Source: Acidobacteriota bacterium
Lineage (GTDB): Bacteria > Acidobacteriota > Terriglobia > Terriglobales > Acidobacteriaceae
Direction of reading: 5' to 3'
Assembly (NCBI GenBank): GCA_021781495.1
Contig: JAJXWS010000030.1
Location: forward strand, 1 to 37,955
Length of the DNA: 37,955 nucleotides
The notes under the pieces are model-generated. The model was not told the DNA's origin, ran no database searches, and saw only the letters and a program-made list of their open reading frames with translations. A program made the translations under genes and the position numbers. Of the stretch, positions 1 through 37,955 are shown piece after piece (the first letter of the stretch is position 1; each line of letters begins with the position of its first letter).

Positions 1-110
1 CTCAAAACAAAACGAAAATTCCCGCACCCCAACGTGCGAACCATTTCCACCCATTTCGTTAACCTTGAACTATGCCGAACCACGCACGCCAACCCGCAGC
101 AAGCCGGAAA

Positions 111-145
111 CCAGGGGGTACCCCCCACCCCCCCCTGAAAATTTT
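111..145. repeat. GC palindrome, poly-C tract and AT palindrome in intergenic DNA
   Basis: Positions 114-125 read GGGGGTACCCCC, a perfect 12-bp palindrome. An interrupted C run extends to 135, and a second perfect palindrome, AAAATTTT, lies at 138-145. The element sits just 3' of the glycosidase operon, whose last stop codon is at 221-223. It could be a transcript-end structure or one copy of a dispersed intergenic repeat. I have a vague, unverified memory of similar G5TAC5/C-tract elements in acidobacterial genomes. There is no U-tract typical of an intrinsic terminator. The rest of positions 1-220 shows no gene that I can support. Confidence 0.4.
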
Positions 146-220
146 GTTTTCCACAGAAAATCGTGCGAAAAATTACGAGGTCCGATTCGAAAAGTCTTCG
201 CCTCTTGCGCAGCCGGCGCT

Positions 221-2686
221 TTACCGGAATCGCACGCTGTAAGGAGCGCCTGCCGTCACCGGAAACTCGGCCACATCGCCATCGGCACGGCGCAGCGTCA
301 CCGCTCGTCCACCGCGCGTCACCTGCGCCACACCTTGGCCTGCCGGAGCCGCAAGGCGAACCTTCCCGTCGGCCTGCGCACGCAGTGTCGCGCGCACGGC
401 CTTTCCGCCGCGCCACGCGCAGTCCACCTCAACGCCGCCGCGCGCGCGCAGACCGCGAAAGCTTCCCGTCTCCAGCGCCTTGGGCAGTGCAGGCAGCAAT
501 CGCACCACGCCGCCGTGGCTCTGCAGCAGCATCTCCATCAGGCCGGCCGATCCGCCCAGGTTCCCATCAATCTGGAACGGCGAGTTCGCCTTCATGCCGC
601 ACACGTCAAACAGATTCCCGCGTGTCGAATATCGCAGCATATCCATCATGCTGCCATAGGCCGCCTCGCCGTCTTCCAGCCGCGCCCAGCAGTTCACAAT
701 CCAGGCCCGGCTCCAGCCCGTGCTGCCGCCGCCGTGGCTTAGCCTTCGCTCCAGCACCCGGCGCGCCGCACTCGCCAGCTCCGGCGTACCGCGCAGCGTG
801 ATCTGGTCCTCCGGATACAGCGCAAACAGGTGCGAGATGTGCCGGTGTCCCGGCTCCGTCTCGGCATAGTCTTCATTCCACTCCTGCAGCGCTCCATTCG
901 CGCCAATCTTCAGCGGGGGCAATCGCTTCGCCGCAGCCCGCACCTCGCGCCGCAGTGCTTCATCCACGCCCAGCAACTCGCCGCCGCGCTCCACGCGATC
1001 AAACACCGCGCGAATGATCTCCGTGTCCATCGCCGGCGACATGCACAAACTCGCCGTGCTTCCATCCGGCAATCGATACTTGTTCTCCGGCGACTGGCTC
1101 GGCCCGCTCAGCAGCCCTCCGTCCTTCGCCTCCACCAGGTAGTCCAGCAGAAACTCCGCAATCTCCTTCAGCCGCGGATACGCCCGCTCGCGCAGAAAAA
1201 TCCTGTCCTGCCCAAACTCGTAGTGCTCCCACAGGTGCAGCGACATCCACGCCGCGCCCATCGCCCAAACGCCTGCCTGCACATGGTCCACCGGAATCGA
1301 GTCACCCCAGATGTCCGTGTTGTGGTGCACCACGAATCCCCGCGCGTTGTAGTACTTCTTCGCCGTCGCCGCGCCCTGGCTGCGTGTGCTGTCCAGCAGG
1401 TCAAACAGCTGCGGATGCAGATCTGCCAGGTTCCCCGGCTCAGCCAGCCAGTAGTTCATCTCCGCATTGATGTTCACCGTATACTTCGAACCCCACGGCG
1501 GATCAATGCTCTCGTTCCAAATGCCCTGCAGATTCGCCGGCAGCGTACCCGGTCTGCTGCTGCTGATCAGCATGTAGCGGCCATATTGAAAATAGGTCTG
1601 CAGCAGTCCAACATCCTCGCCACCAGCTTTCACGCGCTGCATCCGCACATCCGTCGGCACGTCTCGCTGCGAGTCCGGTCCCTTCAGCAGGTCAATCTCC
1701 ACCCGGCGCGCATAGCTCCGGTAATCGTGCACATGCTCACGCTTCAACTCCGCGTACGAGAGCGACTCCGCGCCTCGCAACCAGCGCGCGCACGCAGCAG
1801 CCATTCCCTCCGAATCGCGTTCGCGAAACTCCGTCGCCGCCGTCACCAGCAGTGTCACCCGCCGCGCATCTTCAATCCGCAAGGCATCTCCCGCAGCGCG
1901 CACCTCACCATCCTCGGCATGCGCCACAACCTCTGCGCGAAATGCAACGCCCACCTGCCGCTCCTGCACCGCCGCATCCATCGTCGGCTTTGCTGGCCGA
2001 GCTGCCCCCGTCATCACCAGACGATTCGTGCCCACCGCCTGCGTCTCGCTATGCACCGGGCGGTCCATCTGCACCGTCAACCGCATCGGCTGCTCGCACT
2101 CCAGCCGCACCACAATCACATTCCGAGGCGCCGAACTAAACACCTCCCGTGTCCATCGCGCACCATCCGCCGCAAAGCTCGTCCTCGCAACCGCGTCATC
2201 CAGATTCAGTTCCAGGCGATAGTCCTGCGCGGCATCCGCAAGACCATCAAAACTCAGCCAAAGGTCTCCGAGCGTCTGGTAGCAGGGCAGACGATCGGGA
2301 ATGCCCATCATCACCTCCGCCGCCAGCGCCTCCGCCTCGTGTACTTTCCCCGCCATCAGCAGCGCGCGTACGTCCGCCGTTCGCGCCGCCTTCGGATTGT
2401 CGCGATCCCTCCGCTCGCCCATCCACACCGTCTCCTCATTCAGTTGGAGACGTTCCTTAGCCGTTCCGCCAAACACCATCGCGCCCAATCGCCCATTGCC
2501 CACCGGCAGCGCATCCGGCCACACCTGCGCAGGCTGTTTGTAGAAGATCGTCGTCGCCTCCGTCTCTACACCCGCCTCGTGCAAACCCACGCTCAGTGCA
2601 TGCAGCCTTCGCACACGAGCCGCCAGCATGCTGCTCAGTGCTCCATCGCGCAAAAATCTCCGCCTGCTCCAACCGCGTCTCGCCAT
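221..2686 (-). CDS. GH95 alpha-L-fucosidase, exported
   Basis: This is a glycoside hydrolase family 95 protein of 821 residues, within the usual family length. Family members remove terminal alpha-L-fucose (often alpha-1,2) by inversion. The N-terminal domain begins near residue 48 with the family hallmark segment containing LPVGNGRLGAMVFGG and LNEETVW. The (alpha/alpha)6 barrel carries VNINAEMNYW (404-413), whose N405 and N407 match the water-activating Asn pair of GH95, and QIDGNLGG (706-712), whose D708 matches the conserved Asp. The general acid is probably in MDTEII (553-558), although that alignment is from memory. SRRRFL at 7-12 resembles a Tat motif, but the hydrophobic stretch after it is short and is followed by more arginines, so export is likely rather than certain. 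AGGAG stands just upstream of the ATG. It is the last gene of the operon, 9 bp after the GH79 gene. Confidence 0.9.
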   Translation of the reverse strand: MARRGWSRRRFLRDGALSSMLAARVRRLHALSVGLHEAGVETEATTIFYKQPAQVWPDALPVGNGRLGAMVFGGTAKERLQLNEETVWMGERRDRDNPKAARTADVRALLMAGKVHEAEALAAEVMMGIPDRLPCYQTLGDLWLSFDGLADAAQDYRLELNLDDAVARTSFAADGARWTREVFSSAPRNVIVVRLECEQPMRLTVQMDRPVHSETQAVGTNRLVMTGAARPAKPTMDAAVQERQVGVAFRAEVVAHAEDGEVRAAGDALRIEDARRVTLLVTAATEFRERDSEGMAAACARWLRGAESLSYAELKREHVHDYRSYARRVEIDLLKGPDSQRDVPTDVRMQRVKAGGEDVGLLQTYFQYGRYMLISSSRPGTLPANLQGIWNESIDPPWGSKYTVNINAEMNYWLAEPGNLADLHPQLFDLLDSTRSQGAATAKKYYNARGFVVHHNTDIWGDSIPVDHVQAGVWAMGAAWMSLHLWEHYEFGQDRIFLRERAYPRLKEIAEFLLDYLVEAKDGGLLSGPSQSPENKYRLPDGSTASLCMSPAMDTEIIRAVFDRVERGGELLGVDEALRREVRAAAKRLPPLKIGANGALQEWNEDYAETEPGHRHISHLFALYPEDQITLRGTPELASAARRVLERRLSHGGGSTGWSRAWIVNCWARLEDGEAAYGSMMDMLRYSTRGNLFDVCGMKANSPFQIDGNLGGSAGLMEMLLQSHGGVVRLLPALPKALETGSFRGLRARGGVEVDCAWRGGKAVRATLRAQADGKVRLAAPAGQGVAQVTRGGRAVTLRRADGDVAEFPVTAGAPYSVRFR

Positions 2687-2695
2687 TGTCTCTCC

Positions 2696-4096
2696 TCAGG
2701 CCCGAATCAACACTGCGCTCCAGGGCTGCACGCGCAACATGCCTTTGTGCACTGCATTGCCCTCACTCCTGGTCAGCGACACACCCTCTCGCGCATCCAG
2801 GGATGGACCCGCCAACAACCAGTGCTGATGCGCCTTCCGCAACGGCACGCGCATTGCCACATCGTGCTCCGTCTTGTTGATCGCAAGCACCTGCTCCGCT
2901 CCACCCTTATGTCCAGCATAGGCGCTCACACGCGCGTCGTTACAGCTCAGTTCCGATTTCAACAGCGTTCCACCCACAAACTCCCGCGCCAGTTGCATGC
3001 CAAAGTACTCCGGCCGCTGCGTAAATCCGCTCGACACGCTGCCCGCAATCGGCGTGTAGTAACCATTGCCGCCGCCATGCAGATTCACGCCCGCACATCC
3101 CAGCGTCGCAAACTGCAGCATCATATCCACCACCCACAGTGCGCTCGCCAGCGTATCGCTCACGCCCGGTTGGCCGCCATTCCAGCACGAGTTGCCCTCG
3201 CTCATGCGATACGGCACGCCCAGGCTGCGCGCTGCTTCCACGGCAGCGCGCGCGTCTCTTGCAAGCTTCGGATCCGGAGACAGCAGCTTCTCAACCGTCA
3301 CTCCCTTCGCGCCTGCAGGTCCCATCGCGTAATAGTGTGAGGTCAGCAACACCACATCGTTGCAACTCCGCTTTACATCTTCCGCAAAGCCGGTCAGATA
3401 GTTGATCTTGTTGGAGACATCCGGCCCGGCAAACTTCGCCTGCGGCACCTTCGCAACAACCGCTGCGTGCGCCGCAATCCACTCTTTCCAGTAGTCCTCA
3501 TAGCTCCACGTCGATGGCCGATAGCGGTTGCGCCACGCATCCGGCTCGTTGCCGAGTTGAAACGCAATCAGCCGCGGCCCCAGGATGCGCCGCACGTACG
3601 CAGCCTCCTCCGCCGCGCGCATCGCCGTACCACGCCCAAGATTCAATCCATACAGGCAACCCCAGTTCGTCGCATCCAGAAAAGCGCGCAGATTGCGCAG
3701 ACTACGCGGAGTGATCCGCGTGTCGCCCTTCACATTCTTGCTCGTATCCGGACCCACCGCATCGAACGGCACCGGTTCCTTCGGCTCTTCTGTCGTGAAG
3801 CTTGTAAACTCGCTCGTCCCTCCGCCGAGCCGCAGTACGCCCTGTTCTCCAAGTTCACGAAAGAGCGTAATCAACGCAGTGTTCTCCGCGGCAAAGAAGG
3901 CAGGATTCGCCAGCTGTGCCGACTCATAACTCAAGCCGATAAAGTCGGCCGGAACCGTTGACTGAGGCACATTGCGATTTACGCTGAGCGCCGCCTCAAG
4001 CACGCCTGATGCTTGCTCGGCATGCAACCATCTGGAGCGAAGTGTCGCGGATGCCAGAGAGCATCCAGCCATGTGCAGAAAGAGACGGCGCTTCAT
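2696..4096 (-). CDS. GH79 beta-glucuronidase-type glycosidase
   Basis: This 466-residue protein resembles bacterial GH79 enzymes such as the beta-glucuronidase of Acidobacterium capsulatum. Those enzymes are retaining TIM-barrel hydrolases that release (4-O-methyl-)glucuronic acid from plant glycans. Visible landmarks are GLSYESAQLANP (54-65), LRLGGGTSEF (88-97), the acid/base motif GNEPD with E184, and the nucleophile motif MSEGNSCWNGG with E300. The 116-residue spacing of the two glutamates suits the family. A beta-sandwich domain probably fills the C-terminal 100 residues. The N-terminus MKRRLFLHMAGC has both a Tat-like RRxFL and a lipobox-like MAGC with Cys12, so it may be a Tat-exported lipoprotein. 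Its ATG overlaps the stop codon of the upstream gene (ATGA), which implies translational coupling. Confidence 0.88.
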   Translation of the reverse strand: MKRRLFLHMAGCSLASATLRSRWLHAEQASGVLEAALSVNRNVPQSTVPADFIGLSYESAQLANPAFFAAENTALITLFRELGEQGVLRLGGGTSEFTSFTTEEPKEPVPFDAVGPDTSKNVKGDTRITPRSLRNLRAFLDATNWGCLYGLNLGRGTAMRAAEEAAYVRRILGPRLIAFQLGNEPDAWRNRYRPSTWSYEDYWKEWIAAHAAVVAKVPQAKFAGPDVSNKINYLTGFAEDVKRSCNDVVLLTSHYYAMGPAGAKGVTVEKLLSPDPKLARDARAAVEAARSLGVPYRMSEGNSCWNGGQPGVSDTLASALWVVDMMLQFATLGCAGVNLHGGGNGYYTPIAGSVSSGFTQRPEYFGMQLAREFVGGTLLKSELSCNDARVSAYAGHKGGAEQVLAINKTEHDVAMRVPLRKAHQHWLLAGPSLDAREGVSLTRSEGNAVHKGMLRVQPWSAVLIRA

Positions 4097-6393
4097 TCGA
4101 GCTCAACCTCCACCACGCTCGGGGCTGCAACTGTAGCAGCAATCTCTGCCTGCGCCGCAACCGCGCGCCCGTCGATACGAACTGCACGAATACGCTCTCC
4201 CGCCTCAATCGGCGCATGCAGTACCACACCGCGCGACACACCATGCGGATCTATCGCGATGCGCCACACCTTCTTGGATACATGCTCTGCGCGCAGGCTC
4301 ACCGTTCCGCCGGTTGTCACCGGAGCATCCTGCACCACAACCAACTTGCCCACCGGAACCCAGCTTGCCGGCAAGCCTGCCAGCAGATGCAACTTGCCGT
4401 CGCGCTCATTCACCAGCATGTCGCGCAGCAGCAGCACAAGGTTTGCATTCGCCCACGCCTCCGGCATGTCCCCCGTGCCCTCCATATTGCTGTGCTTGCT
4501 GTGCGGAGTCTCGCACGCACGCGGCAGGGTCACATCCACCAGGATCTCTTCTTTCCACACCTTCGTCGTGTAGCTGTGGTTCAGTGCTGCCGCAAGCATG
4601 TTCGCCGCCTTCTGCTTCTCTCCTCGCAACAGATACGTCTCAGCCATATTCATGGACTCGCCCGCCCACACGCCCGCCGGACCGGCCCACGCCACATTGG
4701 TCGGCAAACCCTGCTTCTCTTCCCGCTCCATGCGCGCAATCAAACCCGAGACGAGCGGATCCTCCGGCGAATAGAGTTGCGTGGGATACACCGCAAGAAA
4801 GCCTTGCGAATACGCTCCCTGCGGATACGTTGGCATCGCAGGAAGATACGGCGGCGTCTCCTTTTCCAGTGTTACGGCGCGGCGGACACTCTCGCGAATC
4901 GCGCCCGTATACGCGTCATACTCTTTACGGACCCACGTTGCATCGTTCATATAACCAAGTGTCTGCGCGGCCTCTGCTGTCGCTTGCTCCGCATACGCAG
5001 CAAGAAAATTATGCGAGAACGAGTGACCTTCCGGAAGCCCCGAGTCCCCATAGCTCCACGGCAACAGGCCATACCAGTACGGCTTCTCTCCGGGCTGTAG
5101 CGGAGGATCCGGCTCCGGCCTGCATCGCGAAGCAATCATGCGCCGCACAGGCCGCGCGCCCTCCGGCACGTCGCTCACGCCCTCCAGCGAACTCTCTTCG
5201 CGATGATCGCGAATCCACTCCGATGCATGCAGCATGTAAGGATAAGCCGCCGCCAGCCACTTCCGGTCTCGTGTAAACAGGTAGTAGTCCCACGCCGCAG
5301 CCACATTGCCACCGGCGTTGTCCCACGCGGGCCAGCCGCTCGCGGGTGGCCCATCCCACTCGCCATCATCATTGATGATGTGAAATGCATGCTCCACACT
5401 TTCGCGCGCGGGTCGCAAAAATCCGCCCACTTCGAGAGCGCGCGCCTGAAAATATTCGCCGCGCCCCCAGTACTGCCGATATACTGCGGGACCATCAAGC
5501 GTCCACAGATCACCGCGCGCATCATACTCCGTCAGAATCAGCACGTAGGCAAGCGAGGAATAGTAGAAGTCGCTCATTTCACGCTGCGGAAAGTCGAACT
5601 TCGTCGCCTGCGCCCACAGTCCATCCCACTGCTCAACAGCCTTGCGCAGCAGCACCTCCGGGCTTTCCTGGGATAACTCCATATTCCGTTTCGCCGGCCA
5701 CTCGTACGGCACATGAACACAAACATCTCTGGTCGCATGTGCAGGCAGAGTGATATGCAAAGCCAACGTCAGGCCTCGATCCTCCGCACTGACTGTCGCG
5801 CCCGCAGCCTCGGTCACCAGGGCAACATCCTCACCCGCGCCGTTTTCCAGCATCGTGCTGACCACATGGCCAGGCAGATTGCGTTCACGACCGTTCAGCT
5901 TCAGCGTGGTGTCGATCGCGTTCTCTCCGTTGTTCGTCAGTCTCAATCGCACAACATCAAGGCCGCGTGCTCCGGAACTGGCCGTGGGTATCGCGCCCCG
6001 CTTGGCGTCAGGATCCACGGCAAAGGCCAGCTCATCCAAAACAACGCTCCCGGCCTCCAGCTTCGATTCAACGAATGGATATCTTCCTCGATACAACTCC
6101 TGGCTCTTCATCGCAAGAGCCTGCCCGCCCGCGAAGGCCTGTATCGCCAGCTCGCCATCCATCTGGCTGCTAAAGCCAATGGGAGAGTCCAGGGGCCTGC
6201 GCTTCAGGCTCCACTGCGACCATTTCAGATTCCCCTGCTTGTCCACGATTGTCTTGTGGCTGCCCATCGGCAGACCGATCAGGCTCTGTGCGTCTGTATT
6301 CGACCAGTGATGATCAATAACCACCTGGGCAGAGCCAGCCATGGCCGTCATCATGAAAACGCATCCCCACGCAGCTCTCAAGCCAAAACTCAC
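4093..6393 (-). CDS. Secreted (alpha/alpha)6-barrel glycosidase, family not recognised
   Basis: This is a 766-residue protein with a Sec signal peptide (hydrophobic to about residue 20, cleavage near AGSAQ at 19-23). The layout is an N-terminal beta-sandwich (about 30-240), then a helical six-hairpin barrel (about 250-670), then a C-terminal beta domain. This is the organisation of alpha-L-rhamnosidase-like (GH78-type) and related inverting glycosidases. The C-terminal segment GTGDMPEAWANANLVLLLRD (639-658) is typical of such barrels. Possible catalytic acids lie in NDDGEWDG (341-348), YGDSGLPEG (448-456) and GVWAGES (574-580). I cannot assign a CAZy family. The start is GTG with GAGGTGA five to six bases before it; the ATG one base upstream runs straight into a stop. 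Context points to a plant-glycan side-chain hydrolase. Confidence 0.75.
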   Translation of the reverse strand: MSFGLRAAWGCVFMMTAMAGSAQVVIDHHWSNTDAQSLIGLPMGSHKTIVDKQGNLKWSQWSLKRRPLDSPIGFSSQMDGELAIQAFAGGQALAMKSQELYRGRYPFVESKLEAGSVVLDELAFAVDPDAKRGAIPTASSGARGLDVVRLRLTNNGENAIDTTLKLNGRERNLPGHVVSTMLENGAGEDVALVTEAAGATVSAEDRGLTLALHITLPAHATRDVCVHVPYEWPAKRNMELSQESPEVLLRKAVEQWDGLWAQATKFDFPQREMSDFYYSSLAYVLILTEYDARGDLWTLDGPAVYRQYWGRGEYFQARALEVGGFLRPARESVEHAFHIINDDGEWDGPPASGWPAWDNAGGNVAAAWDYYLFTRDRKWLAAAYPYMLHASEWIRDHREESSLEGVSDVPEGARPVRRMIASRCRPEPDPPLQPGEKPYWYGLLPWSYGDSGLPEGHSFSHNFLAAYAEQATAEAAQTLGYMNDATWVRKEYDAYTGAIRESVRRAVTLEKETPPYLPAMPTYPQGAYSQGFLAVYPTQLYSPEDPLVSGLIARMEREEKQGLPTNVAWAGPAGVWAGESMNMAETYLLRGEKQKAANMLAAALNHSYTTKVWKEEILVDVTLPRACETPHSKHSNMEGTGDMPEAWANANLVLLLRDMLVNERDGKLHLLAGLPASWVPVGKLVVVQDAPVTTGGTVSLRAEHVSKKVWRIAIDPHGVSRGVVLHAPIEAGERIRAVRIDGRAVAAQAEIAATVAAPSVVEVELE

Positions 6394-6476
6394 ATCTCAC
6401 CTCTTGCCATTCTTCTATCGAGCGCGATCCGCCGCGCGTGCAGCGTCGAATGCACGCACAGTCCGCCTGGCAGTCC

Positions 6477-8390
6477 CTATTTCGCCGCGTCCGCGGTGGG
6501 CGATGCATAGGTGGAGAGCACGACGATCTCACCCGGCTGAACCACAACCTCGGCAGCAGGCGCAGCCACGGCATTCTCCTCTTCCAGCCCCGTGCGCTCC
6601 ATCTGAACCCACGCCCCGTGCGCTCCATCTACCTTGACCATCTTCGGCGTAACCGAACGGTTCAGCAGGACAAGCGTCTCGCCACGGTCACTGGCAAATG
6701 CGGTCGTCAGCAAATCGTGGTCATCGCTCTCAGCGCCAATGCGCTGCATGCCCTTCAGAACGTGCCGGCTGTACGCGCCCAGCACGCGCAGTTGAAAGCT
6801 CGTGGCCACCGGCACCCAGCCTCGCGTCCGGTCCGGCTCCAGCAGCGCGCGCGATCCTGCAAATGTTGGTTGTTCCACATCCAGCAACAGCCAGCAATAC
6901 ATCAGCGCCACAGCGTCCAGCTCGGTCAGATTCTTGTGATATAGCTGCCCCGTCTGCAGAGCAATGCGATACGACGGCTCCTGATAATGTGGATCGTTAA
7001 TGCAGATCTCCGTCGCCAGAAATGGCTTGCCTGCACTCGCCTCGTGCATGGCGCGCATGCGCGCGTCATAAAGGTCCGGATTCGCCAGAAACTCCTGAAA
7101 ATCGTACTCGTGTGTCGCGGAGTAGTCGGTCGCGTTCCATGCAGCCGAATCTTTCTTGAGTTCCTTCGCACGCCCAATGCCCAGGAACATAAAGCTCGCG
7201 TCAGCCATGTGGATCTGCGTCGTTTGAAAGCCCGCCTCATCCAGCCTGTGCCGTAGCGTCCGTGTCATCTGGGCAAAGACTTCCGGTGGCTCCTCAGCTT
7301 CATTCTGAATGCCCACAATCAGCGGAGCGTGCCCCGTCGCCGCCTTCGCCTTCCGGCAATACTCCACAACGATCCGCGCATACTCCTCCGGATTCGCAGC
7401 GCGCTTCAGGGGCTTGTTCCATGCGTCAATCACTCCCGCGCGTTGGTATGGCGCCGTTGCCCATGCCGGCAGCGCCCACATCTCATACACCACATCCCCG
7501 CCCAGTGCCAGCACATGCCGGCTATACGCAAAGCTCGACACCTCTCCGTTCGGGAAGTTATCGCCGTAGTAGTGTGGCGCCGCATCGTGCAGATCTTCCA
7601 GATTGCTCAAATCCTGCTTGAGCGCCGTCCCCATCGGATACTCGCGCGACAGCAGCAGGTTGTATCTCTTCAAAATGTCCCAGTACTGCCGCTTGCCCGC
7701 GTCGCTCAGTTCCGCATAAGCCGGAATGCTTGGACTGCCGCCAAAGCCGAGCATCGTCTGGTGCTTCTCGGACGGCCGCAGCGTCACCGTGACGGCCTGT
7801 TGCTCCGGTTTCGTCATCACTCCTGCAACAACCAGATGCGCCGTGCGCGGCGCCGCATACATCAGCTGATGGCGCGTCACGTCAAAGAGCATTGGCGCCT
7901 CCAACATCTGTACGCCGTTCACAAGCACTCTCACAGCCAGATGCGCATCCGCAATCACCGTAACCGTGCGCGCTTCGCCAGTGAACTGCTTCTGCAGCGC
8001 AAGAACCTCCTTGACCGGATAGTTCCCCTGGCCCCCATAGAACCCCATCGAGTTGTAGTAGCGTTCCGCTATCCGGACCGAGCTCGACGTCAGCTCCACC
8101 GTGAATCCTGCATTCGGCCCCGTGAAGATCCAGCGCAATGCCGTCCTCTCCGGCAGCCCGCGATCCAGCCGAAGCGTTCGCTCAAACAGCGCCGTCAGGT
8201 CCTCGTGGAAATACGACCGCGCAATCTCATCCGGACGCGCCCATCCCGGACCGGCTGGGCCATCCGCGGCAAAGCGAAACGGGATACCCGCCGCATTGTT
8301 AGAGTCCGCAACTCGCGGCAGCTCCGTGGCCTGCTGTGCCCACGGCATCGCTGCTGCCATTATCAGTAGGAAGTACGTCAGCCATCGCAT
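6477..8390 (-). CDS. GH30-like clan A glycosidase with extra N-terminal domain
   Basis: This 637-residue secreted protein has a signal peptide at 1-19 (cleavage near WAQQ). The C-terminal two thirds match a GH30-type (beta/alpha)8 barrel plus side beta domain. QTMLGFGGSPS (211-221) is the family's 'GFGG' opening strand, GIQNEAEE (360-367) supplies acid/base E364, and FLATEICIND (457-466) supplies nucleophile E461. Residues about 35-200 form an extra beta-rich region before the barrel that I do not recognise. GH30 covers glucosylceramidases, beta-1,6-glucanases, endo-beta-1,6-galactanases and xylanases; the sequence alone does not decide which, though the neighbours favour galactan or a related glycan. 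It is the first gene of the operon. No Shine-Dalgarno is visible before the ATG, and a promoter-like pair ends only 7 bp upstream. Confidence 0.82.
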   Translation of the reverse strand: MRWLTYFLLIMAAAMPWAQQATELPRVADSNNAAGIPFRFAADGPAGPGWARPDEIARSYFHEDLTALFERTLRLDRGLPERTALRWIFTGPNAGFTVELTSSSVRIAERYYNSMGFYGGQGNYPVKEVLALQKQFTGEARTVTVIADAHLAVRVLVNGVQMLEAPMLFDVTRHQLMYAAPRTAHLVVAGVMTKPEQQAVTVTLRPSEKHQTMLGFGGSPSIPAYAELSDAGKRQYWDILKRYNLLLSREYPMGTALKQDLSNLEDLHDAAPHYYGDNFPNGEVSSFAYSRHVLALGGDVVYEMWALPAWATAPYQRAGVIDAWNKPLKRAANPEEYARIVVEYCRKAKAATGHAPLIVGIQNEAEEPPEVFAQMTRTLRHRLDEAGFQTTQIHMADASFMFLGIGRAKELKKDSAAWNATDYSATHEYDFQEFLANPDLYDARMRAMHEASAGKPFLATEICINDPHYQEPSYRIALQTGQLYHKNLTELDAVALMYCWLLLDVEQPTFAGSRALLEPDRTRGWVPVATSFQLRVLGAYSRHVLKGMQRIGAESDDHDLLTTAFASDRGETLVLLNRSVTPKMVKVDGAHGAWVQMERTGLEEENAVAAPAAEVVVQPGEIVVLSTYASPTADAAK

Positions 8391-8397
8391 CGCAACG

Positions 8398-8428
8398 ATT
8401 ATCCCGGTGCCGCCTCACGTCATGTCAA
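8398..8428 (-). promoter_or_regulatory. Candidate sigma-70 promoter of the glycosidase operon
   Basis: On the minus strand a perfect -35 TTGACA (8428-8423) is followed after 19 bp by GATAAT (8403-8398), one base off the -10 consensus. The spacer is 2 bp longer than ideal. Transcription would begin at about 8390-8392, at or next to the ATG of the GH30-like gene, predicting a leaderless or nearly leaderless mRNA. The 160-bp region 8391-8550 is shared with the divergent GH29 gene. The short inverted repeat GAAC-ATC-GTTC (8460-8470) within it could be part of an operator. Confidence 0.5.
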
Positions 8429-8550
8429 GCGCGTTCCCGCAGCTTTTTTCACGCCGGCAGAACATCGTTCGTTCCCGGGCATTCCGCAGAGAACGCACTG
8501 CACTCGTCCAGGCACGCTTTGTTACCATGCGCTTTCCAAACGGAGGATGC

Positions 8551-9957
8551 ATGACGCTCGATCGGATCTCGCGCCGCTCTTTTATGAAAGCTTCTGCCGC
8601 TGCTGCCTTGGTCAGCCCGGCCGCATCCCTCGCAGCACAGGAGGCTGGAGCCAGCCCGCCCAGCACCGTGCACGGCAGGCTCGCTTATCAGGAGCAGACG
8701 CGGGCCCGCCGCCTGGCCTGGTGGCAGGCGGCACGCTTCGGCATGTTCATCCATTTCGGGCTTTACAGCGTCATCGGCCAGCAGGAGTGGGTCATGGAGT
8801 CGGAGGGCATTCCCATTCCGCAATACGAACTCCTCGCGCAGCACTTCAAGCCCAGGGCCGGATTCGCGCAGGAGTGGGTCCGCCTTGCTCGGCGTGCTGG
8901 TCAAAAATATATGGTGCTCACCACCAAGCACCACGAGGGCTATTGCCTTTGGGATACAAAGCTCACCAACTTCAGCGCCGCCCGAACGGGTCCGGGCCGG
9001 GACCTCGTCCGCGAGTACGTCGAGGCGGCACGCGCCGCAGGCATGCGCATCGGCTTCTATTACTCCCTCATGGACTGGCATCATCCAGACGGCATGCGCT
9101 GCGCCACCGATGAGAATGCGCGCAGGCGCTTCGTCGATTACACACACGGCCTGCTTCGTGAGTTGATGACGAATTACGGCAAGATCGACATCCTCTGGTA
9201 CGACGTAGCCCAGCCACTTACTCCCGAGCAGTGGGAGGCGGATCGCATGAATCGCATGGTCTTCGAACTGCAACCCGAGATCATCGTCAATAACCGCAAC
9301 GGCCTCGATGGAGACTTTTCTACACCCGAGCACAAGATCCAGGCCGACAAGCGCGCATGGGAATCCTGCGAAACGATGAATCTTGGCTGGGGCTATCAGC
9401 AAGCCGACAACGAATGGAAATCCGCGCGCCGCATCCTCAAGGACCTCGCCACCTGCGCACAGCAGGGCGGCAACTATCTGCTCAACATCGGCCCGGAACC
9501 CGACGGCACGGTACCGGACGAATCGGTTCGTACGCTTGAGACTGTCGGCCGGTGGCTCTCAGTCAACGGCGAGTCCATTTACGACACGCAGGGCGGGGCC
9601 GCCCTCAGCTTTGGCAACTACACAAACTTCACTCGCAAGGGAAACACCCTGTACATCCACGTTTACTTCTGGCCCTCCGGCACACCAGCAGCCCAGTGGC
9701 TCCGCTTCTTTCAGCCGCCCACCGTCGTCGCAGTGGGCGGTCTGCATGCCAGTGTGCTTTCAGCAAGGCTGCTCAAGACAGGGCACCCCGTCACATTCAC
9801 GCAAGACGAATTATCCTTGCGCATCACAGGGTTGCCGGAGCAGCCCATCGACGATCCGGTCACCGTCATCGCCTGCGAGTGCGACCAGCCACCCGTGGTC
9901 GATCATCACTCCATCCGCCCCAGGTGGCCGCGTTACAGCGTGGGTCTCAGCAGTTGA
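8551..9957 (+). CDS. GH29 alpha-L-fucosidase, Tat-exported
   Basis: From the ATG at 8551 this is a 468-residue GH29 retaining alpha-L-fucosidase. Landmarks are WWQAARFGMFIHFG (57-70), the substrate-binding KHHEGYCLWD (126-135), SLMDWHHPDG (172-181) and IDILWYD (212-218), where D218 is in the nucleophile position. A C-terminal beta domain follows residue about 360. ISRRSFMKA (6-14) followed by an alanine-rich stretch is a clear Tat signal, with cleavage near SLAAQ (26-30). GGAGG (8542-8546) supports this start. An in-frame ATG at 8527 would add eight residues, and longer extensions run into the divergent promoter. The general acid/base cannot be fixed by eye because it is poorly conserved in GH29. 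It is divergent from the glycosidase operon and convergent with the TonB-receptor gene. Confidence 0.92.
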   Translation: MTLDRISRRSFMKASAAAALVSPAASLAAQEAGASPPSTVHGRLAYQEQTRARRLAWWQAARFGMFIHFGLYSVIGQQEWVMESEGIPIPQYELLAQHFKPRAGFAQEWVRLARRAGQKYMVLTTKHHEGYCLWDTKLTNFSAARTGPGRDLVREYVEAARAAGMRIGFYYSLMDWHHPDGMRCATDENARRRFVDYTHGLLRELMTNYGKIDILWYDVAQPLTPEQWEADRMNRMVFELQPEIIVNNRNGLDGDFSTPEHKIQADKRAWESCETMNLGWGYQQADNEWKSARRILKDLATCAQQGGNYLLNIGPEPDGTVPDESVRTLETVGRWLSVNGESIYDTQGGAALSFGNYTNFTRKGNTLYIHVYFWPSGTPAAQWLRFFQPPTVVAVGGLHASVLSARLLKTGHPVTFTQDELSLRITGLPEQPIDDPVTVIACECDQPPVVDHHSIRPRWPRYSVGLSS

Positions 9958-10011
9958 GCCTCATGCTGCCGCGTTTCATCTGATTGCAGTTCGATCCGGA
10001 GCGCTGTCTTC

Positions 10012-12897
10012 TTAGTACTCAAAGTCCAGCGAGAACTGCACTCTGCGTGGATCCGACTCCTGCGTGGGAGTATCAAAGTTCGCGCTTGGGCTCAGGTTCG
10101 ATCCGAAGACATCGTTGTTCATCTCCACGTTCTGCCGGTTCAGCAAGTTGAATGATTCGGCCACAACATCCAGGTGGCCGCGCCAGATTGGAATCATCTT
10201 CAGCACGCGTAGATCAAAATCCAGCGTGCTTGGCGTTAGCATGCTGTTTCGCGCCATGCCCAGCGGACGCGCGGCAAAGGGATAGATATGCTCATCAGCA
10301 CTGTCCATGCCCGTCAGCGGATTGTCAGGCATACCGCTGCCTGCAACAAGAATCGGGGCAAACTCCAATCCGTACACCAGCCTCTCAAAGGCATTCGGTT
10401 TGGCAGCCATTGCCGCATTCTGTGCGTCATCCAGGTCTGGCCCAATCACCCATAGCCCGCTCAGCACAAAACGTTGACGCTGATTCTGCAAAGACAGTGC
10501 CCGTTCCTGGTTCAGCGCATATGGGTTCTGTGGCTGCTCCGCGTCGTACGAGGCATCATCGATTGTCTTGGCGAAGGTATAGCCTGCCATCAGTTCCAGA
10601 TCTTCCGTAAACTGGCGATTCACCGTCACCGTAGCGCCGTTGTAGCTTGAGCTGGCCGCTGTCTGGAATTCGTTTGTCGCATCATACAGAGGGTTCCGGC
10701 GCTGCGAAGAAAATACCAGCCGCCCAATCTGCTGTGGCGTGGGATTGCTGACGCCCAGACTACCCGCATCTCCTTCGGTCATCTGCACGGGCGGCAGCAA
10801 ATTGCTGTTTACCGTGCGCCCCATCTTCACACCGTGCACAAAGCGATATTCTCCGCCGATGGTCCAGTCGCCCGGCAAGGATCGCTCAAAGCCAAGCGAT
10901 GCAGTCTCCGCATATGGATTGGCAAGCGACCTTTGCGCTTGCCATATGCTCGGCGCAATATCCGCATCCGGTCTGGTGAAGAATGTAGACGACTGATAGA
11001 GTGCGGCGGCGCTTTGCCCTTCGGCAATCTGCTGCTCGGCGCCCTTCCCATTCCATTCTTCCACGCGGTTGATCGTCCCCAGCAGATAGCGATCGTAGAA
11101 AATGCCAAAGCCTCCTCGCACCACCCACTGCTTCTGCGGAGACCATGCAAATCCGAAGCGCGGACTGAGGTTCAGAGCATGATCCGGAATCGGCGACGGA
11201 AGCTGACTGCTCTCGTAGCGCATGCCAAAATCAAGCGCAAGGCTCCGCCAGGGAGTCCAATGGTCCTGCACGAACGCCGAACTCCGCAGTTCGCCAAAGT
11301 TCGTATTCGGATTGCCAAAGCTCTGCACGTAAAAATCCGCCTGCCCCGCCGCCAGCGCATCGACCGAAGGAAAAATGTACAGGCCTCCGAATCCATCTCT
11401 ATCGGCCGCGCGCAGTCCGGTATGACTCACAGCGGCTCCGGCCTGCATCAGGTGCGCGCCGTGCTGCCAGATCAGGGCATCTCCCACATCAACATGGGTT
11501 TCATAGCGGCGGCTGTTTCCGTCATAGGGAGTGCCCAATGCCGCTATCCCCGTCACCACCACGCCGGGGCCATACGTGGATCCCGTCCGCAAAGCCACGC
11601 GTCGCTGTGCAACCTCGAATGTGCTCTGGCTCTCCAGGTGCGATGTAATGGAATCACTCCATGCCCCATTCACGCTGTTGTCGTCATAGAATGCAGAGCC
11701 GCGCGCACTCAGATCGGTCAAATCGTCCATATGAAAGGCATCGTTCACTGCTCTGTTGTTCGTCAGCGCATAGCGCAGCATCAGGCCGTTGCCGCTGTTG
11801 CCGAAATCCAGCCTGCCAGACAGTTCCGTCTCTTCATTGGTCGTAGGATAAAAACCCTGTTGCAGGCGGAACCCTTGCAGAGGGCCACTTTGCCGCAATG
11901 CGGAATCAATCCCCGCTGCCTTGTTTGCGCTAAAGTCGCTTGCTTCTTCGCCTCGCGCCATCTCCTGCTCGGCCGCTGCGTAGTAGAACAGCTTGTCGCG
12001 CCGCAAGGCTCCGCCAGTTGATACACCTGCACGCATGCGGCTCTCATCCGGCTTGCCGGGCGCAACCTCCAGCGCAGGCGTGCCATTCAGCGCGCCATTC
12101 TGCACAAAGAAGAATGCGTCGCCATGTTGCGTATTCGCGCCCGCGCGGGTCTCTACGTCAACAGATCCTCCAGCCGAACCACCCGCCTGCGCCGCATAGC
12201 CGTGATTCACCACCTGAAAGTCACTGATGGCCTCCGGCGACAACTCAGTGCGGCTCAACCCTGTGTACTCATCATTATCGTCAACCCCGTCTATATAGAG
12301 GGCGTTGCTCGACGGACGCAATCCACCCGCGGTAAAGCCACCTTCCGCGGCAAAAGGCGCCTGTCGCGCCAGCACCGGATTGGCCCCGGCAAGGGCAGGA
12401 GACAAGAGCGTAAAGTTCAGATAGTTCCGGCTCGGAATCGGCAGTTCCTCAATGCGATCCTTGTCGATGTTTGTGACGGGGGAAGACTGCGACACATCCA
12501 GCGTCGCAGCCTGTGCCTGCACGGTCACCTGCTGTGCAGCCTGCGCAAGAACAAGGCTTGCCTCCATGCGCGAATCTCTGCCAACCGCAACCGCGACGGA
12601 CACATTGCGATAAGGCGCGAATCCAGCGGCTTCGATGTCAATTTGATACGTTCCGCTCAGCAGATTGCTGATGGAAAATGTGCCGTCCGCGCCCGACATT
12701 GCGTGGCGTTCGATCGTCTTGTCTGCCGTGGAAAGCGTGATACGGGCAGCAGGAATGGCAGCACCGGTTGCGTCCAGCACAACACCGGAAACACTTCCCT
12801 TCACAAGGCCGGTTTGGGCCGAAGAAGATAGATTGGGCAGAAGAAAAAGAAAAATGAGGAAGAACCGCAATCTTGCGGTCAGCTGCAAATCATGCAC
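10012..12897 (-). CDS. TonB-dependent receptor, Oar-like, with regulatory-like N-terminal domain
   Basis: This is a 961-residue outer-membrane receptor. A signal peptide (hydrophobic 11-22, cleavage near SSSAQ at 24-28) precedes a carboxypeptidase-regulatory-like beta domain (about 31-118, with GVVLDATGAAIPAARI and SGTYQIDIEAAGF). A plug follows (about 130-260, with RPSSNALYIDGVDDND at 194-209 and AQAGGSAGGSVDVET at 236-250), then a beta-barrel to the C-terminus. The last residue is Tyr (SLDFEY), as expected for an outer-membrane barrel. This architecture is abundant in Acidobacteriota, where it is thought to import glycan fragments or other large ligands. There is no SusD homologue beside it. 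The start is GTG with AGGAG seven bases upstream; the ATG four bases further in is out of frame. The setting among seven glycosidase-type genes suggests oligosaccharide uptake. Confidence 0.9.
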   Translation of the reverse strand: MHDLQLTARLRFFLIFLFLLPNLSSSAQTGLVKGSVSGVVLDATGAAIPAARITLSTADKTIERHAMSGADGTFSISNLLSGTYQIDIEAAGFAPYRNVSVAVAVGRDSRMEASLVLAQAAQQVTVQAQAATLDVSQSSPVTNIDKDRIEELPIPSRNYLNFTLLSPALAGANPVLARQAPFAAEGGFTAGGLRPSSNALYIDGVDDNDEYTGLSRTELSPEAISDFQVVNHGYAAQAGGSAGGSVDVETRAGANTQHGDAFFFVQNGALNGTPALEVAPGKPDESRMRAGVSTGGALRRDKLFYYAAAEQEMARGEEASDFSANKAAGIDSALRQSGPLQGFRLQQGFYPTTNEETELSGRLDFGNSGNGLMLRYALTNNRAVNDAFHMDDLTDLSARGSAFYDDNSVNGAWSDSITSHLESQSTFEVAQRRVALRTGSTYGPGVVVTGIAALGTPYDGNSRRYETHVDVGDALIWQHGAHLMQAGAAVSHTGLRAADRDGFGGLYIFPSVDALAAGQADFYVQSFGNPNTNFGELRSSAFVQDHWTPWRSLALDFGMRYESSQLPSPIPDHALNLSPRFGFAWSPQKQWVVRGGFGIFYDRYLLGTINRVEEWNGKGAEQQIAEGQSAAALYQSSTFFTRPDADIAPSIWQAQRSLANPYAETASLGFERSLPGDWTIGGEYRFVHGVKMGRTVNSNLLPPVQMTEGDAGSLGVSNPTPQQIGRLVFSSQRRNPLYDATNEFQTAASSSYNGATVTVNRQFTEDLELMAGYTFAKTIDDASYDAEQPQNPYALNQERALSLQNQRQRFVLSGLWVIGPDLDDAQNAAMAAKPNAFERLVYGLEFAPILVAGSGMPDNPLTGMDSADEHIYPFAARPLGMARNSMLTPSTLDFDLRVLKMIPIWRGHLDVVAESFNLLNRQNVEMNNDVFGSNLSPSANFDTPTQESDPRRVQFSLDFEY

Positions 12898-13003
12898 CTG
12901 GAAACTCCTGGGATGTGGTGGCTTTCACACGGCTACGTTCGGAAAAGTCCAGACGCACGACCACGCGCCTGCTCTCCCCTGCAGGTGAATTCACATTCAG
13001 GAA

Positions 13004-13327
13004 TCAGATTCGAAGAGGGACAATGGGCGGGCTTGGCGACAGCACCGCTTCCTGCGTCCGAGTCACGCAACCCGTGTTTACCGGAAGCGCGGGCGCGATC
13101 CATCGATGCACACTTGCCACTCGTGCAGCAGCGCGCACAATCTGCATCACTGCCCCAACCGTACCCGCCACGATCAGCCACGCCGTCACGCGCAACTCGG
13201 TATCCGTCATCGGCGTCGTCGGACCATCCCACCCGTCAAAGCACTCCAGCACAGGAGTCAATGCGACCAGCAGGAAGAATACGCATGCCACGAGTTGGAG
13301 AATTCGCCTCTGCATCATTTTCAGCAT
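13004..13327 (-). CDS. Small membrane protein, unknown function
   Basis: This is a short open frame of about 107 residues from the ATG at 13327; a TTG at 13351 would extend it by eight. It has two hydrophobic segments, one near the N-terminus (LQLVACVFFLLVALTPV) and one mid-protein (VTAWLIVAGTVGAVMQIV), with CFDGWDG between them. The pattern fits a two-pass inner-membrane protein with the loop outside. I do not recognise a family. No convincing Shine-Dalgarno is visible at any candidate start. It lies 106 bp upstream of the TonB-receptor gene on the same strand and could be co-transcribed with it. The opposite-strand frames over it read as arginine- and serine-rich shadow proteins, so this strand is the better choice. 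Confidence 0.5.
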   Translation of the reverse strand: MLKMMQRRILQLVACVFFLLVALTPVLECFDGWDGPTTPMTDTELRVTAWLIVAGTVGAVMQIVRAAARVASVHRWIAPALPVNTGCVTRTQEAVLSPSPPIVPLRI

Positions 13328-13495
13328 AAGCTGCGTTGCTGTTCCCGGCAACGCGATTCAGAAAGCCCGGCAAGGACATATTGGATTACAGAAAAATTCC
13401 GCATTCTGGAATATCCCCGTTCCCCGGCATCGGCTTCCCGGTAAGGCTATGACACGCATAGCATAATCAGGAGATAGAAAAGTAGATCTGAATCC

Positions 13496-15289
13496 GTGAC
13501 CGACCTGAATCCAATCACGCGCAGAGAGTTCCTTGCCGGCGCCGCAGCAGTTGCTCTTCATCGCCCCCTGTCAGCGCGCTCGACTGAAGTGGCTGCTCCC
13601 ATGCTCCAGGAGTTCGACTACGCACAGGTCCATCTGGAAGGCGGACCGCTCAAGGCGCAGTACGACCGCATCCACGCGACGTATCTTGCCCTCGACAACG
13701 ACAGGCTCCTTAAGGTCTACCGCCAGCGCGCAGGCATGTCCGCACCCGGTGCCGACATGGGCGGATGGTATGACGCCGATGGCTTCGTCCCCGGTCATTC
13801 GCTGGGCCAGTACATCTCAGGCCTCGCGCGCATCGGCGCAAGCACAGGCGACGCATCCTGCCATGCAAAGGTGGCTGCGCTCGTCGAGGGCTTCGCATCC
13901 GCCATGCAGCGCAGCCACAGTGTTTACGCCGCGGCGAACGCTGAGAAGGTCTGGCCTTGCTATATTCTCGACAAGCACATCGCGGGCCTCATCGACGCAG
14001 TGGCATTGAGCCACATGGACTCGGCGCGGGATCTTCTGCCGCGAGTCTACAGCGCCGCACTTCCCTTCATTCCAGCGCAAGGCCGCGATCGTATCGGCAA
14101 GAAAGACCCGCCCTACGATGAAACGTACGTGCTCCCAGAGAGCCTGTTTGCCGCGGCAGAATTGACTGGTGACCCTGCCATGCGCGATCGTGCCATGCGC
14201 TATCTGCTCGATCGTGATTTCTTTGACCCGCTGTCGCGAGGCCAGGATGTGCTGCCCGGCCGCCATGCATACAGCCACGCCATTGCGCTCAGCTCTGCGG
14301 GCAAGGCGCATCGGGTACTGCACGAGGAGAAGTATCTGAAAGCCATGCAAACCGCATGGACGCTGCTTACTCAAACGCAACAATACGCAACCGGCGGCTG
14401 GGGACCAAACGAACAGTTCATTGAACCGCACAGAGGCCAGCTCTATTCCAGCCTTCTCACCACGCAGGATCACTTTGAGACACCCTGCGGAAGCTATGCT
14501 GCCACCAAACTGGCGCGCTACTTGCTCTGTGCCACCGGCGAAGCTCACTATGGCGATGGCCTCGAGCGTGTTCTCTACAATGCACTCCTCGCCGCAAGAG
14601 AACCAGACAGCGACGGGGACTATCCGTATTACTCCACCTACAGCGCAGCCGCGCGCAAAGTCTACTATCCACAAAAATGGCCATGCTGCTCGGGCACACT
14701 CGTGCAGGGCGTCGCAGACTACGTAAAGAACATCTACTTTCGAGCTCCGGATGGCATTCGCGTCAATCTCTATGCCCCATCCACAGTTCAATGGCAACAC
14801 GGCGGCGCAAGCATTACACTCACGCAGCAGACCGATTACCCGCTGGGCGAAAACGTTCTTCTACATATCCGCGCATCGGTACCTACTGCATTCACACTCG
14901 GCTTCCGACTGCCCGAATGGCTTGCCGGACCAGCCACGATTCATGTAAACGGCATCCCTGTGGAGTTTCGGCAGCAGCGCGGCTGGGCAATGCTGCATCG
15001 CACATGGACCAGCGGCGACAAGATCCAAATCAACCTTCCGCAGAATCTCCATACAGTAGCAATTGACGATCTCCATCCAGATACGGTGGCCGTGCTGCGT
15101 GGCCCTCTGGTGTATGTCGAACTCAATCCGCCCGCGGGATCGTCTCCGCTGATGCCTCTCGATCGTCTGCAGAACATAGCTCATCTCAGCGGCTATCTCT
15201 CCGCCTCAAGTGCAGGATCGAGCCGCATTCTTGTCCCTATCTATCGCGTGCGGCAGGAAACGTACACCACATACTTCCAGAAGACATAG
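13496..15289 (+). CDS. GH127-type beta-L-arabinofuranosidase (DUF1680)
   Basis: This 597-residue protein has the GH127/DUF1680 fold, an (alpha/alpha)6 barrel followed by beta domains. Characterised GH127 enzymes remove beta-L-arabinofuranose using a zinc-bound cysteine nucleophile. MGGWYDADGFVPGHSLGQYISGL (88-110 region) is the conserved N-terminal hallmark. The zinc site should be E328 and C331 in HFETPCGS plus C397 and C398 in WPCCSG. The Glu-to-Cys spacing is three residues, against two (E338/C340) in the Bifidobacterium enzyme HypBA1. TRREFLAGAAAVAL (8-21) is a clear Tat signal. The GTG start preserves that signal; AGGAG at 13469-13473 lies too far upstream to be ideal. The gene stands alone on the plus strand, convergent with the large activase gene 54 bp away. 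Confidence 0.85.
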   Translation: MTDLNPITRREFLAGAAAVALHRPLSARSTEVAAPMLQEFDYAQVHLEGGPLKAQYDRIHATYLALDNDRLLKVYRQRAGMSAPGADMGGWYDADGFVPGHSLGQYISGLARIGASTGDASCHAKVAALVEGFASAMQRSHSVYAAANAEKVWPCYILDKHIAGLIDAVALSHMDSARDLLPRVYSAALPFIPAQGRDRIGKKDPPYDETYVLPESLFAAAELTGDPAMRDRAMRYLLDRDFFDPLSRGQDVLPGRHAYSHAIALSSAGKAHRVLHEEKYLKAMQTAWTLLTQTQQYATGGWGPNEQFIEPHRGQLYSSLLTTQDHFETPCGSYAATKLARYLLCATGEAHYGDGLERVLYNALLAAREPDSDGDYPYYSTYSAAARKVYYPQKWPCCSGTLVQGVADYVKNIYFRAPDGIRVNLYAPSTVQWQHGGASITLTQQTDYPLGENVLLHIRASVPTAFTLGFRLPEWLAGPATIHVNGIPVEFRQQRGWAMLHRTWTSGDKIQINLPQNLHTVAIDDLHPDTVAVLRGPLVYVELNPPAGSSPLMPLDRLQNIAHLSGYLSASSAGSSRILVPIYRVRQETYTTYFQKT

Positions 15290-15343
15290 CTTCCGGTTGA
15301 GTTATCCGTTGTCCGCCGGCATATGGCTGTCAGCAGCTGATGT

Positions 15344-18300
15344 TCAGGCAGTTGTTAGCTGGCTTTGCCGATGGCGCGCATGCACCTCGAACGCAAAATT
15401 GTCCAGCGCATCCTCGGCAAGCGGGTCACCGTTAAAGGCCAGCGTCAGGGTCGGCAATCCCTCGCGCTCGGCAGCATGGAAGAACTGCGATTCGGCGATG
15501 CGTGTTGGCATGCACTCCAGCGGGCCAACGTTCACTGCCGCATCAATCTCGCCATTCCGCCAGTCGTGCAGCGGCACGCCCAGCGTCAACACGGCCTCGC
15601 CGCCAACATCGCCCTCCACGTACTCACTCGCGGCGTCCGTCACTTCCTCCACGTGCAGCGGTGCGGCCAAAGGCAAATGCCCGGCCATTGCCTGCCAGGT
15701 AACCATGCGGATACGCTGCCGCAGCGCGTCAATCGCCCGATCAATCGGCGTGGGAGGCGTGACCTCCTGCTGGCAGTGCTCCGTATACTCAAACCATTCT
15801 CCAAGCGTGGCGCATCGCACCCGCATGCCGCGCGCTTCCAGCTTTGAGATCACGCCTTCATTGGCGAAGGCATCATTACGGACGTAAATCTCACCCACCA
15901 GTTGCACAATGGGCAAAGAACCTTCTCCGCATTCTGCCGCAAACTCCTCGGCTGCTCGTCGCAGCAGCGTACGCATGCCGAACAGCTTCCCTGTCATCAC
16001 CTGCATCACCGCCTGCGCCCGCGACTGGATCGCCTGCTGTTGCCGCTCGACCAGCGCAAACAGCTTTTCTGTATAGCGCGCATAGATCTCATTCGCAGCC
16101 CCCGCGCGCCGCTCGGTTGGCCGCACGTGCAGCAGAGCCTCATGCAGCATATCGTGCGCCAGGATGCCCGACAAAAAAAGCGCGGTAAATCCAAGCGGCA
16201 ATCCCTCAAAATAATCCGCCTCGTTCGGCGATACAAAGCGGCATCGCTCTCCTGCTCCCAGGCGCTCCACCACAATCTTCTGCAACAGGTGATACATGCC
16301 CATGCGGCACGGCCCATTCGTGCGCGGCATCATGTACGCAAATCGTCCCTCGGGCTCGCTCTGCAGTTTCTGCAGCAGCCGCCCCAGCGTCAGGCTTACC
16401 GGAACGCATTCCTTGCCGGAGGTGTGGCGCCGGCCAAGCTGCAATGCATTCCGATCCGGAATCGCCAGGGCCTCCGCCTTGAAGCCAGCAGCGCGCAAGC
16501 ATGCGGCTGCAACGTATGTGCCGGGTCCCATCCACGGCACCAGTACCGTCTCCCTCGCTTTGTCGATGCCGGAAAAGTCGCAGACGCGTTCTTCCAGCGA
16601 CGGCAGATCCCTGGCTGCTCCGCGAGTGCCGCGTGCTGCGCGATCCTGCGCCACACAATGCAGAAAGGCTTCAATGCGCGTCTTGGTTCCCGCATCGCCC
16701 GCATGCCCGTCGGTTTCGATAATCGCAAACGGCTTACCCTCCATCACGTAGGCGAAGAAGTGCAGATTAAAACTGTCCGGACCGCAGGAATAATTGCTGC
16801 AATACACGCTGTACACGCCGGGCGTGCGGCGAATCTGGTGCGCCGCGCGGAGTAATCGTTGCGCATATCCCCAATACACGCGCCGCAGCACCGGCGCATC
16901 TCCATCCACCGGGAAGCAGTCCGCTGGAATCGCGATGGCCCCCTGTTCCCGCAGAATGGCCGGCACGTTCGAGTTCAGAATCGGGTTATAGATGGTGTAA
17001 GGACGTCCCAGCACAACCACCGGCGTAATGCTTTGCTGCCCGCAATACTCCAGCGCGCGCCTGCCAATCTCAGTGCACTCATCCATAAAGCGCTGCTGCG
17101 CTCTTATACCCACCGCGTGAGCGCGCTGCCATGCGTCGCCTGCAAAGCCCAGCATGCGCGCCAACTCCGCACAGCTCTTCTTGAACTCCTCTGACTGCAG
17201 TCCGCGCGGCCCCATCTTGATCTCAGGAGATAGCCATCGCGCGTGCCCCTTGCCATTCAGATCCATGCGCAGCAGGTAAGGTGCAGATTGCACCACCGGG
17301 CACACCTTGGCATATGGCTCATCCACGGCACGCAACGTGTTCCGCAGAATCGGCGCCAGCACCATGTCCGCATCCATCTCGCGCAGTTGTGCCGCCACGC
17401 CGTGGAACAGTTGCATTGGCGCGCAGAAGGGAACATTGGATTCCTGGATACCTCGCTTCAGTGTTGCCGGATCCGTGCCGCTCACAGACGTAAGGTCACA
17501 TCCCAGTTCATGCAGAAACGTAGCAAAGAAGGGATAGAGTTCCTTCAAGACAAACTCGTCCGTTAGGGCAACGCGCACACCGCCGCGATCCGGACCGAAC
17601 TCCGCAAGCATCTGCGCAATCAGTTGCTCGCGCTCCTGGAAAGGCTGCGGCGCGCGATCCGGCAGCTTGCGGCGCCGTGTCGCCTTCTCATGCAGTGAGC
17701 ATGCGCCACCCCACGTAAACATTCCGCCCTTGCCCGCCACCACCGTGCGCAGTCTGTCGATCCTGCAGCGATTTCCCGGCGCTCCGCAGCCAACCGTAGC
17801 ATTACAGATAAAGGTGCTTCGTTCCTCCACTTTGGCTTCCAGAAAGCGATTCAAATCCAGCGGCGGCACTTCACTCCACGCCAAGTCTGCATGCGCCAGG
17901 AGCGTTATGCCCAGTGCTCCCACCGTTCCCGGATTCGGCGGAATGATGACCTCGCTTCCTGTCTGCCGCGCAACCGCGGCGGCCAGCGCATCGGCGCTGA
18001 AGGGCATGCCCTGACAAAAGATCACCTGCCCCACAGAGCGGCTACCTTTCACGCGATTCAGATAGTTCTGAATAATCGAGTCATACAGCCCCGCGATGAT
18101 CGTGTTCTGCGGCAGTCCCGCTGCCACGGCCTCATCGATGATCTCCGCCATGAACACCGAGCAGTGCTGTCCCAGGGACACGCCTTCCCCTGCCGTCAAC
18201 GCGACCTTGCCCAGTTGCGCCACGCGCTCAATACCGGCAAACTTGCGCCCCTGTTCTTCAATAAACGATCCAGTCCCTGCGCTGCAGGCTTCATTCATCG

Positions 18301-19621
18301 CGCAGTCAATCACGCGTCCCTGTTCCAGGCGGATGTACTTCGCATCCTGGCCACCGATCTCAAAGATCGTATCCACGCGCGGATCATAGTGGCAGGCGCC
18401 CTCCGCATGCGCCGCAATCTCATTCTGGATAAAGACCGCACTCGGCCCATAGCATTTCGTCAGCAGCGATCCAACAATCTCGCGTCCGCTGCCGGTCACG
18501 CTTGCGCCACGCACCGGCTCGCTGCCCATCGGGCTCTCCAGAAATTCACGCCACAGCGCCTGTGCTGCTTCCACCGGAGCGCCGCGCGTCTCGCGGTAGG
18601 CGTCCCACACAATCGCCTTTGTGTTCGCATTCAGGGCAACCGCCTTCGCTCCGGTTGACCCGATATCCAATCCCAGAATCAGATTGCGTGCCGATCCGTT
18701 GCGCGCCTCCCATGGCACAGACGGCATGCGCCGCACGCGGCCCAGGCAGGTCGCAAGGGCCGGCGTGCGCTCCAGTGTCGCCCCCGCATGATTGCTCATC
18801 AACTGGTCCACACCGGGTGCCTGCAGCGTCTGCTCCGCTGCCAGCAGCGCCGCGCCCAGCGCCTCCCAGTGCAGGCCATCCTCGCCCGGTACCAGCAGTT
18901 CATAGCCATGCTTCGCCAGCCGGTCCCGAAACGTCCGCTGTACGCGAGGCGACTGGCTCACTCCGCCTATCAGCACAATCGGTCCCGGGCTGATCCCCGG
19001 CTTGATCAGGTTCAGTACGTTTTCGCACACCGCATCAAACAGCCCGGCCAGTATCTCTGCCCGGTTCTCGCCCTTGTTGGCAAGATGCGTCATATCCGTC
19101 TTCAGAATCACGGGGCAGCGGCCTGAAAGTGCCGCGGCATGCTCCACATCGGCGCACAGTGCGCTGGCCTCTTCCACCGCCAGGGAAAACCTTCCCGTCA
19201 ACTGACGCAGAAAGTTGCCGGTCCCCTGCGAGCACCGGCTGTTCTCGCGAAACACCTCGCGACCATTCGCCCTCACTTCCAAGACCGAGAAGCCATGGCT
19301 GCCAATGGACACCAGTGTCCCAGCGGTTTTGGGATAGAAAAACCGAAATGCCCGGGATTGCGCCTGTTGCAGCGGAACCCGGGCAAAGCTGAACTGGCGG
19401 CCCAGCCTGCCCGTCAGCGCTGCGCTGCTGAAAGTGGTTGCATCCCATTCGCGATACAGGCGGTCCAGAAGGGCCTGCGGTTCCTTGCCATGTTCCATGC
19501 GATAACGCCGCTGGATCGTCCACTGGCCATCAATCTGCGCCAGTTCCACCAGTTTCAGCGTCTCCGCTCCTGCATCGATACCAAGAACCCGCTGACGTGA
19601 CGCTTCCGCGTTGCCGGCCAT
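15344..19621 (-). CDS. Fused double-activase / 2-hydroxyacyl-CoA dehydratase-like iron-sulfur protein
   Basis: The protein has 1,425 residues from the ATG at 19621, which has AGGAG at 19632-19628; an upstream ATG would add 25 unlikely residues. Two BadF/BcrA/HgdC-type ATPase domains come first. Domain 1 (about 10-270) has LGIDAGAETLKLV, and C130 in NSRCSQGTGNF and C169 in SGRCPV. Domain 2 (about 312-580) has LGLDIGSTGAKAV, EIGGQDAKYI, C446 in NEACSAGTGSF and C487 in QHCSVFMAEIIDEA. The rest resembles DUF2229/HgdB-type dehydratase parts: PFCAPMQLFHG (732-742), GRPYTIYNPILNSN (872-885), YCSNYSCGPDSF (940-951), SGKECVPV (1068-1075) and GPCRMGMY (1103-1110). Known relatives use ATP hydrolysis to push low-potential electrons into an iron-sulfur partner. 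The substrate here is unknown, no separate HgdA/HgdB gene is nearby, and the setting between two carbohydrate regions gives no clue. Confidence 0.88.
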   Translation of the reverse strand: MAGNAEASRQRVLGIDAGAETLKLVELAQIDGQWTIQRRYRMEHGKEPQALLDRLYREWDATTFSSAALTGRLGRQFSFARVPLQQAQSRAFRFFYPKTAGTLVSIGSHGFSVLEVRANGREVFRENSRCSQGTGNFLRQLTGRFSLAVEEASALCADVEHAAALSGRCPVILKTDMTHLANKGENRAEILAGLFDAVCENVLNLIKPGISPGPIVLIGGVSQSPRVQRTFRDRLAKHGYELLVPGEDGLHWEALGAALLAAEQTLQAPGVDQLMSNHAGATLERTPALATCLGRVRRMPSVPWEARNGSARNLILGLDIGSTGAKAVALNANTKAIVWDAYRETRGAPVEAAQALWREFLESPMGSEPVRGASVTGSGREIVGSLLTKCYGPSAVFIQNEIAAHAEGACHYDPRVDTIFEIGGQDAKYIRLEQGRVIDCAMNEACSAGTGSFIEEQGRKFAGIERVAQLGKVALTAGEGVSLGQHCSVFMAEIIDEAVAAGLPQNTIIAGLYDSIIQNYLNRVKGSRSVGQVIFCQGMPFSADALAAAVARQTGSEVIIPPNPGTVGALGITLLAHADLAWSEVPPLDLNRFLEAKVEERSTFICNATVGCGAPGNRCRIDRLRTVVAGKGGMFTWGGACSLHEKATRRRKLPDRAPQPFQEREQLIAQMLAEFGPDRGGVRVALTDEFVLKELYPFFATFLHELGCDLTSVSGTDPATLKRGIQESNVPFCAPMQLFHGVAAQLREMDADMVLAPILRNTLRAVDEPYAKVCPVVQSAPYLLRMDLNGKGHARWLSPEIKMGPRGLQSEEFKKSCAELARMLGFAGDAWQRAHAVGIRAQQRFMDECTEIGRRALEYCGQQSITPVVVLGRPYTIYNPILNSNVPAILREQGAIAIPADCFPVDGDAPVLRRVYWGYAQRLLRAAHQIRRTPGVYSVYCSNYSCGPDSFNLHFFAYVMEGKPFAIIETDGHAGDAGTKTRIEAFLHCVAQDRAARGTRGAARDLPSLEERVCDFSGIDKARETVLVPWMGPGTYVAAACLRAAGFKAEALAIPDRNALQLGRRHTSGKECVPVSLTLGRLLQKLQSEPEGRFAYMMPRTNGPCRMGMYHLLQKIVVERLGAGERCRFVSPNEADYFEGLPLGFTALFLSGILAHDMLHEALLHVRPTERRAGAANEIYARYTEKLFALVERQQQAIQSRAQAVMQVMTGKLFGMRTLLRRAAEEFAAECGEGSLPIVQLVGEIYVRNDAFANEGVISKLEARGMRVRCATLGEWFEYTEHCQQEVTPPTPIDRAIDALRQRIRMVTWQAMAGHLPLAAPLHVEEVTDAASEYVEGDVGGEAVLTLGVPLHDWRNGEIDAAVNVGPLECMPTRIAESQFFHAAEREGLPTLTLAFNGDPLAEDALDNFAFEVHARHRQSQLTTA

Positions 19622-20164
19622 GTCTAGCTCCTGCGCTGTGCAGCAGCCATCCGCGCAAGCATGGACACGCATGCAGAGCGTCTTTTCAGAACCCAAAAGC
19701 AGGATCCGGTGAATTGTGGAAGGATTTTGACGCTAAGTCAGCGGAAATGCAAGAGGAGCACTCCCAATATTTTCGCTGCAGTCAACCGCTCTTTTCGTCA
19801 CGGCAGAATTGCAGGCGGCATCCATGCCGGGGGACGCAGACCAAGGCGGACACAGGTCGCCTCTTTAGTCTTTGAGAATGTGCAGCTTGCACATACAGTC
19901 GCACGCCGCGAAGCCGCTCGGGATGCGCATCTTCCGGCCCGCAGTCCGCACAAAGGAAATGTGCATCCAGTCAGCTTCGTGCATGCGCACCGTTCAGACC
20001 CTAGAATGAGATAACCTGCTCCGGCAGAAGCGCAACACCCGCAATCGCCGCCGCAGCCCTTCACCGATCCGTACCATGGAAGGGCGTCATGGCAGGACGA
20101 AGAGCAGGTGGCAGCCGTTGGGGATGACACGCTACCGGCAGGGATGAGGGCAAGGGAGGCAGCA
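19622..20164. other. Divergent intergenic region without a supportable gene
   Basis: This 543-bp stretch separates the minus-strand activase gene from the plus-strand acetyltransferase gene, so it should hold both promoters. Short open frames on both strands here have cysteine- or arginine-rich, low-complexity translations and no ribosome-binding sites, so I do not call them. I found no convincing -35/-10 pair; TAGAAT at 20002-20007 is a possible plus-strand -10. The only clear structure is the interrupted palindrome listed separately. Its length is unusual for this compact window and would allow for a small RNA or a long leader. Confidence 0.6.
19879..19893. promoter_or_regulatory. Interrupted palindrome TGTGCA-GCT-TGCACA, possible operator
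   Basis: Perfect 6-bp arms with a 3-bp spacer form a 15-bp dyad inside the divergent intergenic region, about 260 bp before the activase start and 270 bp before the acetyltransferase start. The size and symmetry fit a dimeric repressor or activator site. No regulator gene lies in the window, so its role is a guess. Confidence 0.3.
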
Positions 20165-20779
20165 GTGGCAAAGCAAATCCATTACACCGCGGCAGATTTG
20201 CAATCCCGCCCGGGCGCAGCCGACCCCTATCTTCGTCCTTCCTTCTCGCTTCGTGTTCGCCTCGTGCGCCTGCTGTGGAATCTCTGCTGGCTGCTTCTCT
20301 ATCGGCCGTCTCCGCGCCCGTTTCATGCCTGGCGCTCTCTGCTTCTTCGACTCTTTGGAGCCGGCATGGGGCCGAACTGCCACTTCTACCCCGGCTCGAA
20401 GATCTGGGCACCCTGGAACCTGACCTGCGCCGATCAGGTCACCGCAGCCGATGGCGTCGAGATATACAACCCGGCTCCCGTCCATCTTGGCTCGCACGCA
20501 ATTCTCTCGCAGCAGGCTTACCTCTGCGGCGCCACCCACGACCTCGATGATCCTGCCTTTCCGCTGCTCGCCTACTCCATGACGATAGGCGCTTATGCAT
20601 GGGTCTGCGCCCGGGCATCGGTCTGCCCGGGGGTCAACCTGGCTGAGGGCTCTGTACTGGGCTTGGGATCGGTCGCGACGCGCGACCTGGAGGCGTGGGG
20701 AGTCTATGCGGGAACCCCGGCGGTGAAGGTGCGAGAGCGAAGCCGGAGCGGAAAAGACGCTGGTTGCGTTCTAAGTTGA
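20165..20779 (+). CDS. WcaF-like left-handed beta-helix O-acetyltransferase
   Basis: From the GTG at 20165 this is a 204-residue hexapeptide-repeat acyltransferase of the colanic-acid WcaF / serine-acetyltransferase-like group, expected to O-acetylate a sugar using acetyl-CoA in the cytoplasm. A basic amphipathic stretch (24-65) precedes the beta-helix (about 67-185), whose turns include IYNPAPVHLGSHAIL and ASVCPGVNLAEGSVLGLGSV. H125 in CGATHD is the likely catalytic histidine, and AGTPAVKV (182-189) is the usual closing motif. GGGAGG at 20154-20159 is five bases from this GTG; ATG 20144 and GTG 20108 are in-frame alternatives with poorer sites. Its 3' end overlaps the convergent GT2 gene by 9 bp. 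It probably modifies the exopolysaccharide made by the adjacent cluster. Confidence 0.85.
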   Translation: MAKQIHYTAADLQSRPGAADPYLRPSFSLRVRLVRLLWNLCWLLLYRPSPRPFHAWRSLLLRLFGAGMGPNCHFYPGSKIWAPWNLTCADQVTAADGVEIYNPAPVHLGSHAILSQQAYLCGATHDLDDPAFPLLAYSMTIGAYAWVCARASVCPGVNLAEGSVLGLGSVATRDLEAWGVYAGTPAVKVRERSRSGKDAGCVLS

Positions 20780-21724
20780 AATCGAATCAGGCTCTCGCAG
20801 CTTGTCGATTGGCTGCCGTGTCAGGCGCTCTACCTCGCGCAGGGCAGCCTCTCGCGACGCAGCATTCCGGACGGCTTTCTCCAACTCGCGCAGCTTCGCG
20901 CCCACCAGGAAGCGATACCAGAACCCCTGCAGCGCGTGATACACCAGCCCTTCCCGACCATCCAGAAAGCCGAGTTGCACAATGTACCGGAAGAGAAAGT
21001 AGCCAATCGCCGACACTTCAAACGGCATTCGGTTATAGATGGATTCCTTTAGAAATCGCTTGATGCCAGCCTGCCGCGAAGCCGACGCCGCCGTCACCAT
21101 GGACTGCGACGGAAACAGTTGCCATCTCTGATTCAGCACATCGAGCGCCTCGCGACTCGCATAACGATTGTGCTTCTCAGTAAATGCGGTCAGGTCAAAC
21201 AGGTTGTCATCGGCAAATCCGCCGCGAAGCGTCACCGCGCGACCCTCAGTCAGATAGATGTGCTCATCCATCCACCGGTCCTCGATGCGAGCCTTGCCGC
21301 GCCGCCAAATGCGAAGCAGAATCAGCGGATACCTTCCGCCATGTCGGATGAATCTTCCCTGAAAGATCGTCTTGCGATTCAGGTTGACTCCCATCACATC
21401 CGGCGCGAGTTGAGGAAGCCGTGTCCTGATCTCCTGCGCCAGGTCCGGCTCCACAACCTCATCCGCATCCAGTCGCATCACCCAGTCTGCATGCATCGGC
21501 GTATGCTCCAGCGCCCATGCAAACTGCTTTGCTTGATTTTGAAATGGATGCTGCAAAACCGTCGCGCCGTATTCCTTGGCAATCTCGACCGTCCTGTCCG
21601 TCGAGAAAGAGTCCACCACAAAAACCTCTTGCGCAAATGCCGCAACACACTTCAGCGCGCGCGGCAAATGCCGCTCTTCGTTGTAGGTCAGGATGATGAC
21701 CGCAATGCTCGCGTCGTTCGGCAT
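20771..21724 (-). CDS. GT2 glycosyltransferase
   Basis: From the ATG at 21724 this is a 317-residue family 2 (GT-A) glycosyltransferase. The N-terminal Rossmann-like part has VIILTYNEERHLPRAL (9-24), VVDSFSTDRT (36-45) and the metal-binding motif RLDADE (84-89). The EERHLPRAL/SFSTDRT combination is that of the WaaE/KdtX-like beta-glycosyltransferase subgroup, here acting in polysaccharide assembly at the cytoplasmic face. The C-terminal part, with FEVSAIGYFLFRYIVQLGFLDG, looks membrane-associated. A TTG at 21769 would extend the protein by 15 residues that are atypical for the family; GAGAG stands before the ATG. It is the last gene of the minus-strand array, convergent with the acetyltransferase. 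Donor and acceptor cannot be told from sequence. Confidence 0.85.
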   Translation of the reverse strand: MPNDASIAVIILTYNEERHLPRALKCVAAFAQEVFVVDSFSTDRTVEIAKEYGATVLQHPFQNQAKQFAWALEHTPMHADWVMRLDADEVVEPDLAQEIRTRLPQLAPDVMGVNLNRKTIFQGRFIRHGGRYPLILLRIWRRGKARIEDRWMDEHIYLTEGRAVTLRGGFADDNLFDLTAFTEKHNRYASREALDVLNQRWQLFPSQSMVTAASASRQAGIKRFLKESIYNRMPFEVSAIGYFLFRYIVQLGFLDGREGLVYHALQGFWYRFLVGAKLRELEKAVRNAASREAALREVERLTRQPIDKLREPDSIST

Positions 21725-21809
21725 CAGACTCTCGTACAACATCCATGCAGATGCATTCTGCAATGGCAATACTCAACTCGCCGGCTCGGCATCTGCCGGC
21801 GCGATCCAA

Positions 21810-22742
21810 TTACGCAGATTCACGTGCGTTGCCGCTCGCCAGGGAAAGCTCGCACTGCTCCACAAATGTGCGCGGAATCTCAGCATAGGTGGAAAGCTCC
21901 CGCCTCGGATCCGGCAGAATGGGATGATATAGCCGCTTCGGAAACCACACTGTGGGCATCTGGCCTAGAAACGAAGACCACATGCTGAACGTAGAGCCGG
22001 ACGTGATCAATATCCTCGCCTGGCTCATGGCGAGAATGTCCGCAATGCTTGATCCGAAGCTCACACGCTTCACTCCCTCCATCGCAAGCAGCGGAGCGAT
22101 CTCCTCATCTCTGCCATCGCTGAAGATCACCGCCTGCAACGGCCCAAGCTGTTCGCGGATGCCCTTCAAGATGCCCGCATACCATCCAATATCCAACTTG
22201 GAATTTCCCCGCACAGGATCGGCATTCAGAAAATCTCCCAGACGCACATGGATCGCAATATCCGGCGAAAAGCCCGCTTGAATCGCACCCTTGTGCTTGT
22301 CGCGCACCATCGCAATTAATTCACTGCGCACCAGATCGCGATGCGCAAGGATCGGCTGCAAATATCCGTCGAAGCCCTCGAACACAACAATCGAGCCATC
22401 CGGGATCTCCTTGCCCAGTTGCGACTCTGGAACACGCCGCTTCGTGGCAAGCAGTCGCAGACGGTGCAACGGCTCAACTTCATCCTGCGCACGGCAGAAC
22501 AGATCATGGTAGGTCCGCTTGTCCAGCTCATGATGCATCCATGGCTCACGCTTAAACTGTGGCCATGTAGCGCCAATCCTCTTTAACCCATATCTGCGCG
22601 CCTGAATCAGGCAGCGCGCCCAGGTAAATAGATGATTGCCAAGCCCCGCGCCACCAAGCCGAATCAATCCAAGGTCCATGGCTCCTATCAGCCGGGGAAA
22701 TGCATAACAATTCCCATACATCGGCGCGGCTTCAGGCTCCAT
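21810..22742 (-). CDS. GT11-like fucosyltransferase
   Basis: From the ATG at 22742 the protein has 310 residues. It shows the layout of family 11 alpha-1,2-fucosyltransferases: a glycine-rich N-terminal motif LGGAGLGNHLFTWA (29-42), the GDP-fucose-binding segment IHVRLGDFL (164-172) and a C-terminal SGSTFSMWSSFLG (248-260). The usual HxRRGD motif reads HVRLGD here, so the second arginine is replaced by leucine. That makes it a divergent member and lowers certainty on linkage. GGGAG nine bases before ATG 22742 supports this start; ATG 22784, five bases after the upstream stop, is an alternative. The same array carries gmd and fcl, which make GDP-L-fucose, so a fucosyl donor is available. Confidence 0.72.
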   Translation of the reverse strand: MEPEAAPMYGNCYAFPRLIGAMDLGLIRLGGAGLGNHLFTWARCLIQARRYGLKRIGATWPQFKREPWMHHELDKRTYHDLFCRAQDEVEPLHRLRLLATKRRVPESQLGKEIPDGSIVVFEGFDGYLQPILAHRDLVRSELIAMVRDKHKGAIQAGFSPDIAIHVRLGDFLNADPVRGNSKLDIGWYAGILKGIREQLGPLQAVIFSDGRDEEIAPLLAMEGVKRVSFGSSIADILAMSQARILITSGSTFSMWSSFLGQMPTVWFPKRLYHPILPDPRRELSTYAEIPRTFVEQCELSLASGNARESA

Positions 22743-22789
22743 CGTGGTGCTCTCCCGGCTCAGCTGCAAACAGGTCTCCTGCATCGGAT

Positions 22790-23989
22790 TCAGCGCGCGG
22801 ACATCTGCGCGCACAAGTTCCGCTCTGCGTCTTGCTGCAGATACGATTCAATCGTGCTCATAAAGCTGCGCGCCGCCATTTCAACATCGAAGAACTGCGC
22901 AAATGCTCGCTCTGCGTTCTTCCTCATCACAGACCTTTCCTCGTCCGTGAGCGCGAGGTAGCGCTGTATCAAACTGTTGATGCCCGCCTGCGTATCCGGC
23001 TCCACAATGCCCGCGCCTGCACTCGTCACCTCGCGCCATATGTTCACCTTGTCACTGATCAGCACAGGCGTTGCGCATGCCATGGCCTCCGCGACCACAA
23101 TGCCGAAATTTTCCTGATGCGACGGCAGAATGAATGCATCCGCTGAGCGAAATGCTCCCCACTTCACTGCACCTGTCAGCATGCCCGGCCAGTGAATCCT
23201 TCTGGCAACGCCCAGCCTTTTTGCAATCCGCTGCAGTTCTGCCACCCACCCCGCCTGATCCGGGCCGGCAATCACCAGGTCCATATCCGGCGGTGCATTC
23301 GCAATGTTCTTAGCAAATGCCCGAATCAGCAGATCGCACCCCTTCTTCAGATGGATCCGGCTCAGATACAGCAGAAACCGCTTCCCCTGCAAAGCCGGGA
23401 ACGCAGCGCGGAATGCGCTTCGTTCGTCGTCCGGGTTGCCGTCCGGTGCCGCTGCTCCATACAGCACCACCTGCTCTCTATACGATGGGCCGAGAAATGC
23501 GTTGCGTGCACGAATGCGCTCCTCTTCGCACGTAAAGAGCACGGCACGCGCATCGCGCAGCACCGAGCCCTCGCCCAGCCACCACAGCATCTGCTTGGCA
23601 ACATGTTTCAGCGGATACTGCTGTCGAAACCAGGGGTCCAGCATACCGTGCACAAACAAAAAATACGGCGTGGGATGATCTCGCAACGCTCTCCAGGATC
23701 CCAGCGAGGAGTAGTTCCAAAGGCCATGCAGAATAACCGCGTCAAAGTTGACGGCATTCTCCCTCAACCAGGAAACAAGCCGCGGGTTATAACGATATCG
23801 CCCTAACCCGTTGCCCACGCCAATCACCGGAAATGGATACTGCCTGCCCGCAATCTCCGCCTCCGTCTCCAGGCTCACCATGGAGACAGCATGGCCATCG
23901 CGCATAAGCACTTCAGAAAATCTCAGCAGAGACTCAATCGGGCCGCCCGATTCCGGATTTGTCGTACAAATTACGTGCAGTAACCGCAT
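22790..23989 (-). CDS. GT4 glycosyltransferase
   Basis: This is a 399-residue GT-B fold glycosyltransferase, a normal length for family 4. The N-terminal acceptor domain starts MRLLHVICTTNPESGGPIESLLR with the glycine-rich loop usual in these enzymes. The linker and donor domain begin at FLLYLSRIHLKKGCDLLI (205-222), followed by VIAGPD (239-244) and the EX7E motif ENFGIVVAE (E293 and E301), which binds the nucleotide-sugar and marks a retaining enzyme. It is predicted to add one sugar of the repeat unit in the cytoplasm. It is in line with the GT11-like gene (47 bp) and the next GT4 gene (85 bp). Donor specificity is unknown. Confidence 0.88.
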   Translation of the reverse strand: MRLLHVICTTNPESGGPIESLLRFSEVLMRDGHAVSMVSLETEAEIAGRQYPFPVIGVGNGLGRYRYNPRLVSWLRENAVNFDAVILHGLWNYSSLGSWRALRDHPTPYFLFVHGMLDPWFRQQYPLKHVAKQMLWWLGEGSVLRDARAVLFTCEEERIRARNAFLGPSYREQVVLYGAAAPDGNPDDERSAFRAAFPALQGKRFLLYLSRIHLKKGCDLLIRAFAKNIANAPPDMDLVIAGPDQAGWVAELQRIAKRLGVARRIHWPGMLTGAVKWGAFRSADAFILPSHQENFGIVVAEAMACATPVLISDKVNIWREVTSAGAGIVEPDTQAGINSLIQRYLALTDEERSVMRKNAERAFAQFFDVEMAARSFMSTIESYLQQDAERNLCAQMSAR

Positions 23990-24074
23990 CCGCCCGCCAT
24001 TTCAGCGCATTGCATGGATAGGTAGTGTGTCTTTGGGAAAAGCTCGCAGCCGGTTCCAGCGCGTGCCGGATCGC

Positions 24075-25139
24075 TCACTTGTGCTGCTTCTCAACCGAAC
24101 GCAGCAGCACATCAGCCCACATGCGCGGGGAGTACTGTCGCGACAAAAGATGACTCGCCTCTGACATCGCGCCCAGTTGCCGATCGTCCATTGCACTCAT
24201 CCGCAGCATCAGGCCCGCAAGAGCATCCACATCCTTCGGATCAAAGATGTACCCGTTGTACTCGGGCTGCACCAGGTGCACCGCTGCGCCTACTTTGTCA
24301 GAAGCCAGCACAGCCAGCCCTGCTGACGTAGCCTCATGCACCACCAACGCCCAGGGCTCAAACACGCTTGGCAGAACAAGACAACCAGCTGACGCCATCA
24401 TGGCAGGCATCTGATCCGGCTGCACAAAGCCCTCAACACGTATGCCCGCCTGCCCTTCGAGGATGGGCTGCATCGGTCCAGTGCCGCAGCAGATCAGCGG
24501 CCACGGATCCTTTGCCTTTGAGCGGTACTGTGCATAGGCCTTCACCAGCACATCCACGCCCTTCTCGGGAGCGAGCCGCCCAACAAACAGAAACGCCCTG
24601 GGAGCACCACGCTGCTCTGCCTTGCGCGCCCGATACGCAGCATCAAACGCATCCTGATCGCAGGAGAAGGATCCGCGCAGAATCGCTCGCTGTGCAAAGC
24701 CAAGCCGCTTTGCAAATACGGCCTGGCGCTCTCCCGGAATCCAGGCCACGTCCGCAATTGGGCGCACAAAATACGGCGCAATCCAGGTGCCAATCCGCTG
24801 TTTCACCGTCGCACGCCAGCAGTTGTCCATGATCATCACACGCCAGCACTTCCCTGCCAGCAGCTTGGCTGCGCGGCGATACGGAGTTATATGCCACGAC
24901 GGCAAAACCACGATCTCCGGAGAAAAATCCTGCAGGCGCTGATCCAGGGAATTCAGATCCGCAAAGGTGCGCCACACCAGCCGATTTTGCATCCACGCAA
25001 ACTGCCTCTCGTCAAAAGGCGCAACCGTCTTCTGCGCCTCGTGGCTCACGAAAAGCTCCACGCCCTCGCGCCCGGCAAGCTCCTTCAGGCAGGCGTTCAT
25101 GTAGCCGGACAGGCCGGTCCAGAGAACTGCAACCCTCAT
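24075..25139 (-). CDS. GT4 glycosyltransferase
   Basis: This 354-residue GT-B glycosyltransferase belongs to family 4. The N-terminal domain is shorter than usual (MRVAVLWTGLSGYMNACLKEL onward). The donor domain has FLFVGRLAPEKGVDVLVKAY (183-202), CCGTGP (217-222) and the EX7E motif EPWALVVHE (E261 and E269). Between them lies DNCWRATVKQRIGTW (105-119), probably part of the acceptor site. The ATG overlaps the stop of the upstream GT2 gene by 4 bp (ATGA), so the two are translationally coupled and probably act on the same repeat unit. The sugar transferred cannot be deduced. Confidence 0.88.
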   Translation of the reverse strand: MRVAVLWTGLSGYMNACLKELAGREGVELFVSHEAQKTVAPFDERQFAWMQNRLVWRTFADLNSLDQRLQDFSPEIVVLPSWHITPYRRAAKLLAGKCWRVMIMDNCWRATVKQRIGTWIAPYFVRPIADVAWIPGERQAVFAKRLGFAQRAILRGSFSCDQDAFDAAYRARKAEQRGAPRAFLFVGRLAPEKGVDVLVKAYAQYRSKAKDPWPLICCGTGPMQPILEGQAGIRVEGFVQPDQMPAMMASAGCLVLPSVFEPWALVVHEATSAGLAVLASDKVGAAVHLVQPEYNGYIFDPKDVDALAGLMLRMSAMDDRQLGAMSEASHLLSRQYSPRMWADVLLRSVEKQHK

Positions 25140-25927
25140 GCGAATTCTCTCTTCGTTATCTTTTGCATCCAGGTTCTCATGTGTCGCAGCAATCCCTCGC
25201 TGCGATAGAAAAAGCGCTGCACGTCATCCCGGATGTCCCACTCACGTCCAAACAGATCGCGGAAGATTCGGGAGGAGTCCTGCTCGTATTGCTGCTGCAG
25301 TCTTCCTGAACCGGAGATGGAACTGTCATGAATGCGAAACCCTGCCAGATCCGCTGCGATATAGCCCACCTTCGCCCCCTGATGCACCATCTTGACGAAC
25401 AACTCGCCATCCCAGCAGGTACGATTCTCAACGTTGAATCCCGGAGAGTTCAAGAATGCCCTGCTCCGAAAGAACGTTGACTGCTGCAACCAGTTCGTCC
25501 CGCCACACACATATCGCCTGACGGTAAAGCTGCGCGCTCTTACATGCCGCTGCACTCGCCCTTCGCCGTCAATCACGAATCCGTTCCCCATGGCCACATC
25601 ACAGTCCGAATGCTGCTCAAAGAAATCCGCCACACGTTGCAGCGATCCGGGCAACAGGATATCGTCTGCGTTCAAGAATGCGAAGATCTCTCCTGTCGCA
25701 CGCGCAAACCCCTTGTTCAATCCATCGGCTGCTCCGCGGTCGCGCTCAAAGATCATATGAGACAGCTGATTCGCATAACTCTGGATCAGTTCGCGACTCC
25801 CATCCGTCGAACCGGGATCAACAACAATGTACTCCAGTTCCGGATATCCCTGCTGAAGCACCGAATCAAGCGCATCCTTCAGATAATTCTGCTGGTTCAA
25901 AGACAACGTAACAATGCTGATCTTCAT
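25136..25927 (-). CDS. GT2 glycosyltransferase
   Basis: From the ATG at 25927 this is a 263-residue GT-A enzyme of family 2. It opens with KISIVTLSLNQQNYLKDALD, has VVDPGSTDGS (35-44) and the DxD-equivalent LNADD (85-89), followed by WDGELFVKM in the region of the catalytic base. The NQQNYLKDAL / GSTDGS type is common among exopolysaccharide glycosyltransferases. A TTG at 25951 would add eight residues and is less likely. It is coupled through an ATGA overlap to the following GT4 gene and lies 55 bp after the flippase gene. It is probably a cytosolic, membrane-peripheral inverting enzyme. Confidence 0.87.
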   Translation of the reverse strand: MKISIVTLSLNQQNYLKDALDSVLQQGYPELEYIVVDPGSTDGSRELIQSYANQLSHMIFERDRGAADGLNKGFARATGEIFAFLNADDILLPGSLQRVADFFEQHSDCDVAMGNGFVIDGEGRVQRHVRARSFTVRRYVCGGTNWLQQSTFFRSRAFLNSPGFNVENRTCWDGELFVKMVHQGAKVGYIAADLAGFRIHDSSISGSGRLQQQYEQDSSRIFRDLFGREWDIRDDVQRFFYRSEGLLRHMRTWMQKITKREFA

Positions 25928-25982
25928 CCTGTAATTGCCTGGCCCACTCAAAAAAATCGCGGTCGAATTCTTTAACGACTGA

Positions 25983-27317
25983 TCAAGGTCTCAACTCGCG
26001 CCAAACCAATCCCGGCACCATCCAGAATCGCCAATACGCCCGCGTCTTCATGCGGAAGATATGCCGCGTACGCCGATCCAGCGCATCCGCAAAATACGAA
26101 CTGATACTCTGGGCCACCAGGGTTGCCATCGCTGAGCCAATGCCGCCCCACAACGGAATCCACCAGAGATTCAAGCCTACATTCACAATCGCACCAAGCG
26201 CTGTCCTGCGCATCACGCTAACGGTAATCCGTTCGTGCACGTATTGCTGGGCGCTGACCGCACCCAAAAATACAAAGATTCCGGTCCAGATATGAACAGA
26301 GAGAATGCTGGCGGCTGAAGTAAACTCCTTGCCGTAGAGCAACCGAATCAAAGACGGCCCCGCGAACAACACGAGCACCGTAATCACGACGCTCAAAAAC
26401 ACCATGACCTCATAGAACAGTTGCAGACGCGCATAATATCGCGCTGGGTTCTGCTCGCGGCTCTGCAGCAAACGCGGCATCACGCTTGCCGCAATAATGA
26501 GCGGCACACTGTACCAGGTCTCCGATAAGCGAATCGCAGCCGCGTAGTTCCCCACCACGGACATGGGAGCCATCTTGCCCAGCAGCACCTGATCCGTGCG
26601 CAGGTAGATCATGATCATCAGGCTTGAGATCATCAGCGGCCAGCTTTCAGCAAACAACTCCTTGGCACGGCCCACATGCCACTGCCAGCGCAATTGCGGC
26701 CTGCGAACATAGAGATACGTAATTCCCAGGCCGATTTCTGTAGCCAGTACCTCCAGCGCAGCAATCCATGCAAAGGCCAATAGCTTCATCTTGAGCAGGA
26801 CGGCCGCCGCGCGTGCGATGGATGCAATCACAAACACGATCATCCTGGGGATTGCCACGTATCTTGACTGAACCCGCGCCTGAAAAAAGTAATCGATCAC
26901 ATCGAGAGCCTGTGAAATCGAGGCAATCGACATCAGCGCCACGATGATGAGCAGGATCGTGTCATGCGGTTCCAGCAAACGCGCAGCAAGGATTGCGCCT
27001 GCGGTTGTCGCCACGCTGCCCACCGCTTTCAATACAAAGGCGGTACCCAGAACATGAGGCTCTTCCCGCGCGTCAAGGGCAACCTCTCGTATGACCAGCG
27101 AGTCGAGCCCCAGATTCGACAGGGTATTGAACAGGCCATAGATGGCAAGCCCGTAATTCAGCAAGCCAAACTGATTCGGGCCAAGATAGCGCGCCACCAG
27201 CGTGCTGACAAGCACCGCGCCCAGCATGCGCACCATGCGATCACTGCCGAGCCAGCCTATATTGCTAAGCGACGAACGAACTCCGGCGCGTCTTTGGATC
27301 CTCTTCAGAAAAATCAT
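25983..27317 (-). CDS. Wzx-like polysaccharide flippase
   Basis: This 444-residue, strongly hydrophobic protein has about 12-14 predicted membrane helices and the MOP-superfamily Wzx/RfbX pattern. It opens with a basic N-terminus, then LGAVLVSTLVARYLGPNQFGLLNYGLAIYGLF, whose YLGPxxFGLLNY stretch is the family signature. It should flip the undecaprenyl-diphosphate-linked repeat unit across the inner membrane. Late landmarks are LLYGKEFTSAASIL and NVGLNLWWIPLWGGIGSAMATL, where the short hydrophilic WIPLWGGIGSA loop is also typical. It stands directly after the polymerase gene. No clear Shine-Dalgarno precedes its ATG. Confidence 0.88.
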   Translation of the reverse strand: MIFLKRIQRRAGVRSSLSNIGWLGSDRMVRMLGAVLVSTLVARYLGPNQFGLLNYGLAIYGLFNTLSNLGLDSLVIREVALDAREEPHVLGTAFVLKAVGSVATTAGAILAARLLEPHDTILLIIVALMSIASISQALDVIDYFFQARVQSRYVAIPRMIVFVIASIARAAAVLLKMKLLAFAWIAALEVLATEIGLGITYLYVRRPQLRWQWHVGRAKELFAESWPLMISSLMIMIYLRTDQVLLGKMAPMSVVGNYAAAIRLSETWYSVPLIIAASVMPRLLQSREQNPARYYARLQLFYEVMVFLSVVITVLVLFAGPSLIRLLYGKEFTSAASILSVHIWTGIFVFLGAVSAQQYVHERITVSVMRRTALGAIVNVGLNLWWIPLWGGIGSAMATLVAQSISSYFADALDRRTRHIFRMKTRAYWRFWMVPGLVWRELRP

Positions 27318-27411
27318 CTATAAATGGAATCCGTCTTGCTACAAGTTACAGTTGCGCCAGATCGATGCGAACCCGCATCCTTCCTTTGCTTTTGCTTGTG
27401 CAGGCAAGCCA

Positions 27412-28821
27412 CTAGATTTGGGAGGGGGAGGATCGGTCAGCCCAGGCAGAGGCTCGCCGCCATTTGCGGCTTGGCATCCAGGAACGCACCACCTCCGGCA
27501 CCACGGCCGGCTGATCCAGAAGATCGAAGAGGATGACAATCACCAGGGCGCTCTCAATCCGTTGAGATCCTCCAAACGGCGAAAACAGGATGCTCCATAT
27601 AAACTCGACGAGGAACAATGCATAGACCGGAGCAAGCGGCGGACGCAGGACCGACACGCGCATCAAACCTTTCACGCTCAGGCTCAGTACATACATCCAG
27701 AACACACCGCCCAGGATCCCCGCAGACACCCAGGCACCCATCAGGTGAGAGTGGGTGGGGATATATCCCAGGCTTGTCTCCTCCGTGTACCCAAGCGCAG
27801 TATGAATTCCGTTGCGCTCTTCAATGTCGCTCAGCATTTCGATGTACTTATATCCCTTGGCCCACGAACCATGCCCCAGGATTGGGCTCTCCAGAACAGC
27901 CCGCGAAGAGACCAGGATCTCCGGCCTCCCGCTCAGGAGTGGCCCCAAACTGGAGTGAAGCTCAGTCCGATTCTTGGCCTCCTGTCCCGCGCTGATCAGT
28001 CCATGCGAGGTTGCGAAGTGAACCAGCCCAATGGCGGCTCCCCCTGCTGCCATCGCAAAGGCCGCGAGCACGTATACGCGCGCGGAGTTTCCGGCACGCG
28101 GCAAGATCTTCAGTCGTCCGATCTGATCCGGCACGATGGGCATCACCAATGCGGCCATAACCAGGAGAATTAGGACCATGGAGCGATAATTCTCGACCAG
28201 GTGCACGCCGATGATACCCGCCACAAAGATCCATGCCGTCACAAACTGGCGACGATGAAAGAAGTAGCAGCTGACAAGGACTGTCAGGATGGTCGCCCCC
28301 CAGCCATAGCCAAATTTCCAGGGATCATCCCACGACTGATCCGATGGCTGGATCTTTGTCTGCAGAAGCATGCTCAGGGCAAAGGCGGCAATAAAGATCG
28401 CCTTGCGCCGCTCATTCTTTTGCAAAAGCAGCATGAGTGAAACCAGATTCACTCCGAAAAAGACAATGCCGGCATCTCCACGCACCCAGTCTACAAATGC
28501 CGTTCCGCGATACATGTCCGTCAAAATCTGGTTTGCCAGCCACAACAGCATCAGGAGGATGACCCGCGCCTGAATCGGATTGAGGCGCTCGCGCGTATGC
28601 ACGGCAAACAGCAGAAGCAACGTAGGCGGTAGCAGCATCTCAATCACCTGAACGCTTCCGATGATGTGCATGTTGAACGAGGCACTTAATCCGAGAACAA
28701 ACGCCAGAATATCTCCGGCCGGAAAAATACGCTGGCCCCAGTTCGCTCCATACGTGCGCACACTGGGCCTTCGCGTAGTCCGTGCCATGGTTCTTCTTGT
28801 GATCGGACGTTCCATCTGCAT
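27412..28821 (-). CDS. Wzy/O-antigen ligase-like membrane protein (polymerase)
   Basis: This 469-residue membrane protein has about 10-12 hydrophobic segments and a basic N-terminus (RPITRRTMARTTRRPSVRT). The long periplasmic loop between about residues 270 and 340 contains RAVLESPILGHGSWAKG and, after it, THSHLMGAWVSAGILGG. The pattern 'P..G.G......(T)HS.....' is that of the O-antigen ligase/Wzy superfamily, where Arg and His in this loop act in chain transfer. A polymerase role fits the flanking Wzx- and Wzc-like genes better than ligation. Alternative starts at 28815 and 28788 cannot be excluded. Membrane polymerases diverge quickly, so the assignment rests on topology, loop motif and context. 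Confidence 0.8.
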   Translation of the reverse strand: MQMERPITRRTMARTTRRPSVRTYGANWGQRIFPAGDILAFVLGLSASFNMHIIGSVQVIEMLLPPTLLLLFAVHTRERLNPIQARVILLMLLWLANQILTDMYRGTAFVDWVRGDAGIVFFGVNLVSLMLLLQKNERRKAIFIAAFALSMLLQTKIQPSDQSWDDPWKFGYGWGATILTVLVSCYFFHRRQFVTAWIFVAGIIGVHLVENYRSMVLILLVMAALVMPIVPDQIGRLKILPRAGNSARVYVLAAFAMAAGGAAIGLVHFATSHGLISAGQEAKNRTELHSSLGPLLSGRPEILVSSRAVLESPILGHGSWAKGYKYIEMLSDIEERNGIHTALGYTEETSLGYIPTHSHLMGAWVSAGILGGVFWMYVLSLSVKGLMRVSVLRPPLAPVYALFLVEFIWSILFSPFGGSQRIESALVIVILFDLLDQPAVVPEVVRSWMPSRKWRRASAWADRSSPSQI

Positions 28822-28905
28822 TTCGCTGCTTACCGCATTTACTCAGGATTGGATTGTTTTGCTCGTCAACGAAGCGAATCGCCAGCTGCGTCTCCGCCGT
28901 TCCAT

Positions 28906-31092
28906 CTACTCCGGGTTACGCTCACCGTAGTACTCGTTGTACTTCCTTCCGTAGTACTCGGAATATTCCGGCGCCTTGAAGTCAACAGCATTCACGGCAA
29001 CACCCAGAATCAGCGCGCCCGAGCGATCCAGCACATCAACGCACCGTTGCGCCACATGCCGCTGCGCAGAGCCGTAACGAAGAATCAGAATGGTGGCATC
29101 CGTCAGCCTGCCAAGCACTGAGGCATCTGTAACCGCAAGCACAGGGGGCGTATCAATAATGATGAAGTCGTATTGATCGCGCAGCCCTGCCAGCGCCTCT
29201 TCCATCTGCTTTGAGCCCAGCAACTCCGACGGCAGAGGAGGAATCGGTCCTGAAGGCAGCACATGCAGATTGGGCAGATCCTTCCAGGCGACAATCGCTT
29301 CCGGCATGGAGGACTCGCCGGAAAGCACGGAAGAGAGCCCCTGACCTTTACCGATGCGGAATCGCAGATGCACCGACGGGCGCCGCAGGTCCGCATCAAT
29401 CAGCAGCACGCGCGATCCGTTCAGCGCAAACGTGATCGCGGTCAAGGTGGCCACCGAACTCTTTCCCTCCGCAGGCCGGGTGCTGGTCACCATAATCACC
29501 TTGGGAGGCGCCCCCGGACTCGACAGCAGAATCGACGTCCTCATGCCGCGCAGTGCCTCGGCAATTCTTGACCACGCAGCGGCCCCTTTCGTGATGGCTA
29601 CCTCGCGGAATTTCGCAGGCAATAGCTCGTCCGTCTGCACAGATGGAATCGCGGCCAGCAGCGGCAGTTGCAGCGCCTGCTCAATCTCGGTCATGGTCTT
29701 CAGATTGGTATCCAGCGCCTCCAGCAGCAGCGCCAATCCAAGTCCGAGCATCAGGCCCACGCCTGTGCCAATGGCAAGATTCGTATGCTTCCGCGGACTG
29801 CTCGGGTAGGGCGGAATGTCTGCATTATCCACGATATGAATCGCGGTTGAGTGCAGGCCCGCAAGAATCCCCGCCTCCTGCAGACGTTCCTGCAGGCCGT
29901 CATACAGGATGCGATTTGCCTCGTAGTCTCGCCGCGCAAATTCGAACTGAGCCCCCTTCTCATCCTTGCCGAATGCCTTCTGCTGCGCCGCGTCCAGCGA
30001 ACTGCGCAGCATCGACTCAGTATTCCTGGCTGCATCCAGCTCTGCCTTGGCGCGCACAATCTGGGCCTGCTCGTCTTGCTTGATGTTCTTCTGCACCTGA
30101 TCCATCTGCGCCTTCAGCGACTGAAGCCGCGGATACGCAGGACCATACGTCTGGCTCAAAGAAGCATACTCGGCTTGCAGTTGCGCCATGGACTGCCTGG
30201 AAGCCTGCAGCGCCACACTCTCCGGAGAATTGGAATCCACCACCGCCTGCGAATTCTGAAGAGCCTGCAACCGGGCTTCCTTCACCAGGCGATTCACTTC
30301 CGCATCCGCAACCTGCTTGTTCAGCTCTTCAAGGTTGGTAGCGTCCACGCTGTCCTTGGGGTCAAGACCGATATACCCAAGATCCTGCTGCAGCTTGGCA
30401 ATCTGTCCCTGGCTCTTTTCAAGATTGCCGCGCAGCCCATCCAGTTGGCCGCTCAACCAGCCCGATATCTTTGCGGTCGATGCATAGCTGTCGCGAAACG
30501 AATGCTGGATATAGTTATCGATCAGCGTATTGGCAATCAGGGTCGCCAACGCCGGCTTACTGGACGTTACAAAGATCTGAATAATGCTGGTGTGGCCAAG
30601 CCGCTCGATGCGCATGCTGCCCAGGAAAGCGTCGGCCAGTTCTTCCCGCACCGCGGGCACTGACATATCCCATGGCCGCCCATTCGGCAGGGGAAGAAAA
30701 TCAGGATTGCTGTCCAGATGCAGCGAGCGAACCGTCTCCAGCGCCAGACTGCGACTCTCCAGAATGCTGATCTCCGTGTCGATCTTTTGCGCCTCGTCTC
30801 CACCCGCCAGGTCCTGTACCTGCTCCAGACGAAACTGCGACGACTGATCCGGAAGCACCTCGATCTGGGCAAGAGCGGTGTACTGCCTCTGCATCACCGT
30901 GTTTGCGATTACCCCGGCGGCAACGCCCAGGATAAGGGCGATCGCAATGATCCATCCGCGCTTCTTCAAGAACTGAACGAGTCTTGTAAAGGACTCGCCA
31001 TCCGCAGATACGCCTACAATAACGCCCTGCTGGCGGGTGGAGTTCGCGTTGGTTGTCGTGGATTCAGAGCTTGGATAGTATGGCTGTTTCAC
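28906..31092 (-). CDS. Wzc-like polysaccharide co-polymerase with bacterial tyrosine kinase domain
   Basis: This is a 728-residue fusion of chain-length regulator and BY-kinase. Membrane helices lie at about 48-66 and 439-459, flanking a long coiled-coil-rich periplasmic part (about 210-400). The cytosolic kinase has Walker A in TRPAEGKSS (538-546), Walker A' LLIDADLRRP (563-572) and Walker B FIIIDTPP (643-650). A C-terminal tyrosine cluster (Y710, Y713, Y714, Y718, Y721, Y722) is the autophosphorylation tail. Cycling phosphorylation of such tails controls polymer length and export together with Wza. RGMRTS (515-520) matches the oligomerisation motif. The start is GTG with AAGGA ten bases upstream. 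It follows the Wza-like gene after 147 bp. Confidence 0.93.
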   Translation of the reverse strand: MKQPYYPSSESTTTNANSTRQQGVIVGVSADGESFTRLVQFLKKRGWIIAIALILGVAAGVIANTVMQRQYTALAQIEVLPDQSSQFRLEQVQDLAGGDEAQKIDTEISILESRSLALETVRSLHLDSNPDFLPLPNGRPWDMSVPAVREELADAFLGSMRIERLGHTSIIQIFVTSSKPALATLIANTLIDNYIQHSFRDSYASTAKISGWLSGQLDGLRGNLEKSQGQIAKLQQDLGYIGLDPKDSVDATNLEELNKQVADAEVNRLVKEARLQALQNSQAVVDSNSPESVALQASRQSMAQLQAEYASLSQTYGPAYPRLQSLKAQMDQVQKNIKQDEQAQIVRAKAELDAARNTESMLRSSLDAAQQKAFGKDEKGAQFEFARRDYEANRILYDGLQERLQEAGILAGLHSTAIHIVDNADIPPYPSSPRKHTNLAIGTGVGLMLGLGLALLLEALDTNLKTMTEIEQALQLPLLAAIPSVQTDELLPAKFREVAITKGAAAWSRIAEALRGMRTSILLSSPGAPPKVIMVTSTRPAEGKSSVATLTAITFALNGSRVLLIDADLRRPSVHLRFRIGKGQGLSSVLSGESSMPEAIVAWKDLPNLHVLPSGPIPPLPSELLGSKQMEEALAGLRDQYDFIIIDTPPVLAVTDASVLGRLTDATILILRYGSAQRHVAQRCVDVLDRSGALILGVAVNAVDFKAPEYSEYYGRKYNEYYGERNPE

Positions 31093-31239
31093 TGGCTCAA
31101 TATCCTTGAAAGTCTTGGTTAAGATGCGTGGTACTGTATTTCCCGCAATCGGCGCTCATGCACGGCCGGCTCGAAAACCTTGCCCTGCCTGAAGCGCGCC
31201 GCATTCCACTTAAATCTGCCTAGCCCGCCGACCCACTGC

Positions 31240-32271
31240 CTACGGGTTGTAGACATACAGCAGCGGCGCGACAATCGACATCGCAAATCCCATTGCGCGG
31301 CTGGCAGCATCTTTCATCGGGCTCGGCGTCACATAGATGATGTCGTCTTCCCGCACAGCCACGTCCGCCATCTTTCCGGCGAGCACCTTGTTCAGATCGA
31401 TCCGCTGAACAACCTTGGTCCCATCCGGCTGCGGGCGAATCAGAACCGTGTTGCGCGTCGCGGTAAACGGCATCACGCCGCCGGCCATTGATACCACCTC
31501 AGACAGCGTCATCTTGTCCGATCCGCAAAGCGAATAGGCTCCCGGCTTGGCCACATGCCCGCCAATGTACGCAAAGCCGCAGGACCTCACAATCACACGG
31601 TCTCCGGGATGGATGGCGATATCGTAGCTGCTGGTGTTATGCATCGTGGGATCCCAGGGGACGTAGGTCTTCTTCTCCGGCGTGCGGTTGCTCGATATCT
31701 CGATCACGCGCCCGGTATTAACCGTAAGTCCGCCGGCCGCGGCCAGGGCATCGGAGAGCATCCGCTTGCCCGGCGGCGGATAAATTCCCGGCGACCGCAC
31801 CTCTCCCAGAACCGTAATGCCCGTCGTGGTTGAGTCCACCGTAACAATCACGTCCGGCTTGAGCATCAGGTTGCGCTTCTTCAGCTCGGTCGCAATCAGG
31901 TCCGCAGCCTTGGCGCTGTTCAGCCCGGCAAAATGCAGAATCCCCAGCATCGGATACGCGATATCCCCATCCTCTGAAACGCGCGTAATCACAGAGAAGT
32001 CGGGCGCATTAAAAACCAGAATATGCACCGTCTCGCCCGCCTGAATCGGGTCATCCGTCAGTCCGCCGATGCTGCCTGAATTCTGAGGGACATTCATTGC
32101 CCCGCCCGCTCCCTGCTGATTACTCAGCACCACCGCTTCGCGGGCGCTTTGCCCCGCGCCGGGCAACGGCATCGCGGCAATCGCGACGGCGCATGCCATC
32201 ATCACGATCCTCCGGCCAACGGCGCGGTCGTATCTAGCTAGGGCAGCACGAAATGGATGCAAAATGCGCAT
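31240..32271 (-). CDS. Wza-like polysaccharide export protein
   Basis: From the ATG at 32271 this is a 343-residue outer-membrane export protein. A signal sequence (RRIVMMACAVAIAAM, cleavage near GAGQS at 38-42) precedes the Poly_export domain (about 75-147, with IQAGETVHILVFNAPDFS) and two SLBB-type domains (about 150-225 with GITVLGEVRSPGIYPPPGKRM, and 235-315 with IGGHVAKPGAYSL). There is no lipobox cysteine at the cleavage point, unlike E. coli Wza. The C-terminus (MGFAMSIVAPLLYVY) could be the amphipathic helix that crosses the outer membrane. An ORF start at 32325 is less likely; GGGGGAA before the ATG and an upstream hairpin favour 32271. First gene of the assembly part of the cluster. 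Confidence 0.9.
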   Translation of the reverse strand: MRILHPFRAALARYDRAVGRRIVMMACAVAIAAMPLPGAGQSAREAVVLSNQQGAGGAMNVPQNSGSIGGLTDDPIQAGETVHILVFNAPDFSVITRVSEDGDIAYPMLGILHFAGLNSAKAADLIATELKKRNLMLKPDVIVTVDSTTTGITVLGEVRSPGIYPPPGKRMLSDALAAAGGLTVNTGRVIEISSNRTPEKKTYVPWDPTMHNTSSYDIAIHPGDRVIVRSCGFAYIGGHVAKPGAYSLCGSDKMTLSEVVSMAGGVMPFTATRNTVLIRPQPDGTKVVQRIDLNKVLAGKMADVAVREDDIIYVTPSPMKDAASRAMGFAMSIVAPLLYVYNP

Positions 32272-32292
32272 GATGGAAGGTTCCCCCGACAA

Positions 32293-32313
32293 GCCTGCGA
32301 TGGATTCGCAGGC
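32293..32313 (-). promoter_or_regulatory. Leader hairpin upstream of the export gene
   Basis: GCCTGCGA (32293-32300), loop of 5 and TCGCAGGC (32306-32313) form a perfect 8-bp stem ending 21 bases before the Wza-like ATG, just 5' of the GGGGGAA ribosome-binding region. No U-tract follows on either strand, so it is not an ordinary terminator. It could affect mRNA stability, translation, or act as a protein-binding dyad at the promoter. Confidence 0.5.
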
Positions 32314-32431
32314 CCGTTTATGCAATCTGAGTCACGCTCATTCCGTTCTCGAATGTGCCTGACATAATGCTACTTTGCGCCTCGTCGAAATGCCTTGCGC
32401 TGCGTGGAAGGCGCACCAGCCGCAGCACTCA

Positions 32432-32468
32432 GTTCAATTGGGCTGAAGGAGAGTCCCCCAATTCGAAC
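32432..32468 (-). promoter_or_regulatory. Long bulged hairpin 3' of the GDP-fucose synthase gene
   Basis: Arms GTTCAATTGGG (32432-32442) and CCCAATTCGAAC (32457-32468) pair over 11 bp with a single bulged base and a 14-base loop. It begins 33 bases after the fcl stop codon on the minus strand and about 160 bases before the Wza-like start. It lacks a U-run on either side. It may protect the 3' end of the nucleotide-sugar transcript, partly attenuate read-through into the export genes, or be an operator dyad. Confidence 0.45.
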
Positions 32469-32500
32469 CCTTCACCTCAACGCCGGAATATCGCTTGCGC

Positions 32501-33484
32501 CTAATCCCCAGACGAGCGCCCAGCCCTTTCCAATTCCTTCCGGGCAGACTCGTAGGTGAGTCGAATCCCATCCTCAAGAGACGTCTTCGGCGCCCAGCCC
32601 AGGCTCTTGATACGGCTCACATCCAGCAGCTTGCGCGGCGTCCCATCCGGTCGCGATGCATCGAACGTCAGCTTGCAATCGTGTTCCAGCACGCGCGCCA
32701 CCAGTTCGGCTAGCTCGCGAATGGTTAAGTCCTCACCCGTTCCGATATTGATCAGCGGCGCCTGGTCCTGCTGAATCAATCCGTCATACACATCGTCCGG
32801 CAGGCTCAGCAAGTGAATGCAAGCCTCAGCCAGATCGTCGCTGTACAGAAACTCGCGCCGCGGCGTTCCCGTTCCCCACACCACAATCTCTCGTGCGCCG
32901 GCCTGCTTCGCCTCTGCCACCTTCCGAATCAGCGCCGGCAGCACATGAGACTTTTGCAAATCAAAGTTGTCGCCCGGGCCATACATATTCGTGGGCATCG
33001 CCGCCAGATAGCGCGTTCCATGTTGCCGGTTGTACGACCAGCACATCTCAATGCCCGCAATCTTGGCCAGCGCATACGCCTGATTGGTCGGCTCCAGCGG
33101 ACCGGTCAGCAAATACTCTTCCTTGATCGGCTGCGGAGCCAACTTGGGGTAGATGCAACTTGAACCTAGGAACAGCAGCCGCTTCACTCCGCTGCGATAG
33201 CAGGCATCGATGACATTCGTCTGAATCTCCAGATTCTCGCGAATGAAATCCGCGGGATAGGCGTTGTTCGCCAGAATCCCACCCACCTTGGCAGCCGCCA
33301 GAAAAACATATTCCGGCTTCTCGCTGCTGAAGAATGCGCGCACCGCCGCTCGATCCGTCAGATCCAGCTCCGCATGCGTGCGCAGCAAAAGGTCACGGAA
33401 CCCTCTCTGCTCCAGCCCTCGAAGAATTGCTGACCCAACCAGTCCTCGATGTCCGGCTACATAGATTCGACTATCGTGTTGCAT
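32501..33484 (-). CDS. fcl: GDP-L-fucose synthase
   Basis: This 327-residue short-chain dehydrogenase is GDP-4-keto-6-deoxy-mannose 3,5-epimerase/4-reductase, the last step to GDP-L-fucose, using NADPH in the cytosol. The dinucleotide-binding loop is VAGHRGLVGSA. The catalytic triad is in LGSSCIYP (S108/S109 region) and YALAK (Y137, K141). NMYGPGDNFD and the REFLYSDDLAEA segment are family hallmarks. ATG 33484 is preferred because GGTGAG precedes it; GTG 33490 would add two residues. It lies 21 bp downstream of gmd in the same operon, and the pair converts GDP-mannose to GDP-fucose for the polymer and the GT11-like enzyme. Confidence 0.96.
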   Translation of the reverse strand: MQHDSRIYVAGHRGLVGSAILRGLEQRGFRDLLLRTHAELDLTDRAAVRAFFSSEKPEYVFLAAAKVGGILANNAYPADFIRENLEIQTNVIDACYRSGVKRLLFLGSSCIYPKLAPQPIKEEYLLTGPLEPTNQAYALAKIAGIEMCWSYNRQHGTRYLAAMPTNMYGPGDNFDLQKSHVLPALIRKVAEAKQAGAREIVVWGTGTPRREFLYSDDLAEACIHLLSLPDDVYDGLIQQDQAPLINIGTGEDLTIRELAELVARVLEHDCKLTFDASRPDGTPRKLLDVSRIKSLGWAPKTSLEDGIRLTYESARKELERAGRSSGD

Positions 33485-33505
33485 CGCCACTCACCGCAGG
33501 TCCAG

Positions 33506-34591
33506 TTAGTTCTCGTGATAGTTGAAGATGGTATAGCCATGCCGGCTGATCAGCGCATCCCGCTCCGCCGCCTTCAGGTCCTCGTCCACCATCTCTTGCA
33601 CAAGTTCCTCAAACGTCGTACGGGGCTTCCATCCCAGTTCGCGGCTCGCTTTGCTCGCATCGCCCAGCAGCGTTTCCACCTCGGTGGGGCGATAATAGCG
33701 AGGGTCTACGGCAACAATCACATTCCCATGCGGATCGATCCCCTGCTCCTCTGCCCCCTCGCCTTCCCAGCGAATTTGCATCCCAAGATACTTCGCCGCC
33801 AGGTCCACAAACTCGCGAACGCTGCGTTGCTGGCCGGTGGCAATCACATAGTCCTGCGGCGCATCCTGCTGCAGCATCAGCCACTGCATCTCCACATAGT
33901 CGCGCGCATGGCCCCAGTCGCGCTTCGCGCTCAGATTGCCAAGAAACAGGCGGTCCTGCAAGCCAACCTTGATGCGCGACAGCGCCCGCGTAATCTTGCG
34001 CGTCACAAAGGTTTCGCCCCGCTGCGGAGACTCGTGGTTGAAGAGGATTCCATTGCACGCATAGATGCCGTAGGCCTCGCGATAATTCACCGTGATCCAG
34101 TAGGCATAGAGCTTCGCCACCGCGTACGGCGAGCGCGGATAGAACGGGGTTGTCTCCGTCTGCGGAATCTCCCGCACCATTCCATATAGTTCCGAGGTGG
34201 AAGCCTGATAAAAGCGCGTTGTTTTTTCCAGTCCCACAATCCGGATTGCTTCCAGCAACCGCAGCGCGCCGAGTGCATCCGCATTCGCCGTGTACTCGGG
34301 CTCTTCAAATGAGACCTTCACATGGCTCTGCGCAGCCAGATTGTAGATCTCATCCGGCTTTACCTTCTGCACAATCTGTATCAGGCTGCTGGAATCCGTC
34401 ATGTCCCCGTAGTGCAGTACAAAGTGCCTTCCGGGCTTATGCGGATCCTCGTAAAGATGATCAATTCTGTCTGTATTAATAAGGGAGGTGCGCCGTTTAA
34501 TCCCATGCACTTCGTATCCCTTGGCCAGCAGAAACTCGGCAAGATATGCACCGTCCTGCCCCGTAACGCCCGTAATGAGCGCTCGCTTCAT
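33506..34591 (-). CDS. gmd: GDP-mannose 4,6-dehydratase
   Basis: The 361-residue enzyme from ATG 34591 converts GDP-D-mannose to GDP-4-keto-6-deoxy-D-mannose, the committed step to GDP-fucose and related deoxysugars. The NADP-binding loop is [16 protein letters not shown] (6-21). T132 and E134 in STSELYG, and Y156 and K160 in YAVAK, fall at the same numbers as the E. coli catalytic residues. [15 protein letters not shown] (33-47) is the dimer/tetramer NADP-contact segment. GGGAGGAG before this ATG marks the start; a longer frame from 34633 would overlap the upstream gene. It lies between the UDP-glucuronate decarboxylase gene (25 bp) and fcl. Confidence 0.97.
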
Positions 34592-34616
34592 GCGTGTTGC
34601 TCCTCCCGTTTGCGTG

Positions 34617-35555
34617 TCAGACTGTTGCTGCAATGCTTGCCTTGAAGTAATCCAGGCTCAGCCTCAGGCCCGTCTCCAGATCAATCTTCGGCCCCCAGCC
34701 AAACAGCCGCTTTGCCTTGCTGATATCCGGCATTCGCTGAATGGGGTCATCCTGCGGCAGCGGTCGAAACACGATCCTGCTGGACGTGCCCGTAACCCGC
34801 TTTACCACGTCGGCGCATTCCAGAATGGTGAACTCACTCGTGTTCCCCACATTCACCGGAAGATGCTCGTCCGTACGCGAGAGACCCAGCAGTCCCGCAA
34901 TCGTATCGGAGACATAGCAGAAGCTTCGCGTCTGGCTGCCGTCTCCATAGATCGTCAGGTCTTCCCCTTTCAGGGCCTGCGTCATCAGGTTTGAAATCAC
35001 GCGGCCGTCGTCCTTATGCAGCCGGGGTCCATAGCTGTTAAAGATGCGCGCCAGCCGCGTATTCACGCCATAGTACCGGTGATACGCCATCGTCAGCGCC
35101 TCCGAGAAGCGCTTCGATTCGTCGTACACAGACCGCGGACCGATGGGATTTACATGCCCCCAGTACTCCTCCACCTGCGGATGCTCGACCGGATCGCCGT
35201 AGCACTCCGATGTGGAGGCCTGCAGAAACTTTGCCTTGTATTTGCGCGCGATCTCAAGAGAGTTTCGCGTGCCTACCGATCCCACCATCAGTGTCTCAAT
35301 GCCAAGTCGCATGTAGCCCACCGGACTGGCCGGAGACGCAAGGTTAAAGACGTAATCCACGGGCCCTGGATCCATGGCCTCGCAGATGTCATGCTGCACA
35401 AACTCAAAATGCGATTCCTGCCCCAGGTGCTGCAGGTTCTGCATCGACCCCGTACTCAGATTGTCGACGCCAACAACGCTGTGCCCCTCCGCCAGTAGCG
35501 CATCTACCAGGTGTGATCCCAGAAAGCCGGCCGCTCCAGTGACAAGTACGCGCAT
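34617..35555 (-). CDS. UDP-glucuronate decarboxylase (UDP-xylose synthase)
   Basis: From ATG 35555 this 312-residue SDR enzyme oxidises and decarboxylates UDP-glucuronate to UDP-xylose with bound NAD. It has [17 protein letters not shown] (5-21), DNLSTGS (31-37), [10 protein letters not shown] (72-81), the catalytic STSECYGDP (114-122) with E117, and YDESKR (144-149) with Y144 and K148. [17 protein letters not shown] is the usual substrate-binding segment. The length equals the short, decarboxylase-only form, without the formyltransferase half of ArnA. GAGGAAGG precedes the start; the frame opens earlier at 35588 without support. Downstream of the UDP-glucose dehydrogenase gene, it completes UDP-Glc to UDP-GlcA to UDP-Xyl. 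Confidence 0.94.
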
Positions 35556-35710
35556 CGTTCTTTCATCCTTCCTCAAAATGTCTATCAAAATTCCGGGGAG
35601 CTAACTGTATCAATCTACGCGTCATCTTGCCGTCAGGTACTGCCGGCCTAAACTTTCAGTCCTGCAGGTCAGGTCCATCCAACTCCGTGTTCGTGTTCGC
35701 GCCATCTGCA

Positions 35711-37129
35711 TTAGAGCGTAAAACGCGAGGATATCGCGGGGTCCAGTGCGTGCATGGGTCCGGGGCGGCCCACGCTCAGGTAGGTGAATCCCATCTGCGC
35801 CATTCTGCCCGGATCATACAGGTTCCGTCCGTCAATCAGAATGGGATATCTCAGCGTGTAGTGCAGCCGTTCCAGATCAAGCTCTAAGAACTCCTGCCAG
35901 TCATTCAGGATCAGCAACGCATCCGCGTCCTGCGCGGCATCATACGGGTCCGAAACATATCGCATCTGCGGGCCAGGTGGAATCAGCTCCTTGCTGCGTT
36001 CTTCCGCCGCCGGATCATATGCGGTCACAATGCAGCCCTCTTTCAAAAGCTGCTGCACAATGTCCAGCGCCGGTGACTCCCGCACATCGTCCGTGCCCCC
36101 TTTGAACGCCAGTCCCAGCACGCCAATCTTCTTGCCGCGAAACGTCCACAGGGCAGAGCGCACTTTGCGGAAGAAGCGCTGCTTCTGTTCCTCATTGATC
36201 TTTTCCACTTCCCGCAGCAGGGTGAAGTCCACGCCCACCTGCTCGGCCACATGCCGAAACGCCGCCACATCCTTCGGAAAACACGAGCCGCCATAGCCGA
36301 TTCCGGCCCGCAGAAACTTCGGCCCAATGCGCGTGTCCATGCCCAAACCGCGCGCAACCTCTTCCACATCCGCGCCCGCCGCCTCGCACACATTCGCCAC
36401 CACATTGATGAACGAAATCTTCGTCGCCAGAAATGCGTTCGACGCGTGCTTGATAATCTCCGCCGCCTTGGTGGACGTCAGCAGCACGGGCGGCGTGTCG
36501 TTCTGCCCCCGCGGGCCCGGCACCGCATTCTCGGCGCCGTAGTACTCCCCCACAGTCAGCGGGCGATAAATCGCCTGCAGCAGGTCCGATGCGCGCTCCG
36601 TCGCTGCTCCCAGCACAATCCTGTCCGGATGCAGAAAGTCCACCACCGCGGTTCCTTCGCGCAGAAACTCCGGATTCGACGTCACATCAAACAGTTCCTT
36701 CGGCACGCCGTTGCGTTCAATCACTCGCCGAATCCATTCGTTCGTATACACCGGAACCGTGCTCTTTTCCACGAGCACCTTGTATCCATCAATGGATCGC
36801 GCAATCTCGCTGGCCACCGCATCCACATACGACAGGTCCGCGCTGCCGGAGCTGCTCTGCGGCGTCCCTACGGCAATAAAGATTGCCTGCGCCGCCTGGG
36901 TTGCCGCGCGCAAGTCCGAGGTAAATTGCAGCCGGTCGCCGCGATGACGCTGAATCAGTTCCGGCAGATATTCCTCATGAATCGGAATCCCGCCGTTCTG
37001 CAGCGTGCTCACCTTCTCCTCGTCGTTATCCACGCAGATCACGCGGTGACCAATCTCTGCAAAGCAGGCAGCAGCCACCAGCCCCACATATCCAGAACCT
37101 ACAACGGCAATCGAAATCGGTCCCTTCAT
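35711..37129 (-). CDS. UDP-glucose 6-dehydrogenase
   Basis: This 472-residue NAD-dependent enzyme oxidises UDP-glucose twice to UDP-glucuronate. The N-terminal Rossmann loop is VVGSGYVGLVAAACFAEIGH (9-28), VEKSTVPV (120-127) closes the first domain, and the catalytic cysteine is C283 in GYGGSCFPKD. GVLGLAFKGGTDDVRESPAL in the C-terminal half is the UDP-binding signature. A hydrophilic insertion around 199-214 (GAENAVPGPRGQNDTP) is longer than in compact family members. AAGGGTGAG lies immediately before the ATG. It stands between the WcaI-like gene and the UDP-glucuronate decarboxylase gene and feeds glucuronate, and through the next enzyme xylose, into the polymer. Confidence 0.95.
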   Translation of the reverse strand: MKGPISIAVVGSGYVGLVAAACFAEIGHRVICVDNDEEKVSTLQNGGIPIHEEYLPELIQRHRGDRLQFTSDLRAATQAAQAIFIAVGTPQSSSGSADLSYVDAVASEIARSIDGYKVLVEKSTVPVYTNEWIRRVIERNGVPKELFDVTSNPEFLREGTAVVDFLHPDRIVLGAATERASDLLQAIYRPLTVGEYYGAENAVPGPRGQNDTPPVLLTSTKAAEIIKHASNAFLATKISFINVVANVCEAAGADVEEVARGLGMDTRIGPKFLRAGIGYGGSCFPKDVAAFRHVAEQVGVDFTLLREVEKINEEQKQRFFRKVRSALWTFRGKKIGVLGLAFKGGTDDVRESPALDIVQQLLKEGCIVTAYDPAAEERSKELIPPGPQMRYVSDPYDAAQDADALLILNDWQEFLELDLERLHYTLRYPILIDGRNLYDPGRMAQMGFTYLSVGRPGPMHALDPAISSRFTL

Positions 37130-37171
37130 CTCACCCTTCTCTGTTGCTTCCAGCAGTTGGACAGCCCGTCT

Positions 37172-37955
37172 TCACGCCTCGTGAGCCTGTCTTGCGCCGG
37201 CCGCGCCTGTTCTGGATGCGGCTGCCACGAGGCTCTCTTCCAGGTGCCCGAGCACGCGTGCCGCCGACCAGCGATTCACCGCATATTCCCGGGCAATCCT
37301 GCGACGCTCCCGCAGATCTTCCGCCCGCAGTTCCAGAATGGCATTCTTCAGCGCAGCCGCATCCTCCGGCTCCACCACCACGCCTGAACCCGATTCATAA
37401 ATTGTACGCGCCACCTCGCTGCCCGGATTCACGGAGGCCACCACCGCGCACCCGGCCGCCAGATACGTCACCGTCTTCGATGGAAATACAATATCGGAAA
37501 CAGTTTTGCGCTGTGTTACAAGACATACATCTGCGGCCGCCAGCAGCCCGCGAAACTCCGCTCCATCCAGCACCGGCAGAAAACGTACTTGCTTCAACCC
37601 AAGCTCGCCGGCCCGCTGAAGCAGCCTCTCCTTTGCCGCGCCATCTCCCACCAGCAGAAACTCCAGCGATTCCTCCTCGCGGCACCGGTCCGCCGCCTCC
37701 AGAATCACCTCCATCCCCTGCTTCACGCCCATGTTGCCGCTGTGCACCACCAGAAACCTGCCTTCCAGGCCATGCTTCCGGCGAAAGCTCTCGCCCTCCG
37801 CCGCCGCAATCTCCAGCAGCGAGGCGTCGGCTCGCGGCTCAAACAACCGCACGCGGTGCTCCGGAACCCCCTTCGCCACGATCCGATTGCGCATCCCGTG
37901 CGTCAACGTGCTCACCATCTCCGCATGGCGATAGGCCGCCCGCTCCACGCTGTAC
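37172..37955 (-). CDS. WcaI-like GT4 glycosyltransferase, N-terminus cut by window edge
   Basis: Only the C-terminal 260 or so residues are present; the frame stays open to the right edge, so the acceptor domain lies outside. The donor domain has FLVVHSGNMGVKQGMEVILEAA, FLLVGDG and DIVFPSKTVTYLAAGCAVVAS, the pattern of colanic-acid WcaI-type family 4 enzymes. The usual EX7E is replaced by the PSKTVTYLAAG type. Colanic-acid WcaI is proposed to be a fucosyltransferase, which would suit the GDP-fucose genes nearby, but specificity is not readable here. It is followed after 42 bp by the UDP-glucose dehydrogenase gene. The GTG at 37948 is probably internal. Confidence 0.82.
   Translation of the reverse strand, partial: YSVERAAYRHAEMVSTLTHGMRNRIVAKGVPEHRVRLFEPRADASLLEIAAAEGESFRRKHGLEGRFLVVHSGNMGVKQGMEVILEAADRCREEESLEFLLVGDGAAKERLLQRAGELGLKQVRFLPVLDGAEFRGLLAAADVCLVTQRKTVSDIVFPSKTVTYLAAGCAVVASVNPGSEVARTIYESGSGVVVEPEDAAALKNAILELRAEDLRERRRIAREYAVNRWSAARVLGHLEESLVAAASRTGAAGARQAHEA

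Follow-up and report, generated by a model that had tools for sequence, protein, structure and literature searches.

Glycerolipid esters can become vinyl or alkyl ethers through the action of two enzymes, plasmalogen synthase (PlsA) and glycerol ester reductase (Ger). Single-gene PlsA has been modelled as Act1-Act2-Red1-Red2 in one chain (PMC12838417); this form is found in Enterococcus, Listeria and Collinsella, and the PlsA-PlsR pair of C. perfringens is a split form of it. Ger also carries two PF01869 domains in one chain (PMC13274423), and the 159 kDa Ger of D. alkenivorans, expressed alone in E. coli, leads to the formation of alkyl ethers (PMC11150832). A close relative, Ger2, gave no activity in E. 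coli (PMC11150832), and homology is therefore no guarantee of reaction. Within the acidobacteria, certain members of subdivisions 1, 3 and 4 make ether-bound iso-diabolic lipids (PMC13274423). A literature search for the ether lipids of Geothrix or Holophaga returned nothing usable.

The window analysed here, a stretch of 37,955 nucleotides from a soil acidobacterium, encodes a protein of 1425 residues (∼155 kDa) that is almost certainly a member of the same superfamily.

15344..19621, minus strand: whole coding sequence, including the stop codon, of the predicted PlsA/Ger-superfamily single-chain ATP-dependent reductase, with full-length orthologues at 45-81% identity

The reading frame opens with an ATG at 19621, with AGGAG just upstream, and closes with the stop codon at 15344-15346; the longest possible frame would begin at an upstream TTG at 19696. 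The chain consists of two activator domains followed by two dehydratase-like domains.

18818..19594, minus strand: activator domain 1 (residues 10-268), ASKHA fold, BcrD/BcrA-like, the second stretch matched by Pfam PF01869, with sequence matches to HadI and HgdC in the PDB
17873..18685, minus strand: activator domain 2 (residues 313-583), HgdC/HadI fold, the best stretch in both Pfam and TIGR00241
16646..17626, minus strand: reductase/dehydratase-like domain 1 (residues 666-992), containing DUF2229 (PF09989) and C733/C774/C946, from Pfam, VIA-align and invariant cysteines
15347..16579, minus strand: reductase/dehydratase-like domain 2 (residues 1015-1425), containing C1072/C1105/C1370, from cysteine conservation and a fold partly matched by VIA-align

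A Pfam search gave two BcrAD_BadFG matches (1.7e-38) and DUF2229 (1.2e-37), with PF01869 passing its cut-off separately in each activator domain. TIGR00241 (acyl-CoA dehydratase activase) also exceeded its cut-off over two stretches. Two confident AlphaFold2 models were made. Activator 1 aligned with ASKHA proteins over residues 7-273 (VIA-align Z of ∼20) and activator 2 with PDB entry 4ehu (Z of 27.1, r.m.s.d. of 2.3 over 257 residues). Domain 666-992 matched the fold shared by HadC, BzdNO and DCCP, both with Foldseek (E values of 5e-5 to 2e-4, probability 1.00) and with VIA-align over 274-283 residues (Z of 14.8 for HadC 3o3n_B, 14.4 for DCCP and 14.1 for BzdNO). Profiles, cysteine conservation and fold thus bear out the earlier description of a single-chain 'archerase' in which two activators are fused to a dehydratase-like half. 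The same one-chain layout has already been published for PlsA and Ger, however, and the supposition that the architecture is unusual is not supported; most of the surprise claimed for it falls away.

The fold matches of activator 2 and domain 666-992 to HadI/HadC, BzdNO and Mbd could also describe a classical CoA enzyme, a 2-hydroxyacyl-CoA dehydratase or benzoyl-CoA reductase with its four subunits fused into one chain, and the BcrA-type and BcrD-type models do match activators 2 and 1, respectively. We regard this as very unlikely. HGD-D (PF06050) scored 17.8 bits in the window protein against a Pfam cut-off of 28.4 bits, the benzoyl-CoA reductase subunit models all fell far below their cut-offs, DUF2229, the mark of the PlsA/Ger group, is present and the adjoining genes encode a GH127 glycosidase and a hexapeptide-transferase-like protein. 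Activators of the HgdC/HadI and BcrA/BcrD types resemble those of the window in fold and in the Cys-x39-Cys type of cluster pair, but are separate homodimeric or heterodimeric subunits, whereas here two domains are fused with the electron acceptor. No partner dehydratase gene adjoins the window gene, as had been reported, and the genome assembly (∼96% complete) contains neither an HGD-D gene nor a second DUF2229 gene. Since the gene stands alone in an assembly lacking both, the chain is probably self-sufficient and works alone.

Conservation was assessed in an alignment of the window protein with 73 orthologues (45-81% identity; n = 74). The two cysteine pairs of the activators lie exactly where the earlier note had placed them in the open reading frame, C130 and C169 being 39 residues apart and C446 and C487 41 apart, and both copies keep their own pair in every aligned sequence.

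19232..19234, minus strand: C130 codon, predicted cluster ligand in activator 1, invariant in 74/74
19115..19117, minus strand: C169 codon, predicted cluster ligand in activator 1, invariant in 74/74
18284..18286, minus strand: C446 codon, predicted cluster ligand in activator 2, invariant in 74/74
18161..18163, minus strand: C487 codon, predicted cluster ligand in activator 2, invariant in 74/74
17699..17806, minus strand: four-cysteine knuckle C606/C612/C619/C641 between the activator and reductase halves, all four present in 74/74

Conservation of the four activator cysteines is far beyond chance. The knuckle, whose CxxCxxxC...C equivalent is present in other clades of the superfamily, is probably an extra metal or Fe-S site. 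In reductase domain 1, C733, C774 and C946 are invariant in the alignment; in domain 2, C1072 and C1105 occur in 74/74 sequences and C1370 in all 72 that have a residue there. The spacing in domain 2 (33/265) compares with 33/252 for C95/C128/C380 of BzdO, which are cluster ligands in that protein (PMC11971306). The resulting plan of 14 cysteines (2 + 2 in the activators, four in the knuckle and 3 + 3 in the reductase domains) recurs in the Listeria PlsA-type protein L129 and in the Collinsella, Haliovirga, Acetoanaerobium, split Fusobacterium and anammox proteins.

HadBC, BzdNO and DCCP/YjiM share with the window protein the fold of residues 666-992 (Z of 14-15) and the three-cysteine sites in both C-terminal domains, but differ in that HGD-D is below cut-off here and that most of the extra ligands of a double cubane seem to be missing when motifs are compared. 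A double cubane in reductase domain 1 had been considered on account of the conserved C817, C902 and C989, and was not supported by comparison with the YjiM motifs: of the three, C902 alone coincides with a double-cubane position; C817 is missing from several orthologues, and C989 comes after the final ligand. Of the six ligand positions of the [8Fe-9S] cluster, the three canonical ones and at most one other (C902) are cysteines according to this motif comparison, the profile alignment being too weak to place the others.

The nucleotide-binding sites depart from the usual motifs in both activators, with GSHGF in place of GGxD in activator 1 and QGMPF in place of QGG, the adenosine motif, in activator 2.

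19277..19309, minus strand: phosphate-2 position of activator 1 (residues 105-115), SIGSHGFSVLE replacing GGxD, a clade signature, with G110 in 74/74 and F111 in 73/74 sequences
17993..18025, minus strand: adenosine-motif position of activator 2 (residues 533-543), VIFCQGMPFSA replacing QGG, a clade signature seen in the sequence alignment

Q537, G538, P540 and F541 are invariant in 67 sequences and M539 is present in at least 90%. Most other clades keep the GG of the phosphate-2 motif, and the other clades have QGG at the adenosine motif of activator 2. These departures, together with the lack of orthology to the Listeria and anammox types described below, had escaped the earlier note. The loss of GGxD from one activator and of QGG from the other, in a clade of patchy distribution, might be taken to mean that the protein is a relic, either one that no longer uses ATP at one or both activator sites and has ceased to be a redox enzyme, or a decaying foreign insertion. 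This seems to us extremely improbable, given that the substitutions are themselves conserved over at least five phyla, that the cysteines are invariant in 74/74 sequences and that the frame is intact in the window gene and its three closest relatives. A further proposal, rather unlikely in our estimation, is that the clade comprises functionally distinct archerases whose activator pair works asymmetrically, perhaps spending one ATP per electron or using another nucleotide, and whose substrate is not the sn-1 ester of PlsA and Ger; if so, each activator would have lost a different element of the ATP site, GGxD in the one case and the adenosine GG in the other.

Like the window protein, single-gene PlsA has two activators, DUF2229, a second dehydratase-like domain and 14 cysteines; unlike it, PlsA keeps GGxD and QGG, shares only 21-24% identity and belongs to a separate clade. 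Ger (T. maritima Tmari_0479 and D. alkenivorans SHJ90043) and the modified PlsA of anammox bacteria also have two PF01869 domains in a chain of ∼1430 residues; for Ger, alkyl-ether formation has been demonstrated by heterologous expression. The type found in most Brocadiales genomes, anammox bacteria included, is 26-28% identical to the window protein and falls in another clade. The combination of two PF01869 domains with DUF2229 is also present in Listeria L129, Myxococcota L146, Scalindua L145 and the acidobacterial L135. In a tree that includes the Listeria-type and anammox-type proteins, the window clade is split from L129, L130, L131, L133 and L134 by a branch with SH-aLRT support of 100 and a long stem. 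By this tree and an identity of 21-28%, the window protein is not an orthologue of either type and, with the anammox type as an indirect proxy, Ger may lie in a different clade.

Members of the window clade occur in Verrucomicrobiota, Myxococcota, some Acidobacteriota and Spirochaetota, and the window gene was most likely acquired laterally. Only 2/62 Brocadiales genomes carry the clade and nearly all have the other type, indicating that anammox ether lipids are independent of it. The orthologue loci are nearly all labelled as MAGs; a suggestion that the clade has no cultured carrier was dropped, as members are found in acidobacterial genomes of few contigs that may be isolates. A characterised member of the clade was not found in the literature.

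Genes around the 73 orthologue loci showed no conserved lipid-gene neighbourhood. The commonest neighbour is a LysR-type regulator, assigned by sequence, at 6/73 loci. A B12-binding radical SAM/DUF4070 gene lies upstream at three Verrucomicrobiota loci, an LplT-Aas-like lipid gene is near the clade gene at three, two of them the same, and the neighbours in acidobacterial family f32 are hisS, a helicase and an efflux pump. No dsrA above cut-off was found at the deltaproteobacterial loci. An assignment of function from gene neighbourhood was set aside, the shared neighbours being too sparse for an argument.

The monophyly of the clade, its long stem and its altered nucleotide motifs would suit the same machine acting on another substrate, such as a different acyl ester, lipid or hard-to-reduce compound, along the same electron path from activator to dehydratase. 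Several genomes hold a clade copy beside another superfamily type (Scalindua G099, Myxococcota G103 and acidobacteria G436 and G507), an arrangement suggestive of divided roles. We consider this possible but doubtful: the clade shares every one of its 14 cysteines, and the order of its domains, with PlsA/Ger, and the neighbourhoods point to no other pathway. The new substrate envisaged in the earlier note is likewise not the default reading, because the layout and the 14-cysteine plan are common to PlsA and Ger, which act on glycerolipid esters.

By analogy with these enzymes, we propose with moderate confidence that the substrate is a glycerolipid ester reduced to a vinyl or alkyl ether. Pointing in this direction are the PlsA/Ger layout, the 14 cysteines, a mass of ∼155 kDa against 159 kDa for Ger, the presence of POR genes and the ether lipids of acidobacteria; against it stand the separate clade, the altered nucleotide motifs, the lack of a lipid-gene neighbourhood and the inactivity of Ger2. 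In the proposed glycerolipid-ester mechanism, activators 1 and 2 would form an internal heterodimer like BcrA/BcrD, with one predicted bridging [4Fe-4S] cluster held by C130, C169, C446 and C487. Binding and hydrolysis of ATP would drive single low-potential electrons, probably from reduced ferredoxin, for which the 2-oxoacid:acceptor oxidoreductase (POR) genes of the genome could provide a supply. The acceptors would be [4Fe-4S] clusters, each with three cysteines, in both dehydratase-like domains, and the ester carbonyl of a glycerophospholipid acyl chain would most likely be reduced and dehydrated to give the vinyl or alkyl ether.

The remaining interest of the window protein lies in its belonging to a widespread clade, with no characterised member found, within a family that makes ether lipids. 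Both activators carry conserved changes at their nucleotide sites, which set them apart from the typical ATP site of archerases in a clean, testable way. The host bacterium has two terminal-oxidase COX1 genes, and a probably oxygen-sensitive enzyme is thus placed in an organism equipped with terminal oxidases. The family also includes candidates for the pathway to branched tetraethers, which serve as climate proxies.

The archerase gene of the window is as follows.

Window 19621 to 15344, minus strand: archerase ORF, 1425 aa from an ATG with AGGAG in front

Pfam assigns two BcrAD_BadFG domains and a DUF2229 domain to the product, with HGD-D sub-threshold only, and TIGR00241 scores above cut-off over two stretches. 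The BcrA-type model fits activator 2 best and the BcrD-type model activator 1; both scores fall well short of the respective cut-off. The nearest solved structures in sequence comparison are HadI, DCCP reductase, HgdC and the MbdQ/MbdP subunits. AlphaFold2 models built with 67 sequences of the window clade (the protein's own branch of the PlsA/Ger superfamily) were confident for residues 1–1000 (pLDDT 87.5, pTM 0.87) and 592–1425 (pLDDT 89.7, pTM 0.88). In these models, activator 2 (313–583) is structurally similar to HadI (Z 27.1, r.m.s.d. 2.3), activator 1 is covered by ASKHA-fold matches (Z ~20) and residues 666–992 match HadC, DCCP and BzdNO (Z 14–15).

The cysteine pairs C130/C169 and C446/C487 lie in the translated ORF exactly where an earlier note had placed them, and by homology with activators of the dimeric HgdC and BcrA/BcrD types all four residues are predicted, on good grounds, to converge in space. 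They are invariant in an alignment of the protein with 73 orthologues (45–81% identity), as are C606, C612, C619, C641, C733, C774, C946, C1072 and C1105; C1370 is always Cys where the residue is present in these 74 sequences. The cysteine spacing in reductase domain 2 (33/265) resembles the BzdO cluster site C95/C128/C380 (PMC11971306). Extra cysteines at 902 and 989 are nearly invariant in the window clade (73/74 each; loci L037–L116) and mostly absent from other clades.

This exact domain layout is that of the PlsA/Ger family described in the literature. Plasmalogen synthase in facultative anaerobes is commonly a single gene, modelled as Act1-Act2-Red1-Red2 (PMC12838417); Ger has two PF01869 domains (PMC13274423) and, heterologously expressed, converts esters to alkyl ethers (PMC13274423; PMC11150832). 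The 14-cysteine plan is common to the PlsA-type protein of Listeria (L129, annotated '2-hydroxyacyl-CoA dehydratase'), to Collinsella, Haliovirga and Acetoanaerobium homologues and to split Fusobacterium homologues. The TetR gene directly downstream of the Collinsella homologue recalls the TetR regulator described beside pls in facultative anaerobes (PMC9702350). Given this common layout and plan, a single-chain four-cysteine activator is the family norm; the machine proposed in the earlier note stands, while its supposed rarity does not, fused archerases being already known. Glycerolipid ester-to-ether reduction is the most likely predicted job, one that we favour somewhat.

The window genome has a single copy of the archerase gene, and its assembly contains neither a further DUF2229 gene nor an HGD-D gene. 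The gene occurs in four of the 59 genomes of the genus, this one included, and full-length clade members in only about a dozen of 396 acidobacterial genomes, in a few scattered families. A quick FastTree analysis nests the window copy, together with its three nearest relatives (68–81% identity), within a Verrucomicrobiota-dominated branch; other acidobacterial copies are placed elsewhere, also in a tree of 45 proteins, which suggests that the gene was gained laterally. Two genus-mates carry a full-length superfamily protein, 28% identical, in its place (L135, 1938–6191; L136, 1753–6057), with activator 1 in an intermediate state (GG kept, Asp of GGxD absent). The orthologue in Anaeromyxobacter sp. 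RBG_16_69_14 (L125, G102) is fragmented, containing an in-frame stop and what look like frameshifts, and is either a pseudogene or an assembly error. Many acidobacterial genomes, inside and outside the genus, encode another activase of ~1150–1250 aa with two activator domains (L147–L153; G065, G083, G061, G047, G051, G027, G032), which adjoins a dehydratase-like gene (~560–620 aa) in most loci examined; it forms its own long branch in the 45-protein tree.

The organism's two COX1 genes and its 2-oxoacid:acceptor oxidoreductases suggest a cell that respires oxygen and has a plausible source of ferredoxin. One flank of the archerase gene (221–15289) is a glycan-degradation island, which has a TonB-type receptor, several glycoside-hydrolase-like ORFs, some of them fucosidase-like, and a GH127 arabinofuranosidase, the last alone confirmed by Pfam. 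On the opposite flank (20108–37948), ORF translations indicate an exopolysaccharide cluster of glycosyltransferases, a flippase, O-antigen polymerase-like and Wzc-like proteins, and GDP-mannose and UDP-sugar enzymes. Elsewhere in the genome, a stand-alone BcrAD_BadFG protein (G000:C180:2161-3030, ~318 aa, 84.6 bits) is perhaps a sugar kinase of the same fold and not an obvious partner. A few loci of Verrucomicrobiota have a B12-binding radical SAM/DUF4070 gene 13–173 bp upstream of the archerase gene (L044, L049, L063), an LplT-Aas-like acyltransferase region 2–4 kb downstream (L044, L047, L063), or both, a rare and possibly lipid-related neighbourhood.

The 45-protein tree resolves the window group as a fully supported monophyletic branch on a long stem, separate from Listeria-type PlsA, the anammox type and the split acidobacterial forms. 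A homologue occurs in 58 of 62 Brocadiales genomes, nearly always of the other type (~30% identity); the window clade is present in only two, so anammox ether lipids are independent of it. In activator 1 the clade has GSHGF at the position of GGxD in most other clades; the sister group (L135, L136 and the myxococcal L146) shows intermediate states. In activator 2, QGMPF takes the place of the QGG present in all other clades. All 28 anammox-type proteins examined retain both motifs, which are both replaced in L155, a window-clade protein of the same order. The clade also has an insertion in the knuckle joining the two halves. A substrate changed within the clade is the main rival explanation, which we consider less likely; ester-to-ether reduction remains our preferred reading. 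From the conserved replacements, the activator pair would be asymmetric and its nucleotide use may have changed. As far as could be found, the clade has no studied member in the literature; it carries a specific, conserved and testable change in the ATP sites.
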